Positions 1 to 64,000 of a stretch of DNA of 64,000 nt are shown here, piece after piece. The position numbers were made by a program, and so were the translations under genes. The stretch covers positions 434,001-498,000 of the forward strand of contig JAKBEU010000001.1 in the NCBI GenBank assembly GCA_021833625.1. The letters run 5' to 3'. This DNA comes from a bacterium. GTDB lineage: Bacteria > Patescibacteriota > Microgenomatia > UBA1406 > GWC2-37-13. Positions within the stretch are counted from its first letter, which is position 1; every line of letters begins with the position of its first letter. Below the pieces are notes generated by a model. That model did not search any database, was not told where the DNA came from, and was given only the letters and a program-made list of their open reading frames with translations.

Positions 1-985
1 CCCCAAAGTTGGTAGTCCCTGACGGGGTAAAATTAATTGTTCCCGTCGGTTTTCCGTCACCGCCGATATCGGACCCTGTTGCTATCGTCGCGCCTACTAC
101 ATATGACTCTTGTGAACGTGAAGTTTGAGGATTTGATGCATTTCCCAAAGTATCGGTTGCTACCGCTTCTACACAGATCACTTCTCCCGTTTTCGGACTG
201 ATTACTATCGAATAATTTCCTCCTCCTTGATTTTCCATTGCAAGAGGCGCTTTTCCCTGTCCGTTGGGATTGCCGCAGGTGCTTGCTGTTGCTACTCCAA
301 CCCCCGACGGGTCAGAAATCACGCTGTCCACAATAAGTTTTCCGTTTACATATTTGGGTTTTCCAAGTGTAACTGTGGGAGCGGTGTTGTCGGCGGAAAT
401 ATTCAAACTGAATGTCGTTGGCATCGTACATATGTTCTGTCCGGTTAAACACTCCTGTCCTGCCACCACAACGTTAAAAACACCGTCCTCCGACGGAACA
501 ATGGAGAGTGTTGCCGGGGTATGTGTTTTATCGGGTTTTGGATGTATCTCAATTGTCGCATTCGCCCCCGGCGTTTGACTGAGTATACTGAGTCTTGTTT
601 CAATACTGGCCGAGGAAAGCGCAAGATTAATATCTTCTTGAGAAACGCCTCTCGCCTGTGCTGCTGCAACAAGCTGATTAACGGCACTTGTGTAAGTAAA
701 GTCGTCCTTGTATCCCCCTTTTACCAGGTGAGTAGTCTGTGCATCTACTCCATTGAAGGTCCCCTGATAATTTTGTATTTCTGCACTGGTCATGCTTGGT
801 CCACATCCGGCGAGAATAAGAGCCGTAAGGGCAATGAGAATGACTGTTTTATTCTTTTTTGACTCCAGTGTGGCGGGGAGTCTATGAGCAATTCTTCTGA
901 TGGTAGAAATTTGCGTGCTTAACGCACGCATCATTTGAGGACTAACTGTTGGCTCTGTTCCCTTGTGGGCAGCTTCCAATCCCAT
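1..985 (-). CDS. Lipoprotein-like surface protein with Ig-like domain (partial, C-terminus beyond window)
   Basis: The frame is open from the ATG at 985 to base 1, so about 328 residues are visible and the C-terminus lies outside. An unusually long basic N-terminal segment (about 47 residues) precedes a hydrophobic stretch ending in LILAGC near residue 61, which looks like a lipobox. A helical region rich in Ala/Gln follows, then a β-rich part with SADNTAPTVTLGKP and DTLGNASNPQTSR, typical of bacterial Ig-like repeats. A -10-like TATAAT sits at 1002-997, 11 nt before the start, and no Shine-Dalgarno is seen. The product is probably tethered to the outer face of the membrane. The long n-region is odd for a lipoprotein, so a plain membrane anchor is possible. 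Specific function unknown. Confidence 0.75.
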   Translation of the reverse strand, partial: MGLEAAHKGTEPTVSPQMMRALSTQISTIRRIAHRLPATLESKKNKTVILIALTALILAGCGPSMTSAEIQNYQGTFNGVDAQTTHLVKGGYKDDFTYTSAVNQLVAAAQARGVSQEDINLALSSASIETRLSILSQTPGANATIEIHPKPDKTHTPATLSIVPSEDGVFNVVVAGQECLTGQNICTMPTTFSLNISADNTAPTVTLGKPKYVNGKLIVDSVISDPSGVGVATASTCGNPNGQGKAPLAMENQGGGNYSIVISPKTGEVICVEAVATDTLGNASNPQTSRSQESYVVGATIATGSDIGGDGKPTGTINFTPSGTTNFG

Positions 986-1120
986 ATAAGAAGGGAATTA
1001 TATATCAAACTATAGGTATTAGCAATAATAATATGTAATAGTTTACGGAGCTTCAACAAAAGGACTCTCTTGTGCAGAAGGTTTTGTTATAAGTTTTTTT
1101 CAAAAAAAATATGATGTGTA
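986..1120. other. Short AT-rich intergenic stretch
   Basis: AT-rich spacer between two minus-strand genes. It contains the -10-like TATAAT (997-1002) of the downstream lipoprotein-like gene. No other gene or clear terminator is seen. Confidence 0.5.
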
Positions 1121-3637
1121 TTATATATGTACTATCTTCTTTACTCCCCGAATAAAAAACAGAATCGATGCGGAAAGCGCAATAAACAAAATATACTGGA
1201 CGTATGAGACAGGAGAAACGCTGAATACTTTTGAAAGTGCCGGAATACGGACAATTCCCAACTGGAAAACAAACGGAAGGGTGAATACCGCCAAGAAAAG
1301 CGGGGTCAAAAGCGTTCTTATATGCGAGCGGATATGCCGATGGCTCAACCACAGATCGACAAAGATAAACGACTGTATAAGGGTAAGGACGGAAAATACT
1401 GCTGCCTTTGCCGTTCCCTCGGAAATTCGCAAAAACAGGGCATACGAAGCAAGAGTAATGACACTGGTAAGGATACCCACTAATAAAATATATTTTTGCT
1501 CCTTTTTTTGGAGCAATTCAAGTTCTTTCTGCGGTTTCTCCGCCATAAGATTTCGGGTACGGGGAGAAAATGCAAGAGAAAGCGCGGGCAGTCCATCCGT
1601 TACCAGGTTGATATAGAGCAGTTGTATCGGAAATAATACATGGTTAAATCCCAACATCAGTCCTCCGATAAGTGTTACTGCTTCTGAAATATTACAGGAG
1701 AGGAGATATTGAATTGCATTTTTAAGATTATTGATGATGTTGCGTCCCTCTTCAACCGCAGTAACAATTGAGGCAAAATTATCATCAGTAATCACCATAT
1801 CGGCAGCCTCCCGCGCCACATCCGTTCCGACAAGTCCCATTGCAATACCGACGTCCGCCTGTTTTAGTGCTATTGCGTCATTCACTCCATCCCCTGTTAC
1901 GGCAACGACCTCTCCCAATTTTTGGAACAGCGTGACAATGCGGTTTTTGTGAAACGGTGTCGTGCGGGCAAATATATTCGTATTAGGAAGAAGTACCAGA
2001 AGTTCTTCATCGGAATATTTTTCAAGCTGTGCCCCCGTTATGATATCGCAGCCCGGTGTTACAATGCCGGATGTTACCCCGATTGCCTCAGCGGTCCTTT
2101 CGTTGTCTCCCGTAATCATAACAACACGTATTCCGGCCTGTTGCGCTCTTTTTACCGCCTCCCTCACTTCGGGACGCGGCGCGTCATGAATGGCGACCAT
2201 GCCAAGAAAAACTTCGTTTTTCAATTTTACATTTTTAATTTCGAATTTCGAATCAGGGAGATTTGTGCAGTAGGCAAATGCCAGAACCCTTAACCCCTTT
2301 CGTGCCCATACATCCATTTGACCTTCTATTTTCTTTCGTTCTTCAAAGGTAAGCGGATGGTGCTGGGTTCCCTTCTGGACAAAAGCGCACACCTCAAGAA
2401 CGGACTCAGGTGCACCCTTGGTATAAATGGTATTCCCGACACGAACTGACATCCGTTTTGTAACACTGTCAAACGGCGCCTCATCAAGGATTGGATTCCC
2501 TCTCCGCAACTCTTCAATGTTGACCCCCAAATCTTTTCCCATATACAAAAGTGCGCCCTCTGTCGGATCCCCCAATACGTCATAGGTGCCGTGATCATGT
2601 TTATAAACGAGCGATGCGGTCGAGCATAAAATACCGTTTTGCACAAGATGGTGAAACGGATGATTCTCAAGGTGAGGAAGCTCGTCAGCATAGAGATTCT
2701 CATCCACATATACTTCCTTTATCTTCATCTTATTTGTCGTCAAAGTCCCTGTTTTATCGGTAGCGATAAGGGTTACACTGCCGAGAGCTTCAATTGAGGA
2801 AAGTTTTCGTATGATGGATTTTTTCTTGCTCATTTCATTCACCCCTATCGCAAGAGTGATTGTCATAACGGCCGGAAGCCCTTCCGGTACTACCGCAACC
2901 GCAAGGGAAATGGAAAGTAAAAACGCCGGAAAATAACTTGACCCCTGAAGAAGTGATATAAAAAAAACAATCATTGCGGATATGACGCCGATTATGCCGA
3001 TGGTACGGGTAAGCTGTTTTAATTTTATCTGTAAAGGTGTTTCTGTGTCTTCTATTATGGAAAGGTTGTGCGCAATTTGCCCAAATTTTGTCTGCATTCC
3101 CGTATGTACTATTTTGACTATTCCACGTCCTTTCGAAACTATCGTTCCCGAAAACACTTCATCATTTTCTGCTTTCGCAACCGGAAGAGACTCTCCCGTA
3201 AGGAGGGATTCGTTTATCTCGACATTCCGATTTTCCACTAAAATTCCGTCTGCGGATATTTTTACCCCCTCTTCAATGATGCAGATATCGCCCGGTACAA
3301 TATTGTTGCTTGGGATTTCCTGTTCGATGCCATCTCTAATAACCCTCACCTTAGCAACGGAATATTTCTTCAAAGCAGCAATAGATTCTTCTGCTTTTGC
3401 CTCCTGATAAATACCAAACAATGCGTTTAAAATGACGATTGTAACGATAAGCGCCCCGTCAACAGGTTCCCCTATAATAAATGAAAGCCCTGCTGCGACG
3501 ATAAGGAGGAGGGTTAAAAAGTTGTTAAATTGTTCAACAAATTTTTGTAGCAATGTCTTTTTCTTACCTTCCGTTATCGTGTTTTGCCCGTATTTTATTA
3601 GAAGTTGAGACACCTCTTCTGTTGACAATCCATGCAT
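1121..3637 (-). CDS. Type IIA P-type ATPase, probably calcium-transporting
   Basis: The 838-residue product has the full P-type ATPase layout: N-terminal cation-ATPase segment, actuator loop with TGES (147-150), M4 motif PEGLPA (251-256), phosphorylation site DKTGT (294-298), nucleotide-binding KGAPES (from 407), hinge TGDGVND (581-587) and a C-terminal membrane domain. The ion-site residues match the SERCA/PMR1 class: the PEGL glutamate in M4, N649 and E652 in M5, and N677, T680 and D681 in M6 (NLVTDGLP). Calcium export driven by ATP hydrolysis at the cytoplasmic membrane is therefore the best call; Mn2+ or mixed specificity cannot be excluded. The hinge reads DAIALK where DAPALK is usual. 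A stretch at 2221-2254 has low-complexity, intergenic-like DNA (see findings). Confidence 0.93.
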   Translation of the reverse strand: MHGLSTEEVSQLLIKYGQNTITEGKKKTLLQKFVEQFNNFLTLLLIVAAGLSFIIGEPVDGALIVTIVILNALFGIYQEAKAEESIAALKKYSVAKVRVIRDGIEQEIPSNNIVPGDICIIEEGVKISADGILVENRNVEINESLLTGESLPVAKAENDEVFSGTIVSKGRGIVKIVHTGMQTKFGQIAHNLSIIEDTETPLQIKLKQLTRTIGIIGVISAMIVFFISLLQGSSYFPAFLLSISLAVAVVPEGLPAVMTITLAIGVNEMSKKKSIIRKLSSIEALGSVTLIATDKTGTLTTNKMKIKEVYVDENLYADELPHLENHPFHHLVQNGILCSTASLVYKHDHGTYDVLGDPTEGALLYMGKDLGVNIEELRRGNPILDEAPFDSVTKRMSVRVGNTIYTKGAPESVLEVCAFVQKGTQHHPLTFEERKKIEGQMDVWARKGLRVLAFAYCTNLPDSKFEIKNVKLKNEVFLGMVAIHDAPRPEVREAVKRAQQAGIRVVMITGDNERTAEAIGVTSGIVTPGCDIITGAQLEKYSDEELLVLLPNTNIFARTTPFHKNRIVTLFQKLGEVVAVTGDGVNDAIALKQADVGIAMGLVGTDVAREAADMVITDDNFASIVTAVEEGRNIINNLKNAIQYLLSCNISEAVTLIGGLMLGFNHVLFPIQLLYINLVTDGLPALSLAFSPRTRNLMAEKPQKELELLQKKEQKYILLVGILTSVITLASYALFLRISEGTAKAAVFSVLTLIQSFIFVDLWLSHRHIRSHIRTLLTPLFLAVFTLPFVFQLGIVRIPALSKVFSVSPVSYVQYILFIALSASILFFIRGVKKIVHI

Positions 3638-3675
3638 AGCTTATAGTTTAATATTCATCAATTGGTAACCGTTTT

Positions 3676-4200
3676 TTAATTGACGCTTAATTCCTTCAGT
3701 GTATGCATTACTCTCATTTTCCGAAGACTTGCATACGCAAGTTCCATTGTCTCCATTATGTCGATAATTATTTTATTTGCTTCATCAAAACTGACCGATT
3801 TTACGTTGTGAGGGAAATAATGAAAAATCTGATTTCTCCCGAGTTTCCACGTACTCCATATTTTTTCCGCGAGCTCCCGTGAACCGTTTAGCCGTATCTT
3901 TTCATAGAGTGATTTATCACCCAATTTCTGCACAAGGTTTGGCGACATCAGTTTGCCCAGGCGGAGATGATCGGAGATATAGTCAAGATGAGAAATAAGA
4001 CGGACGTCTTTGAACAGTTGTTTTAAAAACCCTTCATATGCCTTTGCAAATGGAAATATGAGGAAAGAATAGTCTTTGAAGGTATAAGCATGGTCTTTTA
4101 TGACTTCATTCATAAGATACTGCCCCTCTTCTATCAGATTGCGCTGATTCTGTGAGAAATATTCCCAAAGAAGGGATTTTGTTGACGTATTTTCCTGCAT
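3676..4200 (-). CDS. HEPN-type protein resembling the RnlA/LsoA toxin C-terminal domain
   Basis: An all-helical protein of 174 residues with start ATG at 4200; an upstream in-frame ATG at 4251 would add 17 residues. It carries RNQIFH (R122 to H127), the R-x4-H signature of HEPN nucleases, preceded by AYEGFLKQLF near residues 54-63, which recalls the conserved helix of the RnlA/LsoA catalytic domain. HEPN domains of this type cleave RNA and form dimers. No antitoxin or nucleotidyltransferase partner is adjacent: the neighbours are a P-type ATPase and a kinase on the other strand. The protein may be a stand-alone RNase, a toxin with a distant partner, or an adaptor. The family assignment is by motif only. 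Confidence 0.55.
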   Translation of the reverse strand: MQENTSTKSLLWEYFSQNQRNLIEEGQYLMNEVIKDHAYTFKDYSFLIFPFAKAYEGFLKQLFKDVRLISHLDYISDHLRLGKLMSPNLVQKLGDKSLYEKIRLNGSRELAEKIWSTWKLGRNQIFHYFPHNVKSVSFDEANKIIIDIMETMELAYASLRKMRVMHTLKELSVN

Positions 4201-4297
4201 ATATCTATGGTACCAGATTTTTATTGTGGATAAAACGCCAATTATCCACATGATTTAGCTTCAATTGTTGCAAAAATAACGACTATTTCCATAAATG

Positions 4298-4326
4298 TTG
4301 ATTTTATAATGGAACTGGTCTACAAT
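4298..4326 (+). promoter_or_regulatory. Promoter of the cytidylate-kinase-like gene
   Basis: TTGATT at 4298-4303 and TACAAT at 4321-4326 with a 17-bp spacer form a good sigma70-type promoter. The expected leader before the ATG at 4346 is about 13 nt and contains a weak GGA. Confidence 0.55.
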
Positions 4327-4345
4327 ACTAATCACGATAGGACTT

Positions 4346-5017
4346 ATGAAAAGGATATTTGATCTCATTAATAAGAACCTCAACAACTCCCTTTTAACCG
4401 GCTTAAGAAAGCGGGGGGGCGACGTTACTCCTATTATCGTCATCTCAAGGGAAAAAGGGTCTGGAGGACGCCCTATTGCCTACCTCGTCACAAAACTGCT
4501 CGGAGCTCCATGGAAGATATATCATAAGGATATTATCGATGAAATGGCCGAAGAAACAACGCTGGAGAAAGAAGCGGTGGAGGATGTGGATGAAGCAAAG
4601 ACACCCATCATGACTCAGCTTTTAAACAACATATTTGGAAAAAAATATCTCACTCTAAATGAATACTACAAGCATCTTCTGCGCATTTTAGCAGCGATAG
4701 GAAACCGCGGGTATGCAGTCATCGTAGGGAGAGGCGCCAACTTTCTCTTTCCTCATGCGCTCAAAGTGCGGATTGTCTCAACAATGAAAACACGAATTGA
4801 CTGGGTGATGAAATATGAAAAAGTATCCTACAAAGAAGCGGTAAAACGAATTGAAGAATCGGATAAGAAGCGGATCGAATTTACCAAAGCTCTCTTCCAA
4901 CACGATCAACAAAAAGCACATCACTATGACCTCGTAATCAGGACGGGAAATGAAATGAGCGTTGAAGATGCTGCAGACCTTATCGTCTACCTCGCAAAGA
5001 AAAAATTCAAACTCTAA
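4346..5017 (+). CDS. Cytidylate kinase-like family protein
   Basis: The 223-residue product has the P-loop SREKGSGGRPIA near residues 35-46, in the form typical of the cytidylate-kinase-like family (Cytidylate_kin2). This is followed by KIYHKDIIDEMAEE and the motif IVGRGANFLF. The fold is a nucleoside-monophosphate kinase, expected to phosphorylate CMP/dCMP, but substrates of this branch are not well established. About 27 N-terminal residues precede the kinase core. It ends 12 bp from the convergent rplA stop and has its own promoter. Confidence 0.82.
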   Translation: MKRIFDLINKNLNNSLLTGLRKRGGDVTPIIVISREKGSGGRPIAYLVTKLLGAPWKIYHKDIIDEMAEETTLEKEAVEDVDEAKTPIMTQLLNNIFGKKYLTLNEYYKHLLRILAAIGNRGYAVIVGRGANFLFPHALKVRIVSTMKTRIDWVMKYEKVSYKEAVKRIEESDKKRIEFTKALFQHDQQKAHHYDLVIRTGNEMSVEDAADLIVYLAKKKFKL

Positions 5018-5029
5018 GCTTCTTTCTCC

Positions 5030-5773
5030 TTATTCTTCGATTTCAATCTCAATGGAAGGACTCATTGTGGTAGCCAAAAACACATTCTTTATGTGCATTT
5101 TGCCGACCGCTTTTATAAGCGCATCTGCATTTGCGACTAAGTGTGCACTTTCGTGGCTTTTTTTTCCGATCATCTGGTGAAGGATAGGAAATTTCGGCTC
5201 TGTTTTAAAACGCAGTGTTCCTTTTTGAAATTTTTTGACTACTTCGTCAGGATTTGTTGAAATTGTGCCTGCTTTCGGGTTAGGCATCAATCCCTTCGGA
5301 CCCAACACTTTTGCAAAACGTGCAAGCTTGGGCATGAATGACGGATGAGTAACGAGAATGTCAAATTCTATCTTTCCTTGTGCAAGATCTTCCAACACCT
5401 TGTCATTTACGACGGCAACATGTACTGTTTTGCCTGTCGTGAAAGGAAGCTCAACTTCTCCTCTAATGCCTGTTTTGTCAACATTCATATGGACATCGAC
5501 TGATTCGTCAAATGATGCGTATGATATTTTTTTCAAGAGTTCAACAGCTTCAGCCAGCTTCATTTTCTTTCCTTTTTCAAGTTTTTTTTCTGCTGCCTGG
5601 TGTTTTTTTCCTTTGACGCTTACTTTTGTGGATGTTTTTGTGTCTTTTGTTTCTTTTTTTCCTTTTCCCTGTAAATCAACCGGTTTCTCTGCCTTAACTT
5701 CTTCTTTTACTTCAGCTTCCGGTTTTTTATCAATGTTCTCAAGGCCGAGCACGCGTGTACGAATTTTTCCCAT
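5030..5773 (-). CDS. rplA: Ribosomal protein uL1, with charged N-terminal extension and shortened domain II
   Basis: The signature VLGPKGLMPNPKAGT lies at residues 156-170 and the C-terminal strands match uL1 of the L1 stalk, where it moves deacylated tRNA out of the E site and can repress its own mRNA. Two features are unusual. Residues about 12-68 form a Lys/Glu-rich, low-complexity extension. The core from residue 70 is about 175 residues rather than about 230; by eye, roughly 18 residues are missing from domain II between HVAVVNDKV and LEDLAQGKIEFDI. It is the last gene of secE-nusG-rplK-rplA, 36 bp after rplK. Confidence 0.95.
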   Translation of the reverse strand: MGKIRTRVLGLENIDKKPEAEVKEEVKAEKPVDLQGKGKKETKDTKTSTKVSVKGKKHQAAEKKLEKGKKMKLAEAVELLKKISYASFDESVDVHMNVDKTGIRGEVELPFTTGKTVHVAVVNDKVLEDLAQGKIEFDILVTHPSFMPKLARFAKVLGPKGLMPNPKAGTISTNPDEVVKKFQKGTLRFKTEPKFPILHQMIGKKSHESAHLVANADALIKAVGKMHIKNVFLATTMSPSIEIEIEE

Positions 5774-5809
5774 GTGTGTAAAATTTAATTTCTATAATGT
5801 AATAATATG

Positions 5810-6235
5810 TTAGGCTTCAACGTCAACGCCCATTGAACGGGCTGCTCCTGCAACAACTTTTTTTGCCGCTTCGATGTCATTTGCATTCATGTCGGGCATT
5901 TTTTCTTTTGCAATTGTCTCAAGCTGTGCTTTTGTCAGTTTTCCGACCTTTTCCGTGTTCGGTTTGCCTGAAGCCACCTGAAGTCCGAGAGTCTTTTTGA
6001 TCATCGCGGATACTGGAGGAAGCTTGGTAATAAAGGTGAATGTTCTGTCTTCAAATACCGTAATGACGGCGGGAATAACCTGTCCCTTTAATTTTGACGT
6101 TCGTGCATTATATTCTTTGATGAACTCCATGATGGGAACACCGTGTTGTCCGAGTGCCGGTCCCACTGGCGGTGCCGGAGTTGCTTCTCCTGCCGCAAGA
6201 TTTAATTTCAATATTGTTTTTACTTTTTTTGCCAT
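5810..6235 (-). CDS. rplK: Ribosomal protein uL11
   Basis: At 141 residues this is the normal length. It opens with [20 protein letters not shown] and contains [14 protein letters not shown] and the C-terminal RNA-binding [10 protein letters not shown]. uL11 binds the GTPase-associated centre of 23S rRNA. It lies 18 bp after nusG in the conserved order secE-nusG-rplK-rplA. Confidence 0.97.
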
Positions 6236-6253
6236 ACGTTTAGAAAATGATTA

Positions 6254-6841
6254 TTATAACTTTGCAAGTTGAAGGAAGTCGAGTTCGACAGGCGTTTCAC
6301 GATCAAAAATTGAAACAAGAACGCGCACCTTTCCTTTTTCTTCATCAACCGCTTCAATTGTTCCCAAGAAATCCGAAAACGGTCCCTCGGTAATCTTGAC
6401 CGCTTCTCCGACGGAGAACTTTGATTTGAACTTTGGTTGCTCTTGTTGGACGAATTTCATTATCGCTTGCACCTCTTTTTCAGAAATAGGAGTGGGCTTT
6501 AAACCGGCTCCAACGAAGCCAGTTACTCCTTCTGTGGTGCGGACAACCAACCATGAATCATCGTTCAGGATCATACGGATCAATATATATCCTGGAAATA
6601 CCTTTTCAATTGCTTTTGCTTTCTTTCCTTTTTTTATGACAATAACATCGCGCATCGGGATGACGATATCAAAAATCTTGTCTTCTACCCCAAGACTTTT
6701 AATACGCTGTTCGAGCGCTTGTTTTACTTTATTTTCGTATCCTGTTTGGATATGAATGACATACCATTTCGCATCATTACCGACTGCAACGGCTGTCTTT
6801 AACGCTTCTTTTTGTTCTGCACTAACCTGCGAGGCATCCAT
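6254..6841 (-). CDS. nusG: Transcription antitermination/elongation factor NusG
   Basis: The 195-residue protein has an NGN domain (WYVIHIQTGYENKVKQALE, then FPGYILIRM and TTEGVTGFVG) and a C-terminal KOW domain with VKITEGPFSDFLGTIEAVD. NusG binds RNA polymerase to raise processivity and links it to the ribosome or Rho; rho itself is present at 47712-49085. About 20 extra residues precede the NGN core. It sits between secE and rplK. Confidence 0.96.
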   Translation of the reverse strand: MDASQVSAEQKEALKTAVAVGNDAKWYVIHIQTGYENKVKQALEQRIKSLGVEDKIFDIVIPMRDVIVIKKGKKAKAIEKVFPGYILIRMILNDDSWLVVRTTEGVTGFVGAGLKPTPISEKEVQAIMKFVQQEQPKFKSKFSVGEAVKITEGPFSDFLGTIEAVDEEKGKVRVLVSIFDRETPVELDFLQLAKL

Positions 6842-6854
6842 AATAAAAATAAAC

Positions 6855-7055
6855 TTATCTGAGTTTTGTTAATAATTCGAGGCCCTTTGCCAATAGAACG
6901 TCAATTATACCGATATAAATCCCAATAATCAAGGATATCCCTATGACTATGGAAGTTAATCGAATCGTCTGAGTGCGTGTTGGCCATGTTACTTTTTTGA
7001 GCTCGTCAACAATGCCATTTGCAAATCGAGGACCAATGTTTGGTTTTGCTGCCAT
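6855..7055 (-). CDS. secE: Preprotein translocase subunit SecE
   Basis: A 66-residue single-span SecE with the amphipathic motif VDELKKVTWPTRTQTI followed by one transmembrane helix (about residues 36-60). It joins SecY and SecG in the translocon that must export the many surface proteins here. The frame extends upstream to 7118, but ATG 7055 is preferred: it is preceded at 7 nt by the extended -10 TGCTACAAT (hexamer at 7068-7063), and the longer form would overlap the divergent gene. First gene of the secE-nusG-rplK-rplA operon. Confidence 0.93.
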   Translation of the reverse strand: MAAKPNIGPRFANGIVDELKKVTWPTRTQTIRLTSIVIGISLIIGIYIGIIDVLLAKGLELLTKLR

Positions 7056-7062
7056 AATGGTA

Positions 7063-7090
7063 ATTGTAGCACAGTTTTTTTCATTATAAT
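7063..7090. promoter_or_regulatory. Divergent pair of -10 boxes (secE and the 7098 gene), both leaderless-type
   Basis: On the minus strand TGC-TACAAT (hexamer 7068-7063) ends 7 nt before the secE ATG. On the plus strand TATAAT (7085-7090) ends 7 nt before the ATG at 7098. Neither has a convincing -35. A start 6-7 nt after the -10 would put the mRNA 5' end on the start codon in both directions. Confidence 0.6.
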
Positions 7091-7097
7091 GAGTATT

Positions 7098-7733
7098 ATG
7101 ACCAAAGAACTTGTTCATTCATTTATCTTAATTATCTGTATTGCGCTCTCCTTTATATTCCCCCAAACGCCTCTTGCCGCATATGATGTTGAGATAGCTG
7201 CGGGGCTTTTTGTACTGCTTTTTTTTGCACGACGGATAAATTTATTTTCCCGCAGGACCCGTCTTTTGGAGTCAACTGTTTTTACCCTTATCATCATGGT
7301 GGTTGTCAACACAACCGGAGGGCTCCATTCCGAATTTTTCTTCCTTATTTATTTTCTGCTGTTTGCCCTCACTCTTCTTCTTGAACCTATTATCCCGATA
7401 ATTATGACTCTTGCCCTTATGATTTTCTATTTATTCACTCTTCCCGCAGATAGTTCACTGAGTCAGCTTCTTCCTATTTTTTCCCTTGCCTGTATGACAC
7501 CGTTTGCCCTCATTCTTGGAAATGAATATGAAGAAACGCTACGGCTTGAAAAAAGTATAAAGCAACAAAAGGAAGACACTTTCCTTTTTTTATCGCTCAT
7601 GTTGAAGAATCATCTGAACCATATTAAAAAATCAATTGACAACTTTCTTGGTGACCACGAACTTTCCGAAATCCGCAAACAAGTGCACAGTATGGAAAAA
7701 CTCATTGATATGTTTGAAAAAGAGCAAAAATAA
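7098..7733 (+). CDS. Membrane protein resembling a sensor kinase truncated after the first DHp helix
   Basis: A 211-residue protein with about five hydrophobic segments (roughly residues 5-24, 31-45, 58-78, 80-100, 105-125), then a charged helical tail of about 70 residues. The motif NTTGGLHSEFFFLIYFLL recalls the membrane sensor part of some histidine kinases. The tail segment LSLMLKNHLNHIKKSIDNF is spaced like a dimerisation/phosphoacceptor helix, but no ATPase domain follows. Function unknown. Start 7098 is chosen over ATG 7089 because 7089 lies inside the -10 box. The next gene starts 1 nt after its stop, so the two are probably co-transcribed. Confidence 0.7.
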   Translation: MTKELVHSFILIICIALSFIFPQTPLAAYDVEIAAGLFVLLFFARRINLFSRRTRLLESTVFTLIIMVVVNTTGGLHSEFFFLIYFLLFALTLLLEPIIPIIMTLALMIFYLFTLPADSSLSQLLPIFSLACMTPFALILGNEYEETLRLEKSIKQQKEDTFLFLSLMLKNHLNHIKKSIDNFLGDHELSEIRKQVHSMEKLIDMFEKEQK

Positions 7734-7734
7734 G

Positions 7735-8559
7735 ATGAAAAAAATATGTTTTCAACGGTTTACCCCTGTTTTTCTTCTTTTTGTCTTTCTCTATCTATTT
7801 TTCCTTTATCCCGCTCAGGCAGTAAATATGGAGTCGGATCAATACCGCATCCAATTCGGAACCATTGATATCGGAGGACAAAAAATGACCGACACAGTTA
7901 ATAACACATATACGCTTACCACCTCCCTTGGCCAAGCAGCCGCAAAAGAGTTTGCGTCCAATGGGTTTACCATAAAAGCGGGGTTTCAATATGTTTATTC
8001 GCGCATCCCCTTTACCTTCTCGCTTTCGAATACAAAAGTAGATTTCGGGACACTCCTCCCGAGCAGTCCCACGACCGGTCAGTTAACCCTTAAAGTTTCT
8101 TTTGGAGGAGCAGGTCAGTATATTGTTACCGTCCGTGCAGATGGACCGTTCAAACAGGTGTTGGGCTCAAACATCATTCCGGCAACCAGCTGTAACGGAG
8201 GAGTAGACACCTGTTCCATTACTCTTGCCAAACAATGGACATCCACTTCCGCATACGGGTTAGGATATTCCATGACGGGACAGGATATTGCCACTGATTT
8301 CATAGATAGCACTTATTTTCGTCCATTTGCAAATGCTCTCGTTCCAGAGAATCCGGCAGTTATTATGCAAAGTGTCAATGTTACGGCAAACTTGACGCCA
8401 ACCCCTAATCCTTCCTATTCGCCCGCCCCTTCCCTTGCCGGAACGCCACGGGACACAACACACCAGTCGGTGATAACATTGAAAACAAATATTTCATCCG
8501 TTCAACCCGCCGGAAGTTATGCGACCGTTATCCGTTTTCTCGCAACACCGTCGTTTTAA
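7735..8559 (+). CDS. Secreted WxL-like surface protein (first cassette)
   Basis: The 274-residue product begins with a signal peptide (hydrophobic core residues 10-26, cleavage likely after YPAQA). It continues as a β-rich domain with TFSLSNTKVDFGTLLPSSPTTGQ, a GLGYSMTGQD motif and a terminal SVQPAGSYATVIRFLATPSF. The same tail pattern (GLGYSLSNQ, then QPAGYYFNKVKYTASALF) ends the protein at 12859-14364, and both are followed by a DUF916-like membrane protein. This pairing recalls the WxL/DUF916 surface systems of Firmicutes, though the W-x-L tripeptides are absent. It likely sits at the cell wall. Family link inferred from pattern and context. Confidence 0.65.
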   Translation: MKKICFQRFTPVFLLFVFLYLFFLYPAQAVNMESDQYRIQFGTIDIGGQKMTDTVNNTYTLTTSLGQAAAKEFASNGFTIKAGFQYVYSRIPFTFSLSNTKVDFGTLLPSSPTTGQLTLKVSFGGAGQYIVTVRADGPFKQVLGSNIIPATSCNGGVDTCSITLAKQWTSTSAYGLGYSMTGQDIATDFIDSTYFRPFANALVPENPAVIMQSVNVTANLTPTPNPSYSPAPSLAGTPRDTTHQSVITLKTNISSVQPAGSYATVIRFLATPSF

Positions 8560-8568
8560 AAATGATTA

Positions 8569-8677
8569 GTGGTGAGTGGTGAGAGATTGGCGATTAGTAA
8601 TCAATAAAAACTATGAAAATAAAAATGATACTAATAATTACATCTTTACTAATCGCTGTCCACTATTCACTAACCAC
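8569..8677. repeat. Long imperfect inverted repeat flanking a start codon
   Basis: Arms at 8569-8600 and 8646-8677 are 32 nt each and pair at 23 of 32 positions, including a perfect 10-bp end (CGATTAGTAA against TTACTAATCG). The ATG of the next gene (8613) lies in the loop, and the right arm falls within its signal-peptide codons. It may fold in mRNA or be a remnant of an intergenic repeat. Confidence 0.5.
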
Positions 8678-9599
8678 CCCTTGTCTTGCTCAGCAAATTA
8701 CTCTCTCCCTCGATCCTCCTATAGTCCAAACGCATATCAGACCCGGAAAATCTATTCTTGTTGCCTATACGGTTGAGAATTCCGGCGACCCGACGCCGCT
8801 CCAATTTCTTATTCGTCCCTTTACTCCCCAAGGACAGGAAGGAGCACTTTCAGTTGGCGATACACTTGAAGGACCGATTCTGTTTTCACTCGAAAACACG
8901 GACGTAGCATTTGAAAAACCATTTTTCTTCAAATCCGATGAAAAACGCCAGGCAGTCGTTAAAATACAGATACCGGAAGGGGTTCCTGAGGGGGATTACT
9001 ATTATATACTACTTGCAGAAACGGTCCCCTCATTCTCAGTCGGAGGGCAAACGACAAGTATTGCCTCAGCCGCCGTCGGGTCTCCTCTTCTTATTAACGT
9101 CACGCAAACCGGAATAACGGAAGCGAAAGGAACGATTGCCGAGTTTTCCATAAAGCCCACCTATACGTTTACTTTTGGAAAAAGAATTTTCCGCATTGTC
9201 GACACAGGAATACCGCTTCCACTTGTTTTCAGTATCCGCAATGCCGGAAATACATTGATTGATCCTCAAGGAACTATTAAAGTACGTGCGGGGAAAAAAA
9301 CCACATCATATGACATCTTACCGCAACATATTTTAAGTAATTCACAAAGAATAGTGAAAATAAATCCTCCCCAGACGGATGTTCCTTCAAATCAGACCGC
9401 ACATCTTTCGGGACTACAACTCGGAAAAAATACCATTACCGCTTCCGTATCATTTGGAGAAAACACCCCCACTCTTTTAGCACAGACAGATTGCATAGGA
9501 ATTCCCATCCGTCTTTTCACTCTTTCATTTGTCGTACTTGTCCTTTGTGGAGGTGTTGTTGTCTTCGCTTCAAAACATAAACCACTAAAGGAAGAATAA
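8613..9599 (+). CDS. DUF916-like surface protein with C-terminal membrane anchor (first cassette)
   Basis: A 328-residue protein with a signal peptide (to about CLAQQ, residue 28), an N-terminal β-sandwich (ITLSLDPPIVQTHIRPGKS, VENSGDPTPLQF, then IPEGVPEGDYYYILLAE), a second β domain, a transmembrane helix near residues 296-318 and a basic cytoplasmic tail. The order and motifs match DUF916-type (WxL-associated) proteins, which bind the cell wall and partner with WxL proteins. It directly follows the WxL-like gene at 7735 and is paralogous in layout to 14377-15366. Role inferred: membrane holder for the secreted partner. Confidence 0.65.
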   Translation: MKIKMILIITSLLIAVHYSLTTPCLAQQITLSLDPPIVQTHIRPGKSILVAYTVENSGDPTPLQFLIRPFTPQGQEGALSVGDTLEGPILFSLENTDVAFEKPFFFKSDEKRQAVVKIQIPEGVPEGDYYYILLAETVPSFSVGGQTTSIASAAVGSPLLINVTQTGITEAKGTIAEFSIKPTYTFTFGKRIFRIVDTGIPLPLVFSIRNAGNTLIDPQGTIKVRAGKKTTSYDILPQHILSNSQRIVKINPPQTDVPSNQTAHLSGLQLGKNTITASVSFGENTPTLLAQTDCIGIPIRLFTLSFVVLVLCGGVVVFASKHKPLKEE

Positions 9600-9636
9600 A
9601 GGCCCATCCATCAATAAAAAACAAGAAAATGTTGCT

Positions 9637-9642
9637 TATAAT
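9637..9642 (+). promoter_or_regulatory. -10 element of comEA
   Basis: TATAAT upstream of comEA. A transcript starting about 7 nt downstream would exclude the TTG at 9646 and favour the ATG at 9670. Confidence 0.4.
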
Positions 9643-9669
9643 CCGTTGACGCGTTTTTTTCCTCTCCTT

Positions 9670-10332
9670 ATGATTGAGGAAATGGGGGGATTTTTTGCAT
9701 CATTTCGGCCGTTCTTTTCCCGATTTCGGGGAGAAATAGTTCTGTTATCTCTCGCGCTTCTTGTTTCAATTGCGTCAGGAACTTTGTATGTTGTCCAAAA
9801 GAATAATGTACAAAAAACGCTCCCACTCCCGGCCACATACACCATTGAAAGTGCAAGGCAATTCGTGTCAGTTGATGTTTCAGGGGCAGTTGCAAAACCC
9901 GGCGTCTATCAGTTTGATGCTTCTTCCCGTTTTAACGAGGCAATACAAAAAGCCGGAGGGCTTACCGATGCTGCCGACAGGGCATATGTAGAACGGAACT
10001 TCAATCTTGCTCGTATTCTCACCGATCAGGAAAAAATATATATTCCCTATCAGTCGGATACTTCAAGCGGCGTTGTTGAGGAAAGTAAACGTAATCTTGA
10101 TTATACGGCGCCAGCCCTTATCACTACTCGGGCGAATGAACAGGAAAATGCAAAAATAGATATTAATCTCGCGACAGCGGATGAACTTGACACTCTTACC
10201 GGTATCGGGAAAGTTCAGGCGGATGCAATAATTAAATCACGTCCGTATAAAAAAATAGAAGATCTTGTCACAGGCAATGTTCTCCGGTCAGACGTGTATG
10301 AAAAAATAAAAAATGAAATTGTCGCAAACTAA
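9670..10332 (+). CDS. comEA: ComEA-like DNA-uptake protein (SLBB plus helix-hairpin-helix)
   Basis: About 220 residues: a transmembrane helix (residues about 20-42), an SLBB-type domain (VSVDVSGAVAKPGVYQF, then RFNEAIQKAGGL) and a C-terminal double helix-hairpin-helix with DINLATADELDTLTGIG. ComEA binds incoming double-stranded DNA outside the membrane and delivers it to ComEC, which follows at 10336. A TTG at 9646 could give 8 more residues, but the -10 box at 9637-9642 makes that unlikely. Confidence 0.88.
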   Translation: MIEEMGGFFASFRPFFSRFRGEIVLLSLALLVSIASGTLYVVQKNNVQKTLPLPATYTIESARQFVSVDVSGAVAKPGVYQFDASSRFNEAIQKAGGLTDAADRAYVERNFNLARILTDQEKIYIPYQSDTSSGVVEESKRNLDYTAPALITTRANEQENAKIDINLATADELDTLTGIGKVQADAIIKSRPYKKIEDLVTGNVLRSDVYEKIKNEIVAN

Positions 10333-10335
10333 GTC

Positions 10336-11133
10336 ATGCAAAAGATTCTCGTTTCGCTTCTTTCCGGTATTGACGCATCACTCCCCGAGCCTCACGCGTC
10401 GCTTCTGAAGGGTATTGCGTATGGCGTCCCTATCACTTTAGATCCCTCATTCAAACAGCTCATTGTCCGTACCGGACTTGCCCACCTCATTGTTCTCTCT
10501 GGGGCGAACATTACTCTTCTTACAGAGCTTACCGGCTCATTGTGTAGTCGATTGGGGAAAAAGAAAGGAATTGTCCTAAATATGATGGTTTTGGCTTTTT
10601 TTATTTATATTGTCGATTTTCAAGCACCCCTTATGCGGGCAGTTTGCATGTTTGTGTGTACGTCCGTCTGCACTCTTACGGGAAGAGTTTCTTACGGGTG
10701 GTGGAATTTATTCCTCACCATTCTAATAACCTCAGCGATAAAACCGGGCTGGATAACGTCCCTGTCTTTTCAACTCTCCGTTTTGGCAACGGTTGGAATT
10801 TTTGTGTGGGATTTTATAAAAGAACACGCGACGCTCCCCCAAAACCCACTTATCCAGGTTTTTTTTGAATCCTGTGTTGTTCTTCTTTGCACGACTCCTA
10901 TTACCTGGTTTGTGTTCAGGAGTTTTTCATTTGTCGGCCCGCTTGCAACAACACTCGTATCTGCAAGCATTGTTCCGCTCATGATAGGAGGATTTATCTT
11001 GTCCGTCACTCATTTGATCTTTCCTCCGCTTGCCGGGTTGATTGCAGTCCCTCTTTTTGCTCTGTTGAACTTCATTATTTTTGTCATGAACACTTTGTCG
11101 AAAATCCCTTTCAGTTATATCAAATGGAACTAA
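10336..11133 (+). CDS. comEC: ComEC/Rec2 channel domain (split gene, membrane half)
   Basis: A 265-residue polytopic membrane protein with the ComEC competence-domain signature LAHLIVLSGANITLL and later RAVCMFVCTS and SLSFQLSVLATVGI. ComEC forms the channel for single-stranded DNA entry. The usual N-terminal OB-fold domain is missing, and the metallo-β-lactamase domain is a separate gene beginning 1 nt after this stop. Both frames are intact, so this is a split rather than a decayed gene. Operon comEA-comEC-MBL. Confidence 0.88.
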   Translation: MQKILVSLLSGIDASLPEPHASLLKGIAYGVPITLDPSFKQLIVRTGLAHLIVLSGANITLLTELTGSLCSRLGKKKGIVLNMMVLAFFIYIVDFQAPLMRAVCMFVCTSVCTLTGRVSYGWWNLFLTILITSAIKPGWITSLSFQLSVLATVGIFVWDFIKEHATLPQNPLIQVFFESCVVLLCTTPITWFVFRSFSFVGPLATTLVSASIVPLMIGGFILSVTHLIFPPLAGLIAVPLFALLNFIIFVMNTLSKIPFSYIKWN

Positions 11134-11134
11134 T

Positions 11135-11884
11135 ATGAACAAGGCAAAAATATCACTCATAATAATACTCGCATCATTTTTTACCATTACCTTCTATCTA
11201 TATCAGACAACCCGTAGGGTAGTCGTGTTTTGTGATGTGGGACAGGGGGCCGCGACACTTTTTCAGATGGGAAGTGAACAGGTGCTTATCGATACGGGAC
11301 CGGACGGACGTGTATTATCCTGTCTGGGCCGTTATATGCCGCTGTTTGACAAGACGATTGAGGTTATTATTATTTCTCATGACCAGAGGGATCATGACGG
11401 AGCGCTTCCTTTAATCTTAAATAAATACACCGTAAAAAATATATTCGGACCCGCACTTGCAAAACAGCCAAAAACAAATTCCCGGTTTAGCGAAATAAAA
11501 GCACAGTATTCCTTCCGCTTTGACACTTGTCTTTTTTCCATCAGAAAGTCGTCCCAGAGCTCCGACAAGAACGAATCGGCAAATATCGTAAGCGTATTCT
11601 CTTCTTCAAACGTGTACTTTATTTCATCCGATATTTCTGCTCTCGAGCTGTATCGGCTCATGCCACGTGAAACAACCGTTTTTGAAGTGCCCCATCATGG
11701 CTCAAAGTACGGCCTTTCTCCTCTTTCGCTCTCATTAGCACACCCTACCCTTGCTGTGATAAGTGTGGGAAAAAACAATGTCTATGGGCATCCGTCAACC
11801 CAAGCTTTAGCAGTACTGAAAGCCAAGAAAATACCATTTATGCGTACTGATGTACGGGGAGATATTGTATTACCACTGAAATAG
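11135..11884 (+). CDS. ComEC-type metallo-β-lactamase-fold protein (split gene, soluble half)
   Basis: The 249-residue product has one N-terminal transmembrane helix (residues 5-24) and a ComEC-type MBL domain: FCDVGQGAATLFQ, VLIDTGPD, the metal site SHDQRDHDGA (an H-x4-H variant of HxHxDH that keeps the DH), VPHHGSKYG and GHPSTQALAVL. In fused ComEC proteins this domain is proposed to degrade the non-transported DNA strand. Here it is a separate, membrane-tethered polypeptide encoded immediately after the channel gene. Confidence 0.87.
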   Translation: MNKAKISLIIILASFFTITFYLYQTTRRVVVFCDVGQGAATLFQMGSEQVLIDTGPDGRVLSCLGRYMPLFDKTIEVIIISHDQRDHDGALPLILNKYTVKNIFGPALAKQPKTNSRFSEIKAQYSFRFDTCLFSIRKSSQSSDKNESANIVSVFSSSNVYFISSDISALELYRLMPRETTVFEVPHHGSKYGLSPLSLSLAHPTLAVISVGKNNVYGHPSTQALAVLKAKKIPFMRTDVRGDIVLPLK

Positions 11885-11914
11885 AAAAAAGAATTTTTAA
11901 TTTGGGGCCAGTCT

Positions 11915-12661
11915 TTATGAAAGGAGAATGCTACGGATTTCCTTGAAGATGTTCATTGCCTCAACGCCAATCCATCCTTCTCCGACAAGCTCTTTCGGAA
12001 GGCCCGGATCATCGCGAAGTATATTGACAAATTCATTTACTACTTGTGTGAACTTTGCGACCTTTTCTCCGTCACCTGACAAAATAGTGTGCCATTTCTT
12101 GAAAAGCTCGCGATATTTTTTATCAAGCGAGGTCTTTTCCCACACTTTTTCAATGAGAGTTGCTTTGTCACCGAAAGCGTGCTCCGACTCAAACGCCTGA
12201 ATATACTGTTCTTCCACCTTTCCCGAAACCAAGTCTTTAAGGGTCTCAATTACCGGGTGTGGAGTAAGCCAAAATGACCTGTGCCAAGGCCCCAATCCCC
12301 ATCCCTGCATCTCGCGTCTTAATCTGTCGCGAAGTTCGCGTTTGCTTTCCGGAATTTCGTAAGAAATAATGCGAAGCTTTTTGTCCCATGTATCGCGGAG
12401 AAATCTGAATGAAGGAAAATAGAGACACAGTTCATGAAAGCCTTTTTCCGTCAGTTTATAGCTGGGCAGTTCGTCGGAAGTTTTCCCTTTTTCAATACAC
12501 TGATCTTTCAGTAATGAGGTAAGAGATCCTTTTGTTTTTTGATTCAGTGAAAAATCGAAAATATTCTGCACCTTTTCATCGAAAGTAATTTCGGTAAAGT
12601 CAACGTCGGACAGTAAAAAAAGTGAGAGCAATATTTTCGTTCGACGTTCTTTTATTCCCAT
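11915..12661 (-). CDS. PaaX-like transcriptional regulator with Cas2-like middle domain
   Basis: 248 residues. The N-terminal third is helical and looks like a winged helix (KILLSLFLLSDVDF to LPSYKLTEKGFHEL). The middle has WDKKLRIISYEIPESKRELRDRLR, then GWGLGPWHRSFWLTPHP, the ferredoxin-like, Cas2-like PaaX core; a helical C-terminal domain follows. No Cas genes or repeats are nearby, so a regulator is favoured over an adaptation nuclease. Start 12661 is set by a strong promoter 10 nt upstream; a longer frame to 12736 would run through that promoter. Target unknown; the adjacent divergent surface-protein operon is a candidate. Confidence 0.75.
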   Translation of the reverse strand: MGIKERRTKILLSLFLLSDVDFTEITFDEKVQNIFDFSLNQKTKGSLTSLLKDQCIEKGKTSDELPSYKLTEKGFHELCLYFPSFRFLRDTWDKKLRIISYEIPESKRELRDRLRREMQGWGLGPWHRSFWLTPHPVIETLKDLVSGKVEEQYIQAFESEHAFGDKATLIEKVWEKTSLDKKYRELFKKWHTILSGDGEKVAKFTQVVNEFVNILRDDPGLPKELVGEGWIGVEAMNIFKEIRSILLS

Positions 12662-12671
12662 ATATGCCTTT

Positions 12672-12699
12672 ACTATAGCAGACGGAAAAAAACTGTCAA
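12672..12699 (-). promoter_or_regulatory. Promoter of the PaaX-like gene
   Basis: On the minus strand TTGACA (12699-12694), a 16-bp spacer and TATAGT (12677-12672) with an extended TGC just before it. One of the clearest promoters in the window. Confidence 0.7.
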
Positions 12700-12785
12700 G
12701 ATGTATTTTACAGAAAAACGACCACTGCCTCTGCAAAAATTACCGTCTGTCGGAAAAATAAACTCATACTATACCTGAATTGCCC

Positions 12786-12814
12786 TTGACAACGTTATGG
12801 AAATATCCTTTAAT
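12786..12814 (+). promoter_or_regulatory. Probable promoter of the second WxL-like cassette
   Basis: TTGACA at 12786-12791, a 17-bp spacer and TTTAAT at 12809-12814. The leader to ATG 12859 would be about 38 nt. Confidence 0.5.
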
Positions 12815-12858
12815 GAAGAATAATAGATATTAATTCCCAAATCTATTAAGTATTTACT

Positions 12859-14364
12859 ATGTACAAATTTCATCGGAAGTGTTTTTCGGCGATGGTTTTG
12901 GTTTTTTTTCTCGTACTCCAACTAACACCGTTCCTTCCCTCTTCCGTCCGTATACTTCCGCTCGCAAAAAAACTCAGCAATTATTCCTTATTCGCGCCCC
13001 GCGAGCTTGACGCTGCAGGACTTTCTTCAGCTTCAGCCACCCTTTCCAATCCCCGTTTGTCATACGATGCAGGAGTAAGCACCACAATTGCTGCAGGACT
13101 TACTATTATCACCATTGCTTCTTCAGGAAATGCTGATAACGATACAAATCACCTGTTCCCCAACGATTATGTCGGTATAGGAAGTAATCCTAATATGCAG
13201 GTTGCTTCCGTTGCAAACGGAACAACATTCGTACTGAAAAATGCGCTAACGAACGGCATTTCATTGGCTAATAAGGTATATAGTACCCAATCGGGTACAT
13301 TGGCAGTCAATTTCTATACGGCAAGCGCAATCCCAGTTGGAGGAAGCGTTGAAATAGACATCCCCTCACCGGTTGGCAGCCCTACAAACGATGGAACTCC
13401 CGATACGGCAGCGGTTGGAAGCAACGGATTTGATCTTAACACTATCGGTGCAGCAGATATGACCTGTCCTGCAGGATTTACTGCGGCCGCTCCCACAGTC
13501 GGAACAGGTGCAACCCCGCATAAACTCTACTGCAACTTAAATGGCGCTTCTGCTTTAGCAGCTGGTGCAAATCTTACCATCATCATTGGAACCGCCACAA
13601 AAGGACTTGTTAATCCCGCACCAAACTTGACACACACGCAAGGAGTCGCTGATACCTATTTGTTGAATGCGTACACCAAAAGCGGAGTAGCGGGTGCTGG
13701 CACAACACTCGATAGCGTACCGATTAAAGTCGCTCCCGTTGAAGGAGTCCTGGTAAGCGCTTCAATTGATGAAACGCTTAATTTTACCGTCGCGGCAGTC
13801 ACATCAGCCAATCTCCCTACAACGTGTGGATTTACTCCGGCCGGAACACTTGTTACGACAACTGCAACAACCGTTCCCTTTGGCGCAAGTATTATTGCGA
13901 ACACTTTTTACAATGGAGCACAACAACTTACCGTTTCAACAAACGCGCCAGGTGGCTACTCGGTAAAAGTTGAGGAGAACGATCAAATGGGAAAAGACGG
14001 GAAAGTCTGCACAGGCGCAGCCGGCGAGTCGGCAAGCTGTATTAAAGACACGGCATGCGACGGAACATGTACTTATTCCACATCGGGAGAGTGGGCAACA
14101 AATACCAACAACGGACTTGGGTATTCACTCAGCAACCAGTCAGGAACGGACGCATCATTTCTCTATAACGAATCAACACGAACATTCTCGGCGAAAGCCT
14201 TTCCTGACCAGGAACAGTCACTAGTAAAACAGAATATTATGTCCGCATCTGGAGTACGAAACGGGAGTTCTACATGTATTGTTTATCGACTCAGTGTATC
14301 CGGAACGCAGCCTGCTGGATACTACTTCAACAAGGTTAAATATACGGCGAGTGCATTATTTTAA
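12859..14364 (+). CDS. Secreted WxL-like surface protein (second cassette)
   Basis: 501 residues: a signal peptide or anchor (hydrophobic core residues about 11-26), a long Ala/Thr/Gly-rich β region with few charges, and a C-terminal domain with six Cys in VCTGAAGESASCIKDTACDG and following residues. The domain ends with the GLGYSLSNQSG and QPAGYYFNKVKYTASALF pattern shared with the 7735 gene. The cysteines could form disulfides outside the cell. It is followed 12 bp later by a DUF916-like protein, repeating the first cassette. WxL relation is inferred from the shared tail and gene pairing. Confidence 0.62.
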   Translation: MYKFHRKCFSAMVLVFFLVLQLTPFLPSSVRILPLAKKLSNYSLFAPRELDAAGLSSASATLSNPRLSYDAGVSTTIAAGLTIITIASSGNADNDTNHLFPNDYVGIGSNPNMQVASVANGTTFVLKNALTNGISLANKVYSTQSGTLAVNFYTASAIPVGGSVEIDIPSPVGSPTNDGTPDTAAVGSNGFDLNTIGAADMTCPAGFTAAAPTVGTGATPHKLYCNLNGASALAAGANLTIIIGTATKGLVNPAPNLTHTQGVADTYLLNAYTKSGVAGAGTTLDSVPIKVAPVEGVLVSASIDETLNFTVAAVTSANLPTTCGFTPAGTLVTTTATTVPFGASIIANTFYNGAQQLTVSTNAPGGYSVKVEENDQMGKDGKVCTGAAGESASCIKDTACDGTCTYSTSGEWATNTNNGLGYSLSNQSGTDASFLYNESTRTFSAKAFPDQEQSLVKQNIMSASGVRNGSSTCIVYRLSVSGTQPAGYYFNKVKYTASALF

Positions 14365-14376
14365 ACATTATTTTCT

Positions 14377-15366
14377 ATGACAAAAAAAATACTCGGGACC
14401 CTTCTGGTTACGCTCAGCTTAGCATTTGCCGTTCAGACACATGCACAAACAGTACTTCCATTAACTGTCGGGCCGGCACGCCAGCAGATAACAATAAATC
14501 CGGGTGAAGATACTCAATTATCGGTAAAATTTTATAATCAGTCAGACAGCCCCATTTCAGGCCTCGTGAAGGTTGCTGATTTTATCGTTGATGATGATCA
14601 GGGAACTCCACGCATCATTGAAAACGCACAGCAGGCTTCTCCGAAATTTTCAGCTTCACAATGGATTGAACTTCCTTTTGACAGAATGACAATTGCTGCG
14701 AATGATAAGGCGGTCGTGCAATTTAACTTAAAAATACCTGCAGACGCAAAAGCCGGAGGACGGTATGCTGCAATATATTTTGAACCTATTTCCCCTTTTG
14801 CTCAACCGGTCGGTGAGTCGGGCGCAAGTATTACTCCACGCATCGCTTCTCTCCTTTATATCCGCGTCAGCGGTCCTATAACGGAAAATGCATTTATTTC
14901 AGGGCTCTTTGCCAAATCATTCCAGGAATTTGGGCCCATCGTCGTTACGGGACAGATAAACAATACGGGCGACTTTCACATCAGACCAAGAGGCGTTTTC
15001 ACTCTTTCAGATGGCCTCGGAAGTCTTGTCGCACAGACAAGCTTAAAAGAATCCAACATATTTCCTGATGCCGCACGAACTTTTACCACGACTCTTGGTC
15101 AGAAATGGATGTTCGGGAAGTTTAAGGTAAATCTTACGGCTTCATATGGCGAAAAAGGACAGACCCTGAATAATTCGCTCTACGTATGGGTTATTCCATG
15201 GAGAGCAATGATTATCATCGTCCTTGCCCTCGTCATTCTCTTTCTCCTCGGCAAAGCGCTGTACAAGAACACAATATCTCGTGAAGTAACTCTTGAAGAA
15301 GAACTCTCCAAGGAACGAGAGGAAATTGAGAAATTGAAGAATCAGTTGAAAAAGAGAAAGGATTAA
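14377..15366 (+). CDS. DUF916-like surface protein with transmembrane and coiled-coil tail (second cassette)
   Basis: 329 residues: signal peptide (cleavage likely after THAQ, residue 24), β-sandwich starting TVGPARQQITINPGEDTQ, then KIPADAKAGGRYAAIYFEP (the counterpart of IPEGVPEGDYYYILLAE in the 8613 protein), a second β domain, a transmembrane helix near 272-292 and a charged cytoplasmic coiled coil (EEELSKEREEIEKLKNQLKK). Such proteins hold WxL partners at the wall. The cytosolic coiled coil is an added feature that could signal or multimerise. Confidence 0.68.
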   Translation: MTKKILGTLLVTLSLAFAVQTHAQTVLPLTVGPARQQITINPGEDTQLSVKFYNQSDSPISGLVKVADFIVDDDQGTPRIIENAQQASPKFSASQWIELPFDRMTIAANDKAVVQFNLKIPADAKAGGRYAAIYFEPISPFAQPVGESGASITPRIASLLYIRVSGPITENAFISGLFAKSFQEFGPIVVTGQINNTGDFHIRPRGVFTLSDGLGSLVAQTSLKESNIFPDAARTFTTTLGQKWMFGKFKVNLTASYGEKGQTLNNSLYVWVIPWRAMIIIVLALVILFLLGKALYKNTISREVTLEEELSKEREEIEKLKNQLKKRKD

Positions 15367-15390
15367 CACATCGATATTTCTCGCTCTACT

Positions 15391-16341
15391 ATGAGAAGGG
15401 TGTTATTGATGGTTGCTGTCACTGCTTTCCTATGCAACCCGGGGAACGTCTTTGGAGCTGTTATTACTCCCGTTGATGAGCCGGTTACCGTTTCTGTGGG
15501 AGTGGGAAATGAGTCGGAATATCATCCTCCTGCGACGGGGGACAAACAATTCCAACTGTTCGGACTCACCTCTCCTGGCGCAAGGGTAGTGATTGAGAAT
15601 CCCGGTATACGCAGTGAAACATTCGCAGATGCTGCCGGAAATTTTCGCTTCAAATATCTGTTTCTGTCCCAATTTAAGGAAGATATTTGCCTTGTGGCAT
15701 ATGACACAAGTAACAGATCTACTCCTCCCCTTTGCGTACCGCCCCCCGGCACGGACTCGCTTGACCAAATCGGTCCTGTGCTTCTCCCCCCGTCAACTTC
15801 CATTAGCGCAGGAGATGCATATATCGGTGACTCGGTTACCTTAAGCGGTCAAACTCTTCCGAGTGTTGACGTAAAATTATCATTGTTTACTGACGAACTG
15901 CAGCAGGGGAAAAAGCTCTCTCTTATCCCTGCCGCCTATGCGTATTCAATACCCACTGTGGACCTGAAATCGGACGGAAAAGGCAACTATTCCATTACTC
16001 TCCCGACTGCCGGTTCTCAGTTTCTCCGTATGTTTAGTCGTGCTTTTTATGGAGGGAACTCCACCCCAAAAGGCCTGACCCTCGCTCTTAATATTTTCCC
16101 CATTTGGATGCTGCTTGTCAAATTTTTTTCGACATTCCTCAGCACACTGCGCGCACATATTGTTGACATAATCATTCTTTTGCAGCTCTATATTCTCCTC
16201 ATGTATGGATTACAACGATTTCTTAAACCACACTTTTTGGCAAGTCAAAGGAGAGCTCTTGCACTTCGTAGTGTGGAGTTGCTTTCGCTCCCCCATGATC
16301 TTATGAGGGCACCACATAATCTTCCCGTCAGTATGGAATGA
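15391..16341 (+). CDS. Ig-fold surface protein with C-terminal membrane segments
   Basis: 316 residues: signal peptide (to about residue 23), a first Ig-like domain with GLTSPGARVVIENPGIRSETFADAAGNFRF style strands, a second with ISAGDAYIGDSVTLSGQTLPSVDVKL, then hydrophobic segments about residues 230-275 and a basic tail. Two other small surface genes precede it in the same orientation, and it is likely the last gene of the second cassette. A wall or glycan-contacting role is plausible but unproven. Confidence 0.65.
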   Translation: MRRVLLMVAVTAFLCNPGNVFGAVITPVDEPVTVSVGVGNESEYHPPATGDKQFQLFGLTSPGARVVIENPGIRSETFADAAGNFRFKYLFLSQFKEDICLVAYDTSNRSTPPLCVPPPGTDSLDQIGPVLLPPSTSISAGDAYIGDSVTLSGQTLPSVDVKLSLFTDELQQGKKLSLIPAAYAYSIPTVDLKSDGKGNYSITLPTAGSQFLRMFSRAFYGGNSTPKGLTLALNIFPIWMLLVKFFSTFLSTLRAHIVDIIILLQLYILLMYGLQRFLKPHFLASQRRALALRSVELLSLPHDLMRAPHNLPVSME

Positions 16342-16368
16342 AAATATAGACTGTCACAACATTACTAT

Positions 16369-16782
16369 TCAGTTGAATGAAAGATGTGCTTTCTGGGGAA
16401 GGGTTATTGAATCTACCCGTACTTCAAGATAGTAATCACCTGCAAGCGAAGAGGCATAATCAAAAACCGCCTTTCCGGTTTGATCGGTCGTGGGTTGCAC
16501 TTCAGTGGCAATAACGCCTGCATTATTTGTAAGCACCACTTTTTTTCCGTATACCCCTACTCCTTGGCTGTTGAGGACAAAAACAGTAATTCGCTCCTTC
16601 TGTTGACCATCGGCCTTTGCAACAAGAGGTGCTACAAATACATATGAATTATCAGCGGAAATATCAACCTGGTTCATACTTGCGCGGCTCCCAAAAAAAC
16701 GTGTTTCATAAAAAAAGAAGAATATGGAGAAGGTAATCAATATAAGAAAAAAAAGAATGGCAGAGAGTAAAAACTTTTGCAT
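16369..16782 (-). CDS. Membrane-anchored single Big-1-type Ig domain protein
   Basis: 137 residues: an N-terminal transmembrane anchor (residues 4-25) and one β-sandwich with VFVLNSQGVGVYGKKVVLTN and TDQTGKAVFDYASSLAGDYYLEV, the strand pattern of invasin-type Big-1 domains. It runs opposite to, and ends 27 bp from, the preceding operon. An extended -10 (TGT-TATACT) lies 8 nt before the start. Confidence 0.72.
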   Translation of the reverse strand: MQKFLLSAILFFLILITFSIFFFFYETRFFGSRASMNQVDISADNSYVFVAPLVAKADGQQKERITVFVLNSQGVGVYGKKVVLTNNAGVIATEVQPTTDQTGKAVFDYASSLAGDYYLEVRVDSITLPQKAHLSFN

Positions 16783-16790
16783 ACATACTT

Positions 16791-16796
16791 AGTATA
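16791..16796 (-). promoter_or_regulatory. -10 element of the Big-1 gene (leaderless-type)
   Basis: TATACT on the minus strand (16796-16791) preceded by TGT, ending 8 nt before the ATG at 16782. Confidence 0.5.
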
Positions 16797-17159
16797 ACAA
16801 ATCACAATAATCAGGAATAGCTAATCATAAAATTCCCCCCTTTTCTTACGGCTCACTGCTACCCTCATTCTCATATTACTACTTTGGAGCTTATCATAGC
16901 CCCATATGTGATTAAATTTCGTATGTTTATGATTAGGTTTAAATATAATTAAACATATATTTAACAAAAAACCAGAAACAACCCTCTTCGATTTCTATTG
17001 TTTCATTTCTTATAGGTCTGTTGATATTAATTGATATATTTAGGTAAGCTAATATTTATTGCGGTAATTAAATTAAACTCATTTAAATTATGGTTATCTT
17101 CCTCGTTTCCCTCTATTTCGATGGGCAGATAACTATATCACAATGTATTAAAACTACTC
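16797..17159. other. AT-rich intergenic region before the fibre locus
   Basis: About 360 bp without a supported gene, with repeated runs of ATTAA/TTTAA and a small inverted repeat (GTTTAA, TTAAAC). It separates the minus-strand Big-1 gene from the giant surface-protein locus. No RNA gene is recognised. Confidence 0.5.
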
Positions 17160-17189
17160 TTGACATCGTTATTATAAATGTATTAGTCT
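17160..17189 (+). promoter_or_regulatory. Promoter A of the fibre locus (TTGACATC...TCTGA type)
   Basis: TTGACA at 17160-17165, 18-bp spacer, TAGTCT at 17184-17189, then 7 nt to ATG 17197. The surrounding words TTGACATC and AATGTATTAGTCTGA recur upstream of 29413 as TTGACATC and AATGCATTAATCTGA. Confidence 0.65.
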
Positions 17190-17196
17190 GATAGAT

Positions 17197-17658
17197 ATGG
17201 GAGAAAGGTATAATTTTTTTCAAATTGAAGCTGAATTTAAAAAATATCTCTCTGCGGAGAATGTTTCCGGCGCTACTTTAAAAAATTATTGCAGTGATCT
17301 GCGTTACTTTTTTTCCTGGCTTAAATTTACGTATGGAGTAGAAGAATTGTCCTTATCGGACATGCCAAGCTACATAAACACCTCTTCCCTCAGCAGCTTT
17401 GCCGCTTATATTGGCGATAGTTTGCAGGCAGATAAATCTGCCAAACGGCGCTTCTCAACAATGAGAAAGTTCTGTTCGTTTTGTATTGCACAAAAATGGA
17501 TTTCAACAAACCCTGCTAAGTTATTTGACGACTCAAAAGAGGAAAGTGAAAAAAAAGGATTAATCGCTGCCTATCTCCATTCACAAAAGATAGTAAACAC
17601 TTCATTTGATTTGGATTATTGTAACAACGTATTATCGGAATTCCTTACCGACAAATAA
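17197..17658 (+). CDS. Stand-alone tyrosine-recombinase core-binding (SAM-like) domain protein
   Basis: 153 residues, all helical. FKKYLSAENVSGATLKNYCSDLRYFFSWL and then KSAKRRFSTMRKFCSFCIAQKWI followed by STNPAKLF match the N-terminal SAM-like DNA-binding domain of XerC/XerD-type recombinases. The catalytic domain with its R-H-R-H-Y set is absent, and the frame ends cleanly after about 35 further residues. It may bind DNA or have been reused for protein contact. It is the first gene of a unit reading toward the giant surface protein, whose cytoplasmic N-terminus has a similar helical look. The -10 box 7 nt upstream supports this start. Confidence 0.75.
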   Translation: MGERYNFFQIEAEFKKYLSAENVSGATLKNYCSDLRYFFSWLKFTYGVEELSLSDMPSYINTSSLSSFAAYIGDSLQADKSAKRRFSTMRKFCSFCIAQKWISTNPAKLFDDSKEESEKKGLIAAYLHSQKIVNTSFDLDYCNNVLSEFLTDK

Positions 17659-17691
17659 GGAGAAAAAATTATTATTTATTATATAGGTCTT

Positions 17692-17868
17692 ATGAAAACA
17701 GTTACAAACACCTCAAATAGATTTGCAGAAGGGGCTTTACAGCGCCTTAAAATATGGTTTGACCCCGCTATGGAAGGATCTCCCTATGAGAACGAATCTT
17801 CCAACAGAGAGCTTTTTCAACCCCACAAATCCGTTCTTTTGCGAAAAAAAGTGATGTTAAAGTTTTGA
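17692..17868 (+). CDS. Small 58-residue protein in the fibre locus
   Basis: An intact 58-codon frame (ATG 17692, TGA 17866-17868). The product is MKTVTNTSNRF... with a central KIWFDPAMEGSPYENES and a basic end (LLRKKVMLKF). A TATATA box ends 6 nt before the ATG. It lies 33 bp after the core-binding-domain gene. No family is recognised. It may be a small cytosolic partner or a spurious frame; the leaderless-type -10 and the placement favour a real gene. Confidence 0.45.
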   Translation: MKTVTNTSNRFAEGALQRLKIWFDPAMEGSPYENESSNRELFQPHKSVLLRKKVMLKF

Positions 17869-17881
17869 TTTTATTAAGAAT

Positions 17882-17954
17882 GAAACAAGTTTTTCGATTC
17901 CATACAGGCGATTTGGCAAGCAAAAGCTATCACTGCCATAATCAAACTTGTTTC
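17882..17954 (+). promoter_or_regulatory. Nested stem-loop in the leader of the giant surface-protein gene
   Basis: A perfect 11-bp outer stem (GAAACAAGTTT 17882-17892 with AAACTTGTTTC 17944-17954) encloses TGGCA/TGCCA (17914-17918, 17934-17938) and an AGC-AAAA-GCT hairpin (17919-17928). It ends 32 bp before ATG 17987. It resembles no riboswitch class recognised here. It could be an mRNA leader structure, a processing site or a protein-binding palindrome. Confidence 0.5.
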
Positions 17955-17986
17955 TCTATACAGCGTTTTAAAGCTCTTGACCCACA

Positions 17987-20900
17987 ATGAAATATATTAC
18001 CAACAATACCATTACCGCCTACCTCGCCAAACTGAGTGCGAAAAAGTATGGCCATGCTGAGTTGGTAAAAAAAGTACTGACTGTTACTTCATTCATTGAA
18101 TGGTTGTCAAAAGAAAATAAGGTGTCAAAAGAAGATGCAAAGCGATTTTCAGAGCAATTACTGAAAATAACCCATACATACCCTGTCACAAAGCCACCAT
18201 TAAACAATTTATCATCTAAGGCAAAACTTCCACTCCGCTATGTCGGATATATCCTCATTGCGCTTACCGTCAGCATTTTGGGCGCCGGCATCTATAATCG
18301 TTTTTTTCTTAAAGTAAAGACACCCCTCGCCTACTCTACAACTCCTATTCAGGCAGGACGCACCATTTCGTTTCAGGGACGCCTCACCGATTCGCTCGGC
18401 AATCCCATTACTGCGCCCATCGATATCACGTATAACTTCTATACGACTTCAACCGGTGGATCTCCTATAACAGGTTCAACACGTATATGCACGGCAAATG
18501 GAGATGTTGATGGGGTATTTTCTTCACTTATCGGGAACGACGTAGGTCCGAGCTGTAATACCGAGCTTCCTGCCTCAATTTTCACCGAAAATCCTACCGT
18601 ATACCTTGGAGTCAAGGTCGGATCAGAGCTGAGTGAGATGTCTCCACGACAACAAATTGCGAACGTAGGATACGCAATTAACTCTGAGACACTTCAGGGC
18701 ATGCCCCCAGGCCAGTCAACCTCATCAGTTCCCTTTATCAATAAGGATGGAGATTTGCTAGTTGCCGTATCTAATCCCGGCATACGTTCAACATTTGCAA
18801 GCGCCAACTTTACCATATCAAGTGCACAGGCAACCACCATCCAGTCTGCTGGAAGCGGAGATATTACCCTGTCGGCAACTCAAGGCGGGGCTTTGCGATT
18901 CAATACGTACTATGGAACGCTCGGAGAACGGATGACCATTCTTGCCAATGGAAACGTCGGAATCGGCAACATTACTCCTTCAATGGCACTCGATATTGTG
19001 GGGAGTGCAACGACATCTGGTAATTTAAGCTCAGGAGGACAAGTAAAGCTCGGAGAACTCACGGCCGCACCGACGAGCCTTGGTGCAGGCTCACTTTACT
19101 ACAATAGTACGACCGCAAAGGTCTACTACAACAATGGAACCGTGTGGACTGAAGTCGGGGCAGGAGCCGCAGGAAGCGACCTCTTTCAACGGACTCTCGG
19201 CAGCCTTGCTCCAATGAATATAACGGACGCAATTAATACGGGAGCAATCGCAACAGGAAGCGCTCTCGTCCACCTTCCGGGAACAATCAATCAAGATGCA
19301 TGGTTTAACTTAGGAACAGGAAATGTGGGGGTGGGAACCAACAACCCTACATCAAAATTACAAGTTGTCGGAGGAGACATTCTGGTTGATAGTAGTAAAG
19401 GCATCTCATCTGTCGGTCAAGATTTAATTTTCCGAGCAAACACTTCAACCCAAGTATTGAGATTGCTCAGTAATTGGACTTCTGCTTGGTCAGATGATCA
19501 GGGCACAGATTTCTTCCAGTTTGGCCAAAACAATGGCATGTTTAGTGGATTTAACGGTGCAACGTTAAACAGGTTTGCCATAGTTTCCAATGGTACAAAA
19601 ATCACCAACGAAAATCCGTCAACAGCCACTCCCCCAATAGGAATGCTTGATGTAGAAGGATCGGGTGGTGTAATTTTAAATGCCGGAAATGTCGGAATCG
19701 GAAACATAGCTCCGGGAGCAAAACTTGATGTCACCGGAAATCTCAACGTCAGTACGTATGCAACTATGGGAGCCTCCCTAGCCCTTGGAACATCTACTGC
19801 CACTCCGGGAACAGGAAACCTTGATATGTCAGGAAATCTCACTGTTGCCGGAGCGATAAAGCCGGGAGGTAACGCAGGAACAAACGGGTATGTCCTCACC
19901 TCATCCGGAGGGAGTGTCAACACGTGGATTGATCCTGCGGTTCTTGTTGCAACAAACGGATATTGGCAACGAACCCTCGGCAGCCTCGCCCCAATGAATA
20001 TTACGGACGATTTAAATATGGGTGCAATCGCAACAGGAAGCGCAATTGTTCATCTCCCCGGACTCACTGACCAAAATGCATGGTTTAACTTAGGTCTTGG
20101 CAATCTTGGAATCGGAACCATAAGTCCTGATGCAAAGCTCGCCATTGTCGGAGACGGACAAGGGGCTGTATTCAAACTTTCACAGGGCTATGTCGATCTT
20201 CCGATTGCAACAAAACTCTCTTCTACTGTGATGAGTGATCTTCTTCTTCATCTTCCACTTCAGAACTCCCTTGCCTCATCAAGAAGTAATTATCCCACCT
20301 TCACCAGATCAGATACCTCAAACGGAAATACGTCGACTTATACAACGGATGCGGGTTGGATAACAAATGCATATGTATACACAAATGTCGCCCGATTTGA
20401 AAAGACCAATATCAGTCACGGAGTATTTGTCGAAAACTCCCGCCGCAATCTCATGGACTACTCTTCGTTTGAAGAGGGCTCAACAACGGGCTGGACAGCA
20501 TCAGGACTTGAGACAAATACCGTTTCATCCATCTACCGCAAACACGGGACATATTCGGCAACCGTTGGAGATACAAACGGCACCGGAGGAACTTTTGTCC
20601 GCAGCCGCACCCTCACCAGTGGCCAAACCTATCCTTTCTTCTGTTACGTACAAAACACCACGGCAGGAGCACTACGGGGAACTGTCGATACTTCCGTTGC
20701 CCAACTGTATGCAGGGGCAAGCACAATAACCACCTCTTACACTCCTCTTGATGGCGGCTGGTACAAACTTGAAGGAGTTGTTACGGGAACAGGCGGTGCT
20801 GTCGGATATGGAGTAAATATAGGAATAAACAAACAAATTCAACTTGATGCCTGCCAAATCGAAGCCGATGCGTCCAGCAACGGCGTCCCCTATTCCACAA

Positions 20901-23900
20901 GCTTTGTATACAACAACTGGGGAACAAACTATATCCGAGGAGAAGAAACCTTAAGCTATCTCGCCTGGAACGGTACAGAAAACTACAATTTTGTCGACAG
21001 TCTTATCAAGGCTGACAAGGGCACCCTTTCGTTTTGGTTCCGTCCTGAGTGGCGGGCCTCTGCTCCGACTTCCGATCTTTATCTTTTCCAGGTTCCCAAT
21101 GTAATCCAGGTCTTTTATCAGGCATCTGACGACAAGATATACGCTCAAATGTACAACGGAACAAACTGGACAACTGTCTCAGTAGCGTCAGCCGCCCAAA
21201 CATTTGCGGCGCTTTCGGATCATTATATTTCGGTACGTTGGGATAACACATCCGGACTCATACTTAATCTTGACGGAACTGAGACATCCCTTCCCACCAC
21301 ATGGACTTCACAGGAACAGCAGATTACCAGCACTACAAACCTTTATATCGGTTCCAAGTCAACCGCAGCAAATCGTGCGGACGGACTTATTTCAGACTTA
21401 GCTATATTTAACAGAAGCTTGCAAAAATATGAAGTAGCGCAAATATATAATAACAAAGCCCCAATTGAAGATTTTGCCCGGAATGACTTGGTGCAGTTGC
21501 AACAGGCAAACAACCAGACATATCAGCGCGGATATATCCGCCTTACGGGAGATGTGACTGCGGGAGGAGCGGTAAGCGCGGGAACCGTTTCAACCACCTA
21601 TTTGTCTGGTAATTATGTCGGCACAAATAACGCGGCAAATTTCTCAAATCATACGGTTCTTCATCTTCCGTTCCAGGGAACAATCGACGGCAGCCGCCAG
21701 GAGGTAGGAACCTTTACCCGTCCCGATTCCGTCAGCCCAGCCGCAACGGTCACGAATGAAAACACCCATCAACTCACGAATAAAAATGCAAATGAACCGC
21801 GACTTGGAAGGGGATTATATGCAAGCGATGCAAATCAGGACTACCAATACAATACGGGCAATTTTGGAGTCACTATTGAAGACTCACGTAAAAATCTTGC
21901 TCTTGACTCCTCATTCGAAACTCTTACCCCATGGGTCAGCGGTGCGAGTTTGACTGCGACACAAACAACGATGAAGGCGATTCATGGAACATATGGAGTC
22001 AATCTTGTCGCAACAGCGAATACGCGCTATTTCCAGACGCTCGACCTCACAACCATTACTGCAGGCACCACTGTTCAACTGTCAACCTATGTATATCGAA
22101 ACGATACAAACTCATGGGGCGGCACTATAGATACATCAGTTGCTCAATTATATGCACGAACCGATGACGCTATCACCGCACTTACCCCCACTTATATCCC
22201 ACTTGGAAACGGGTGGTATCAAATGATTGCAAGCTTTACTTCAACAGCAGCCTCAAACTGGGATGTGGGAGTCTATATTCCCTCCGGAAAAAATATCATT
22301 GTCGATGGATTCCAGGCTGAAGTAGAGGGAGACGGTACCTCCGCATATTACCCATCTTCCTATATCCCCACCACAACATCTTCAGTCATCCGTGCTCCAG
22401 AAAAACTGTCCTATCCACTTCCCACCTCTTTTAAGTCTGATAAGGGTGGTTTTTCATTCTGGTTTAAACCGATGTGGGCAAGAAATACAACCGGAGACAA
22501 CACAAACAAATACTTCATCTATATCCCCAATGTTATGCGCGTAAGTCTTGACGGGACAAACGACAGATTCCTCGTCGAACAGTATAACGGTGCTTCATGG
22601 GTGGCAACAGCAAATACAGGAACCGGTACCGTAAACCAGTATCAATGGAATCATCTTGCCTGCGGATGGTATTACAACTTGAACTATTGTCGCCTTAACG
22701 GATCCGCATATTCATCAAGCGCTGTATGGACTCCTCAACCGACGGCAGGTAAAATATTATATGTCGGATCTGATGATACGGGCGCAAATCAGGCAAACTC
22801 TCTCATAGCGGGCTTCACCCTTTTTGACGTTTATTTGAACCCAACTCAACAATATCAACTCTATCTTAACCGCGGAAAATTTGACGATTATTTCCGCACC
22901 GACACTATCAGCCTGTCCGACATAACTTCAACCGCCAGTCAAAGCGGAAGCTTAAACATTACCGGTGTCTATCGAGGAGGAATGGGAAGTCAAACAGCTC
23001 CTGCCTTCAGTTTTGGCGTTGACACCAATACGGGACTCTTTTCATCAACCCCTGACACTTTAAATTTTACAACCGGAGGAACTGAGGCTTTGAGAATCGA
23101 TTCGACCGGCAACATCGGTATTGGCAACACAGCACCTGGTGCCAAGCTTGACATTGGAAAAGCAGGATCTACTCTTGGCACCCTCCGCCTTGAGGGAGAT
23201 ACTTCAGGATATACACAGATACAACCTGCCACCAATGCAGGAAACTGGACGCTTACTCTCCCTCCAAATGCCGGGACAAGCGGATATATATTAACAACGG
23301 ACGGGAGCGGAACAACTTCCTGGTCTGCTTCGGTTCCCGCCTCCTCCGTTCCCTTCTCGGGTATCACCTCAGGAACAAATACCACCGCTGCAATGGTGGT
23401 CGGAACTGGTGCATCGCTTACCTATTCGGGAACGGGAACTATCAATGCATCAAGTTTAATTGGAGGAACATGGGCAGTGCCTGGCGCGATCGGAGGAACA
23501 ACGGCAAATACCGGAGCTTTCACAACACTCTCCTCCACCTCCGGAACAAATCTCGCAACTTCAACAGGAAATGTAGGAATAGGGACAGCTTCACCATCAC
23601 AAAAACTACAGGTCGCCGGAACTGCATTAATCGAAAACCTTAACCTTGGAACAACTCCCGTAGCAGGGGCGAGACTAACATCTTATGGGCAAGTAAATAT
23701 TATTGGTGATACGTCTTTAGTTTGGAATAATGCACATATTTATTTGAACGATGTAAATACCGGTGAGAATTACGCATTTGGAAACAGAGGTAATTATTTC
23801 TCATTTTCTTCCGAAACCGCTCCACATAATGCAATTCGAATGGTCATCGTTGCAGCAACCGGAAACGTCGGTATCGGAACTGTCGCTCCCGCAGCTAAAC

Positions 23901-26900
23901 TGGATATTTTAGGTGATCTTAACGTCAGTACCTACGCAACCGTAGGGGCTTCGCTTGCACTTGGCACATCTACCGCTACTCCGGGAGCAGGAAACTTAAA
24001 TATGAGTGGGAATCTCAATCTTTCCGGTGCGTTTATGCCGGGCGGAAATGCCGGAACCGCTGGATATTTCCTCACCTCCTCCGGTGCAGGTACTGCGCCT
24101 AGCTGGACCACAACCGTTGGAGCCTCAAGCGTTCCCTTCTCCGGCATTACCTCAGGAACAAATACCACCGCTGCGATGGTGGTGGGAGCTGGCGGATCAC
24201 TGAACTACACTTCAACGGGAACAATTAATGCATCAAGTTTAATTGGCGGCACATGGGCGGCACCTGGCGCAATCGGAGGAACAACGGCAAACACAGGTAA
24301 ATTCACAACTCTTGAAGCAACAAGCACAGGAAATGCACTTACCCTCTCTGGAGCGGGAGCAAATATTGCATTCTCCGGAGCAGGACTTGCACAGATAACA
24401 ACGGCAACCAATCAACACCTTGCACTCATGCCCGCAGGAACGGGAAATGTGGGGATTGGGACAACAAGTCCTAACGGAAAACTGCAAGTTGCAGCCGATT
24501 TAAATTCTGCTATCAGAATAAGTAATGCGGCAGGTACCGGGAACATTCTTAATATTTCGGGAAATAATACGGTTGATACGACTTCACCAAGCATACGAAG
24601 TGACGGCGCCAGTCTTGTTCTTAATGGAGCTACTGGAGGAAACCTATACTTCAATCTCGATGCCAGCGCAAATAGTATTTTTTCAAATAATGTGGGGATT
24701 GGGGTAACCCCAACAGCTAAGCTTGACGTTTTAGGAAATCTTAACGTCAGTACATACGCAACCGCAGGAGCCTCGTTAGCCTTAGGAACTTCTTCTGCCT
24801 CGGCAGGTGCAGGAAATCTTGACATGTCAGGAGACTTGACTCTTTCCGGTGCCTTCAAACCGGCAGGAAATGCGGGAACAGCGGGATATTTCCTGACCTC
24901 TGCCGGCACAGGGAGTGCGCCCACCTGGACATCGACAGTCGGGGCATCAAGTGTTCCTTTCTCCGGAATCACCGGTCCATCTACTAATACGACAGCTGCA
25001 ATGACTGTTGGGTCAGGAGCTTCACTTAATTACACAGGAACGGGAACAATAAACGCATCAACATTAATCGGTGGAACATGGGCAGTGCCTGGCGCAATCG
25101 GGACGACAACACCAAACACCGGTAAGTTTACTTCGATTTGGGGAACATCTTTTGGAGTCGGATATGATCCGTCTACCATTACAGGAGGAGTTGCTGCGTT
25201 TAACGGAAATGTCGGCATTGGAACAATAAGTCCTGCTGCAAAACTTGATATTCTCGGCAACCTCAATGTCAGTTCATACGCAACAGTTGCCGCTTCCCTT
25301 GCACTTGGCACATCAAATGCTGCGGCAGGAGCGGGAAATCTTGATATGTCAGGAAACCTTACCATTGCAGGGGCGATAAAACCGGGAGGTAATGCGGGAA
25401 CAAGCGGCTACATCCTCACTTCAGGAGGTGGAGGAGTAAATACGTGGACCGATCCGTTGGCGCTTACCGGAGGATCAAACCTCTGGCAAAGAACACTTAG
25501 TAGCCTTGCTCCAATAAATATAACGGACGCACTCAATTTGGGATCAACTGCAACAGCAAGCGCTCTCGTTCATCTCCCGGGGACAAATAATCAGAATGCA
25601 TGGTTTAACTTGGGTACGGGAAATTTGGGAGTAGGAACGGCGACTCCATCAGCGCTATTAAGTATTGGGTCAATAAATATTACCTCAAATCCCCAAATTG
25701 CCATCGGCACCAATCTAGCTGAAAGCAATTATGCAATTTCCGTTTCGGGAGGACGAACAATGTTTGGGTACGACCAAGTGGACGGAGCATCCGTCATTAA
25801 CAGCGGAGGATCAAAAGGATTTAAGCTTATGGTAAATGGAACCGATAATTCATGGCTTTCGGGAACACAAGCGCTCACAGTTTTAAGCAATGGAAACGTC
25901 GGAATCGGTGTCACCAACCCGACAAGCAAACTTGAAATAGCGGGAACATCCTCCACAATCAGTAATGCAAGCGGAGATATCACATTTAGCGCAGCATCAG
26001 GGAATATAGCTTTTTCAAACAATAATCTGACAAATATCACGAACATAAGCACATTAGGACAAATTCAGATTGGTCAGTTTGCTTCCGCCCCGGTCGCGCT
26101 TGGCGCCGGATCTCTCTATTACAACTCAACGGGAGGAAAAGTATATTATAACAACGGAACCGCATGGGTAGAGATAGGAGCTTCTTTCTGGCAACAGACG
26201 CTCGGCAGCCTTGCACCCACAAATGTTACGAACGATATAAATACCGGAAGTACCGCAACAGCAAGTGCTCTTGTCCACCTCCCGGGGACAACCAATCACA
26301 ACGCATGGCTCAATCTTGGCACGGGGAATGTCGGCATTGGGACCGCTACTCCGACAGGTGCAAAATTGCAGGTCAATGGAAGTATTATGGCTGATGAACT
26401 TATTGACACGACGGGCGCCGGAGCATATTATGTTGACCCTGCCGGAAGCTCTTCACTTGGAGGAAACGTCATCATTGCAAGCACCTATGGTGTAGATACA
26501 ACAGCCGCAGGAACACTCTATTTGGGAAACACCAATTCCTCAATAATCGGAATTGGTACCAGTGCAACGGCCCGGACAATCACAATGGGAAATTCAACGG
26601 GTGCAACAGCGCTCTCACTTAACTCCGGAACAGGAGGTATCGCCCTTAACTCAACCGACGTCATAAATCTTACTTCGTCAAAAGCCGCAGGGGCAGGTAT
26701 CACGGAAGCATTCTCCCTGAAGACCAGTACTGATCTGGGAGCGACAGACGAACTGTTCCAATTAGGCGATTCTTTAGCCAACATGATAACGGTGTTGGGA
26801 AATGGATATGTCGGAATCGGAACCAGCACCCCGGGAGTACAACTGCAGGTACATGAGCCCGGAACCGGCAACAGTCAGCTAACCGTTTCAACCGATTCTG

Positions 26901-29368
26901 ATACCAATAATTCTATTCTCGCTTTCACGACTGATGCAAATGGAGTGGCCCCAAAAGATGCCCGCATCGGACTTGACGCCGCAAACGGCGTTCTCAAAAT
27001 AGTATACGGAAGTCCGTTTGCCGCCTCAACCAACGGACTTGTCATCAACTCTTCCGGCAATATCGGCATCGGAACAGTGAGTCCTCTGGATCAGGTAGAA
27101 ATTGCAAATACCACAGCAGGAGGAAGAATGATAATAAGCAATGGCGCCGGAGCAACACGCAAAGCGCTTTTGTTCCAGGCTCCGGGCGGAACATACAGCT
27201 ATGCACGAATAGTTGCCCAAGATTATGGAACATCAACGGGACTGAACCTGGCCCTTCAGGATACGGGAGGAAATGTCGGTATCGGCACAACAACCCCAAC
27301 AGCTGCAAAATTGCAGGTGGTGGGAACCGTTATGGCCGATCAGTTCACCGATACAACAGGGTCAGGCGCCTATTATGTGAACCCAGCAGGAACCTCGGTT
27401 CTCGGAGGCAATATTGAAATGCGCTCCGCAACCCCATCAATACTCGGATACGACAGCTCAACGGCAACATATTACACACTTCATTTTAAAGGAAACAGCG
27501 GCGATACGACCGCTTCCATTTCCGTAGATGGAGCAACCTCAGGAAGTGGAAAGATTGATGTTGGTACGGTGGACCCTCCTTATACAATTGATGGAAAAAA
27601 ATATGCAACCTATCAGCCTTCTATGACGGGAGTGAAGGAGGAAACGACAGGAGTTGTCCGCCTTACTCAGAAAAACAGTCAATTACAGGCGTATATATAT
27701 ACTATTAACTTCAATAATCAAACGGAAGGATCCGACCTGTGGCTTTTCAACAAAACCGCAAATTTGAAACAGAATATAAAAGATATGACTGTTCTGCTTT
27801 CTTCCGCATCAAACGGAAAGACGTGGTACAGTGTCGATAAAGATAATCAGCAATTAACATTCTTCTCTTCTTCCCCGACGGAAATTTCTTATCGTCTCAC
27901 TGCTCCACGGTTTGATTCTTCTACTTGGAAAAACGAAAGAGATGCAAGTGACCCCAGTATTGGATTTGTCATCAACAGCGATGGAACCGTCAACACGACA
28001 TCTTCAACTCAAGTCGCCTACACTGCTCCACAGCTTACAAAGGATGCAAACAACACCTTTGTACTCGTTGGTGATTTCATTGATGAGTTCATAAATGTTA
28101 ATAAAGCACTTATTGCAAATATCAAGTCGGGATTTATCCAAGCAGAAGATGTTGTTATCAACAACACACTTACTGCACGCGAAACGATATCTTCTTCCCT
28201 CACTGCATCTGTCGCACGAATCGAAACCCTTATCATTTCAAAGAAGATAAATGCTCCGGTCGTTGAAACTGTAGACCTTAAGGCTTCCGGAAGCTCTGAA
28301 CTTTCCTCTATCTCGACGAATACGGTGAAACCTATTGGGAATGATGTAACTGTTGACCTCTCAAAAAATTCTTCTCCTTCCGGATCACTTGCCCGTCTTG
28401 TCATTAATGGACTTGATAATGCACCGGTTGCCCAGTTTGATGCTGCGGGTAATGCGACTCTTGCAGGCACTCTTGTTGCGGATCAGGTTGTTGCTTCCTC
28501 CTCCGCTTTCGGTTCCTCATCAATTGCGCAATTGAAAACAGACAACGCATCCGTTTCAGGAACCCTTATTGCTAAAGAAGTACAGGCAGACAATATCAAC
28601 AACTCCCTACAGCAGTTCAGTTCCTCCATAAATAACGTTCAACAACAGCTTGCCGCATTACAAAACGCACCCCTTCCCAATGCTCAGCACTACCAGAAAC
28701 TGGATGATTCAATCATCGGAAATATAACCATTACCGACACGGCAAATATATATAAAGCGACGATTTCTGACTCACTTATGGTGGGGTCTGTTCTTGTCGA
28801 ACAAAATTCTCTCCTTGCACTCTCTACCGATTTGAAAATATCATCCCTTTCTACCATTCACCTGTTTGATGACGCGGTGGTTATTGCAAAAAACGGAACA
28901 GTCGCAATAAAAGGGGAAGTATCTGCTTCTTCCCTTGCTATTAAGAATGTCGAAGGGGCAACAGTCGCATCAATTGATGCCTCCGGTTCGGCACATTTTA
29001 ACGAGGTAGTTGCAAAAAAATTCACGCTCGACAAAATAGCAACGAACGGAGCGGTTATTGCTGATTCCGGAATGAGAAATGCACAGAACGAGCCCATTCC
29101 CGCCATCAAAACAAATACGGAAGTTGCCGGAACCGGCTCGGTTCCACAGGATGCAAAAGAAGTTATTATTTATAACGACAATGTAACTGAAAATTCACTT
29201 ATTTATCTCACACCTACCGCAGACAATGTTCAAAATCAACTTTCTGTGACAAAAAAGACAACATGCGCCGCAAATACGACACAAACTACCTGTACCCCTT
29301 ACTTTGTTATCTCGTCAAATAGCGCCATTCACCCTGAAGTTCCGTTTAACTGGCTTATCATTAATTGA
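17987..29368 (+). CDS. Giant membrane-tethered fibre protein (3,793 aa) with NVGIG repeats and LamG-like domains
   Basis: Residues 1-75 are helical and cytoplasmic, with a look of a recombinase core-binding domain (YLAKLSAKKYGHAE, then TSFIEWLSKENKVSKEDA). A single transmembrane helix follows (about 83-103). The exterior starts with a FQGRLTDSLGNPI domain. Sixteen copies of a motif G-N-[VIL]-G-[IV]-G-x(2,3)-P-x-x-K-L-x-[IV]-x-G run from about residue 323 to 3110. Two LamG-like regions, each with an upstream carbohydrate-binding-like part, lie at about 745-1162 and 1223-1635. The C-terminal 600 residues are β-repetitive with a short coiled coil (NNSLQQFSSSINNVQQQLAALQ) near 3540. The NVGIG repeats resemble phage tail-fibre shafts. 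No sortase signal, C-terminal membrane helix or S74 chaperone motif is seen. Probably a surface adhesin or fibre. Confidence 0.9.
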   Translation: MKYITNNTITAYLAKLSAKKYGHAELVKKVLTVTSFIEWLSKENKVSKEDAKRFSEQLLKITHTYPVTKPPLNNLSSKAKLPLRYVGYILIALTVSILGAGIYNRFFLKVKTPLAYSTTPIQAGRTISFQGRLTDSLGNPITAPIDITYNFYTTSTGGSPITGSTRICTANGDVDGVFSSLIGNDVGPSCNTELPASIFTENPTVYLGVKVGSELSEMSPRQQIANVGYAINSETLQGMPPGQSTSSVPFINKDGDLLVAVSNPGIRSTFASANFTISSAQATTIQSAGSGDITLSATQGGALRFNTYYGTLGERMTILANGNVGIGNITPSMALDIVGSATTSGNLSSGGQVKLGELTAAPTSLGAGSLYYNSTTAKVYYNNGTVWTEVGAGAAGSDLFQRTLGSLAPMNITDAINTGAIATGSALVHLPGTINQDAWFNLGTGNVGVGTNNPTSKLQVVGGDILVDSSKGISSVGQDLIFRANTSTQVLRLLSNWTSAWSDDQGTDFFQFGQNNGMFSGFNGATLNRFAIVSNGTKITNENPSTATPPIGMLDVEGSGGVILNAGNVGIGNIAPGAKLDVTGNLNVSTYATMGASLALGTSTATPGTGNLDMSGNLTVAGAIKPGGNAGTNGYVLTSSGGSVNTWIDPAVLVATNGYWQRTLGSLAPMNITDDLNMGAIATGSAIVHLPGLTDQNAWFNLGLGNLGIGTISPDAKLAIVGDGQGAVFKLSQGYVDLPIATKLSSTVMSDLLLHLPLQNSLASSRSNYPTFTRSDTSNGNTSTYTTDAGWITNAYVYTNVARFEKTNISHGVFVENSRRNLMDYSSFEEGSTTGWTASGLETNTVSSIYRKHGTYSATVGDTNGTGGTFVRSRTLTSGQTYPFFCYVQNTTAGALRGTVDTSVAQLYAGASTITTSYTPLDGGWYKLEGVVTGTGGAVGYGVNIGINKQIQLDACQIEADASSNGVPYSTSFVYNNWGTNYIRGEETLSYLAWNGTENYNFVDSLIKADKGTLSFWFRPEWRASAPTSDLYLFQVPNVIQVFYQASDDKIYAQMYNGTNWTTVSVASAAQTFAALSDHYISVRWDNTSGLILNLDGTETSLPTTWTSQEQQITSTTNLYIGSKSTAANRADGLISDLAIFNRSLQKYEVAQIYNNKAPIEDFARNDLVQLQQANNQTYQRGYIRLTGDVTAGGAVSAGTVSTTYLSGNYVGTNNAANFSNHTVLHLPFQGTIDGSRQEVGTFTRPDSVSPAATVTNENTHQLTNKNANEPRLGRGLYASDANQDYQYNTGNFGVTIEDSRKNLALDSSFETLTPWVSGASLTATQTTMKAIHGTYGVNLVATANTRYFQTLDLTTITAGTTVQLSTYVYRNDTNSWGGTIDTSVAQLYARTDDAITALTPTYIPLGNGWYQMIASFTSTAASNWDVGVYIPSGKNIIVDGFQAEVEGDGTSAYYPSSYIPTTTSSVIRAPEKLSYPLPTSFKSDKGGFSFWFKPMWARNTTGDNTNKYFIYIPNVMRVSLDGTNDRFLVEQYNGASWVATANTGTGTVNQYQWNHLACGWYYNLNYCRLNGSAYSSSAVWTPQPTAGKILYVGSDDTGANQANSLIAGFTLFDVYLNPTQQYQLYLNRGKFDDYFRTDTISLSDITSTASQSGSLNITGVYRGGMGSQTAPAFSFGVDTNTGLFSSTPDTLNFTTGGTEALRIDSTGNIGIGNTAPGAKLDIGKAGSTLGTLRLEGDTSGYTQIQPATNAGNWTLTLPPNAGTSGYILTTDGSGTTSWSASVPASSVPFSGITSGTNTTAAMVVGTGASLTYSGTGTINASSLIGGTWAVPGAIGGTTANTGAFTTLSSTSGTNLATSTGNVGIGTASPSQKLQVAGTALIENLNLGTTPVAGARLTSYGQVNIIGDTSLVWNNAHIYLNDVNTGENYAFGNRGNYFSFSSETAPHNAIRMVIVAATGNVGIGTVAPAAKLDILGDLNVSTYATVGASLALGTSTATPGAGNLNMSGNLNLSGAFMPGGNAGTAGYFLTSSGAGTAPSWTTTVGASSVPFSGITSGTNTTAAMVVGAGGSLNYTSTGTINASSLIGGTWAAPGAIGGTTANTGKFTTLEATSTGNALTLSGAGANIAFSGAGLAQITTATNQHLALMPAGTGNVGIGTTSPNGKLQVAADLNSAIRISNAAGTGNILNISGNNTVDTTSPSIRSDGASLVLNGATGGNLYFNLDASANSIFSNNVGIGVTPTAKLDVLGNLNVSTYATAGASLALGTSSASAGAGNLDMSGDLTLSGAFKPAGNAGTAGYFLTSAGTGSAPTWTSTVGASSVPFSGITGPSTNTTAAMTVGSGASLNYTGTGTINASTLIGGTWAVPGAIGTTTPNTGKFTSIWGTSFGVGYDPSTITGGVAAFNGNVGIGTISPAAKLDILGNLNVSSYATVAASLALGTSNAAAGAGNLDMSGNLTIAGAIKPGGNAGTSGYILTSGGGGVNTWTDPLALTGGSNLWQRTLSSLAPINITDALNLGSTATASALVHLPGTNNQNAWFNLGTGNLGVGTATPSALLSIGSINITSNPQIAIGTNLAESNYAISVSGGRTMFGYDQVDGASVINSGGSKGFKLMVNGTDNSWLSGTQALTVLSNGNVGIGVTNPTSKLEIAGTSSTISNASGDITFSAASGNIAFSNNNLTNITNISTLGQIQIGQFASAPVALGAGSLYYNSTGGKVYYNNGTAWVEIGASFWQQTLGSLAPTNVTNDINTGSTATASALVHLPGTTNHNAWLNLGTGNVGIGTATPTGAKLQVNGSIMADELIDTTGAGAYYVDPAGSSSLGGNVIIASTYGVDTTAAGTLYLGNTNSSIIGIGTSATARTITMGNSTGATALSLNSGTGGIALNSTDVINLTSSKAAGAGITEAFSLKTSTDLGATDELFQLGDSLANMITVLGNGYVGIGTSTPGVQLQVHEPGTGNSQLTVSTDSDTNNSILAFTTDANGVAPKDARIGLDAANGVLKIVYGSPFAASTNGLVINSSGNIGIGTVSPLDQVEIANTTAGGRMIISNGAGATRKALLFQAPGGTYSYARIVAQDYGTSTGLNLALQDTGGNVGIGTTTPTAAKLQVVGTVMADQFTDTTGSGAYYVNPAGTSVLGGNIEMRSATPSILGYDSSTATYYTLHFKGNSGDTTASISVDGATSGSGKIDVGTVDPPYTIDGKKYATYQPSMTGVKEETTGVVRLTQKNSQLQAYIYTINFNNQTEGSDLWLFNKTANLKQNIKDMTVLLSSASNGKTWYSVDKDNQQLTFFSSSPTEISYRLTAPRFDSSTWKNERDASDPSIGFVINSDGTVNTTSSTQVAYTAPQLTKDANNTFVLVGDFIDEFINVNKALIANIKSGFIQAEDVVINNTLTARETISSSLTASVARIETLIISKKINAPVVETVDLKASGSSELSSISTNTVKPIGNDVTVDLSKNSSPSGSLARLVINGLDNAPVAQFDAAGNATLAGTLVADQVVASSSAFGSSSIAQLKTDNASVSGTLIAKEVQADNINNSLQQFSSSINNVQQQLAALQNAPLPNAQHYQKLDDSIIGNITITDTANIYKATISDSLMVGSVLVEQNSLLALSTDLKISSLSTIHLFDDAVVIAKNGTVAIKGEVSASSLAIKNVEGATVASIDASGSAHFNEVVAKKFTLDKIATNGAVIADSGMRNAQNEPIPAIKTNTEVAGTGSVPQDAKEVIIYNDNVTENSLIYLTPTADNVQNQLSVTKKTTCAANTTQTTCTPYFVISSNSAIHPEVPFNWLIIN
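18952..27325 (+). repeat. Protein-level repeat array inside the giant fibre gene
   Basis: Besides the 16 NVGIG motifs, three longer modules recur. Q (QRTLGSLAPMNIT... LVHLPG... AWFNLGTGN) occurs four times, starting near 19184, 19966, 25483 and 26188. R (NLNVSTYAT... SLALGTS... GNLDMSGNL) occurs four times, near 19740, 23910, 24740 and 25257. S (VPFSGIT... TNTTAAM... TINAS.LIGGTWA.PGAIG) occurs three times, near 23350, 24130 and 24955. DNA of the copies differs at many synonymous sites, so the duplications are old and the protein sequence is kept. Confidence 0.8.
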
Positions 29369-29372
29369 CACC

Positions 29373-29401
29373 TTGACATCATATTCGCAATGCATTAATC
29401 T
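29373..29401 (+). promoter_or_regulatory. Promoter B of the fibre locus (TTGACATC...TCTGA type)
   Basis: TTGACA at 29373-29378, 17-bp spacer, TAATCT at 29396-29401, then 11 nt to ATG 29413. Shares TTGACATC and AATGyATTArTCTGA with promoter A at 17160. Confidence 0.65.
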
Positions 29402-29412
29402 GAGAAGTATAT

Positions 29413-29967
29413 ATGCAAACTAAGACAAAAAAAGGTAATCATATACTCGTTGAAATCTTCATACTCATCGGTTTGATTGTTCTTGCTGGAGCACTTTACT
29501 TCATTTATTCTTTAAAAACAACAAAAACTACGCCAATTCAAAGTCCTACGGTTCAGACAACAGAAGCACCTGTTCCTTCAGAAACACCAATTCCACCAAC
29601 TCCTACCCCTACCGCGTTGCCCCTTCCCCACGGTAAACAATCATTTAGCATTTCCCAAGGGAGCGCAATAACCGGACCAAAATTTGTAAGATTTATCATC
29701 GACCCGATGGATCCGAGCGTTGGAACAAAACAAATGCTCGAAGTTGAGACAAAAGATTCGGTTGCTGTCCAAAAGGTAGTCGCATCGGTAAAAACTGATA
29801 ATAAAACATACCCTGATGTCGAGTTGAAAAAAGTAGGAAGCAACGGAGGAGATGATGTGTGGCAAGGGACATGGACAATCAACGACACCATATTGCACAC
29901 TTATGTCATTAACGTAAGAGCAACAAGTGCAAGTGGTGTTAACAGCCTTAATCTTGTTACTAGATAA
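29413..29967 (+). CDS. Membrane-anchored protein with Pro/Thr linker and Ig-like domain
   Basis: 184 residues: basic N-terminus, a transmembrane helix (about 11-32), a Pro/Thr-rich spacer (SPTVQTTEAPVPSETPIPPT and on) typical of wall-spanning linkers, and one β-sandwich (about 75-184) with RFIIDPMDPSVGTKQMLEVE and WQGTWTINDT. It follows the giant protein and carries a promoter like that of the locus start, so joint expression is likely. Function unknown, probably an accessory surface protein. Confidence 0.7.
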   Translation: MQTKTKKGNHILVEIFILIGLIVLAGALYFIYSLKTTKTTPIQSPTVQTTEAPVPSETPIPPTPTPTALPLPHGKQSFSISQGSAITGPKFVRFIIDPMDPSVGTKQMLEVETKDSVAVQKVVASVKTDNKTYPDVELKKVGSNGGDDVWQGTWTINDTILHTYVINVRATSASGVNSLNLVTR

Positions 29968-29970
29968 TTT

Positions 29971-30768
29971 ATGCGCACCTTTTTGTGTCTTAAACAATAC
30001 TCAATCACAGTATTGTTCTCACTTCTCCTTCTTTCTTCTCCTCTTTTTATAAAGACAGTGAGCGCCGTTACCAACTGTCCTGTCACCGGTTCCAGTTTAA
30101 CCATAGCAAGCGGGACCGACTGTCAGTTTACAATGACAACCGATGGAATCGACGGATCCGTAATCGTAAATGCAGGTGGAATATTGCGTATCGCATATAG
30201 CGTTCCCAACCAAGTACTTTATTTTTCATCTCTCAAACCGGCAGGAACAATTATGATAGGAACGGGAGGAAGCATGAAGTTCATGGCAAACTATGTGGGA
30301 TGGATGCTTGACGCCGACAGCGACGGTTATCCGGCAACAACCGAAAAAAGATTCCAAACCACGGCTCCCGCAGCAGGATGGAGAAGACTGAGCGTAATAA
30401 CCTATCCCACAACTGCCGAAACCTGTGACAATATAGCAACCCGAAACCCGGGACAGACAGGAATCTTTCATACGACAATTGCCGCTGACGGAAGCTGGGA
30501 CTTTAATTGTGACGGAGTTGTCACTCAACAATACACCACCGCTTCTTATCTCTCACAGCAATATGTCTGTAATACGACGGGGTGTGCAGCACATTATTAC
30601 ACGATAAAAAACGGATGGACCACTTCAACGGCAATCCCCGCTTGCGGAGTGACCGACACATACAAAACAACAGTGGGACAAAGTGCGACAACGTGCGCGG
30701 TTCTTGACACCACCGCAACATGTGCAAACACGGTGACAAGCGGCTCACTAATCCAAGGATGCTACTAG
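29971..30768 (+). CDS. Secreted cysteine-containing surface protein
   Basis: 265 residues with a signal peptide (hydrophobic core about 12-28, cleavage likely after VSA), a β-rich middle (IASGTDCQFTMTTDGIDGSV), a DADSDGYPATTE segment reminiscent of calcium-binding Dx[DN]xDG loops, and a Cys-rich end (CNTTGC, CGVTD, TCAVLD, CANTV, GCY). It starts 3 bp after the stop of the previous gene, so they share an operon. Its stop overlaps the convergent ligase-like gene by 4 bp (CTAG). No family recognised. Confidence 0.65.
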   Translation: MRTFLCLKQYSITVLFSLLLLSSPLFIKTVSAVTNCPVTGSSLTIASGTDCQFTMTTDGIDGSVIVNAGGILRIAYSVPNQVLYFSSLKPAGTIMIGTGGSMKFMANYVGWMLDADSDGYPATTEKRFQTTAPAAGWRRLSVITYPTTAETCDNIATRNPGQTGIFHTTIAADGSWDFNCDGVVTQQYTTASYLSQQYVCNTTGCAAHYYTIKNGWTTSTAIPACGVTDTYKTTVGQSATTCAVLDTTATCANTVTSGSLIQGCY

Positions 30769-32471
30769 TTGTAGGTACTTCTTAATTCTTCATATACCAT
30801 TTCTTGATTTTCGTTGTGGGAGCCGAATTTCTCATTCTCTTTTATCATCTGTGCATACTCTCCTATTATCCCTTTTACGTAAGACTGAGCCTTCCCTTCA
30901 CCCTCTACTCTTTTTTTTAGTTCGTATAACTTTGCCATTCTTGTTAAAACATTTCCCCCGCTATACCTTCCCCACACAAAGCTTTCTTCATAATAGTGAA
31001 TAGCCTTTTTTTCATTACTTTTCCCTCCCATACTCGCATAGACGTCCCCTATATACTCCAGACTTGTCGGGTCTACACCGAAAAAGCTATTATATTGGTT
31101 AAGATAGTATTCAATATTCTTTTCATTATGTATATAGAAACGCTCCTTCCCTATTATTATCTGCATATTTCTGCTGTCAAACGGATACAGTGCATGTGCT
31201 ATCTCTCTTTCATCAAATTGAATAAAAAGAGTGTGAAGAAACAGAATTTGGATAAACACAATTGCACACGCTGAGGAAAGAAAAAGCATGCCTTTTCTTA
31301 TCACAAAACTATCATTCTCAGACTGTAACAACAATCCAAGTACTATAAAGAACAACAGTCGGATTTGTAGATATGCATAAGTGGAAAACCCCATGAAACT
31401 GATAAACAGTACCACAAAAAGAAGATAAAAGACGTTCCTTTTTTTTGATGTGATAAGTATATATAAAAAAAGACACAGCAACGAAAGCGCTGACAGGACT
31501 CCTTGTTCCGCCATAAGGTCAATAATGAGATTAAAACTCGTATTTGCCCACAGAAAAATATGGTTCGTAAACCGAAAAGAGATATATTCAAACGTTCCAG
31601 GACCTATTCCGGTAAAGGGCGACAGTAAAAATCCCCTCATTCCCTCTGTCCAAAAAGGAATACGAGAGAGCATGAAAGGGCGCGGAGATATGGTTTTTTG
31701 GAACATATTTTGTACGTACGTAAAAAGAGCGTTTTCATTTGTTGTCGCAAACGTGAAGAATAATGCGACTGTCAGAAGAACATTAAAGACAAGTGAAATA
31801 GTCAACCCTAATGGGATTTTTTTAAGAAGTTGTCTCTTCAAGAATAGAAACACGAAAAGTGAAATGACGAGAGTAATGTAGGCGGTGCGGGAAAATGAAA
31901 GTAAAAAAAGAGGAACAAAAACACAAAGAGCATACTTTCCCCACTCTCTTTTTTCTATCAGGAAAAAACAGGAAGAAATAATAATTCCGAACGTGAGATA
32001 ATCACCGATTGTCTTGTGGGGATAGTACGGATTAAAAAGCAGATTAAGCCGATATTCGCTGATAAAACCCTGTCCTGCAGGAATAAGAAGGAGACAAAGA
32101 GAGACGATTATGAAAACAAATGACGTGAATATGACCGCTTTTGGAAGATGCTTTTTTATCTCTTCCGAATGGGCATGCACATATATCGCAAGGAGGAATA
32201 AACTGATGTCCCGGAAAAACAGTTCAAGGGACACCCCTCTATCGCGCGAATAAAAAATCGAAATCAGCATTGAAGCCAAATATATTCCCGATAAAACCGC
32301 AAATATTTTCGGAATCTTATACTCCTGTTTTTTGTCCAAAAAGAAAAGGAGGAAAGGAACGCAATAAAGAATGAAGGTAAGAAAACGCAGATCAAGGACA
32401 AAATGAACTCCTTCCATTATTGAAACAAAAAGAAAGAAGAGAAAGAAGATAGCGAGGTGTATTTTTCTCAT
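30765..32471 (-). CDS. O-antigen-ligase-like membrane protein with C-terminal helical repeat
   Basis: 568 residues with about 11 transmembrane segments, then a soluble tail of about 130 residues (from NIEYYLNQYNSFFGVDPTSL) that resembles TPR helices. The large periplasmic loop has PFWTEGMRGFLLSPFTGIGPGTF and, further on, DLMAEQGVLSAL, as in the Wzy_C/O-antigen ligase (RfaL/WaaL) family, which moves lipid-linked glycans onto acceptors. In a bacterium without lipopolysaccharide the acceptor could be a surface protein or lipid. ATG 32471 is chosen because the longer frame to 32546 would overlap the divergent pilin-like gene and its promoter. Confidence 0.75.
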   Translation of the reverse strand: MRKIHLAIFFLFFLFVSIMEGVHFVLDLRFLTFILYCVPFLLFFLDKKQEYKIPKIFAVLSGIYLASMLISIFYSRDRGVSLELFFRDISLFLLAIYVHAHSEEIKKHLPKAVIFTSFVFIIVSLCLLLIPAGQGFISEYRLNLLFNPYYPHKTIGDYLTFGIIISSCFFLIEKREWGKYALCVFVPLFLLSFSRTAYITLVISLFVFLFLKRQLLKKIPLGLTISLVFNVLLTVALFFTFATTNENALFTYVQNMFQKTISPRPFMLSRIPFWTEGMRGFLLSPFTGIGPGTFEYISFRFTNHIFLWANTSFNLIIDLMAEQGVLSALSLLCLFLYILITSKKRNVFYLLFVVLFISFMGFSTYAYLQIRLLFFIVLGLLLQSENDSFVIRKGMLFLSSACAIVFIQILFLHTLFIQFDEREIAHALYPFDSRNMQIIIGKERFYIHNEKNIEYYLNQYNSFFGVDPTSLEYIGDVYASMGGKSNEKKAIHYYEESFVWGRYSGGNVLTRMAKLYELKKRVEGEGKAQSYVKGIIGEYAQMIKENEKFGSHNENQEMVYEELRSTYN

Positions 32472-32503
32472 AGGGACAAAATTTTCGGGCACATATTTTA
32501 TGG

Positions 32504-32509
32504 TATCAT
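32504..32509 (+). promoter_or_regulatory. -10 element of the pilin-like gene (leaderless-type)
   Basis: TATCAT preceded by TGG (extended -10) and ending 6 nt before ATG 32516. Confidence 0.55.
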
Positions 32510-32515
32510 ATTTAC

Positions 32516-33217
32516 ATGGCAGGAAAGAAACGAAGAGGGGTAACACTTGTCGAGATACTTATCGTCGTTATTCTTCTGGTTATTCTGGCAATCGGAGCAC
32601 TCATTCTTCTTAATCCGGGAAAGCAGATAGCAAAAGCAACCGATATACGGAAAAAAACCGATTTGGAGGTGTTCAAAAAGGCACTGGAGGATTTTTATAA
32701 CGACAAAGGATGTTATCCCACCCTTTCACAGGTGTGTTATACCGGAGGAAATCAGATTGCCAATTTTACCAGCGGAGTCAAGTGTTATATCTGTGGAGAC
32801 GTTTCCACCTCCCCCAGCCTTTCGCCCTATATGCAAAAACTTATCTGCGATCCGGACTATCCTCATAAACACTATATGTATGCGGTCGACAACCCACAAA
32901 ATACCATCAATCCTTCTTGTCCAAAAACGTATAAAGTATATTCCGATCTTGATCAGTCCGGCGACCCCGACAGTATTACACTTGGATGTGGAGATGGAGG
33001 GTGCGGATTTGCTCCCGATTATGGATATGATTATGGTGTGTCAAGTCCCGACACCGACCTGAAAACCACGCCGTTTTTTTTCTGTCTAACCCGGTCTGAT
33101 ACATGCGACAACTGTAACACATTTGTGGAATGCAGAACAGAGCCTTCCTGCACGACAATTTATGCAACGCAAGATCTTTGCTGCAAAATCCTTCCTAAGC
33201 CAAAAGGATGCTTCTAA
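32516..33217 (+). CDS. Type IV pilin/pseudopilin-like protein, cysteine-rich
   Basis: 233 residues with a class III prepilin signal KKRRG/VTLVEILIVVILL: cleavage after Gly8, Glu at mature position 5, and Val instead of Phe or Met at position 1. A hydrophobic helix to about residue 31 is followed by KQIAKATDIRKKTDLEVFKKALEDFY and a globular part with 18 or so cysteines, many paired (CYIC, CDNCNTFVEC, CC), so a disulfide-rich head is likely. It would need a prepilin peptidase encoded elsewhere. It lies 82 bp before the second giant gene and may assemble with it or with a DNA-uptake pilus. Confidence 0.82.
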   Translation: MAGKKRRGVTLVEILIVVILLVILAIGALILLNPGKQIAKATDIRKKTDLEVFKKALEDFYNDKGCYPTLSQVCYTGGNQIANFTSGVKCYICGDVSTSPSLSPYMQKLICDPDYPHKHYMYAVDNPQNTINPSCPKTYKVYSDLDQSGDPDSITLGCGDGGCGFAPDYGYDYGVSSPDTDLKTTPFFFCLTRSDTCDNCNTFVECRTEPSCTTIYATQDLCCKILPKPKGCF

Positions 33218-33299
33218 AAACGCCTATTCCCTACCCCAAACCCCCTCAGTATTTGTTACACTTAAAATAGGTTTGTTTATTTCACTATTTTTGTGCCAG

Positions 33300-36200
33300 A
33301 TGAGAACTGTTTTGCATTATAAAAAAAGGCGGCAAGTACACAAAAAAAAATCTTTTTTTGGTATCCCTTTTTTTGTATATTTGGCAGTGGGAGTCATCCT
33401 CATTCTTGGCTTTATTTTTATCCGTCCCCAAAAAAACAAACTTGCGTTTCACCGACAACTGTTCGGGCCTTGGCAATACACCGGAGAAATACCGGGAGTC
33501 ATGAAAACCTCCCTTGGCAACGACAAAAATCAAGTGATGGTGAAAGTTGAACGCGGTGACTCTTCGCTGCAGTTTAACGTCCCTCTTTCAAATACGAGTG
33601 AAACGAATAAAAATCAAACCATCATATTTTCAGAAAAGACAAAGACAATTGATACTTCCTACAAACTAACAAATGAAGGAATTAAAGAAGAAATCACGCT
33701 CTATAAAATCCCTCAGGAGAATGTCTTTAAAAATACAATTACGACTAATAATCTCATCGCAAAAATCAGTTCGGAAGGTGTTCCTGTTTTTTTTGATACA
33801 AAAGGAGTGTACCAATTTCATTTTTCACGTCCGTTTGTGAGAGATGCGGCAGGAAATATTAGTTATGCGGTCTCTTATACCATCGGACAGACGCCCGATC
33901 CGTTTCATAACACAAACGGAAAAGAGTCAACAAAACAGCTCCTTTCGGCAACAAAAGAAGTGTCTCAGGACCAGAACTATACCATTTCCGTCACGGTTGA
34001 CTCTGCCTGGCTCCATGATCCAAAGCGCAAACTCCCCATTGTCATAGACCCGACGGTCGTGCATGATACCAGTAGTGAGTTTGCAAGCGGAAACCTGAAT
34101 AGAGTGTCCGATACCGGCTCAGAGACATCTCCAAAGCTTGAAGGCTACTACCAAGAGCTCTCTTCGGATGTCAATACTGTTGCCCTGTGGCATATGAATG
34201 AAGGGAGCGGAGATATTCAAGATTCATCCGGAAATGCAAATGTCGGAAGTCCAACCGGTACGACAGTTGTTACAGGACCTCTTGGAAACGCAAGAGGGTT
34301 TAATGGAACTAGTAGCGACTACATTACTGTCAACCCCACCGCAGTTACATCGGGCAGCTATACGGTTGAATTGTGGGTACAGCCAAATTCCTACACAGGA
34401 GGAGTAAGTGGTAATCCTGAAATAATAAGCACTCGAACTGGTTCAGATTTTAGTTTTGACATGCAGCTCACCTCATCTTCAATTCATCAGGACATTGGAA
34501 ATGGAAGCAGTTGGATCACTACCTCGGCAGACGTAAGTACGATAATTCCTCTCAATTCCTGGTCACACATCGCTACGGTAGTCACCAACATAGGATGGGC
34601 AACCTACGTAAATGGAACTCTTGCAGGAAGCGGAAAATATTATTCGAGCTCTTTTCCACTACTGTCTGATTCAACGCATAAAATCATGTTTGGAACGGTT
34701 AACGGCACAACGAACTTTTTGAACGGTTCTATTGACGAAGTCCGGATCAGCAACGTTGCCCGCTCGTCTGAAGAAATCCAAATGGATGCCTCCCGGCGTC
34801 CTTACTCTACCTACACCTCTCCTGTTATTGATCTTGTAAAACCGGTTGTCTCATGGAACAATTTTTCCTGGACAAGTCTCGGCGAAGGCACGGGAAACGG
34901 CGAAGTTGCAACTTCATCGGCAACCGCAAACATGGTCACTCAATGGAATTTTAATGAAACGTCCGGAACAACAGCAGTATCCGGCGGTACCTGTGGCACT
35001 ACATGCAATGGAACCCTCACAGGCTTTGCAAGTACGGGATCTCAAGACAGCGCCGTTGGTACGGGGTGGACCGCTGCAAACCGTAGGTGGGGTGCCGGAG
35101 CCCTTATGTTTGATGGGGCAGGCGAATATGTAAGCGCTCCTGACAATGCAAGTCTCAGTCTTCCTGGAGATATTACTGTAACCTCATGGATATTTATGCC
35201 GGCAGCACAAATATCAGGCGCCGCCATAGTAACCAAAGGCAACGGCGGGGGCGGTGAATCGTGGAATATGGATGTGGTCAGCGGAAACAGCATTCGATTT
35301 ATGAGAAGATACAACAGCGGTGCTGCATTTACCAGCGCAACAGCTCCAAACGTCAGCTATGGTCAATGGCATTACGTTGCAGGAGTTACTACCAGTGGAC
35401 AGACGGATATTTATATCGACGGAAAGAAGACGGCCGGAAATACTACCGCTACCCCGTTTGACGTAAACACACATGTTGTTTCTATAGGTTCTCGACAGTC
35501 GGGAAGTACAACGTATGACATGAATTTTAACGGCGTCATAGATTCTACGGCCGTTTTTTCACGCGCGCTTACTGCATCCGAAATTTTAAGTAACTACAAT
35601 GCTTCCAAAATTGAATTCCAAACCCGAGTCGGTACAAGTGCTAATCCAAATGACGGCACCTGGGAAGCGTGGAAACCTTCCGCAACAGAACAGGTGATCG
35701 ATTCTATGGACACTTCCTCGGATAAGTGGGCTATCGACAATAGTCAGAATTATCCATCGGCACTGGCAAAAACAGGAATTGTTAATGTGGGAACCGGAGG
35801 AGACGGAGCCTGTACTGTTTCGTCTGGAACAACAAACCTCAATACGGGAAGCTGTAGCGGACGGGGAACGGCAGATGCAGTCAATTTTTCCTCTACCGTG
35901 CTTACTTCAATCGGAACAACCTCAATTACACTTTCTACGTCCCCCACGGGACTGACTGCGGGAGACGAGGTCCTCATTATTAATCTGCAAGGAACCATGG
36001 CCGACTACGATAATGTCGGGCAATACGAGACACATACCATTTCCTCCATCAGTACAAACACGTTGAACTTTACTGATAGTCCCATACAAAACACGTTTGA
36101 TGGGACGACACAAAAAATAATGGTACAAAGAATACCGAATTACACGAACGTAACTGTTTCTGCCGGGGCAATCCTCACGGCTTCTGCGTGGAATAGTGCA

Positions 36201-39200
36201 AAAGGAGGAACCCTTTTCTTCAGGGCAAACGGAACGGTAACGAATGGAGGAACTATCTCAATGAACGGTTCCGGATTTGTCGGCGGGAGTCCGGGAGGAA
36301 ATTCTATTGGGACGGATAACTGTTTACTTGATGGAACAAGTGCAAATGGACGGGCTGGAGAGTCCTTTGGAGGAGCAACCACAACGCCATCTTGTACGGG
36401 TGCAACCAGAAGAAGCAATCTGGGAGGGGGGAGCGGTGGAGCCGGATATGCCACATGGTATACACCCTACTCAGTGGAAGGAGGCTCTGGTGGAAGTTAC
36501 GGAACTCTGGGTACTGCCGGAACCGGGGATAGTGCAACAGGTACTCCGGGAACCGTATATGGAAACAACAATAATATATTTCTTGGCTCTGGAGGAGGAA
36601 GCGCCGGAGGATGGACGGGAGGAACTGCCCATGTGGGAGGATTGGGAGGCACCGGCGGAGGGATTATCTCCATTTCATCTAATACCCTCACGAATAACGG
36701 CTCAATTACTGCAAACGGTAACCGGGGCCTTAACAGTAACGCCGATGTAGGAGGAAATGGAGCCGCGGGGGGTGGAGGATCGGGAGGAACAATAGTTCTC
36801 AATGCAAATACCCTTACCGTTGGATCAGGAAAAGTTATTGCTTTGGGAGGAATTACATCTCAACAGTCGGTACAATGCGGAGGAACCTCTCCACGATGCG
36901 GAGGGCATGGTGGAACGGGACGGATCGCGCTTTCTTACTCCAGCGCGATTTCCGGAGTTACCTCCCCTACTGCCATCATACAAAAATTGCAGCCGCAGGT
37001 AAAACAGGAGGGCACAGGCGCCGTACAAGTTTCCACCGGTCGAATTGATACTGATTCAAGTACCGTTGGCCTTTGGCATCTAGATGAGACCTCAGGAACT
37101 GGAGCATATTTAAGAAATAGTAGTTCATCAGACGCCTCTATTTTCTTATATACCGGTGCCGATCAGACATTTACCGTCCCCTCAGATGTCACCTCAATAA
37201 ATATCAAAATGTGGGGGGGTGGAGGCGGAGGAGGAAATCCGGGAGGATGGACATACGGATATCCCGGTGGAGGGGGTGGATACACAATGGGGACACTTGC
37301 CGTCACTCCGGGACAGGTATTGACCGTTATGGTGGGCGCAGGAGGAACTAATGGAAGCATTGTCGACACGGTCGCAAGCTATGGAGGAGGAGGACCTGCT
37401 TGTGCAAGTAACACCGATTGTCGTTACGGCGGTCAAGGAGGAGGAAGATCTGCCATACGTTATAGCAGTACCGATCTCATTACCGCTGGTGGAGGCGGAG
37501 GAGGCGGAGCCACTTATTTAACAGACAGTAATAATTCTGGAGGAGGCGCAGGAGGAGCAACCGGAGCAACGGGAAGCTCTGCAACCAATGCCGCTTCCGG
37601 TGGAGGGGGTGGAAGTCAAACCGCGGGAGGAATTGCAGGTACTGGAAGCGCATCAGGAGCAACTGCCGGAACACAATATGCCGGAGGTTATGCTACCGCG
37701 GGTTCATATGGAGGAGGAGGTGGAGGTGGTTGGTACGGAGGTGGAGGCGGAGCCTACAACGTCGATACTATCTCTCATATGGGTGGAGGCGGAGGAGGCT
37801 CGAGTTATGTGGGAGGTACGGGAGTAAGCAGTGCCTATACACTTGTGGCAAGCGGAACAATACAAGGAAATAGTTCTGATCCTGTCAATAACGGTGCCGG
37901 AGCAGGCGGTGCCACTTCTACAAATGGCGCGAACGGAAAAGTTGTTATCTCTTACAACAGTTTTGTTGCAGCTAATAATGGAACACCTACCGGAACGACG
38001 GTTGTTGATGGTATTTCGGGCAAAGCAAGAAGTTTTAATGGAACCACCGATTATATTGACTTAGGAAATCCAAACTCACTTCAAACAACTGGGAATCAAA
38101 CAATAGAAATGTGGCTGAAACCCGCTGCCCTTGACGCACGAAGGAATCCCTACAGTAAATCATACGGCGGTGAAGGTACTATTACACTCGAAATCAACGG
38201 TACCCTTAGCTACTTCTATGGAACGAATGGAAACGATGGATTGCCGTATCAAGGTTTTAACACGGGTGTCCCCATTCCCGCTGGTCAATGGTCACACATT
38301 GCAATCGTCCGTAATTTAACGACGATGGAATTGCAGTGGTATATTAACGGTGTTTTGGTAAACCGAGTAGATGCAACATATAGTTATGCCGCAACAAGCA
38401 CACAACATGCATATATTGGAAAAGGATACGTCAGTCCGTTTTTGGGAAGTATTGATGAAGTAAGAATCAGCAGCAGTGCCCGGACTCCTGATGAAATCGC
38501 ACAGAGCTATCAGATGGGACGCGATCACAGAATTTCAAAAACAATTACACTAACCGACCTTTCCGCATCCAACAAAGTCCCCTTCTCTATTGCTTCAGAC
38601 CGACTTGGCACCTTTTCTCAGGTTACTATTGGTAAATCCGCATTTACTAATTATGAATCGGACCCAAATACCGTAAGATTATGGCATCTGGATGAAGATC
38701 AAAATCCCATGCCCGCCTACTTCGATTATGACAGCTTTGAAGGAGGTCCTGGCAGTTCAGATGATTGGCAACTCCGCAACACCGTTGATCCTGACATCAC
38801 CAGTACTACTGCATACACCGGAACAAAATCTTTACATATGTCTGCCGGATGGGGAAGAAATTTTGAAGGCACTTCAGGAGAACCTTCAACCGGTCCCTAC
38901 GATACAGCCACATATCCATATATGTGTATGGCATATAAAATTCCATCAACCACCCTGAATAACATGCTCATCTTGGTAGATGGAGCGTGGCACTCAGTGA
39001 CTATGACTCAAGGAGAAACCCCAACTTCATACTCTAAAGTAGCCTCATGGAACCCTCTTATTGCGAATAACGCGTGGCATTATAAATGTATCAATTTAAA
39101 TACTCAGCTGAATGCCTCGTTAGGCGGTACAACTCATAGCATTTCAGCAGTCATCTGGCACGACGGCGGTGGAATGGGGGTCATTGCCGGAGAATTTTGG

Positions 39201-42200
39201 ATTGATGATTTTCTCATAGCCGCACAAACGTACTATCCTACACTCAACTATCCTAAAGACTCCAGCGGAAATACTCCTGATTCTCAACAGGCACCAATTG
39301 TTGCAACCGGCGGCACTATTTCCCACGTAAATGGGTACACTATACATTCTTTTACAGCTACAGGAACCTTTCAGGTCACAAGCGGGAACGGTATTGTTGA
39401 TGCTCTTGTTGTCGCTGGTGGTGGAGGAGGAGCAAATACAGGATCTGGAGGTGGAGGTGGTGGGTTTGTTCAGGGACACGTTCCCATCACAACAGGATCT
39501 TACACAATTACTGTTGGAGCTGGAGGAAGCGGAGGCCTTACCACCGCTGCTCCTGGCGTTAAGGGAGGCAACTCCGTATTTTCTACCGTCACGGCAGAAG
39601 GAGGAGGAAACGGTGTTTCTCATGGAGGCAACATTGGTGGAAGCGGTGGAAGCGGAGGTGGAGGTTCAATCAGTACCTCTGGAACTGCTGCAGCAGGAGG
39701 AACCGGTTCACAAGGAAGTGCGGGTGGTGCCGGATACGTTGAAGCATCTTGGATTGGAAACAGCGGTGGTGGAGGAGGAGCAGCAACCGTAGGTGCGGCC
39801 GGCGGTAACACGGCCGGGACCGGAAACGGAGGAACAGGACTACAGAACTCTTTTACGGGTACTTCTACTTATTATGCTGGTGGAGGAGGAGCAGGTGAAG
39901 TAAGTGGAAGTTTCGTCGGAGCCGGTGGTACTGGAGGCGGAGGAGGAGCGACAGTTGATGCTGCAGGCACCTCAGGAACCGCCAATACCGGAGGTGGAGG
40001 TGGTGGAGGCTCATACAATGCTGGCGTCTATACCAATGGAGGAAACGGGGGTTCGGGTATTGTAATAATCCGCTATCCGGACCAGGCCCCCACCATTCAT
40101 GCGACGTCCATTGGCACAACATCAGTCCCCGGGATAATGGGCAAAGCCCGATCATTTAATGGGGCGGGCGACTATATCAATGCCGGATCTGGCGTTAATC
40201 TTGTCGGCACATCTTTTACTCTTTCCGCCTGGGCAAAGGTAGGGGCAACAAGCGTAATTAATCCCATTCTAAGTCAAGGACTATCTTCGACCACTAATAA
40301 TTTGCTCCAAATGGGATTTAGGGCTACAAACGTGTTTTATTGCGGATTCTATGCAAACGACACGGACACCACTATAACTTATACCGATACCAATTGGCAC
40401 TTATGGACGTGTACTTACGACGTTTCAACAAATGCAAGAAAAATATATCGGGATGGTATTTTGCAAGCCTCAGGTACTGCCGCTGCAGGCTATACAGGAA
40501 CAGGAGATTTTTTTATAGGAAACTATTACAACACTTACTACTTCAATGGTTCAATTGACGAGGTGCGAGTCGATAAAGTAGTACGCTCGCAAGATGAAAT
40601 TCGCCAGACATATGAAATAGGAGCAAGAACACAAAGTATTACCATAGATTTTAAGGCAAAACTCAACTCCAGCAATCTTATCAGCGGTTCCTCGGACTAC
40701 AGCTTTGCAATAGATGAGAGACCCTATGGTTCCTCCCTCGCGGCAAGTCATATTTTCCCGGGAGAAAAAATCATCGTCAAAGAGAACATTGATGGGGCCG
40801 ATTATATGGCTCAGGGACTTGTTACTAGTGTTGACAATATGGGCGGTGGAGTTTCCGTTCTTTCATGGGACGCCGGGTCCAGTTTCCCAACCGGAGGATA
40901 TGACGTCAACGCAACGGTATTTAAGTGGCAAAAAGAATACTTTGATATAAACGACTCTCTTTCCACTCAGCGAAGTGCCATTACCCGCCTTACCTACCGG
41001 ATAGTCGACGGCTCTCAAGGGGCAAACGTGTGGCTTGACGATCTTCGCTCCTCTACCAATTATCTCAATAACGGTTCGACTATCGCTTCTTCGGTCGGCA
41101 ATCGTTACTTCCAATATCGTGCAATCCTTTCACAGGATGACATAACAGCTCCTTCTTCAGCACTCGCAACACTCACCCTTAACTACGCAAACAGCGCCCC
41201 CCCCAACCTTCCTACCCTTGACACGCCAGCAGATGCAGCAACAGGTGTCGCTCTTCTTCCTGTTTTAAGAACCACGGCAACCGACCCGGATTCCGATGCC
41301 GTAAAATACAAAATAGCCCTTTGTGCGGACGCGGCAATGACGGTCAATTGTCAAACATTCGATCAAACTACTCCCGCAACAGGATGGTCAGCGTCCTCTT
41401 ATGCGTCAGGTGTTCAGGGTGTTTACACGCTGCAGACTCCTCTTAATCCGAATACTACCTATTACTGGAAATCCCAGGCAATTGATCCGTCAGGTTCCAA
41501 CACATGGAGCGCAACACAGGTGACCCCATACTCATTTACGACAAACACTCCTGCCGGTACTCCAACGCTTGACTCCCCCATAAATACCGCAACGGGCGTC
41601 CCGGTTACCGCAGTACTCAAAACCACGGCAACGGACCCACAGGGCGACGCATTAAAGTACAAAATTAATGTTTGTACGGACTCAGGAATGTCAGTCGGCT
41701 GCCAGACATTTGATCAGACTCTTTCAACAATAGGATGGTCAGCGTCCTCTTATGCGTCAGGTGTTCAGGGTGTTTACACGCTGCAGACTGCCCTCAATCC
41801 CAATACTGTTTACTATTGGAAATCACTTGCGATTGATCCGTCAGGCTCCAACACATGGAGCGCAACACAGGTGACCCCATACTCATTTACGACTAATAGG
41901 GTTGCAGCCACTCCAACGCTTGACTCCCCTTCAACTGCCTCAATAAATATTGCTACCTCAGGAGCCATCCTAAAAACCACAACCACTGACCCGGAAAGCG
42001 ATACTCTTCTTTATAAAATCAACCTCTGCTCTGATTCAGGAATGACTCTTAACTGTCAGATATTCGATCAAACAACATCAACTGCGGGATGGTCAGCGTC
42101 CTCTTATGCGTCAGGTGTTCAGGGTGTTTACACGCTGCAGACTCCTCTTAATCCGAATACTACCTATTACTGGGAATCCCAGGCAATTGATCCGTCAGGC

Positions 42201-42587
42201 TCCAACACATGGAGCGCAACACAGGCAACAGCATATTCTTTTACGACAGTAAATTACGCCATGGCAACCGGATGTAAAGTAGAGCACACTGCTCCCACAA
42301 CGTTTGTCATCAGCTGGATTGATAATTCCACTCAGGAAACAGGATATTCGCTGCAAAGAAGTACCAACGGAGGCTCTACTTGGAACAGCTTTCAACCCTC
42401 ACTTATCCCGGGCACCGTCACTTATACCGACTCACCGATAAGCCTGAATACCAACTACCAATATCGGGTCGCCCCTTACTTTGCCGACGGCTCGTTTGCC
42501 CCATGGTGTTACACGTCAACAATCAATATAGGATCCGGAACGTTCAACATGAACGGAATAAATCTCAACGGTATTAAGATAAATTAA
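33300..42587 (+). CDS. Giant membrane-tethered surface protein (3,095 aa) with LamG, glycine-rich and Fn3-like modules
   Basis: Start ATG 33300 gives a short basic cytoplasmic tail, a transmembrane helix (about residues 18-41) and a huge exterior; the frame is open upstream to 33123, but that would overlap the pilin gene. Order: an N-terminal β domain ending in LPIVIDPTV, LamG-like domains near 290-487 and 544-767, a glycine-rich stretch near 947-1227, two further LamG folds each interrupted by a glycine-rich domain (about 1253-1737 and 1790-2440), a β region, three near-identical Fn3-like repeats (about 2636-2985) and a final Fn3-like domain. The glycine-rich parts (WYGGGGGA, GGGGGSSYVGG, NGKVVISY) resemble the ALK-type glycine-rich domain built of polyglycine-II helices. 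Likely an adhesin that binds glycans or a host surface. Confidence 0.88.
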   Translation: MRTVLHYKKRRQVHKKKSFFGIPFFVYLAVGVILILGFIFIRPQKNKLAFHRQLFGPWQYTGEIPGVMKTSLGNDKNQVMVKVERGDSSLQFNVPLSNTSETNKNQTIIFSEKTKTIDTSYKLTNEGIKEEITLYKIPQENVFKNTITTNNLIAKISSEGVPVFFDTKGVYQFHFSRPFVRDAAGNISYAVSYTIGQTPDPFHNTNGKESTKQLLSATKEVSQDQNYTISVTVDSAWLHDPKRKLPIVIDPTVVHDTSSEFASGNLNRVSDTGSETSPKLEGYYQELSSDVNTVALWHMNEGSGDIQDSSGNANVGSPTGTTVVTGPLGNARGFNGTSSDYITVNPTAVTSGSYTVELWVQPNSYTGGVSGNPEIISTRTGSDFSFDMQLTSSSIHQDIGNGSSWITTSADVSTIIPLNSWSHIATVVTNIGWATYVNGTLAGSGKYYSSSFPLLSDSTHKIMFGTVNGTTNFLNGSIDEVRISNVARSSEEIQMDASRRPYSTYTSPVIDLVKPVVSWNNFSWTSLGEGTGNGEVATSSATANMVTQWNFNETSGTTAVSGGTCGTTCNGTLTGFASTGSQDSAVGTGWTAANRRWGAGALMFDGAGEYVSAPDNASLSLPGDITVTSWIFMPAAQISGAAIVTKGNGGGGESWNMDVVSGNSIRFMRRYNSGAAFTSATAPNVSYGQWHYVAGVTTSGQTDIYIDGKKTAGNTTATPFDVNTHVVSIGSRQSGSTTYDMNFNGVIDSTAVFSRALTASEILSNYNASKIEFQTRVGTSANPNDGTWEAWKPSATEQVIDSMDTSSDKWAIDNSQNYPSALAKTGIVNVGTGGDGACTVSSGTTNLNTGSCSGRGTADAVNFSSTVLTSIGTTSITLSTSPTGLTAGDEVLIINLQGTMADYDNVGQYETHTISSISTNTLNFTDSPIQNTFDGTTQKIMVQRIPNYTNVTVSAGAILTASAWNSAKGGTLFFRANGTVTNGGTISMNGSGFVGGSPGGNSIGTDNCLLDGTSANGRAGESFGGATTTPSCTGATRRSNLGGGSGGAGYATWYTPYSVEGGSGGSYGTLGTAGTGDSATGTPGTVYGNNNNIFLGSGGGSAGGWTGGTAHVGGLGGTGGGIISISSNTLTNNGSITANGNRGLNSNADVGGNGAAGGGGSGGTIVLNANTLTVGSGKVIALGGITSQQSVQCGGTSPRCGGHGGTGRIALSYSSAISGVTSPTAIIQKLQPQVKQEGTGAVQVSTGRIDTDSSTVGLWHLDETSGTGAYLRNSSSSDASIFLYTGADQTFTVPSDVTSINIKMWGGGGGGGNPGGWTYGYPGGGGGYTMGTLAVTPGQVLTVMVGAGGTNGSIVDTVASYGGGGPACASNTDCRYGGQGGGRSAIRYSSTDLITAGGGGGGGATYLTDSNNSGGGAGGATGATGSSATNAASGGGGGSQTAGGIAGTGSASGATAGTQYAGGYATAGSYGGGGGGGWYGGGGGAYNVDTISHMGGGGGGSSYVGGTGVSSAYTLVASGTIQGNSSDPVNNGAGAGGATSTNGANGKVVISYNSFVAANNGTPTGTTVVDGISGKARSFNGTTDYIDLGNPNSLQTTGNQTIEMWLKPAALDARRNPYSKSYGGEGTITLEINGTLSYFYGTNGNDGLPYQGFNTGVPIPAGQWSHIAIVRNLTTMELQWYINGVLVNRVDATYSYAATSTQHAYIGKGYVSPFLGSIDEVRISSSARTPDEIAQSYQMGRDHRISKTITLTDLSASNKVPFSIASDRLGTFSQVTIGKSAFTNYESDPNTVRLWHLDEDQNPMPAYFDYDSFEGGPGSSDDWQLRNTVDPDITSTTAYTGTKSLHMSAGWGRNFEGTSGEPSTGPYDTATYPYMCMAYKIPSTTLNNMLILVDGAWHSVTMTQGETPTSYSKVASWNPLIANNAWHYKCINLNTQLNASLGGTTHSISAVIWHDGGGMGVIAGEFWIDDFLIAAQTYYPTLNYPKDSSGNTPDSQQAPIVATGGTISHVNGYTIHSFTATGTFQVTSGNGIVDALVVAGGGGGANTGSGGGGGGFVQGHVPITTGSYTITVGAGGSGGLTTAAPGVKGGNSVFSTVTAEGGGNGVSHGGNIGGSGGSGGGGSISTSGTAAAGGTGSQGSAGGAGYVEASWIGNSGGGGGAATVGAAGGNTAGTGNGGTGLQNSFTGTSTYYAGGGGAGEVSGSFVGAGGTGGGGGATVDAAGTSGTANTGGGGGGGSYNAGVYTNGGNGGSGIVIIRYPDQAPTIHATSIGTTSVPGIMGKARSFNGAGDYINAGSGVNLVGTSFTLSAWAKVGATSVINPILSQGLSSTTNNLLQMGFRATNVFYCGFYANDTDTTITYTDTNWHLWTCTYDVSTNARKIYRDGILQASGTAAAGYTGTGDFFIGNYYNTYYFNGSIDEVRVDKVVRSQDEIRQTYEIGARTQSITIDFKAKLNSSNLISGSSDYSFAIDERPYGSSLAASHIFPGEKIIVKENIDGADYMAQGLVTSVDNMGGGVSVLSWDAGSSFPTGGYDVNATVFKWQKEYFDINDSLSTQRSAITRLTYRIVDGSQGANVWLDDLRSSTNYLNNGSTIASSVGNRYFQYRAILSQDDITAPSSALATLTLNYANSAPPNLPTLDTPADAATGVALLPVLRTTATDPDSDAVKYKIALCADAAMTVNCQTFDQTTPATGWSASSYASGVQGVYTLQTPLNPNTTYYWKSQAIDPSGSNTWSATQVTPYSFTTNTPAGTPTLDSPINTATGVPVTAVLKTTATDPQGDALKYKINVCTDSGMSVGCQTFDQTLSTIGWSASSYASGVQGVYTLQTALNPNTVYYWKSLAIDPSGSNTWSATQVTPYSFTTNRVAATPTLDSPSTASINIATSGAILKTTTTDPESDTLLYKINLCSDSGMTLNCQIFDQTTSTAGWSASSYASGVQGVYTLQTPLNPNTTYYWESQAIDPSGSNTWSATQATAYSFTTVNYAMATGCKVEHTAPTTFVISWIDNSTQETGYSLQRSTNGGSTWNSFQPSLIPGTVTYTDSPISLNTNYQYRVAPYFADGSFAPWCYTSTINIGSGTFNMNGINLNGIKIN
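41206..42250 (+). repeat. Three tandem Fn3-like repeats with nearly identical DNA
   Basis: A 57-nt block beginning GGATGGTCAGCG is identical at 41382-41438, 41733-41789 and 42087-42143, giving periods of 351 and 354 bp (117 and 118 codons). Beyond the block, copies 1 and 3 stay nearly identical for about 80 nt, while copies 1 and 2 share the last 40 nt, a mosaic that suggests recent duplication plus gene conversion. Confidence 0.9.
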
Positions 42588-42591
42588 CCGC

Positions 42592-43662
42592 TTACTTTAA
42601 ATAGTTTTGAGGATTTTGAAGCACTCCATTGAGGCGGATTTCAAAATGACAGTGAGGTCCAGTTGAGTTTCCCGTTGAGCCCATAATACCGAGTTGTTGA
42701 CCTTGATTTACCGCCTGTCCCGCGGAGACCGATATGGCGGACATGTGCGCATACAATGTCTGATATCCGTTTCCATGATCAACAACGACATGACACCCGT
42801 ATCCCCAATTAATACATCCCGCAAACGTAACCGTTCCCGTGTCGGCAGCAATGATTGCGGGAGTATTGTTACTCGCGATGTCAAACGCCATGTGGTACCA
42901 CGTAGGATACTGTGTGATGATACCGGTTGTCGGCCAAATAAAGCTCGAGGATCCGCGCACACCTGCAATAGCACTTGCATAGCGGGGGGCAAGGGCCGTA
43001 TATTTTGGCTGTTCCGGTTCGATAACCCCATCAGGGACATACAGCGTCTGTCCTGCGCGAAGCGCAAACGTGTTGCTGTCCGCAAAGTCATTGAAAATAA
43101 AGTTCACGATGTTCTGGGCAGGAATGTTATATTTTTTTGCAATGGAATAGATTGTTTCTCCCGATACAACGGTGTGAACAACTCCCGTTACCGGTGCGAT
43201 TTTCAGGATTTGATCAGGTTTAATCGTCTCCGTTTTCAGGTCATTTGCCCACTTTATGGTATCAACCGATATGTCGAATTTTTTTGCAATACTTGCAAGC
43301 GTATCACCAGAAACAACCTTGTAGTCAATAACCTTATCTCGTGGCTTTGAGGAAATAATGGTTGAAAGTGCGGTTTCGTAAGGATTATACGATACAACGC
43401 TTGACTGGTTATTCTGATCGTATTTTTGTGCAAAAAGCGGGGAAAACGGATTGTTTTCCGCAATAATAGGGCCCGCAACGAAGGCAATTGCAGTAAGAAC
43501 AATTAACGAACTATTCAGAAACGAAGAAGAGTACTTCCCTCTTTTTGCGATAAGAAAGGAAACGACAACGTCTTTCAGGGCTTCAAACTGCTTGCTGAGG
43601 AGAAGCGTCTTTTTTACCGCATATTCCTTTACAAAAACGAGAAATAAAACAACATCTTGCAT
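42592..43662 (-). CDS. M23-family peptidoglycan endopeptidase with two LysM domains
   Basis: 356 residues: N-terminal basic region with a hydrophobic segment (about 47-66), two LysM repeats (YKVVSGDTLASIAKKFDISV and HTVVSGETIYSIAKKYNIPA) and a C-terminal LytM/M23 domain with the zinc ligands H and D in WYHMAFDIA and the H-x-H motif HCHFEI. It would cut peptide cross-links in peptidoglycan at the wall, for growth or for insertion of the large surface proteins. The start has a TGG-TATAAT box 7 nt upstream; the same spacer contains AGGAG. Confidence 0.92.
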   Translation of the reverse strand: MQDVVLFLVFVKEYAVKKTLLLSKQFEALKDVVVSFLIAKRGKYSSSFLNSSLIVLTAIAFVAGPIIAENNPFSPLFAQKYDQNNQSSVVSYNPYETALSTIISSKPRDKVIDYKVVSGDTLASIAKKFDISVDTIKWANDLKTETIKPDQILKIAPVTGVVHTVVSGETIYSIAKKYNIPAQNIVNFIFNDFADSNTFALRAGQTLYVPDGVIEPEQPKYTALAPRYASAIAGVRGSSSFIWPTTGIITQYPTWYHMAFDIASNNTPAIIAADTGTVTFAGCINWGYGCHVVVDHGNGYQTLYAHMSAISVSAGQAVNQGQQLGIMGSTGNSTGPHCHFEIRLNGVLQNPQNYLK

Positions 43663-43669
43663 AGCTCCT

Positions 43670-43675
43670 ATTATA
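43670..43675 (-). promoter_or_regulatory. -10 element of the LysM/M23 gene
   Basis: TATAAT on the minus strand (43675-43670) preceded by TGG, ending 7 nt before ATG 43662. Confidence 0.6.
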
Positions 43676-43689
43676 CCATTCTTCGTTTT

Positions 43690-45672
43690 TTATTTTGCCT
43701 CAGGAGAAGCCGTTTTTGGCAACGTTATCTTTGGCTCCAGACTGTCTGTTGGAGTTTGCGGCAAAGATAATTTATTTTGCTGCTGTGTCTGCGTTACCGG
43801 GGCCTCTTCGGTTTTCGGAAGCTTTGCCTTAAACATTTCAAGGTCAGCGCTTGCCCTCTTATAATCTGCCGCATCTTTCTTCTGATCAAGAAGCGAAACG
43901 GTATTCTGCATGGCATTCGCAGCCTTTACATAGTCGCCTTTCTGGTACGCTGCCCATGCATAGTTATATTGAGCGTTCGCCCAATCAGGTTTGAGGGCAA
44001 CTGCCTGTTGGAATATCTGCAAAGCATCATCATAATTCTTCAAAGAATACATCACTCCTCCCAATTCCACCCGATACGTTACATTCTGGGGATCAAGCAC
44101 AACTGCACGCTGATAAGCCGATACCGTCCATGAGTCGGCTCCCTGTGCAACGTTGATTATGTTCTGATAGATTGCTCCCAAAAGCGCCCAGTTTGCCGCC
44201 TTCTGGTTATTCAGCGATACTACAGCTTGGCCTTCTTTAATTGCATCTTGTATTGCCTGACTTATCGTCTGGCGCTGTTGTTCTGAAAGCTGTTGTTTTG
44301 GATCTTTGGCTGCCGCCTGTTGTGCGCTTTGGGCAATATTATTTGCGATAAGTAAGTTTACCTGGGCAAAATTGCTTCTGTATTTTTCATAGTACGGATT
44401 CTCAATAACGGCTTCTCTCATATACCCGTATACGTCTTTCAAATTGTTCGTCTTGAGCGCCTTGTTGAACATCACTTCTGAAGAATACGCACGGATGAGT
44501 AAATATCCCGTTCCTCCCAGTACCACAATTCCTAACAGAAGAAGTCCTAAATATGCAGGCATAACGTCTTTTAAATCGGTCACCTTTTCTTCGTGCTGCT
44601 TCCCCATCTGTAAAAATCCGAAATAGGAAAAGAAAAGGAAAAAGAGGAGGAAAGAAGGCGGGAACAATATGACTGCCGCACAGAAAAAGAGGGAAATAAG
44701 TTTCTTTGTAACAGAACCTGTGCTTCCAAACGATTCTTTTACCATTTGAATTCCTACAAGAATAAATGAGACAAGTCCAAGCAGTCCTGTCTCAGTTGCA
44801 ATATGTAATAATGCCGATCTGCTTACGTTGAAGGACGGAATCTGCCAGAGTGTTGACTGATTATATGCAGTATCTTTTACCCGTGCAAACATGACCGGAA
44901 AGTTGTCGACACCGACTCCGAATATGGCGGTAAGCGGTTGTTTTAATGTTTCAACGGCCGCATACCACGAAAGAGACAGGGGCGGGAAAATAAACGTGCT
45001 TTGATTGCGGATAAGGGTAAAAAAGAGCGCGATAAAGGCGCCCGCATCAACGACAAAGGCACCGACAATTAACAGCGAACCCTTATTTTCTTTTTGTTGT
45101 TTCAACATGGTCCCCAAAAGGACAACGCTCGCAAATCCAAGCACCACCAAGACATCAACGAGCGATCCGACAGGTGAAAAATACTGTATCTGTTTGACAA
45201 ATGCGGCAGGAAACGGAAGAAGGCGTGAAATGAATGAAATGGAAGTGCTAAGCGTTACAACGGACAAAAGCACACTCACGATAGCAAGCACGGGCACAAT
45301 ATAGGTGATGTGTTTTTTTGTACGCGAAATAAAAAAGTAATAAACGAACAGGAATACGAATGTTAACAGTCCAAAGTAGGGTTCAAACAATGCCTGTACC
45401 TTAAAGCCAGGAGACATCAGAAGAACCGAAAGAGTTACCGCGATGATAAAGAGAAAAAACGGTCTATCGGCATCTTTTCTCACCCATGATATTTTTTTTG
45501 TTACCGCAAACTGTACAAGAGAGATAAGAATAAGGAGTAATACGGAAAATCCGAGAAAATACCACTTCGTCGTTACAAATTGGTCTTGGGTAAAGGGAAG
45601 AAAGAGCACCAGAGTAACAAAAAAGACAATAGATAGAAAGATAGATTTAAACGACTCAAACTTTGTATTCAT
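43690..45672 (-). CDS. Ligase-like multi-span membrane protein with C-terminal TPR domain
   Basis: 660 residues: about 12-13 hydrophobic segments in residues 10-395, a long extracytoplasmic loop with AIFGVGVDNFPVMFARVK and ALLHIATETGLLGLVSFI (O-antigen ligase/Wzy_C-like pattern), then TPR repeats (WTVSAYQRAVVLDPQNVTYRVE, YDDALQIFQQAVALKPDWAN, and on) and a Pro/Thr/Gln-rich tail. Same architecture as 30765-32471, so two ligase/TPR proteins flank the fibre region. Likely transfers or polymerises a surface glycan; acceptor unknown. It has a textbook promoter with only 7 nt to the start. Confidence 0.78.
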   Translation of the reverse strand: MNTKFESFKSIFLSIVFFVTLVLFLPFTQDQFVTTKWYFLGFSVLLLILISLVQFAVTKKISWVRKDADRPFFLFIIAVTLSVLLMSPGFKVQALFEPYFGLLTFVFLFVYYFFISRTKKHITYIVPVLAIVSVLLSVVTLSTSISFISRLLPFPAAFVKQIQYFSPVGSLVDVLVVLGFASVVLLGTMLKQQKENKGSLLIVGAFVVDAGAFIALFFTLIRNQSTFIFPPLSLSWYAAVETLKQPLTAIFGVGVDNFPVMFARVKDTAYNQSTLWQIPSFNVSRSALLHIATETGLLGLVSFILVGIQMVKESFGSTGSVTKKLISLFFCAAVILFPPSFLLFFLFFSYFGFLQMGKQHEEKVTDLKDVMPAYLGLLLLGIVVLGGTGYLLIRAYSSEVMFNKALKTNNLKDVYGYMREAVIENPYYEKYRSNFAQVNLLIANNIAQSAQQAAAKDPKQQLSEQQRQTISQAIQDAIKEGQAVVSLNNQKAANWALLGAIYQNIINVAQGADSWTVSAYQRAVVLDPQNVTYRVELGGVMYSLKNYDDALQIFQQAVALKPDWANAQYNYAWAAYQKGDYVKAANAMQNTVSLLDQKKDAADYKRASADLEMFKAKLPKTEEAPVTQTQQQNKLSLPQTPTDSLEPKITLPKTASPEAK

Positions 45673-45679
45673 AACGTAA

Positions 45680-45708
45680 AGATTAGTTTATTTACAAAGG
45701 AGTGTCAA
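45680..45708 (-). promoter_or_regulatory. Full promoter of the ligase/TPR gene (leaderless-type)
   Basis: On the minus strand TTGACA (45708-45703), 17-bp spacer, TAATCT (45685-45680), then 7 nt to ATG 45672. The best-formed promoter whose transcript should start at or next to the start codon. Confidence 0.75.
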
Positions 45709-45718
45709 GAGTTTATTA

Positions 45719-46696
45719 CTATGCTTCGTTTTTCTCAAGCCACTTTTCAGTGTCGAGCGCGGATTGTACTCCGGTTCCTGCGGCGGTTGATGCCTGCTTA
45801 TAGATGAAGTCAACACAGTCCCCTGCGGCAAAAACTCCACTTTCCGAAGTCATCGTTTGGAAGAGTGGATCGTAAGTTTTTTCCTGCACTTCAAGTGGTG
45901 CATTTTGAGCTTTGAGAAGCTCTATCCCGTATCTGGCTGAAGTAATAATGTACCCCTTTTTGTCCAATTCCACCTGCTCCTTAAACAGTTCCGTATCGGG
46001 TTTATGTCCTATTGCAATAAACACGCCATCCACGGCAAGAGTCTTCTCGCCTTCTTCCGTTTTCAGCACCAATCCTTCCACTTTTTTTTCTCCTTTAATA
46101 TCTTTTACCTCCGCGTTCCAAATGACTTCTATTTTCTCATGCTCCAATACTCTTTTTTGCATTATTTTAGACGCTTTAAATTCTGCCCGTCTGTGAACTA
46201 TATATACTTTTGACGCAAATTTCGTCAAGGTAAGAGCCTCCTCAAGCGCGCTGTCTCCTCCTCCTACGACTGCAACTGCCTTATTTCTGAAGAAAAACCC
46301 GTCGCATGTTGCGCATGCTGAAACTCCCTTTCCCCGGAAACGTTTTTCGCAGTCAAGTCCCAACCACAGGGCCCGAGCGCCCGTTGCAAGAATGACTGAT
46401 TGTGTTTTTACTCCGTTTACTGTTTTGTTTTTTCCTTTTATGTCAAGCGTCAGTACGTTTTCATCCCTCATGACGGCTCCAAACTTTATTGCCTGTTTGC
46501 GCATCTGCGTGATAAGCTGACCCCCGAGTATTGACTCCTGACCCGGAAAATTCTCGACATCGGACGTCAGCATAAGCTGTCCCCCCGGAGGGGATCCCGC
46601 AAATACCAATGGAGCCAAACCAGCCCGTGCTAAATAAAGGGCTGCAGATAATCCTGCCGCTCCGCCACCGATTATTACAACCTTTTGAGTATCCAT
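45719..46696 (-). CDS. trxB: Thioredoxin reductase
   Basis: 325 residues: FAD-binding GGGAAGLSAALYLARAG, redox-active CATC in SACATCDGFFF, the NADPH-binding GGGDSALEEALTL, and a second FAD motif GVFAAGDCVDF. It moves electrons from NADPH to thioredoxin. The NADP+ specificity stretch reads HRRAEFK, with Lys where Arg is common. It lies 30 bp after the CsoR-family regulator gene, suggesting one transcript and a link between that regulator and thiol redox state. Confidence 0.94.
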   Translation of the reverse strand: MDTQKVVIIGGGAAGLSAALYLARAGLAPLVFAGSPPGGQLMLTSDVENFPGQESILGGQLITQMRKQAIKFGAVMRDENVLTLDIKGKNKTVNGVKTQSVILATGARALWLGLDCEKRFRGKGVSACATCDGFFFRNKAVAVVGGGDSALEEALTLTKFASKVYIVHRRAEFKASKIMQKRVLEHEKIEVIWNAEVKDIKGEKKVEGLVLKTEEGEKTLAVDGVFIAIGHKPDTELFKEQVELDKKGYIITSARYGIELLKAQNAPLEVQEKTYDPLFQTMTSESGVFAAGDCVDFIYKQASTAAGTGVQSALDTEKWLEKNEA

Positions 46697-46726
46697 ATAT
46701 TGTGTTGTTTACTGATAATTATCTTT

Positions 46727-46954
46727 TTAAAGATTAATCGCCCGCTCAATCATCCGCGTCACCCTATCGACATCCTTATGGGGAAGAAATTCGCAGATGT
46801 TAGAGACCACTATCTCCTTCGACAGTCCATCTATCGCCTTCTTCACTGCTGAGACTTGTTGTAATACGTCTCCGCATTCCCGCTTTGTCTCGACCATCTT
46901 CTGAATGCCTTTAAGCTGACCGATGATTCGGCTGATTCGTTGTGATAATTCCAT
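46727..46954 (-). CDS. CsoR/RcnR/FrmR-family transcriptional regulator, ligand set altered
   Basis: 75 residues, the all-helical DUF156 family that forms tetramers on DNA. RIIGQLKGIQKMVETKRECGDVLQQVSAVKKAI is diagnostic. The first Cys (residue 27) is kept. The position of the copper-binding His (25 residues later) is Asn, and the second Cys is 27 rather than 29 residues after the first (SNICEFL). A Cu(I) site of the C-H-C kind is therefore not formed; a thiol, persulfide or other metal signal is possible. It sits between a sugar transferase gene and trxB, and a palindrome covers its -10 and start codon. Confidence 0.88.
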   Translation of the reverse strand: MELSQRISRIIGQLKGIQKMVETKRECGDVLQQVSAVKKAIDGLSKEIVVSNICEFLPHKDVDRVTRMIERAINL

Positions 46955-46970
46955 ACTAGGTACTAGTATA
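46953..46970 (-). promoter_or_regulatory. Operator-like palindrome over -10 and start codon of the CsoR-family gene
   Basis: ATACTAG-GTA-CTAGTAT (46953-46969) is a perfect 7-bp inverted repeat. It overlaps both the -10 box TATACT (46970-46965) and the ATG (46954-46952), and lies over the stop codon of the preceding sugar transferase gene. Placement suggests autoregulation of the regulator-trxB unit. Confidence 0.6.
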
Positions 46971-47669
46971 GAGTATCTGTTTTATTATTGTCAATAGCGT
47001 TTTCCACATAATCCATATGTCCGTCCTGGCCGAACGGTTCTTTACATAGTCAACATCAAGCTTCATCCACGCTGAAAATGAGAGAGTGTGTGCACCCTTG
47101 GCAATCCATGAAGAAGTCATGCCCGGCAGAACGGAAAAACGGACATCATACTGTTGGGGCACCTTCTGTGCTTCCTTGACGGGTAACGGGCGGGGACCGA
47201 TGAGTGCCATATCCCCTTTTATGACGTTCACAAGTTGCAGTACTTCATCAGCTGCACAGTGGGAAAGGAATTTCCCGATTCTCGTGAAACGCGGGTCGTT
47301 ACACATCTTAAAAACGGGCCCGTCAGCCTCATTCTGCTTCATGAGCCCCTCCTGTTGCCGCTCTGCACCAACTACCATCGTGCGTATTTTATATATAGTA
47401 AAGGGTTTTTTGTTTTTTCCCGTACGTTTTTGTTTAAATACGAAGGGACCCCTGGAGTCAAGTTTCACCAGGACATATAAAATACCCACCACAGGAAGAA
47501 GGGTAAAAAAAAGAAGTAAGGCGATTGTACGCTCAATACATCGATATATCACAGAGTGAAGTATACATGAACAGTGCGTGAGAATAAAATTCCAAACTGA
47601 AAGAGGAACAGGTGGCGCGAGTAAAGGGTACCCGACAGCGCGCATATCGGACGACTGTCCGAGGAGCAC
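46956..47669 (-). CDS. Bacterial sugar transferase (undecaprenyl-phosphate glycosyl-1-phosphate transferase family)
   Basis: 237 residues beginning at GTG 47669 (an in-frame stop lies shortly upstream; ATG 47645 is an alternative). A single membrane segment (about 48-68) is followed by KLDSRGPFVFKQKRTGKNKKPF, YKIRTM, then DEVLQLVNVIKGDMALIGPRP, the catalytic core of the WcaJ/PglC family that starts lipid-linked glycan synthesis. The usual R-x-T-S-L-D-E box reads HCAADE, keeping the Asp-Glu pair. It may supply the lipid-linked sugars used by the ligase-like proteins here. Confidence 0.9.
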   Translation of the reverse strand: MLLGQSSDMRAVGYPLLAPPVPLSVWNFILTHCSCILHSVIYRCIERTIALLLFFTLLPVVGILYVLVKLDSRGPFVFKQKRTGKNKKPFTIYKIRTMVVGAERQQEGLMKQNEADGPVFKMCNDPRFTRIGKFLSHCAADEVLQLVNVIKGDMALIGPRPLPVKEAQKVPQQYDVRFSVLPGMTSSWIAKGAHTLSFSAWMKLDVDYVKNRSARTDIWIMWKTLLTIIKQILYTST

Positions 47670-47711
47670 TGGCGGGGGAAATTACGAGCGACGGAATCTG
47701 GAAATGTGCAC

Positions 47712-49085
47712 TTATCCCTTTAAGCTTTCTAAGAACTCACCGTTTGTCTTTACCTTCGTAAGCTTCTCGATCATGGCCGTCAACCGCTCTTCAGGAGTCA
47801 ACAGTGATAACATGCGTCGAAGCGTTGTTATCTTTTTCAATTGATCTGCGTTAAAGAGTAATTCTTCATGTCTCGTGCCTGATTTTTCAATATCAAGAGC
47901 AGGATAGAGTCGTTTATCGGCAAATGAACGGTCAAGGTGGACTTCCATGTTGCCGGTTCCCTTGAACTCTTCATAGATAAGGTCATCCATGCGTGATTCT
48001 GTCTTAATAAGAGCTGTTCCGATTATGGTCAAGCTTCCTCCCTCTTCACAGTTTCGTGCTGCTCCTAAGAACTTCTTTGCGGGATAAAGAGCTGATGCGT
48101 CAATTCCGCCTGACATACTGCGCCCTGTTCCTCGTCCGTTTTGAGTGACTGCCATATTGAGTGCTCGAGCAAGACGGGTAATTGAGTCAAGCAGGATGAC
48201 AACATCATGTCCCATTTCAACCATGCGGCGTGCTCTGTCAAGTGCCAAATGAGCAACCTTGACTTGCTGTCTGGGTGATTCGTCAAAATTTGAGGCTGCA
48301 ACTTCTCCCTTGAGGGATCTTTTTATTTCCGTCACTTCTTCAGGACGTTCTCCGATGAGAATTGCCATCAAAACTGCTTTCGGATAGTTAGCGGTGATTG
48401 CTTCCGCGATTTCCTTAAGGAATGTCGTCTTTCCTGCTTTTGGCTGAGAGACGATGAGAGCACGCTGTCCAAACCCGACAGGTGCAATAAGGTCGACTAT
48501 GCGGGTTGACAGGACTTCCGGTTTTGTTTCAAGTCTAATCTGTCTGTTCGGGTGAAGGGATGTCAGCTTATCAAAATCTTTTCGCGTTCTGCTTTGTTCC
48601 TCGGTGAGTTCGACACCGTTGATTTTTTTGATAAGAAGAAGGGAATGAAACCTCTCGCCCTCTTTTGCAGGACGTGCAAGTCCTTCTACTTCATCACCTT
48701 TTCGAAGCCAAAAACGGCGGATTTGAGATGTTGATACATAAATATCACTGTCCGGATTGATGACATAATCTTTTCGCAAAAAACCATATCCTCCGAATGT
48801 GACGTCAAGAATCCCTTTTGCGGGATAGCTCATCTTAAGATCTTCCTTCAGGCGCTCTTCAAGAGGAACTTCTGGTGAACTGGTGGAGGCGACTGCTTTT
48901 TTTGGTTCAGTAATTGCCGGTTTTCGGGATAAGGGGCGTGCAGGAGCGCGTTGGAGGGCATGTTCTTCAGGAACCGTAATGGGTTTTGATTCATATTGTT
49001 CGAGCATTTTGGAAACATCAAGCGTTTCGGATTGTTCTTGCGGAGTGGATCCTTTCGCGGGAGATTTTGATCGTTTTATAAACAT
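47712..49085 (-). CDS. rho: Transcription termination factor Rho
   Basis: 457 residues: a charged, flexible N-terminal extension of about 80 residues, the RNA-binding cold-shock-like domain (GILDVTFGGYGFLRKD), then the RecA-like motor with Walker A QPKAGKTT, Walker B DVVILLDSITRLARA, the Q-loop/R-loop region GRGTGRSMSGGIDASAL and GSLTIIGTALI. Rho is a hexameric RNA translocase that ends transcription and works with NusG. Length is slightly above the common 420 because of the extension. No Shine-Dalgarno is visible. Confidence 0.96.
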   Translation of the reverse strand: MFIKRSKSPAKGSTPQEQSETLDVSKMLEQYESKPITVPEEHALQRAPARPLSRKPAITEPKKAVASTSSPEVPLEERLKEDLKMSYPAKGILDVTFGGYGFLRKDYVINPDSDIYVSTSQIRRFWLRKGDEVEGLARPAKEGERFHSLLLIKKINGVELTEEQSRTRKDFDKLTSLHPNRQIRLETKPEVLSTRIVDLIAPVGFGQRALIVSQPKAGKTTFLKEIAEAITANYPKAVLMAILIGERPEEVTEIKRSLKGEVAASNFDESPRQQVKVAHLALDRARRMVEMGHDVVILLDSITRLARALNMAVTQNGRGTGRSMSGGIDASALYPAKKFLGAARNCEEGGSLTIIGTALIKTESRMDDLIYEEFKGTGNMEVHLDRSFADKRLYPALDIEKSGTRHEELLFNADQLKKITTLRRMLSLLTPEERLTAMIEKLTKVKTNGEFLESLKG

Positions 49086-49384
49086 AGAGAAAAAAAATTA
49101 AGTAATAAAATATAAAAAAAACACTATTCAACTAGTACGTTTGTTATTCAAAAATTAAGATTGGAATACAAATAACAGGCCAACAAGAAGAAAATATTTA
49201 TTGACCCTCACCGCAGGGATGAACAAGAAACTTTTTCCGTACGAATTAAAGGGGGTGGCGAGATCTGGACCGAGGTCTTCGATACTCATCCATATTTCTG
49301 TCTTAAAAGGACAAATACCCTATTTTTTGAAAATGTTCAGAAAAAGTTTTCAATGTACATATCCCTATCGAAGAGGATCGATAA
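49086..49384. other. Intergenic region between rho and the ABC exporter
   Basis: About 300 bp with no recognised gene. A 44-codon frame on the minus strand (49289 to 49155; begins MSIEDLGPDL, ends in a hydrophobic stretch) and a plus-strand frame from TTG 49201 are both weak. The GC-rich island GGGGGTGGCGAGATCTGG near 49250 looks like part of a structured or decayed RNA, but no tRNA, tmRNA or SRP cloverleaf could be drawn. Confidence 0.35.
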
Positions 49385-49402
49385 GCAGTATATAATACTG
49401 CT
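49385..49402 (+). promoter_or_regulatory. Promoter with palindrome for the ABC exporter operon
   Basis: TATAAT (49391-49396) lies inside a perfect inverted repeat GCAGTAT-ATA-ATACTGC (49385-49401). Six nt separate the -10 from an ATG at 49403. The palindrome is well placed to be an operator. Confidence 0.55.
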
Positions 49403-49438
49403 ATGCGATTTGTCAATATGAACTTATTTTTACTATGA
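49403..49438 (+). CDS. Leaderless 11-codon upstream ORF coupled to the ABC permease
   Basis: ATG 49403 opens an 11-residue frame (MRFVNMNLFLL) whose TGA overlaps the permease start as ATGA (49435-49438). The -10 box ends 6 nt before it, so the mRNA should begin at this ATG. Translation of the leader peptide could deliver ribosomes to the permease start, which lacks a Shine-Dalgarno. Inferred from sequence geometry only. Confidence 0.45.
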   Translation: MRFVNMNLFLL

Positions 49439-50220
49439 AAGCCCAATTGCAGCTTTTTTCGGTAACAATAAAGGAATTTTTCTCCTACCGCCTCAACTTT
49501 GTCCTCTGGCGCCTTCGCGCGCTTCTTTCAACCCTTGTCACCGTTTTTCTGTGGACCGCCGTTTTTGATACAAAAACACGGTTTGGATATTATTCAAGGG
49601 AACAGATGCTTTCCTACGTATTGTTCTCCAGCCTCATCATGACGCTTGTCTCAAGCACGCGAACGACGGAGCTGGCGAGCGACATCCAGAACGGGAACCT
49701 TATGAATCTGCTTTTGAAACCGATATCTCTTTTCCGGTACTACGCGACGGTTGACGTTGCCGACAAAACAATGAATATTTTCTTCGGATTTCTTGAGTGT
49801 GCATTCGTTGTTCTCTTGTTTAAAGTCCCGCTTGTCGTTCCTCAGGCGGTCCTTGTAAGTCTGTTTTTTCTTGCATGTGGGGTTACCATCAATTTCTTCA
49901 TCAATCTTATGCTTTCTTTTATCGGATTTTGGACACCTGAGGTGTGGGCTCCACGATTTTTGTTCATCATGATTTTGTCGTTCGTGTCCGGTACTTATTT
50001 CCCCCTTGACCTCCTTCCCGGGCCCTTATATCGGATATTGCTTTTGACTCCGTTTCCTTATCTGTTGTTTTTGCCGGCCCATATACTTATCCGGGGCGTT
50101 GAACCGCACTACATCATACAACAGATTATTTTTGCGCTGTTGTGGACGGTCGGCGGATATGTCCTGGCAAAGCAGATGTGGAAAAAGGGGTTGCATGATT
50201 TTTCATTTTGGGGAAGATAA
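49435..50220 (+). CDS. ABC-2 family transporter permease (first subunit)
   Basis: 261 residues with six predicted membrane helices. RLNFVLWRLRALLSTLVTVFLW at the start and FGYYSREQMLSYVLFSSLI, then GNLMNLLLKPISLFRYY, match the ABC-2 permease family with six spans (ABC2_membrane_6/DUF990). It forms an exporter with the next two genes. The substrate is unknown; relatives are often annotated as drug, lipid or polysaccharide exporters. Its start overlaps the leader ORF by ATGA. Confidence 0.82.
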   Translation: MKAQLQLFSVTIKEFFSYRLNFVLWRLRALLSTLVTVFLWTAVFDTKTRFGYYSREQMLSYVLFSSLIMTLVSSTRTTELASDIQNGNLMNLLLKPISLFRYYATVDVADKTMNIFFGFLECAFVVLLFKVPLVVPQAVLVSLFFLACGVTINFFINLMLSFIGFWTPEVWAPRFLFIMILSFVSGTYFPLDLLPGPLYRILLLTPFPYLLFLPAHILIRGVEPHYIIQQIIFALLWTVGGYVLAKQMWKKGLHDFSFWGR

Positions 50221-50223
50221 CCT

Positions 50224-51003
50224 ATGAAACGGAACATACACATATTTTTACTGTTTGCAAAAAACGCCTTTAATACGACCTCACAAGGCAAAATCGGCAT
50301 CTTTGTGTTTCTTATCGGGAAGATAGTCCGATTTCTCTTCATGTTTTATCTCATTTTCTTTATCTTTCAACATACCCGCTTCTTAAAAGGATACTCATTC
50401 GAACAGGCGGCTCTTTTTTATCTCGTGTTTAATCTTATCGACACCATTTCCCAAATATTGTTCAGGGAAGTCTACCGGTTCCGGTATCTGGTCACCTCAG
50501 GAGGACTTGATATGATCCTTCTGAAGCCTTATCATCCTTTTTTGCGGGTGCTTGTGGGAGGAGTTGATATTCTTGATCTGGTTCTTGTCGTCCCCTACCT
50601 TATTCTCACCGCACTTGCCGCTTCACGCGTTGTCACCACGCTTCCCCAATTTACTCTATTCATACTTCTGTTTATTAATGCTCTTTGGATTACTACCTCG
50701 TTCCATATCATTGTTTTGTCACTGGGTATTTTGACGACCGAAGTAGATCATACCATCATGATTTATCGGGACATAATAGGACTGGGACGGTTTCCTATGG
50801 AAATTTATAAGGAACCTGTCCGAGGTATTTTTACGTTTATCATTCCCGTTGCCGTGATGATGTCCTTCCCCGTCCAGGCGCTTGTCGGCAAGCTTGGGGG
50901 AAGCCTTGTTATATTTTCTTTTGTGATATCATCCTGTATATTTGTGGGTGCACTGCTTCTGTGGAGAAGCGCACTTGAACGGTATCAAAGTTGGGGAGGT
51001 TAA
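50224..51003 (+). CDS. ABC-2 family transporter permease (second subunit)
   Basis: 259 residues with six predicted spans. The pattern YSFEQAALFYLVFNLIDTI, then SGGLDMILLKPYHPFLRV mirrors the first permease, so the two are paralogues that probably form a heterodimer. It starts 3 bp after the preceding stop and is followed 6 bp later by the ATPase gene. Confidence 0.82.
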   Translation: MKRNIHIFLLFAKNAFNTTSQGKIGIFVFLIGKIVRFLFMFYLIFFIFQHTRFLKGYSFEQAALFYLVFNLIDTISQILFREVYRFRYLVTSGGLDMILLKPYHPFLRVLVGGVDILDLVLVVPYLILTALAASRVVTTLPQFTLFILLFINALWITTSFHIIVLSLGILTTEVDHTIMIYRDIIGLGRFPMEIYKEPVRGIFTFIIPVAVMMSFPVQALVGKLGGSLVIFSFVISSCIFVGALLLWRSALERYQSWGG

Positions 51004-51009
51004 TACACT

Positions 51010-51969
51010 ATGATTTCAGCACAACACTTAAAAAAAGTCTATAAAACCCATATCCGACAGGGCAATATTCTGAAAGACGTATTTAACCGGCACTATAAGG
51101 AGCATATTGCGGTTGACGACGTTTCATTTGAGATTGATGAAAACGAACTTATCGGTTTTATCGGACCAAACGGCGCTGGAAAAACAACAACGCTCAAAAT
51201 GTGTGCAGGCATTCTTCACCCCACCTCCGGAAAGTTGGAAGTATTGGGAAGTAATCCGTTTGAAAAAAAACACTCCTTTCTCAAACAGGTTGCATTTGTT
51301 ATGGGACAACGCAACCAACTGATATGGGACTTGCCCGCAACGGACAGCTTTACTCTTCAAAAGGCTATTTACGAGGTAAATGATCGCGAATTTAAAAAAA
51401 CCGTCGCTCATCTTGTTGACATATTAAAATGTAAAGATCTTGTTGAGAAGCCCATAAAAACACTCTCACTGGGTGAAAGAATGAAAATGGAACTTATTGC
51501 CGGACTTCTCTATAGGCCCAAACTCGTTTTTTTTGACGAACCCACGATAGGACTTGATATCTTCTCCCAAGAGGCAATCAGAGAGTTTATCCGCGAGTAC
51601 CAGCACACCTATCATGCAACCGTCATTCTCACCAGTCATTATCTGGAAGATGTCAAGCAACTTGCCAAACGGCTTATCATCATTAACAAAGGGAAAATAC
51701 TGTACGACGACCCGCTCGACAAGATAATTGAACAATATTCGCAGAAGAAACGGATTAAAATAACGCTCTCAAAGCCGGTTTCAAGTAAAATAATTAACGA
51801 CATAAAAAAGCCGTCCCTTTTCGTATTTCCGCAAATAGTATTTACCGTCAAGCCCTCAGAGATACCGGAGATTATCAAAAAAATTTCAGCCGTTCTTCCG
51901 TTTTCTGATCTTACCGTTGAGGATGAAAGCATCGAGACGATAATAAAACTGTTCTTTGAGAAAAATTGA
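51010..51969 (+). CDS. ABC transporter ATP-binding protein
   Basis: 319 residues: Walker A GPNGAGKTTT, Q-loop region VMGQRNQLIWDLP, signature LSLGERMK, Walker B LVFFDEPTIGLD and the H-loop TSHY. The WDLP element after the Q-loop is typical for ATPases that pair with six-span ABC-2 permeases. About 90 C-terminal residues form a separate small domain. GGAGG 12 nt before the ATG is one of the few Shine-Dalgarno-like sites in the window. Confidence 0.93.
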   Translation: MISAQHLKKVYKTHIRQGNILKDVFNRHYKEHIAVDDVSFEIDENELIGFIGPNGAGKTTTLKMCAGILHPTSGKLEVLGSNPFEKKHSFLKQVAFVMGQRNQLIWDLPATDSFTLQKAIYEVNDREFKKTVAHLVDILKCKDLVEKPIKTLSLGERMKMELIAGLLYRPKLVFFDEPTIGLDIFSQEAIREFIREYQHTYHATVILTSHYLEDVKQLAKRLIIINKGKILYDDPLDKIIEQYSQKKRIKITLSKPVSSKIINDIKKPSLFVFPQIVFTVKPSEIPEIIKKISAVLPFSDLTVEDESIETIIKLFFEKN

Positions 51970-51975
51970 TATACT
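51970..51975 (+). promoter_or_regulatory. -10 element of the 51982 gene (leaderless-type)
   Basis: TATACT preceded by TGA (extended -10), ending 6 nt before ATG 51982. It starts immediately after the stop codon of the ATPase gene. Confidence 0.55.
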
Positions 51976-51981
51976 GAAACT

Positions 51982-52479
51982 ATGCCGAAAAAACTACTTC
52001 CCTATGCGTTTCTTGCTTTTCTTTTTGCCGTGCTTCTTTTTATTGTTGGTATCCGCTACGGACAGCATGTCGAGCAGGTAAATAAGACTGTTTCCTACCT
52101 CATCAGCATTCCTCCAAGCCCCATGACCTCTCCGACCACCACTCCCCTTTCGTTTAAAACCTACAAAAATGCAACGTGCGGAGCGTCCCTTCTTATTCCC
52201 TCTCAACTTATCAAAACGCAGGAAAGTTCCACCTCAGCCGTATTTTCCACCGTTGATAAAAAATTAGCAATAGCCCTCTCGTGTGAGAAAAAGACCTTTG
52301 TCCAGAATAAGGGAGAGAAAATAGTGACACTCAATACGCTCCGCTCGTTTGAAACAACAACAAACGACACGACCTCCTATCGTCTTTTCAATCCCAAAAA
52401 TGCATACGTTCTCACGCTCACCGCAACACATGAGTTCCTCCCCTTGCTTGAGAGCTCGTTTGAAATCAACAAGCCATAA
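51982..52479 (+). CDS. Membrane-anchored hypothetical protein
   Basis: 165 residues: one N-terminal transmembrane helix (about 7-25), a Ser/Pro/Thr-rich linker (SIPPSPMTSPTTTPL) and a small β-rich domain with two cysteines (NATCGASLLIP, ALSCEKK). It ends LPLLESSFEI. No family is recognised. It has its own promoter and lies between the ABC exporter and fmt. Confidence 0.6.
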   Translation: MPKKLLPYAFLAFLFAVLLFIVGIRYGQHVEQVNKTVSYLISIPPSPMTSPTTTPLSFKTYKNATCGASLLIPSQLIKTQESSTSAVFSTVDKKLAIALSCEKKTFVQNKGEKIVTLNTLRSFETTTNDTTSYRLFNPKNAYVLTLTATHEFLPLLESSFEINKP

Positions 52480-52496
52480 AAATAAATAGGATTAAG

Positions 52497-52502
52497 TATA
52501 AT
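52497..52502 (+). promoter_or_regulatory. -10 element of fmt (leaderless-type)
   Basis: Consensus TATAAT ending 6 nt before ATG 52509; no -35 is apparent. Confidence 0.55.
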
Positions 52503-52508
52503 TGGTGC

Positions 52509-53483
52509 ATGGAAACAAAAAAAATAAAGCTCGCCTTCTTCGGAGCCCCCGACTTTGCGGCAGATGTATTACAGGATATTCTTGAAGACAAAGAAATTCC
52601 TATAGAGTTGTGTTTTGTGGTCACCCAACCTGACAAACCGGTGGGAAGAAAACAGATAATAACACCGACCCCCGTTAAAGAAGTGGCAAGAGTGAATAAA
52701 ATCCCTGTTCTTGATTCATTACAATCTCCCGAGATACACGAAAAATTAAAACAGGTAGACCTTGTCCTTTTGTATGCATTCGGGGAAATTATTCCCTCCC
52801 AAATGCTTAAAATCCCTCGTTGGGGCTTCTGGAACATCCATCCATCTCTCCTTCCTTTGTATAAGGGGCCCTCTCCCATTGCCTATCCGCTTCTTTTGGA
52901 GGACAAAAAAACCGGAGTTAGCCTTGTTTTAATGGATGACCGCTTAGATCACGGTCCTCTTATCGGTCAGGAGGAATATATTATTCAGGAAACCGACACA
53001 AGAGACTTGCTTGAAAATAGACTTTCCAAAATAGGCTATAAGTTATTCAAGAAATATATACAAATACTTATATCCGGAGCGTTCCAAAAGAATGAACAAA
53101 ACCATTCTCACGCAACAAATACGCGACTATTAACAAAACAGGATGGATTTGTTGCATACCCTATTTTTCAGAAAATAATAAAAGGTGAAGACCTTGAAAA
53201 AGAGGATACCCCTTCCATAGTCGGCGAATTTTGCACAAAATATGAAGCGTTTCTTTCTCCGCCCCGATTATCGACGATGTACTATTCACTGTTCCGGGCA
53301 CTGTCTCCTTGGCCGGGACTTTGGACCAAGGTTTCACTTTCAGGCAGCGAAAAACGTTTGAAAATAACGGGAATGACACTTCAAAACGGAAAACAACAAG
53401 TTACAAAAGTACAACTGGAAGGGAAGAAAGAGGTAGATCTGCACACTTTCCGCATGGCTTATGCTTCATTCTTGAATCTATAG
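52509..53483 (+). CDS. fmt: Methionyl-tRNA formyltransferase
   Basis: 324 residues: N-terminal formyltransferase domain with AFFGAPDFAADVL, TQPDKPVGR, the active-site NIHPSLLPLYKGPSP (Asn and His) and MDDRLDHGPLI (Asp), and a C-terminal OB-like domain with RALSPWPGLWTKV. It formylates initiator Met-tRNA using 10-formyl-tetrahydrofolate, tying it to the folate enzyme folA further on. It is leaderless by promoter position, which is interesting because leaderless starts depend on fMet-tRNA pairing with 70S ribosomes. Confidence 0.93.
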   Translation: METKKIKLAFFGAPDFAADVLQDILEDKEIPIELCFVVTQPDKPVGRKQIITPTPVKEVARVNKIPVLDSLQSPEIHEKLKQVDLVLLYAFGEIIPSQMLKIPRWGFWNIHPSLLPLYKGPSPIAYPLLLEDKKTGVSLVLMDDRLDHGPLIGQEEYIIQETDTRDLLENRLSKIGYKLFKKYIQILISGAFQKNEQNHSHATNTRLLTKQDGFVAYPIFQKIIKGEDLEKEDTPSIVGEFCTKYEAFLSPPRLSTMYYSLFRALSPWPGLWTKVSLSGSEKRLKITGMTLQNGKQQVTKVQLEGKKEVDLHTFRMAYASFLNL

Positions 53484-53529
53484 ATTTGTTTGTTAAAATT
53501 GAAGGACATAGTTATATTTCTTTTTTTAT

Positions 53530-54276
53530 ATGACAGACGAATTAGTTTCACAATCCGAACTTGCTAAAAAAGTTGAGTTTAACGAAGTCCAAAAGGCTTT
53601 TCACACATTCGCACTCGATTATGAAATAGTTGGACACCCAGATACACCCGTTAACACCCCCTTCAATCCTCCCAACGGTCCTGATGAACAGGGGCACAGA
53701 CAGTACAACTTGACCCTCCTTCCTGAGGACATGACCGAACAGCGGTTTTTAACGGAATTACACAGCGAAAGCGGAGTTGTTGTCTTTTATGGATGTATGG
53801 ACCGTGATGCGGCCATGCCTGCATATAAAAAGCTGCAGGAGCAGTTTCCGGACAAAAAAATAGTCTATATCACGGTTGCTGGAGGAGTGGTTCAGAAGGA
53901 AGATGAAAGAAAACAATCTCTTACCACCATTTCCCGTTACATTGCACAGCATCAGGAGAATATTGAGACAGTTGTCGCCACCGATCACGACCACACCTGC
54001 GGAAAGGTAAAAAAGGACTTAGGCGGCATTCCTCTTGCCCAAAAATTAGGAATCGAAAGTCCTCAAGTCGGCCACAGCGCCCCACATGCGGAACAGGCAG
54101 AAATGAAACAACTGATCCGAAGTGGAATCTCTGAATTAAAACTACCTAATTATTTCGGAAACAAACTGCGCCCAGCTCTTGTTGCAATAAACCGCACAGG
54201 CGAAGCGTCACTTGACTATTCGTTTCACGGGGTAGCCCCAAAGTCGATTAACTTCATCGCAGGTGCGGGAAAATAA
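53530..54276 (+). CDS. Protein with β-carbonic-anhydrase-like motifs
   Basis: 248 residues. The order GVVVFYGCMDRDAAMPA, then VYITVAGGVVQKEDERKQSLTTI, then ETVVATDHDHTCGKVKKDLG parallels the β-carbonic anhydrase layout: a CxD loop, an AG-G turn with a following helix, and an H..CG zinc loop. The second loop reads HDHTCG rather than HTDCG, so the ligand spacing differs and activity is uncertain. It follows fmt by 46 bp. It could be a divergent zinc enzyme or a structural relative. Confidence 0.45.
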   Translation: MTDELVSQSELAKKVEFNEVQKAFHTFALDYEIVGHPDTPVNTPFNPPNGPDEQGHRQYNLTLLPEDMTEQRFLTELHSESGVVVFYGCMDRDAAMPAYKKLQEQFPDKKIVYITVAGGVVQKEDERKQSLTTISRYIAQHQENIETVVATDHDHTCGKVKKDLGGIPLAQKLGIESPQVGHSAPHAEQAEMKQLIRSGISELKLPNYFGNKLRPALVAINRTGEASLDYSFHGVAPKSINFIAGAGK

Positions 54277-54286
54277 GGGGAAGACG

Positions 54287-55537
54287 TTATAGTATATTTG
54301 CTTCGATGGATACTCTTATTTTGTCCATCAGTCGTTCCATCACAAACAGATTGTGGTATGAAAGAAGGGTATATCCCAACAGTTCACGTTGTTTGAACAG
54401 ATGATGGATAAACGCTTTCGAATAGTGTACACAAGTTGAACAGGAACACTCGGCGTCAAGCGGGCTTAAATCGGTCTTATATTCCATTTTATTAAGGTCA
54501 ATCTCATAAGGAGAATGCAGTCCGTCAACATGCGCAAGAACGGCACTTGTTTGATAGGCTGTCCCCATACGGGCAACCCGTGTTGGCTCCACACAATCAA
54601 ACGTATCTATCCCGTGTTGTACCAAATCGACAATATCATCCACCTGTCCCACTCCAAGTAGATGGACGGGTCGGTCTTTTGGGAGGTAGGGGGCAACCCA
54701 CTTAACCTGATTTCGCATTTCTTCCTTGCTTTCCCCGACTGATACGCCTCCAATGGCAATACCCGGTGTGTTTTGCGCAACGACAAACTCAGCTGATTTT
54801 TTTCGCAGGTCCTCAAAAGTACCTCCCTGAATAATGCCGTAAAGAAATTGATGACTAGTGGGAGCACTAAAAGGTGAAGAAGTCAATTTTTCATCGACTT
54901 GGGAAGCCCGAAGGGCGGGGTACCCACTGGAGATAGAAAAATTGGGCTTCGAACCTTTTCTGTGTTCTACACATCTTTTCAGCCATTCATGTGTTCTGTT
55001 CATCGCTTTTTCCGTATACTCGTGTGTTGCCGGATAGTAGGTACACTCGTCAAAGGCCATGTTAATATCAGCCCCTATTGTCCTCTGGAAATCCATTGAT
55101 GTTTCGGGGGTGAAAATAATCTTTTGACCGTTATAAGTAGACCGAAAAACAACTCCATTTTCATCTATTTTTTCAACCAAGGGCTCTTCGTCTCCCCGTA
55201 CTCTTGCACTTCTGCGTTCCTTTTGCCTCTTCGCAAGCGAAAACACCTGGAACCCTCCCGAGTCCGACATGAGGGGAATGGAATAATGCGCAAGAGCATG
55301 AATGCCTCCCGCGTGGGCGAGTACCTCAACTCCGGGATGAACCACCAAATGATAGGTATTCACGAATGAAAGCTGGATGTTCAATTCTTTTATATGTTCC
55401 TGTGTCAACCCCTTTATCGTCCCCTTCGTCCCCACCGGTACAAAAGCAGGCGTCCTTACAACACCATGATCGGTTGTAATAGTGCCAAGACGAGCTTTTG
55501 ATTTTTTGGAATTGTGTGAAACAAGGAAAAAAGCCAT
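54287..55537 (-). CDS. tgt: tRNA-guanine transglycosylase with an extra loop
   Basis: 416 residues: FVPVGTKGTIKGLT, active-site SDSGGFQVFSL, IGADINMAFDEC, GIIQGG, AIGGVSVGE, HLLGVG, the nucleophile Asp in DTFDCVEPTR and the zinc site CSCSTCVHYSKAFIHH. It swaps guanine at the wobble position of GUN-anticodon tRNAs for preQ1; queA (56159-57193) would carry the next step. About 27 extra residues before YGIIQGG are encoded by DNA containing a nested palindrome (54884-54944). Start 55537 is supported by TATACT 7 nt upstream; a longer frame to 55567 lies upstream of that box. Confidence 0.93.
   Translation of the reverse strand: MAFFLVSHNSKKSKARLGTITTDHGVVRTPAFVPVGTKGTIKGLTQEHIKELNIQLSFVNTYHLVVHPGVEVLAHAGGIHALAHYSIPLMSDSGGFQVFSLAKRQKERRSARVRGDEEPLVEKIDENGVVFRSTYNGQKIIFTPETSMDFQRTIGADINMAFDECTYYPATHEYTEKAMNRTHEWLKRCVEHRKGSKPNFSISSGYPALRASQVDEKLTSSPFSAPTSHQFLYGIIQGGTFEDLRKKSAEFVVAQNTPGIAIGGVSVGESKEEMRNQVKWVAPYLPKDRPVHLLGVGQVDDIVDLVQHGIDTFDCVEPTRVARMGTAYQTSAVLAHVDGLHSPYEIDLNKMEYKTDLSPLDAECSCSTCVHYSKAFIHHLFKQRELLGYTLLSYHNLFVMERLMDKIRVSIEANIL
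54884..54944. repeat. Nested palindrome inside tgt, possible in-frame repeat insertion
   Basis: Outer arms CAATTTTTC (54884-54892) and GAAAAATTG (54936-54944), inner TGGG/CCCA and a GCCC-GAA-GGGC hairpin (54906-54916). The centre is much more GC-rich than its surroundings. It sits in the part of tgt that has no counterpart in the usual family sequence. Confidence 0.55.
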
Positions 55538-55544
55538 AAGAAAT

Positions 55545-55550
55545 AGTATA
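55545..55550 (-). promoter_or_regulatory. -10 element of tgt (leaderless-type)
   Basis: TATACT on the minus strand (55550-55545), ending 7 nt before ATG 55537. Confidence 0.5.
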
Positions 55551-55619
55551 CAACAAAGGACCGTCAAAATAAGCTAAAACACAACTTCCTGAGAGACAAA
55601 AAGGACTATGTGTGCAAAT

Positions 55620-56084
55620 TTATTTATACTTTGGTTTCAGCTGGAAAACGACATATAAGCCGATAAGCCCTCCGATTATTGCACCGGACAATGACCCCTG
55701 TAACAGATTGGCAACAACTCCTACAAGTGAGGAATAGTACATGAGTGTCCATGCACTTTTTGCCCGCTTAAAAAGGCCGGGTACCGCTAACGCTTCAAGT
55801 ACCATTGAAATGGCAAGAGTAATAATCCCAACAATGTACAAGAAGCTATAGTGCAGTCCATAGCCGACTAACGGTCCGAACATTGCACCTATCCCCAAAA
55901 GTGCGAGAATTGCAGGAACCGAAATAACGATACCGACTATCGCAAGATAGGGAGCGATTGAAACGAGAGTATCTTTAATATTTTCAGGAAGCGCGGGAGC
56001 TTTTTTTCCTAAATAGTCATCCAAAAGGGACTCTAATTTATTCATTGAAGCCTTATAATCAACTGAACCCTTTGTGTCTGCCAT
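55620..56084 (-). CDS. Four-span membrane protein of unknown function
   Basis: 154 residues: a soluble start with KLESLLDDYLGKKAP, then four hydrophobic segments (about 45-66, 70-88, 90-108, 118-148), Gly-rich (GIGAMFGPLVGYGL, SGAIIGGLIGLY), with a basic C-terminus. No family recognised. It lies between queA and tgt on the same strand but shows no sign of a queuosine role. A TACCAT box ends 8 nt before the start. Confidence 0.65.
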   Translation of the reverse strand: MADTKGSVDYKASMNKLESLLDDYLGKKAPALPENIKDTLVSIAPYLAIVGIVISVPAILALLGIGAMFGPLVGYGLHYSFLYIVGIITLAISMVLEALAVPGLFKRAKSAWTLMYYSSLVGVVANLLQGSLSGAIIGGLIGLYVVFQLKPKYK

Positions 56085-56158
56085 AACAATTGATGGTAAT
56101 TAATAATCAATTACTATGATGGTAAAGCAGCTTAAACAAAAAAGCAACAGAAAATGAT

Positions 56159-57193
56159 TTAGAGTATCAACATCGCATCTCCGAATGAATAGAACATAAA
56201 ATCGTGTTTTATCGCAAAGTCATACAGTTCGAGTATTCTTCTTTTTGACTGTTTATATTCAAGAAACGCATCAACCAACATCATAAGAGAGGATCCGGGA
56301 AGATGAAAGTTCGTGATAAGACCGTCTACTATCACGAATCTGTAGGGTGCCTTGATAAAGAGATCCGTTTTCCCATTAAGCGTTTTGTTTTTCGCGATTG
56401 ACTCAAGCGTCCGCACAACCGTTGTCCCGACTGCGATAATTTTTTTTCCTTCTTTTTTTGACTTTTCAATAAACTGAAACGTTTCATCTCTCACCTCATA
56501 CCACTCGTTGTGCAGCTTATTTTCTCGGAGGTTCTGCTTGGTGAGGGGAGCAAAGGTTCCCATACCGACATGGAGCGTAATATTGGTTTGTTGTACTCCT
56601 TTTTTTTCAAGTGCTTCAAAAACGCGTCGCGTAAAATGAAGGGAAGCGGTGGGTGCGGCACTTGACCCTTGTTTTTTTGCAAAAACAGTCTGGTACTGTT
56701 CCAAGAGCTCATCGCGGGAAAGAGGAGTATTTTTTATATAAGGAGGAATCGGCATAGTGCCCTGTGCTTCAAGAAGTGAGATTAGGGCTTCAGGACGCTC
56801 AGTCCATGAAACATAAAAAAGGGCCTCTTCTTGGCTTTGGACCGTTACGAAGCTCTTGTCATCAAAATAAAGGTTTTCTCCAACACTCCCCTTTCGGTCA
56901 AAAAGACAGGGAATTGGACGGGTTGTATTATTTATCCACTCATTAATGAGAAATAACACGACTATTTTTCCTCCCGTTTTCTTGTGAAGTGCAACACGGA
57001 CAGGAACAACGCGCGAGTCGTTTAAGGTAATTACCGAAGACGGTTCCAGGTACGAATCAAGATGATAAAAAGAGTCAATCACCAGCGAGTCCGTCTGTGT
57101 ATCATATACAAGCAACTTGTTGCTATCACGCGGAACTGCAGGGCTTTGTGCTATCCTATCGCCTGCCAGGTCGTACCAATACGTATTTTTCAT
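56159..57193 (-). CDS. queA: S-adenosylmethionine:tRNA ribosyltransferase-isomerase
   Basis: 344 residues with YDLAGDRIAQSPAVPRDSNKLL, LNDSRVVPVR, LHVGMGTFAPL, GTTVVRTLES and TNFHLPGSSLMMLVDAF, all typical of QueA. It moves the ribose of SAM onto preQ1 in tRNA to form epoxyqueuosine. With tgt nearby it implies queuosine-type tRNA modification using imported preQ1 or preQ0, since no biosynthesis genes are seen here. Its promoter -10 overlaps the stop of the upstream surface protein gene, 6 nt before the ATG. Confidence 0.94.
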   Translation of the reverse strand: MKNTYWYDLAGDRIAQSPAVPRDSNKLLVYDTQTDSLVIDSFYHLDSYLEPSSVITLNDSRVVPVRVALHKKTGGKIVVLFLINEWINNTTRPIPCLFDRKGSVGENLYFDDKSFVTVQSQEEALFYVSWTERPEALISLLEAQGTMPIPPYIKNTPLSRDELLEQYQTVFAKKQGSSAAPTASLHFTRRVFEALEKKGVQQTNITLHVGMGTFAPLTKQNLRENKLHNEWYEVRDETFQFIEKSKKEGKKIIAVGTTVVRTLESIAKNKTLNGKTDLFIKAPYRFVIVDGLITNFHLPGSSLMMLVDAFLEYKQSKRRILELYDFAIKHDFMFYSFGDAMLIL

Positions 57194-57197
57194 CTGC

Positions 57198-59015
57198 TTA
57201 TTGTATCATGCCATTCTCACTCCCCGGGAGAGTCGGTTTCTTTCGTGACAGAACAATAAGAACTATCAAAAGTATGATAAAGCCGACTATTGATACGATT
57301 ATCCACCAATACGTATTGATAACCGTCATAACGGTTGACGTTGTTGACTTATTTTGATTTGCTGTCGTGTTATTGCCCAAAGTGACGTTTGTCTGCGGCT
57401 TTGGCGATGGTTTGACTATATCTTTTATGGTTCTGTTTTGAACATCGCGGTAAGAATACAGATCTATCTTCTTTTCAACAATTGTCTTCTGATTTGAGCT
57501 AATGAACTGAGATGTGCTTGTTTTGATGACTGATCCGTCAGCCGTAACAAAGCGCAATTCATACGGAAAGCGGGGCAGGTATTCTGATGTTATCTTGAAA
57601 TATCCCGTTTCATCTGCCATAACGGATGAAAACGCTTTATTTGACATTGTTTCATATACTTCAACCGTTGCCTTGGGAAGCGCCTGTCCGGTTGTTCCAT
57701 ATGCATACCCTTCCAGATATTGGGGAATGGGCTCAAAGTGCAACGTTGTCGTACCGGGTGTTTGTGCAGAAACGATGGGAATTATTTTCCGCAACAATGC
57801 AGCAATTGTGTGCAGTAAATCATTATTTTTTACCGCAACTTTCAGGGGCGTTTTTACCATTTCAACGTCGCTAAAGATCTCTACATATTCTGGCGTCTTT
57901 TCAAGTATGTTCTGATCAATTTCCAAGTCAAACTTCCCCCATTTATCCGCTTGGGTCGTTGCAATAGTCCTGTAAGGAGTCTTCACTGTCGGGTTGCTTG
58001 CCAGTACTTTTACCGATTTTGCATTGATGGTGGTAAGCGGGTGAGATACGGTTCCCTCAATTGATAACACTCCGCTGGGGAGCACTTCATAAAAATACGA
58101 CATCATCTTTGGGGGTTGTACCGTTACTGCCGAAACCGCAGCGATGTCGCGATGCTGAATTACTCCTTTTTGCTCAATGATCTCCCCTGTTTGAATAGGA
58201 TACAGATCCGCATACGCTTTCGTATAGTTCGTATCAACAAGCGAAATATCTTTCACTGAGGTCGGAACGGTCACAAGCTTATAGCTTCCATCCGGAACGA
58301 CAAAACTGAACTGTCCGTCTTCTTTCGTTATTTGCGGATTAACGAGATTTCCTCCCACCACGTCAGATGTCGTCATCGGGACATAAGTACCGTTTTTATT
58401 AAAAAGAAGCGTCACGGAAGCGCCTGAAATAGGCTCAAGAGTCTGGCTGTCAAATACGCGTCCGTAGGGGTCCCACGAAATGGTGACGCATTTTTTATCC
58501 GCCTGTTCGAATGAAAATGTTCCCTGCTGCTGGCCTCCTGCTGTTCCTGTCTGTGTGGTAACGGGCGTCCAATAATTCATTGCAAGGAATTTTCTGTTCA
58601 TGTGTGCCGAATGACTTTCCCATTCGATGTTACCAAGGTCTCCTGTCCCGTCGCTTGTCATCGGATTTACCTGAGGACTTGTTCCGTCAGCTTTGTACAG
58701 CCCGGTAAACTTGTATCCCGAAATTCCCGTATTGTCTTTTTTATACACTGCTTGATCGGAAGCTGCTTTTCCTGTCGTGCAGACCTGACCGTTTGCTGTT
58801 GCAAGACATTCGACGATATACGTTTCCGCATTGGGAATCGGTTTCGTATCTTCAGTAAGAAGGGTCTGTCGGAATGCCGCATTCCCTTTCCCCGAAAGTG
58901 CCTTCACGGGTTTTAGACAAACCCACCGCTCCGTCTGGGCAGCTTGTCCGAAGATGGTAGGAGCAAAAATGAAAAAGGCAGTCATTGTTAGGACGACAGA
59001 GAGGATTTTTTTCAT
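57198..59015 (-). CDS. Surface protein with repeated carboxypeptidase-regulatory/Cna-B-like domains and C-terminal anchor
   Basis: 605 residues: signal peptide (to about residue 23), an N-terminal domain with four cysteines, then β-sandwich domains of the prealbumin-like kind (GRVFDSQTLEPISGASVTLLF, EDGQFSFVVPDGSYKLV; later YAYGTTGQALPKATVEVYET, DETGYFKIT), a Thr/Asn/Pro-rich spacer, a transmembrane helix (about 571-592) and a short basic tail. Such domains act as rigid stalks. No LPxTG-type motif precedes the helix. It is a likely structural or adhesive surface protein. TATAGT ends 8 nt before the start. Confidence 0.78.
   Translation of the reverse strand: MKKILSVVLTMTAFFIFAPTIFGQAAQTERWVCLKPVKALSGKGNAAFRQTLLTEDTKPIPNAETYIVECLATANGQVCTTGKAASDQAVYKKDNTGISGYKFTGLYKADGTSPQVNPMTSDGTGDLGNIEWESHSAHMNRKFLAMNYWTPVTTQTGTAGGQQQGTFSFEQADKKCVTISWDPYGRVFDSQTLEPISGASVTLLFNKNGTYVPMTTSDVVGGNLVNPQITKEDGQFSFVVPDGSYKLVTVPTSVKDISLVDTNYTKAYADLYPIQTGEIIEQKGVIQHRDIAAVSAVTVQPPKMMSYFYEVLPSGVLSIEGTVSHPLTTINAKSVKVLASNPTVKTPYRTIATTQADKWGKFDLEIDQNILEKTPEYVEIFSDVEMVKTPLKVAVKNNDLLHTIAALLRKIIPIVSAQTPGTTTLHFEPIPQYLEGYAYGTTGQALPKATVEVYETMSNKAFSSVMADETGYFKITSEYLPRFPYELRFVTADGSVIKTSTSQFISSNQKTIVEKKIDLYSYRDVQNRTIKDIVKPSPKPQTNVTLGNNTTANQNKSTTSTVMTVINTYWWIIVSIVGFIILLIVLIVLSRKKPTLPGSENGMIQ
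57200..57205 (-). promoter_or_regulatory. -10 element of queA (leaderless-type)
   Basis: TACAAT on the minus strand (57205-57200), preceded by TGA (extended -10), ending 6 nt before ATG 57193 and inside the 3' end of the upstream gene. Confidence 0.55.
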
Positions 59016-59023
59016 ATAACTTC

Positions 59024-59029
59024 ACTATA
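59024..59029 (-). promoter_or_regulatory. -10 element of the 59015 surface protein gene
   Basis: TATAGT on the minus strand (59029-59024), ending 8 nt before ATG 59015. Confidence 0.45.
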
Positions 59030-59049
59030 CTTCACTCTCGAAGATGTTG

Positions 59050-59583
59050 TCAAGCAAAGGAATTCACCTTTTTCTGTCCGCGTTCAAGGTCAATGAAGGT
59101 ATAAGCGATTCCGTCGGAGGACAGTCTGTCTTCTTTTCGTATGATTTTTGTAAATGTGCCATATTCCGGAAAATAGGTGTCCCCTTCTACCTCTTTATGT
59201 ACAAGAGTCAGATACAGCCTATCTGCCCTGCCAATTGTTTGCTGAAAAATAGAAGCGCCGCCGGAAATAAATACCTCTTCCCTCTCTATCTCTTTAGCCT
59301 TTTCCAAAGCCCCATCTATTGATGTAACCACATGGCAATTTTCATACGATACAACGTATGACGGATCTTTGGTTATGATAATAGTTTTTCTTTCGGGAAG
59401 CGGCCTTTTGCTTTTCTTGTAATACTCCATTAATGATTCAAACGTCGTTCTCCCCATTATCACCGTATGGTGAAGAGTTTTTTCCTTAAATCGGATAAGG
59501 TCCTCTCTTATATGCCACGGGATTCTGTTTTTATTCCCGATGACCCTACTGTCATTTAACGCCGCAATGAGGGAAACAATCAT
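59050..59583 (-). CDS. folA: Dihydrofolate reductase
   Basis: 177 residues: VSLIAALNDSRVIGNKNRIPWHIREDLIRFK (substrate and cofactor sites, acidic residue in EDL), IMGRTTFESL, ERKTIIITKD, EVFISGGASIFQQ and a C-terminal YTFIDLERG. It regenerates tetrahydrofolate consumed by ThyA. Its ATG overlaps the thyA stop (ATGA), so the two are translationally coupled. Confidence 0.95.
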   Translation of the reverse strand: MIVSLIAALNDSRVIGNKNRIPWHIREDLIRFKEKTLHHTVIMGRTTFESLMEYYKKSKRPLPERKTIIITKDPSYVVSYENCHVVTSIDGALEKAKEIEREEVFISGGASIFQQTIGRADRLYLTLVHKEVEGDTYFPEYGTFTKIIRKEDRLSSDGIAYTFIDLERGQKKVNSFA

Positions 59584-60539
59584 TTCTTTTCAAAAAATCC
59601 CCCGGAGACGGAAAGCGGAGCTTTTATCGGCGGATGGAATTTATAATCGTTCAGCTGTACAAATTCGGGTTTGAATTCATCTATTGTCGTGAAGGGTTGT
59701 GTAAAGGAAACGGTCGGAAATGCAAACGGTTCCCTTTGCAGCTGTTCCCTTACCTGATCCCTATGGCTTTCATAGATATGCACGTCTCCGAATGTGTGTA
59801 CGAATTCTCCCGGTTTGTATCCGGTGATTTTAGCCAAAATAAGAAGAAGCAGTGCATAGCTTGCGATATTGAAAGGAACTCCCAAAAACACGTCAGCGCT
59901 TCGCTGGTAAAGCTGGAGCGACAGCTTTCCATCAAGAACATCAAGTTGATACATATTATGGCAGATGGGAAACCGTGAGGCGTCTTTTTTTTCTGCCATC
60001 GTATAGAGATATTCCGGATTCCACGAGTTCACGATAAGATTGTGCGCATTTGGATCATCTTTTATCTCCTCAACAACCCAAGCGACCTGGTCGATAGTAC
60101 GTTTTGTACGGGTTGGCCAACTGCGCCACATTTCCCCGTATATTTTCGGCAAATTCCCGCTTTTTTTGGCAAATTCCGCATCATTTTTTATCTTTTCAAT
60201 AAACGTTTCTTTTGGGAGAATCTCACTTTCCGGCGTCTTTACAATAGCACATTGTTCACGGTATATTTTGTACGGATAGTCGTCCCATATGTGGACATTG
60301 TTATCGACTAAATATTTGATGTTCGTCTGGCCTGACAAAAACCAATACAGTTCATGTAGAACCCCTTTCCAATATACTTTTTTTGTGGTGAGAAGCGGAA
60401 ACCCTTTGGATACATCAAAGCGAAGCTGACGCCCAAAGACCGAATAAGATGCGTCCCCCGTCCCCCTATCCACTTTCCGCACTCCGCTGTCTAAAATGTC
60501 CTGAAGAAGGTTAAGATATTGATATTCCGGATGCTTCAT
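59580..60539 (-). CDS. thyA: Thymidylate synthase
   Basis: 319 residues: DRGTGDASYSVFGRQLRFDV, the tryptophan-rich LHELYWFLSGQTNIKYL, WRSWP, the catalytic Cys in FPICHNMYQLDV, LQLYQRSADVFLGVPFNIASYA and GDVHIYESH. It makes dTMP from dUMP with methylene-tetrahydrofolate. The usual PPCH reads FPICH. First gene of the thyA-folA pair; a TATAAT box lies 9 nt before the start. Confidence 0.96.
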   Translation of the reverse strand: MKHPEYQYLNLLQDILDSGVRKVDRGTGDASYSVFGRQLRFDVSKGFPLLTTKKVYWKGVLHELYWFLSGQTNIKYLVDNNVHIWDDYPYKIYREQCAIVKTPESEILPKETFIEKIKNDAEFAKKSGNLPKIYGEMWRSWPTRTKRTIDQVAWVVEEIKDDPNAHNLIVNSWNPEYLYTMAEKKDASRFPICHNMYQLDVLDGKLSLQLYQRSADVFLGVPFNIASYALLLLILAKITGYKPGEFVHTFGDVHIYESHRDQVREQLQREPFAFPTVSFTQPFTTIDEFKPEFVQLNDYKFHPPIKAPLSVSGGFFEKK

Positions 60540-60666
60540 AATTATGAAATTATAAATTCTAAACTCTAAATCCTAAACAAATCATACAAAATTTAAAATT
60601 TTATACAACGTGTTTTTACGATTAAAATTTAGGACTTGACGAGAATTTAGTGTTTAGGTTTTTATC
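60540..60666. other. AT-rich intergenic stretch with diverged inverted words
   Basis: Contains variants of CTAAATCCTAAAC on one side and TTTAGGACTT / GTTTAGG on the other, an imperfect inverted arrangement, plus the thyA -10 box. No gene is seen. Confidence 0.4.
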
Positions 60667-61206
60667 CTATATTTGTTTTTCTCTCTTTTCCGTCGTTACC
60701 CTTCCCCCTTGCCACTGTCCCTTGTACTGTGTCCCGCCTCCATCTACCCATTCAAACTGTGCATGGACAAAGCGTGCTCCAAGCTCCATAACTACCGTAA
60801 TGGGGCCTTCATTCTTGAGTCCGAAGGTCAGTTTTCCGCAATATCCTGGCGCCCCATTTCCCGTCCTGAGGAAAAGCCCGCTTCTGAAAGTAGTTGTCCG
60901 GGGTTTAAAATTAACTGTGATATCGAGGGGAAGATTGACCTTCTCAATGGTACTCACAAGGAAAAAATCGCCCGGTTTGATTTCAATAGTACTGAGTTTT
61001 CCTTCCACATATTCTGCAACCTTTTCTATTTTTGGTGTTTCGCGGTGCGTAATCCCGAGGAATGCACCGCCTGAAATTTTGAACACTTCTCCAAGCCGCA
61101 AATCAAATCCTGCCCCTTCCGGAGTCTTTAAATCGCGCTCTCCCAACCCCTCGACAAGTTTTTTTTCTTTCACGAGTTTTAATAGGACGGATGGACCAAG
61201 TATCAT
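60667..61206 (-). CDS. dCTP deaminase/dUTPase-family protein
   Basis: 179 residues from ATG 61206: MILGPSVLLKLVKE, GAGFDLRLGEVFKI, FKPRTTTFRSGLFLRTG, APGYCGKLTFGLKNEGPI, ELGARFVHAQFEWV and the end GTQYKGQWQGGRV. These are the trimeric dUTPase/dCTP-deaminase fold motifs. It supplies dUMP for ThyA or removes dUTP, matching the nearby thyA-folA. Which of the two activities it has cannot be told from motifs alone. A longer frame to 61290 would overlap the upstream gene by 65 bp, so 61206 is preferred. Confidence 0.83.
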   Translation of the reverse strand: MILGPSVLLKLVKEKKLVEGLGERDLKTPEGAGFDLRLGEVFKISGGAFLGITHRETPKIEKVAEYVEGKLSTIEIKPGDFFLVSTIEKVNLPLDITVNFKPRTTTFRSGLFLRTGNGAPGYCGKLTFGLKNEGPITVVMELGARFVHAQFEWVDGGGTQYKGQWQGGRVTTEKREKQI

Positions 61207-61225
61207 AGGGCAAAAAAATAAATGA

Positions 61226-62011
61226 TTATTCAACAAATCCCATATCTTCAAGCTTAAATTCTTTCTCTCCTCCCAAGAATGCAACCTCAAAAATAGGAAG
61301 GCCGAGTGCCAGCCGTTTTACGGTTTCCATGAGCTGATCCTCCATCGTATCTGATAAAGCTAAAAATACCGCTTCTTCATCAAGTCCTCCGTTCAGATCT
61401 ATCGCTTTTGTTTCGATAAGTTTTTTTGCCAGCAAACGGTGACGTATATCGGCAAGCGTCCTGTGAAATACAAAAATCTGCACGTTTCGACCTCCATCTT
61501 CCCGCCCCAAAGTAAACTGAGGCATCACGCCATACTGTCCCTTAATAAAAAGCGCTGCGGATTCCTGATGATCTTCATGCAATACCACTTCCTGTACTCC
61601 CTGCTTTTTAAGGACACCAAAACTGCTCTTTATAAAATCAAGCTGCTCTTCCGTCAGATTGTAACTTTGCAAATCAAGTCCTTCCTGTTTGATATGCCCG
61701 CACCCCCCTAATACTTTCCCGACCTCTGCATGCGAATCGGTGTGAAAGCGAATATTTTTGACGCCTCCCACCACCTCAACAAGCACGTCAAGCGCTTTTT
61801 GCATATCAAGGGTATACCCGAAAGTATTTGCCATCGCAAAAATGGCGCCCAGCTCCCCTGCATCGGCCCCGGGAATGGCAAGTGCCGGCAGATCATCACT
61901 GTTGCCATATCGGCCATCAATACATCTGCTTAAAAGATTATTTTTCGCCGAATAGGTATTCTCTAAAATAAGATCGGTCATTTGTTCTTTAGAAAGGGTA
62001 AATTTTTGCAT
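61226..62011 (-). CDS. Conserved-looking protein with CxDxR and GCGH motifs
   Basis: 261 residues. RCIDGRYG has the C-x-D-x-R form of the β-carbonic-anhydrase first zinc loop, ALAIPGADAGELGAIF could be the glycine turn, and RFHTDSHAEVGKVLGGCGHIKQ holds further His/Cys ligands in a different spacing. The C-terminal half (QIFVFHRTLADIRHRLLA) is unassigned. It precedes the dUTPase-family gene by 19 bp on the same strand. A cytosolic zinc protein is plausible; function unknown. ATG 62011 is preferred over 62029 because the box TGC-TAGACT ends 8 nt upstream. Confidence 0.5.
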   Translation of the reverse strand: MQKFTLSKEQMTDLILENTYSAKNNLLSRCIDGRYGNSDDLPALAIPGADAGELGAIFAMANTFGYTLDMQKALDVLVEVVGGVKNIRFHTDSHAEVGKVLGGCGHIKQEGLDLQSYNLTEEQLDFIKSSFGVLKKQGVQEVVLHEDHQESAALFIKGQYGVMPQFTLGREDGGRNVQIFVFHRTLADIRHRLLAKKLIETKAIDLNGGLDEEAVFLALSDTMEDQLMETVKRLALGLPIFEVAFLGGEKEFKLEDMGFVE

Positions 62012-62019
62012 ATGAGCAA

Positions 62020-62075
62020 AGTCTAGCAAATGAAAAAAGGTATATCAATACAAACGGGGCCGCATAAGATATACT
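62020..62075. promoter_or_regulatory. Divergent leaderless-type promoters
   Basis: Minus strand: TAGACT (62025-62020) with TGC before it, 8 nt from ATG 62011. Plus strand: TATACT (62070-62075), 7 nt from ATG 62083. Confidence 0.55.
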
Positions 62076-62082
62076 TAAACAC

Positions 62083-63069
62083 ATGGACAATTTGACGACC
62101 GTTTTTGACCCCACGCAAAGCGATTCTCAAAGCAAAGTGCGGGGAGTGGGAAGATATATGTCGCTCCTCAAAGACTCATTCCCGGCATGGAATTTTTCAA
62201 ACACCCTTCTCCCCTCTACCGTGTTTATCAATCCTTTTGTCAATCTCCTTCAGCCTCCCCATATCGCAAAAAAATATGGAAAAAAACAGATTGGCGTCAT
62301 TTACGATCTCATTCCTATCAAATATCCCGCCCATTTCCCGGCAGGACTGCGCGGGAACATTTCTTTCCTCCGGAATAGATTTGCCATGCGGACATATGAC
62401 CACTTTGTAACAGATTCGCATACCGCAAAGCAGGATATTGTCGACATTCTCCATATACCAAGCAACAAAATTACCGTCATTTACCCTTATGTTACCGACA
62501 GCACGGAGGGGGCAAAGCCTTCCCTTCCGCCCAGTTATTATCTGTATGTGGGGGATGCAACGTGGAATAAAAATCTTGTCAATCTTGCAAAAGCAATAAA
62601 ACTGGGAACAGTCCCTTGTGTTTTTGTCGGAAAAGTCTTTTCCACTCCGGAAAAGATAAACATCTCAAACGTTTGGACGGCAGAGCTTGTGGAGTTTTTG
62701 AAAATGGCACAGGATGATTCTCGGTTTGTATTTCCCGGGTTTATTAGCGACTCCGAATTGACGACGTTTTATAAAAATGCTCTTTGTAATATCCTTGTCT
62801 CGCGGGATGAGGGGTTTGGATTTTCATATGTTGAAGCGGCAAAAAACAGCACCCCCTCTCTTCTGGCCGACCGCCCCATTTTCCACGAGACGGCGCGCGA
62901 GGCGGCCCTTTTTTGCGATCCGGAAAACCCCCAAGCGATATACCAGGAGTTGCAAAAAATAAAGGAAGCGCCGGTACGAAACAACTTAGTGTTTAAGGCT
63001 TTGGAACGGTCTAAAATGTTTAATAAGGAATCGTTTATCCGGAAGTGGAGTGAAGTTGCAAAACCATAA
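62083..63069 (+). CDS. Family 4-type glycosyltransferase
   Basis: 328 residues in a GT-B fold: N-terminal KVRGVGRYMSLL and GVIYDLIPIKYP, a linker, and the C-terminal donor-binding domain with YYLYVGDATWNKNLVNL, FVFPGFISDSELTTFY and the E-x7-E motif in SRDEGFGFSYVEAAK. It would add sugars from nucleotide donors to a glycan or lipid precursor in the cytoplasm. The leaderless-type box supports the start. Confidence 0.9.
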   Translation: MDNLTTVFDPTQSDSQSKVRGVGRYMSLLKDSFPAWNFSNTLLPSTVFINPFVNLLQPPHIAKKYGKKQIGVIYDLIPIKYPAHFPAGLRGNISFLRNRFAMRTYDHFVTDSHTAKQDIVDILHIPSNKITVIYPYVTDSTEGAKPSLPPSYYLYVGDATWNKNLVNLAKAIKLGTVPCVFVGKVFSTPEKINISNVWTAELVEFLKMAQDDSRFVFPGFISDSELTTFYKNALCNILVSRDEGFGFSYVEAAKNSTPSLLADRPIFHETAREAALFCDPENPQAIYQELQKIKEAPVRNNLVFKALERSKMFNKESFIRKWSEVAKP

Positions 63070-63070
63070 T

Positions 63071-63265
63071 ATGGATGTTTTTTACTATGTCGGAGCATCT
63101 CTTCTCTATATTATGACGATACACTTTGCCTTTGCAACAAAGGGGCAGTTTAATCTGTTTATGATTGCGGGGGCTTTCTTCTTCGGAGGAGTCGTGGGGT
63201 GGTATATCGGATCTTATGCGGTTGGATTTGCCATAAGTATTATTCTTTCGCTTTTTATTTGGTAA
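63071..63265 (+). CDS. Small two-span membrane protein
   Basis: 64 residues beginning MDVFYYVGASLLYIMT at ATG 63071, with two hydrophobic helices (about 3-20 and 30-62) rich in Gly and Phe. It starts 1 nt after the glycosyltransferase stop (TAATATG), so it is co-transcribed and may assist it. No family recognised. Confidence 0.6.
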   Translation: MDVFYYVGASLLYIMTIHFAFATKGQFNLFMIAGAFFFGGVVGWYIGSYAVGFAISIILSLFIW

Positions 63266-63276
63266 TTTCCCGCCTT

Positions 63277-64000
63277 TTATATTTTAAAGAGGGCTTTTGC
63301 ATTCTCGGTTGTTTGCTTTGCCACATCTTCAATCGAAATTCCCTTCACCTTTGCAACATACGCGCCAATAAGCGGAATATTTCCGGGAGTGTTGGGATAT
63401 AATTTTTGTGATTTCAGCGGTTCCGGCAACAAAAACGGCGAGTCAGTTTCAAGGACTAACATTTCAAGCGGAACCTCACGAATGAATGACTGTTTGTCCG
63501 CATCAAACGTGATGTCTCCATCTATTCCGATATACATATTATGCTCCTTTGCAAAAGACAACAACTCTGCGTCAGCCTCACAACAGTGAAAAACAGACCG
63601 TTTTTCAAGACGGAAATCCCAAATGCGTGTCAGGAAAGGAAGAAGCTCTTTCTTTGCCTCCCTATTGTGCAGAATGAGACTTTTTTCGTAGCGGAGTGCA
63701 AGTTCTATTTGTTTTTGGAGCAGTTCGACCTGTTTTTGAATAAACCCTTGCGATATTGTGTAATCCGCATATTTGGTGTTCTCGTATTCATGCCTATCAA
63801 GTCCCACTTCTCCTATTGCAACAACTTTCTTACTAAGGAGAAGTTTCTCAATTTCAGCAAGTTGCTGTTTTGTATCCTGTTCCGACTTTACTTCATACAC
63901 ATGATGGGGATGAATGCCAACGGCGGCATATACATGTTCAAATTCGCCCGTCATTTCGACGGCTTTTCGGGAAGAGGTGCCGTCCGTTCCCGGGACTACC
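63277..64000 (-). CDS. TatD-family metal-dependent hydrolase (partial, N-terminus beyond window)
   Basis: The frame stays open to the window edge, with VVPGTDGTSSRKAVEMTGEF upstream of the first in-window ATG (63954), the usual TatD pattern. Visible motifs: AAVGIHPHHV, AIGEVGLDRHEYE, LILHNREA, VFHCCEA, GIDGDITF, LVLETDSPFLLPEPL. The first metal site HxHxD lies outside. TatD proteins are TIM-barrel deoxyribonucleases/hydrolases. The gene is cut only by the window, not broken. Confidence 0.92.
   Translation of the reverse strand, partial: VVPGTDGTSSRKAVEMTGEFEHVYAAVGIHPHHVYEVKSEQDTKQQLAEIEKLLLSKKVVAIGEVGLDRHEYENTKYADYTISQGFIQKQVELLQKQIELALRYEKSLILHNREAKKELLPFLTRIWDFRLEKRSVFHCCEADAELLSFAKEHNMYIGIDGDITFDADKQSFIREVPLEMLVLETDSPFLLPEPLKSQKLYPNTPGNIPLIGAYVAKVKGISIEDVAKQTTENAKALFKI

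Follow-up and report, generated by a model that had tools for sequence, protein, structure and literature searches.

Layout of the locus

We interrogated a surface-fibre locus in a window of 64,000 nucleotides (the whole stretch of DNA analysed) from a 1.1 Mb genome whose relatives are named Candidatus Roizmanbacteria or Microgenomates. Its features, in window coordinates, are as follows.

17010..17051, +: element E3, tTATAgG..TTGATATt.aTTGATATATttAGGTAAgcTaA, recognised by eye in the upstream regions of ~20 family members
17060..17093, +: element E2, TGCGGTAATT...TTAAA....TTTAAAT, preceding CB genes across most of the family
17132..17165, +: promoter element E1, deeply conserved, with a -35 box TTGACA at its end
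17197..17658, +: core-binding (CB) protein of 153 aa, comprising core-binding domain 1 and half of domain 2 without a catalytic domain (PF02899, XerC/XerD models)
17197..17520, +: core-binding domain 1 (CB1), aa 1-108, with conserved basic K29, R84, R85 and R90 (PF02899)
17207..17232, +: tandem GTATAAT element inside the coding start, encoding R-YN.; its second repeat is degenerate in the window
17545..17655, +: tail of the CB protein, the N-terminal half (helices 1-2) of a split CB2 (family tail profile, leave-one-out HMM)
17692..17868, +: mini-protein of 58 aa with the motif W.DPA.EG.PY and a basic C-terminus, conserved in ~16 split loci
17987..29368, +: giant fibre protein of 3793 aa with LamG/ConA-like domains, NVGIG repeats and phage-tail-fibre similarity
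17993..18136, +: C-terminal half (helices 3-4) of the split CB2, giant aa 3-50 (family profile, leave-one-out HMM)
18239..18307, +: single transmembrane helix, giant aa 85-107 (Kyte-Doolittle, the protein's sole strong segment)
18308..29365, +: predicted extracellular fibre region (PF13385; PHROG tail fibre 2.4e-6), placed outside by predicted topology

The 153-aa protein matches Phage_int_SAM_1 (PF02899) with an E-value of 6.9e-10 (39.5 bits against a cut-off of 22.3, residues 13-100) and the XerC/XerD models over their first third only. Since it covers just the first ~100 of 295 model positions (2-101 of XerC), the catalytic domain is absent; the pattern R..K..HxxR..H/W..Y was found neither in the 153-aa protein, using the XerC model, nor in the giant protein. 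These matches bear out a sequence-only reading of the locus, which had described the protein starting at 17197 as XerC/D-type and core-binding without a catalytic domain. An assignment of the small protein as a tyrosine recombinase was considered and ruled out, as the catalytic domain is missing.

The same reading had placed next a 58-aa ORF and a 3,793-aa protein with one membrane helix, and both stand: the ORF is conserved in ~16 genomes, and aa 85-107 form the only strong hydrophobic segment of the giant, the predicted orientation placing its start in the cytoplasm. The similarity of the giant to a PHROG tail fibre is weak (2.4e-6), and this and one weak viral match are the only phage links of the locus. 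We infer both the fibre function and the membrane topology of the giant from these features. An Rfam match to a CRISPR repeat at 17862-17898 was sub-threshold and judged to be chance.

Three neighbouring genes were recorded. A second giant ORF (33123-42587, +) of up to 3,154 aa has four LamG/ConA-like and two glycine-rich domains and an N-terminal membrane helix; no core-binding domain was found in it. On the minus strand, 16369-16782 encodes a divergent single-domain Big_1 membrane protein, which in the family is conserved beside CB-fibre loci of both kinds, split and one-gene. Beyond it upstream, 15391-16341 encodes a conserved secreted protein with an 'LFGYTSP' motif in relatives.

Division of the second core-binding domain between two proteins

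The giant's cytoplasmic start had been taken for a core-binding domain. The C-terminal half of such a domain does lie there (aa 3-50), but a whole second domain is ruled out, as family profiles and PF02899 match only this half; its N-terminal counterpart is supplied by the small protein's tail. A family profile of the tails matched the N-terminal half of CB1 with an E-value of 2.3e-11, against 1.2e-6 for the C-terminal half, and the profile of the giant starts matched the C-terminal half at 4.5e-13, against 8.4e-6 for the N-terminal half. The two profiles scored 52 and 58; when their columns were shuffled 100 times, the highest scores were 13.7 and 17.6. Tail and giant start joined together (25 pairs) matched CB1 over 99 columns with an E-value of 4.7e-18, and joining them in reversed order brought no gain (1.1e-9). 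The joined pair can also be aligned along its full length with the undivided CB2 of Collierbacteria (6.9e-14). When giant starts are aligned by themselves, they shift to the C-terminal half of CB1, and this shift in itself reveals the resemblance. With a tail profile restricted to the window's genus, the alignment to the wrong half is slightly the better one.

Among relatives, PF02899 positions 37-83 are matched in giant starts (up to 35.1 bits) and positions 2-34 in tails (up to 24.7 bits). Several of these half-matches, which come from 6 proteins, exceed the curated cut-off of 22.3, and their break agrees independently with the profile-based split. The window's own halves are divergent and were recognised via relatives rather than directly: leave-one-out HMMs identified the giant start at 7e-10 and the tail at 2e-6, each being the top and sole convincing match in the window. 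An HMM scan found the C-terminal half at the giant's start in 36 pairs, with the tail also detectable in 30 of them, and the break fell in the same loop between helices 2 and 3 in every pair. What was found is a core-binding domain of two polypeptides, with its N-terminal half in the small protein, its C-terminal half in the giant and a common break point. The family profiles and the PF02899 matches in relatives likewise uphold the earlier suggestion that a Xer core-binding domain has been reused on the inner end of a giant fibre.

In the 36 pairs, the gap between the two genes ranges from -68 to 1041 bases and all three relative frames occur (15/13/8), indicating that two polypeptides are made. 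Several genomes have the two genes in frame and 0-18 bases apart, as would suit a single protein, made through stop-codon readthrough or a frameshift, or a gene that broke only recently. This reading is hardly credible given the spread of gaps and frames, the other genes that separate the halves (mini-gene, transposase and fibre genes among them) and the persistence of the split across many families. A pseudogene or a misassembly was ruled out as well, as the pair is conserved over many genera.

Foreign-looking genes occur between the halves or after the small gene at five loci (L090, L062, L063, L072 and L079), assigned by eye as REP-type transposase, NYN-domain and four-helix-bundle proteins. 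At the Shapirobacteria locus L090, the gene separating the two halves (6148-6744) is transposase-like, of REP type by eye. The gap between the small and giant genes looks like an insertion hotspot.

For comparison, 49 loci came from a named genome collection; among these, L061-L096 are of Microgenomates type. Three architectures occur: (i) a small gene plus a giant gene, as in the window; (ii) CB1, CB2, membrane helix and fibre in one gene, for example in Collierbacteria (L092, L094-L096) and in families f18, f19, f23, f37 and f38; and (iii) CB1, membrane helix and fibre in one gene, for example L066, L068-L071, L075 and L085. Judged from these gene orders, the locus encodes the same chain of CB1, CB2, membrane helix and fibre that is one gene in other lineages, with CB2 divided here. 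Locus L150 encodes two whole CB domains and a degenerate third, which is apparently split likewise, and the Collierbacteria locus L093 has a CB1-CB2-fibre gene with an apparent frameshift between CB1 and CB2.

Because the same 58-aa mini-protein is found at the same place in ~16 genomes, we take its ORF to be a real gene. It has an invariant D-P, G and P, and lies between the halves in 16 clear cases, with two weak matches in genus g5. None was found in the type (iii) genomes of the sample, and its confinement to split loci makes it part of the split arrangement. Its N-terminus is possibly amphipathic.

Structure predictions are in agreement with the division of CB2. For the first fold, the small protein of L061, whose two genes share a frame, was connected to the giant start through an artificial read-through linker, and the alignment used for folding was without natural fusions. 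The pLDDT was ~95 for CB1 and both CB2 halves and <50 in most of the linker. The best PDB matches were the tyrosine recombinases lambda Int, Cre, IntI and XerA, together with isolated integrase CB domains; a fold similarity to core-binding domains, which the sequence-only reading had staked its proposal on, is thus present, and is weaker for a model of CB2 only. Many top structural matches of that CB2-only model are tyrosine-recombinase CB regions, but with Foldseek E-values >1. This model, an AlphaFold2 fold of the two halves alone with natural fusions again absent from the alignment, gave a pTM of 0.71, with pLDDT ~95 in the halves and 50-60 in the linker. The two-halves model is supportive of docking, and does not reach significance alone.

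By sequence, CB1 lies wholly in the small protein and CB2 is shared between the small-protein tail and the first ~50 residues of the giant. We propose that these tandem Xer-derived core-binding domains would form the cytoplasmic foot of the giant fibre. The small protein would dock on the giant's cytoplasmic start by completing CB2, and this docking, the best-supported step of the proposal, we consider very probable. An intracellular partner for the fibre had been suggested before, and the small protein fits that role: its tail completes the giant's half domain, making the pair physically interdependent rather than two look-alikes. Inside-out signalling, raised along with the partner role, gained no separate support.

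DNA-facing residues and the control region

Among 84 CB1 domains, near-fixed positions are 29 (K/R in 99%), 30 (N, 94%), 34 (D, 100%), 84 (R, 100%), 85 (R, 88%) and 90 (R, 92%). An alignment with Cre puts these residues on the pair of helices inserted into the major groove. In XerH, most base-specific contacts are made by the N-terminal domain (PMC5241119). Split CB2 domains outside the window's family keep the same DNA-facing residues, supplied by both polypeptides, whereas in the window's family they are lost from both halves and the fold-type pattern is kept. CB1 is therefore probably a DNA reader and the window's CB2 mainly a joint, apparently with no role beyond docking across the window's family. 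Judging by these residues, we regard DNA binding by CB1 as likely.

A long conserved region lies upstream of the small gene and of the type (iii) gene in the window's family. E1 occurs once in the window's genome, at this locus, and its family consensus has 15 matches in 57 genomes, 15/15 upstream of CB genes. The E2 pattern matched once in each of 13 of the 57 genomes and 0 times in the control, and all 13 matches precede a CB gene; the copy in the window shows up in the upstream comparison but diverges too far for the scan pattern. E3 (17010-17051) contains TTGATAT repeats and may be an inverted relative of E1. A motif common to E1 and E3 (TTTTGATATA) is weakly above shuffles (median 12/100) and is not claimed.

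Just downstream of the promoter lies the GTATAAT tandem repeat, with a 9-10-bp period. Within the window's family it falls inside the coding start and spells a 'conserved' YNLYNLEA; many other families carry it in the leader. Its PWM was matched in 0/200 shuffles, and a scan across 281 genomes of the class gave 28 matches against one in the control; 25 of the 28 lie at CB genes. In 49 loci of other families, GTATAAT pairs at 9-10 bp number 45 against 0.1 expected, and three repeats stand in a row in 16 loci. The YN.YN codons are TAT/AAT in 104/104 cases, compared with 348:185 elsewhere in these genes (Fisher 9e-18, a p-value that is optimistic for related sequences), indicating that the constraint acts on nucleotides. 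In several families (most of f9, Collierbacteria), CB-fibre genes come with no clear tandem element.

In the proposed mechanism, CB1 would bind DNA at the operon's own control region, at the tandem GTATAAT and/or E1-E3, and the complex, tethered to the membrane, would act as a regulator that adjusts transcription of the fibre to how much of it there is or to its state. We infer the link from CB1 to the cis elements from position, conservation and fold, circumstantial evidence that we rate as strong, and see an even chance that CB1 targets this conserved region and that the complex regulates its own transcription. The GTATAAT element might serve for CB binding, for sigma-dependent pausing or as a feature of the RNA. 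As an alternative to CB binding, the repeated TATAAT may be a -10-like pause signal, and E1-E3 may be bound by another regulator.

The foot might instead be mechanical, with the CB domains serving as a cytoplasmic plug and a docking or oligomerisation module that holds the fibre in the membrane while another regulator reads the cis elements. The retention of the fold-type pattern in a CB2 stripped of its DNA-facing residues would suit this, as would the single membrane helix under a 3,793-aa fibre and the one-gene variants in which the domain adjoins the helix. However, the DNA-facing basic residues of CB1, near-invariant in 84 divergent domains, are needless for a plug, and dedicated promoter elements require a dedicated reader; we find a mechanical foot rather unlikely.

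Tethering of the fibre to the chromosome had been the other possibility raised from the sequence. A CB foot that binds DNA non-specifically or at many sites, and so anchors the fibre to the nucleoid, would agree with the DNA-binding-type residues that are kept, and the cells of these bacteria are tiny, with nucleoid and membrane close together. The cis elements, however, are single-copy and at the fibre's own gene, which points to one site, and an unsystematic look showed no repeated chromosomal site. Given the dedicated cis elements of the operon, a tether has no advantage over own-gene regulation, and we consider it improbable.

The Xer kinship of the CB protein also brings to mind that the cell's XerC/XerD might be recruited here to rearrange fibre genes site-specifically. 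Full-length Xer-like recombinases are encoded in the genome, and the GTATAAT/TATAAT repeat may resemble the inner part (half) of dif arms. Nevertheless, the elements are direct repeats that occur in single copy at a promoter, there is no catalytic partner next to them, and a limited look showed no rearranged copies, leaving recruitment very improbable. As a whole, our best explanation is a two-protein fibre foot, docked by domain complementation, that would bind DNA and control its operon while held in the membrane; on this explanation we remain evenly divided.

Distribution and relation to known systems

Small-protein homologues are present in 36/57 genomes (the window's own and its relatives), and the giant's start lies just downstream of the small gene in most split members. 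Small gene and giant fibre gene occur together, as a pair or a fusion, throughout the family, order and class, in keeping with the co-occurrence that had been predicted. A class survey gave matches in 172/281 genomes at an E-value of 1e-4, many of the weaker ones probably being ordinary recombinases. In a phylum sample of 380 genomes at 1e-12, 16 genomes match, 16/16 in the window's class (Microgenomatia), and no match was found in other classes at this threshold. A CB1 tree built from few columns places split genes in 16 or more families of Microgenomatia with ~12 state changes, and does not give their direction.

The CB domains resemble Xer, Cre and lambda-Int tyrosine recombinases in domain family (PF02899, XerC/XerD models), fold and basic residues on DNA-facing helices, but here there is no catalytic domain, a membrane helix and giant fibre follow, and two proteins share the second domain. 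A precedent for such reuse is MrpR/YopR, the master repressor of the SPbeta prophage, which employs the tyrosine-recombinase fold as a DNA-binding regulator without recombinase activity (PMC10516654). In the fibre locus the catalytic domain is gone and DNA binding is predicted from residues; MrpR, in contrast, keeps a (dead) catalytic domain and has no membrane fibre, whereas here only CB domains are present, joined to a surface fibre.

ToxR/CadC-type one-component regulators combine a cytoplasmic DNA-binding domain, one membrane helix and an extracytoplasmic part. The proposed logic is alike. The giant has one hydrophobic helix, at aa 85-107, whose orientation is predicted; here, however, the DNA-binding fold is another one, the fibre runs to thousands of residues and the domain is completed by a second protein. 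A winged-helix domain, the ToxR/CadC feature, gave no match at the curated cut-off in the small CB protein. With giant surface proteins and tail-fibre-like adhesins, the giant shares LamG/ConA-like domains, repeats and tail-fibre similarity. Such described proteins are usually exported by signal peptides or wall-anchored and, to our knowledge, usually do not carry recombinase-derived cytoplasmic domains. The system had been put forward as undescribed, and no description of such fibres or of this architecture was found in the literature searched, most subscription journals and preprints lying outside the search.

Microgenomatia, tiny bacteria known from uncultured members, are thought to be host-attached, and how their contact structures are built and controlled is largely unknown. 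The locus offers a concrete, testable class-wide system, in which a surface fibre is joined to a DNA-binding-type domain and has its own cis elements, and a recombinase domain has probably been turned into a two-gene docking joint. A split PF02899 together with tandem GTATAAT provides a sequence tag for finding such fibres. If the proposal is true, a surface fibre reports on itself directly to its own gene through a joint made by recombinase-domain complementation. Its extension to fibres throughout Microgenomatia, each with a two-protein Xer-derived foot reading tandem GTATAAT at its own promoter and reporting directly to its own gene, is more tentative, and we give it somewhat less than even weight.

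Two further arrangements were observed. In family f14 (L152, L161 and L172), short proteins consist of CB1, a (partial) CB2 and a C-terminal membrane helix without a fibre, and are possible free-standing membrane-bound CB regulators. At L022, L025, L026 and L028, a PaaX-like regulator gene (assigned by eye) adjoins the one-gene CB-fibre locus divergently on the opposite strand.

Follow-up and report, generated by a model that had tools for sequence, protein, structure and literature searches.

The giant surface protein encoded in the window, i.e. the whole 64,000-nucleotide stretch of contig JAKBEU010000001.1 analysed here, carries glycine-rich domains beside the openings of two of its LamG domains, and this raises the question of whether these domains are nested within the LamG fold and what such nesting would serve. 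The genome of this Patescibacterium (Microgenomatia; 1.1 Mb, 99.56% complete, 3 contigs) encodes the protein in a single open frame with no internal stops. The frame can be read from a TTG, but judging from the sequence the more likely start is an ATG at 33300, which shortly precedes a likely transmembrane segment that would serve as N-terminal anchor. Four stretches of the protein score above the Pfam curated cut-off for LamG (Laminin_G_3, PF13385), and its relevant features, including first LamG strands (S1) and inserted domains (cargos or guests), are the following:

33123-42587, forward strand, open reading frame of the giant surface protein (3154 codons from TTG)
34173-34781, forward strand, LamG1, uninterrupted (Pfam; S1-to-core spacing 24 aa)
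34929-35585, forward strand, LamG2, uninterrupted (Pfam and S1 matrix)
35778-36932, forward strand, Gly-rich beta domain (23% Gly) in another slot, preceding LamG3
37059-37136, forward strand, LamG3 first strand and loop (S1), STVGLWHLDETSGTGAYLRNSSSSDA (S1 matrix; strand in the predicted model)
37137-37955, forward strand, cargo 1, glycine-rich domain (32% Gly), ALK_LTK_GRD / Gly_rich_2 (Pfam)
37956-38519, forward strand, LamG3 remainder, or core (Pfam; one fold with S1 in the predicted model)
38667-38720, forward strand, LamG4 first strand (S1), NTVRLWHLDEDQNPMPA.. (S1 matrix; strand in the predicted model)
38721-39218, forward strand, cargo 2A at sub-site A, about 166 aa, without known family
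39249-39290, forward strand, LamG4 loop segment PKDSSGNTPDSQQ, separating cargos 2A and 2B
39291-40079, forward strand, cargo 2B at sub-site B, glycine-rich domain (36% Gly), Gly_rich_2 (Pfam)
40080-40622, forward strand, LamG4 remainder, or core (Pfam; one fold with S1 in the predicted model)
40623-41198, forward strand, conserved C-terminal scaffold domain, 'ITIDFKAKL..IIVKENIDG..'

In LamG1, 'WHMNEGSG' (34188) runs on contiguously to GTTVVTGPLGNARGFNG (34257). LamG3 and LamG4 are interrupted after the first strand, 'WHLDE', so that 'WHLDETSG' at 37074 finds its continuation GTTVVDGISGKARSFNG at 37992 and 'WHLDEDQ' at 38682 finds GTTSVPGIMGKARSFNG at 40113. The split openings and the contiguous earlier copy are thus as the original prediction had described them. 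Its proposal of one common insertion place holds for the two glycine-rich cargos, which share a sub-site after 'K/RDSS..' or the equivalent 'RNSS', but not for cargo 2A, which occupies a second sub-site slightly upstream, between 'WHLDEDQ' and 'YPKDSSGN'. The domain at 35778-36932, bounded by 'WEAWKP..' and '..KQEGTGAVQV', matches in kind the cargo that two relatives, L107 and L117, carry in LamG3 (46-51% identical).

Two lines of evidence indicate that the distant strand belongs to the LamG fold, as had been predicted for a glycine-rich domain nested in a LamG loop. When contiguous relatives are aligned over the cut, the cargo is the only large gap, and AlphaFold2 models of the LamG3 and LamG4 regions superpose on domain 4 of the arabinanase AbnA, a complete LamG-type domain (PDB 5hon, 5ho2), with Z scores of 24.4 (193 residues, 2.2 A) and 23.2 (186 residues, 2.3 A), respectively. 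Each alignment covers a single LamG that starts at model residue 4 and extends to the C-terminus, and at least 10 (LamG3) and at least 12 (LamG4) of the aligned residues necessarily precede the end of the cargo. Therefore, the distant strand is part of the fold in these models, and the LamG jelly roll is predicted to include its first strand despite the insert; LamG domains complete without that strand, the outcome that would have spoken against nesting, were not what the models gave. AbnA domain 4 (206 residues) shares the fold along its entire length, including the first strand, but unlike the LamGs described here it has no guest. Since a phmmer search of an uncut LamG against the PDB returned no match, the link to AbnA is one of fold. 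Fold matches to the binding parts of clostridial toxins were also obtained, and we ascribe them to the common LamG-like jelly roll.

The first strand was also scored with a 14-column matrix at a cut-off of at least 10 bits. Among the 243,329 positions that do not lie immediately before a LamG core, only 21 reached this value, and by inspection all 21 resemble LamG first strands. Because S1-like strands are so rare away from LamG cores, and the strands of LamG3 and LamG4 score 43.3 and 25.2, chance can be excluded.

As to what the cargos are, cargo 1 passes the Pfam cut-off for ALK_LTK_GRD (PF12810) with an E-value of 1.5e-11 (45.2 bits against a threshold of 24.5), over nearly the whole model, and also that for Gly_rich_2 (PF21722; 3.4e-7). 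Cargo 2B passes the cut-off for Gly_rich_2 (2.5e-23), the only one of the two families reported for it, with no ALK_LTK_GRD match above the Pfam cut-off, so the predicted ALK type applies to the first insert and not to the second. Cargo 2B resembles phage glycine-rich proteins (BFVD matches, 35-40% identity) as well as PHROG families, and cargo 1 has a weak sequence similarity (E about 0.002) to the tail fibre of phage Pam3, whose receptor-binding tip is TNF-like and glycine-rich and is related to ALK (PMC9608196). These domains had been introduced as best known from animal receptors, which suits only the Pfam match of the first insert, since both glycine-rich inserts resemble glycine-rich domains of phages and bacteria. 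In the plan described for the ALK/LTK domain and Pam3 gp24 (PDB 7yfw; PMC9608196), a TNF-like sandwich continues into glycine-rich loops; unlike both, cargo 1 sits inside a LamG loop of a bacterium, with no kinase. The predicted models place strands before and after the glycine-rich part, which itself has low pLDDT (about 30 over most of the length of cargo 1, glycine-rich part included), so that the proposed structure check returned one LamG fold flanking the inserts but did not resolve polyglycine-II helices. The further domain expected in LamG4 is present as cargo 2A. It has no match in Pfam, PHROG or the PDB and no relative among 281 genomes of the class, and its model is mostly under 50 pLDDT; given this low-confidence model and the lack of a database match, its 'beta' label derives from the sequence pattern.

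Beyond the earlier observation, the slot occurs repeatedly among relatives, with differing domains in it. With orthologues located through the conserved C-terminal scaffold domain, inserts in this LamG loop were found in at least 14 Patescibacteria genomes, and they comprise about eight unrelated kinds: two kinds of glycine-rich domain (GRD), a longer Gly-rich beta domain, a PA14-like domain, a fibrinogen-C-like domain and three unnamed ones. The gap between S1 and core is 162-511 aa in the cut LamGs that have both in one frame (n=12) and 20-54 aa in the uncut LamGs of the same set, whose loop is empty (n=83); two further cut LamGs (LamG2 of L110 and the last LamG of L128) have a weaker S1. 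The guest is Gly_rich_2 in L034, L126, L128 and L110, a glycine-rich domain with the look of cargo 1 in L033, the long Gly-rich beta domain in L107 and L117, PA14-like in L032 and fibrinogen C in G038 (Pfam 5.7e-6), and the unnamed guests X and Y were also found at this slot. On the best LamG4 scaffold tree the guest state changes at least 10 times. Guest Y is 75% alike between species, against 36.5% for the scaffolds, and Gly_rich_2 guests that sit in different slots are 64-70% alike, against 41-45%.

Glycine-rich domains of Patescibacteria also occur outside LamG, so the LamG slot is not their sole setting. In LamG1 of L170 an insert, a repeat array looking like a beta-propeller, lies in another LamG loop, and the strand-1 loop is therefore preferred but not unique. 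No flanking DNA repeats were found at the cargos beyond glycine codon repeats, and neither codon use nor GC3 of the cargos contrasts with the rest of the gene; recent insertion is thus not supported, and flanking repeats do not account for any exchange mechanism.

The occurrence of different domains in the same loop of related bacteria suggests an exchangeable slot for the display of host-binding domains, and we consider it probable that LamG3 and LamG4 are split companion domains that present ligand-binding guests in such a slot. The chain would form the first LamG strand and then exit at the loop that joins it to the following strand; an entire guest domain would fold outside (two of them in LamG4) before the chain returned to complete the same jelly roll. 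With both ends held on the LamG, the guest would be expected to stick out to the side of the fibre, which is anchored at the surface. A probable role for the glycine-rich guests is that of ligand-binding tips of the ALK or phage-tail-fibre type, with a TNF-like sandwich and glycine-rich loops, and the loop, empty or filled with unrelated guests in orthologous Patescibacteria proteins, may be exchanged by recombination; the differences between guests would probably match the partner cell to which the likely episymbiont attaches. In a wider form, which we put forward tentatively and would sooner doubt than accept, the strand-1/2 loop would be a phylum-wide docking slot whose unrelated guests pass from slot to slot and from lineage to lineage without the scaffold and set the host cell bound by each species.

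It is conceivable, though rather unlikely, that the guests are structural instead of ligand-binding, with glycine-rich modules that stiffen, space or cross-link the fibre and with nesting that protects their ends. Glycine-rich repeats can indeed have a structural role, the module kind is not confined to LamG and no ligand is known for it. On the other hand, the slot also accepts domains that usually serve in recognition, namely PA14-like and fibrinogen-C-like ones, and the split domains of RTX adhesins bear ligand-binding domains (PMC12077191). The phage similarities of both glycine-rich cargos would also fit recent phage genes, captured as tail-fibre tips without a settled role, but this is improbable, given that the codon use of the cargos is in line with the remainder of the gene, that of the relatives collected for cargo 2B the closest belongs to another Patescibacterium and that 78 viral LamG loci offered no clear nested glycine-rich guest (two carry LamG and a glycine-rich domain in tandem). 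A tblastn search of both glycine-rich cargos against phage records gave no match, which is weak evidence since the low-complexity filter removes glycine-rich sequence. It is very improbable that nothing is nested, i.e. that 'WHLDE' is a leftover or linker, that the downstream cores are complete LamGs and that the glycine-rich domains stand merely in tandem: the Laminin_G_3 model, which begins at 'FNG', gives full-length scores to cores that lack the first strand, and in L116 some glycine-rich domains do precede an uncut LamG in tandem, but both models place the 'WHLDE' strand in one LamG fold with AbnA domain 4, and this strand is very similar to its counterpart in contiguous relatives and, away from LamG cores, is found only in cut LamGs. 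An assembly or annotation artefact fusing unrelated pieces has a negligible probability, as contig ends, N runs or frame breaks lie inside the cargos of some relatives (L117, L118) but the frame here is stop-free in a nearly complete genome and the same arrangement recurs in 14 genomes.

For the favoured reading, split LamGs that display guests, the closest known arrangement appears to be the split domain and ligand-binding domain of RTX adhesins, in which, according to PMC10865825 and PMC12077191, a domain gives one N-terminal strand, the ligand-binding domain follows and the rest of the split domain comes after it. Like FrhA, MpIBP and AhLap as presented there, the protein is giant, fibrous and adhesin-like, its beta-sandwich is cut after the first strand and finished once the guest has folded out, and its relatives' guests include domains of the PA14/CBM type. 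In contrast to the Ig-like split domain of those accounts, the split domain here is a LamG. The guests also include ALK-type, Gly_rich_2 and fibrinogen C domains, LamG4 holds two of them and they differ between orthologues. Pfam found no RTX family over the whole giant protein at E-values up to 1, and a likely N-terminal membrane segment is present instead. A literature search for LamG domains with inserted domains found none in the collection of papers searched.

Host recognition by Patescibacteria is largely unknown (PMC12206443). Nested guests together with a recognisable LamG first strand would provide a sequence rule to pick likely binding tips in giant surface proteins that are for the most part unannotated, a use that split domains already have in RTX adhesins. 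Being small and separable, the guests lend themselves to production and testing. Glycine-rich domains of the ALK and phage-fibre types are now placed in what is probably a bacterial display scaffold.

The giant frame, a predicted surface protein, contains four Laminin_G_3 stretches by Pfam (LamG1 to LamG4), and LamG1 and LamG2 carry the first strand (S1) at its usual position, as W-H-M-N-E or W-N-F-N-E, in agreement with the original prediction that an earlier LamG is contiguous. The two LamG openings that had been described as parted from their continuations were recovered in this same frame at the predicted positions. Coordinates in and around the frame are:

17987-29368, a further giant frame of 3793 aa on the same strand, upstream; two LamG matches, both weaker
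32516-33217, pilin-like frame (prokaryotic N-terminal methylation motif), its end falling within the TTG-started giant frame
33123-42587, giant frame (3154 codons)
35661-37031, second slot, before LamG3
37059-37136, S1 of LamG3
from 37956, core of LamG3 (the remainder of the domain)
38667-38720, S1 of LamG4
39291-40079, cargo 2B, glycine-rich domain in LamG4

Because the pilin-like frame overlaps the TTG start, a later start of the giant gene, near 33300, is suggested. The N-terminus of the protein is basic over one stretch and hydrophobic over another, and we infer from the sequence that the hydrophobic part would be a membrane anchor.

Cargo 1, the domain between S1 and core of LamG3 (32% glycine), passes the Pfam cut-offs for both ALK_LTK_GRD (1.5e-11) and Gly_rich_2. 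In LamG4 the order is S1, about 166 aa without match to any family (cargo 2A), 'KDSSGN', the glycine-rich cargo 2B (36% glycine) and core; since cargo 2B passes the cut-off for Gly_rich_2 only, the proposed ALK-type identity of the guests holds for cargo 1 and does not extend to 2B. Both glycine-rich guests occupy the same sub-site (B) of the S1-core loop, after 'KDSS' or the equivalent 'RNSS', and the extra guest 2A sits just upstream, at sub-site A.

With a 14-column S1 matrix built from contiguous LamGs of relatives, the S1 pieces of LamG3 and LamG4 score 43.3 and 25.2. Among 243,329 positions other than those directly upstream of a core, 21 reached at least 10 bits; all 21 resemble LamG first strands by eye, mostly from cut LamGs.

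Pfam is unable to decide whether S1 and core form one fold, because its model starts downstream of S1. AlphaFold2, supplied with aligned relatives both cut and uncut, gave mean pLDDT of 63 (model 1, LamG3) and 65 (model 2, LamG4); over the LamG core most values lie at about 80-95. S1 was predicted as a strand at residues 7-11 in both models. Against the LamG-like domain 4 of the arabinanase AbnA (PDB 5ho2, 641-846; 206 residues as the isolated domain 5hon), VIA-align yielded Z 24.4 for model 1 (193 residues aligned, 2.2 A, model range 4..493) and Z 23.2 for model 2 (186 aligned, 2.3 A, range 4..656). A count places no fewer than 10 and 12 aligned residues, respectively, ahead of the guest end, so that LamG domains complete without the distant strand are not borne out, both models aligning from residue 4. 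The proposed nesting within a single LamG loop is thus confirmed in models, which are predictions and not structures: S1 and core of LamG3 and LamG4 are predicted to form one fold around the guest. The models do not resolve cargo 1 in its glycine-rich portion (pLDDT about 30) or cargo 2A (mostly below 50), and so do not show polyglycine-II helices.

To collect relatives, the class and phylum were probed with the conserved C-terminal domain and with Gly_rich_2; the related giant proteins (loci numbered L) came from Roizmanbacteria, Gottesmanbacteria, Pacebacteria and other Patescibacteria. With S1 and core in one frame, 83 LamGs are uncut (S1 20-54 aa from the core) and 12 are cut, split by 162-511 aa. 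Two more cut LamGs have a weaker S1 (L110 LamG2 and the last LamG of L128), and in further cases one half lies past a gap or the end of a contig (L032 LamG3, L033, L035, L117 and G038 on L118-L120), making 14 genomes with cut LamGs in total.

Guests found in the S1-core loop
Gly_rich_2: L126 (twice), L128, L034, L110
glycine-rich, resembling cargo 1 by eye: L033, same genus as the window (fragment without Pfam match)
long Gly-rich beta domain: L107, L117
PA14-like by eye: L032 (one weak PDB match, adhesin domain 6m8m, E 0.011)
fibrinogen C (5.7e-6): G038 (S1, then the start of the domain, at the end of L120)
guest X, unnamed: L031, L108, L170
guest Y, unnamed: L110, L128
2A, orphan: the window

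The window and L033 guests indicate that two members of one genus hold different guests at the same slot. On a poorly resolved tree of LamG4 core plus C-terminal domain, at least 10 changes of guest state were counted, or 8 for occupied versus empty, and the starred branches alone force 3 changes for 'none'. The Y guests of L110 and L128 share 75% identity, against 36.5% for the scaffolds. The Gly_rich_2 guest of the window shares 70% identity with that of L034 at sub-site A (54% without shared glycines) and 64% with that in the LamG2 loop of L110 (46%), scaffold identity being 41-45%. These sequence comparisons fit a movement of guests between slots and lineages, the Gly_rich_2 case being weakened by glycine bias and uneven rates. 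No sign of recent insertion was seen in codon use or in flanking repeats.

The S1-core loop is the preferred but not the sole insertion site in LamG: in LamG1 of L170 (reverse strand, ~486-824 of a 2438-aa frame) it is another loop that an array of 'YYIWLQ..QIWTASMNTDGTGWS' repeats, likely a beta-propeller, interrupts. The second slot, between 'WEAWKP..SMD' and '..EGTGS.KV', holds a Gly-rich beta domain in the window, 51 aa in L121, glycine-rich domains in L107 and L116, and whole LamGs in L113-L115 and L170. A weak S1 match 190 aa ahead of a LamG core in L044 from Woesearchaeota (~1806-1999 of a 3814-aa frame) is possibly the same split arrangement in an archaeon. Viral contigs L191 and L196 carry LamG and glycine-rich stretches in tandem, un-nested.

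In RTX adhesins, as outlined in PMC10865825 and PMC12077191, the split domain first contributes a single N-terminal strand; the chain then forms the ligand-binding domain, whose binding site faces away from the fibre, before it completes the split domain. By analogy, the LamGs would hold their guests sideways. Cargo 2B resembles phage glycine-rich proteins, and both cargo 1 and the guest profile weakly match the fibre of phage Pam3, whose glycine-rich tips, structurally ALK-related, are carried on TNF-like sandwiches and thought to bind the receptor (PMC9608196). Patescibacterial surface proteins of very large size that contain fibrinogen C and concanavalin domains have been proposed as host-recognition candidates (PMC13059738). 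Display for adhesion appears the most likely role; the main rival is that the guests are purely structural.

The LamGs of the window would work similarly to the RTX split-domain unit, with the guest after a single N-terminal strand, but the giant protein, having no Ig-like split domain and, by Pfam, no RTX repeats, is no member of that family. What is new relative to RTX split-domain display is the predicted use of LamG as the split domain, glycine-rich guests of ALK/phage type inside it, two guests in one LamG (LamG4), and a slot that appears exchangeable among relatives.

Follow-up and report, generated by a model that had tools for sequence, protein, structure and literature searches.

The question raised by this locus is whether a reading frame of eleven codons, closed on the very start codon of an ABC exporter, works as a leader peptide for that exporter. 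The window analysed here is the whole stretch of 64,000 nucleotides taken from contig JAKBEU010000001.1 (assembly GCA_021833625.1, positions 434,001 to 498,000 of the forward strand), which belongs to a bacterium of the GTDB lineage Patescibacteriota, Microgenomatia, UBA1406, GWC2-37-13. A preliminary description, made from the sequence alone, had reported a TATAAT inside a perfect palindrome, followed by a short frame that ends in an ATGA at the start of a permease without Shine-Dalgarno. The sequence agrees with this anatomy. The ATG of the mini-ORF (49403) stands six bases after the TATAAT at 49391-49396, its stop TGA at 49436-49438 overlaps the permease ATG at 49435, and no Shine-Dalgarno was found before the latter, where the sequence is tatgaacttatttttact. 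Alignment with ten relatives confirmed this ATG as the homologous start of the permease. The two permeases scored 66.1 and 127.1 bits against PF06182, whose gathering cut-off is 22; this general family is their sole Pfam family above cut-off, and the ATPase remained below every specific NCBIfam cut-off among the matches listed (25 of 182 families). The features of the locus are collected in Table 1.

Table 1: Features around the palindrome between rho and the exporter operon (positions in the window).
Feature	Position	Strand	Basis or remark
Palindrome with two overlapping -10 boxes, one per strand	49384-49402		AGCAGTAT-ATA-ATACTGCT
-10 box TATAAT of the exporter operon	49391-49396	+	predicted start A49403
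5′-AUG mini-ORF MRFVNMNLFLL, 11 codons	49403-49438	+	sequence; not conserved
ABC-2 permease 1 (PF06182)	49435-50220	+	Pfam; start by alignment
ABC-2 permease 2 (PF06182)	50224-51003	+	Pfam
ABC exporter ATPase (PF00005)	51010-51969	+	Pfam
Promoter TTGACA-N18-TATACT of the structured RNA	49387-49416	-	promoter scan, 11/12 to consensus
Structured RNA, about 188 nt, upstream of rho	49195-49382	-	covariation, fold; without Rfam match
rho, transcription termination factor	47712-49085	-	profile matches

The palindrome that holds the TATAAT is also crossed, on the minus strand, by a promoter that had been overlooked in the preliminary description. The spacer of this promoter is of 18 and not 17, and its TATACT (49392-49387) overlaps the TATAAT of the plus strand (49391-49396) at 49391-49392. 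Applying a 7-bp rule, the predicted starts were located at 49403 on the plus strand and at 49380 on the minus strand, that is, 23 bp apart. Overlapping -10 boxes and starts separated by about 10, 18 or 23 bp were taken as the mark of a bidirectional promoter, and the site shows both features, with predicted starts. In the bidirectional promoters described for E. coli by Warman et al. (PMC12825309), 18 is the commonest distance between starts, 10 and 23 being also common, and the opposing polymerases cannot bind together. Our site is like the bacterial promoters described there in its symmetric -10, which would serve both strands, and in the predicted distance between starts. It is unlike them in that its minus side has a strong -35 and a structured RNA, while its plus side would give, by prediction, a leaderless mRNA. 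The best -35 candidate for the exporter promoter matches 3 of 6 positions at most.

The minus promoter was recognized by its pattern upstream of rho in 23 of 30 loci, the window's own (L031) included. Six of the seven loci without the pattern show the RNA by eye, and the seventh (L039) has no upstream sequence. Around the related exporters, TTGTCAA, which contains the -35 of the opposite strand, recurs in L002-L005, L007 and L008, and a divergent rho lies beyond the minus promoter in the window as well as in L002-L005, L007-L009 and L011. The two congeners (L002 and L003) also carry this promoter. On comparison of these sequences, TTGACA-N18-TATACT is a conserved promoter across Roizmanbacteria, and we infer that the RNA is transcribed from it on the minus strand. 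Its -35 covers codons 3-5 of the mini-ORF, TTTGTCAA, and a caution is in order here: a -35 box of the other strand may pass for conserved codons of a leader.

The RNA that would start from this promoter, just upstream of rho, has a conserved structure, and its consensus runs in the order GATCCTCC...ACTTTTTC...AGGGTAA, two hairpins, CCC, GAAAAAGT...GGAGGATC. When 30 sequences were aligned (A2), 85.0% of the cells were paired, and sliding the partner gave at most 60.5%. Changes on both sides were observed in 28 of 41 pairs, against a mean of 17.9 after shuffling, and none of 500 shuffles was as high. A further alignment of 34 loci (A4), which was fitted to the structure model and hence leans towards the structure, gave 88.0% of cells paired and both-side changes in 33 of 39 pairs, against 24.0 after shuffling; it leaves out the f1 loci with strong antisense matches, L155 with its long insertion, L158, L168 and G000. 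The core alignment A5 (without L060 and L156) lost register in the 3′ arm and was set aside. The copy in the window folds at a z of -3.9. In three scans, Rfam 15 gave no match to the structured RNA in the window region or in relatives, the other hits being tRNAs or lying elsewhere, and in a limited search of the open-access literature we found no description of this RNA or of the exporter leader site. Pairing of the 5′ flank of P2 with the conserved UAUCAA, as a candidate pseudoknot, found no support, with 54.1% of cells paired against 56.5% after shuffling in a MAFFT alignment that is weak at that place. In one copy, at the end of a short contig (L155, G005:C22), the P4 hairpin is lengthened by about 67 nt of GC-rich inserted sequence.

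The distribution of the RNA was surveyed with the model R1, which matched 45 of 57 relatives. Among the matches are genomes beyond its training set (G019, G037-G041, G043, G044, G046 and G047), in which the RNA lies on the same strand as rho and upstream of it. In a scan of the class, 45 of 281 genomes matched, and a scan of the phylum gave 4 of 379 genomes, all of the same class; either the RNA is limited to the class or R1 reaches no further. The class-scan copy lies on the same strand upstream of rho in 39 of the 45 genomes, elsewhere in five (G048, G103, G107, G225 and G275), and in the remaining one (G085) no rho match accompanied it. We also considered 80 named rho loci, found by a rho query and mostly labelled Candidatus Roizmanbacteria, Gottesmanbacteria or Levybacteria, and in 55 of them the model matched the sense strand upstream of rho. 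Weaker, antisense matches also occur at these loci, in the same places as the sense matches, because of the symmetry of the stems. Among the relatives, G012, G026, G042 and G045 have neither a strong rho match nor the RNA, and in G005 the RNA is not accompanied by a strong rho match, but the contig ends 178 bases later. All the copies away from rho, those of the five genomes and a weak one in G053, adjoin tRNA genes. The copies of this kind in L156, L157 and L160-L163 often stand beside tRNA-Thr(TGT); the tRNA adjoining L162 is cut by the contig end and was detected by Rfam only. With the exception of L161, the rho-distant copies have a TTGAC box just upstream.

Considering its usual position, it is possible that the RNA is a cis-acting leader through which rho regulates itself and not an independent RNA gene, a reading to which we give the lesser credit. 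The same-strand location upstream of rho in most class-scan genomes and named loci speaks for such a leader, as does the lack of the RNA in the four relatives without a strong rho match. A leader of this type would be expected always upstream of rho, however, and the copies beside tRNA genes, together with the one accompanied by no rho match, do not follow this rule. Furthermore, in the family f25 a further TTGAC box lies at most 60 nt downstream of the RNA and before rho in 8 of 10 copies (L164, L165, L167-L169 and L171-L173), as if rho had a promoter of its own there, and the gap from the RNA to rho is not conserved. Because copies occur away from rho, with their own TTGAC boxes, and because this second box stands before rho in f25, the comparison favours an independent RNA.

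6S RNA measures about 185-190 nt, has its own sigma70-type promoter, a closing stem formed by its paired ends and internal loops, and is present in one copy per genome. The structured RNA resembles 6S RNA (RF00013) in all these aspects, its size, its own promoter, the closing stem, the internal loops and the single copy per genome, but it differs in the three-way junction at its top. RF00013 itself was found in 0 of 20 relatives, against 5 of 14 control genomes. A 6S-like role of the structured RNA is at this point a guess. We lean somewhat towards an independent RNA family of housekeeping type in Microgenomates, of about 190 nt, which may replace 6S and whose promoter would here also drive the exporter, so that the two directions would compete. 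The proposed family would stand by rho in Roizmanbacteria and Gottesmanbacteria, and in further families by tRNA genes, among them that of tRNA-Thr. The RNA regulators of these uncultured bacteria are hardly known, and across them an RNA with strong covariation and its own promoter adjoins rho, which codes for a general transcription factor. As an independent RNA, it would be a candidate for one of the general RNAs that are missing, 6S for example; as a leader of rho, it would represent an autoregulatory system of a new type. We consider this RNA, on the opposite strand and absent from Rfam 15, more interesting than the leader peptide, which taken alone would be one more 5′-AUG mini-ORF in one species.

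A key aspect of the plus strand is the arrangement of the exporter in related genomes. The permease was searched in 57 relatives (41 with a match), in all 3 available genomes of the genus and in 72 genomes of the family (44 with a match); the same protein query in the named genome collection gave no match. The loci taken from these searches are the best matches only, and 42 of them, including the window's own, were oriented and compared. The mini-ORF in its window form was present in 0 of the 41 related exporters among these best-match loci. In 31 of the 41, both congeners included, a -10 box (5/6 or 6/6) ends 4-9 nt before the permease start. Several of the ten remaining permeases lie closely behind an upstream ORF and are probably inside operons, and one of the 31 directly leaderless ones (L029) also follows an upstream ORF and may be within an operon. 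Two looser candidates, L006 and L027, have a 5′-AUG frame and a 5/6 box, but their frames do not resemble the window's mini-ORF and, unlike it, lack the ATGA.

The two other genomes of the genus retain the exporter, 59-61% identical, without the mini-ORF. In L002 the leader ATG is absent, and L003 has an unrelated frame of 9 codons that stops 8 nt short and is not preceded by a good -10 box. Each of the two has a TATACT whose end lies 7 nt upstream of the permease ATG, and the -10 boxes of the two directions are separate there, the one of the RNA ending 45 nt upstream of the permease start. The preliminary description had looked to relatives for a conserved leader frame with its ATGA overlap, and had named a broken frame beside an intact exporter as the observation that would speak against it; the frame is missing from 41 of 41 exporters, and its absence beside a retained exporter is what both congeners present. 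The leader exists in one species only among those compared, and any function of it may be restricted to the species of the window, considering that only two congeners at 59-61% identity entered the comparison.

Taking into account both strands, we find it probable that the site is a bidirectional promoter and that the exporter promoter has moved onto the -10 of the RNA, leaving a lineage-specific mini-ORF. The direct -10 before the permease ATG would have been lost in the window's species, and the operon would now use the TATAAT that backs the -10 of the RNA, with its start at A49403. Such a move would leave behind 32 nt, by coincidence readable as a mini-ORF. The operon mRNA would begin with AUG CGA UUU, and ribosomes could load on this 5′ AUG, translate the eleven codons as far as UGA and begin again at the permease AUG that overlaps this stop. 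By analogy with E. coli, an RNA polymerase located at the shared site would exclude the opposing one. The mini-ORF would then be a by-product of the lineage, at most a loader of ribosomes and not a conserved sensor.

The delivery of ribosomes to the permease start, one of the two functions that the preliminary description had suggested, is plausible in the light of published work. Beck et al. 2016 (PMC4965119) showed that in E. coli ribosomes can bind to frames opened by a 5′ AUG, and that such frames can have an effect on the gene downstream. As with the 5′-terminal AUG uORFs described in that work, the short frame of the window precedes the main gene and, by the predicted start, would begin with the first AUG of the mRNA at its 5′ end. 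In the E. coli cases presented there, however, the downstream gene has a Shine-Dalgarno and the starts come from transcriptome data, whereas in the window the permease has none, the frames overlap in ATGA and the starts are predicted. Re-initiation at overlapping frames has been described, with low efficiency without Shine-Dalgarno (PMC2268962). The window shares with those cases a stop that overlaps the next start and the lack of a Shine-Dalgarno, but the cases described couple full genes, while here a mini-ORF of 11 codons would be coupled to the permease.

It is also conceivable, though we judge it unlikely, that the mini-ORF is not used. The mRNA would start elsewhere, or ribosomes would find the permease AUG directly, at 32 nt from the 5′ end; the fit to TATAAT-N6-ATG would be a coincidence due to the symmetry of the -10 in the RNA promoter. 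The spacing had been likened in the preliminary description to that of other leaderless starts, and the motif class is in fact enriched: TATAAT-N6-ATG occurs at 50 sites in the genome (48 were fetched genome-wide and the other two lie within the window), against 11 for the control pattern read backwards, and at 42 of the 50 the ORF that begins there has 90 codons or more. The mini-ORF has the spacing of this class, with a transcription start that is predicted. It is one of 8 sites that open a short ORF, and chance alone would give 11 sites of whatever kind. The motif supports leaderless starts as a class without singling out the mini-ORF, because the short-ORF sites are at the chance level. 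A closure in ATGA arises readily by luck, given that in shuffles the frame reaches that TGA at a rate of 42% when it is fixed and of 15% when it is random. On the other hand, the TATAAT stands exactly at the position expected for the operon promoter, and in the window there is, apart from the TATAAT at 49391-49396, no -10 box with at least 5 of 6 matches located 4-9 nt before the permease start.

That the palindrome is the operator of a dimeric repressor of the exporter seems very improbable to us. Its 8-bp arms are perfect and cover the -10 box, as an operator could, and the extended 15-nt arms match at 80%. Nevertheless, it is present as a single copy in the genome, a search allowing 3 mismatches gave 7 sites, one of them that of the window, where the control gave 11, and it is not conserved in the congeners. 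Inverted repeats with 8-bp arms are, moreover, about as frequent as chance predicts, with 10 in the window and 10.5 in simulation. Least credible of all is a leader peptide dedicated to regulation, in which the state of translation would sense an inhibitor and control the exporter: its anatomy fits (a leaderless start opens a short frame that overlaps in ATGA with the exporter behind it), but the frame is missing in the related exporters and in both congeners, its codons 3-5 coincide with the conserved -35 of the promoter on the other strand and the exporter family is unspecific, and the inhibitor sensing that the preliminary description had proposed is unsupported, neither the peptide nor the exporter being tied to translation inhibitors.

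Other sites with the same spacing were also seen. The methionyl-tRNA formyltransferase gene at 52509 of the window has a TATAAT six bases before its ATG, counts among the 42 sites with a long ORF and is another predicted leaderless start; it adjoins an ORF of 248 codons (53530-54276) without Pfam match. At L107 (G000:C3:179818-180618), a TATAAT-N6-ATG site opens a membrane-like ORF of 43 codons, and an ORF of 100 codons lies 9 nt further on; the former is possibly a second leader or part of a frameshifted gene.
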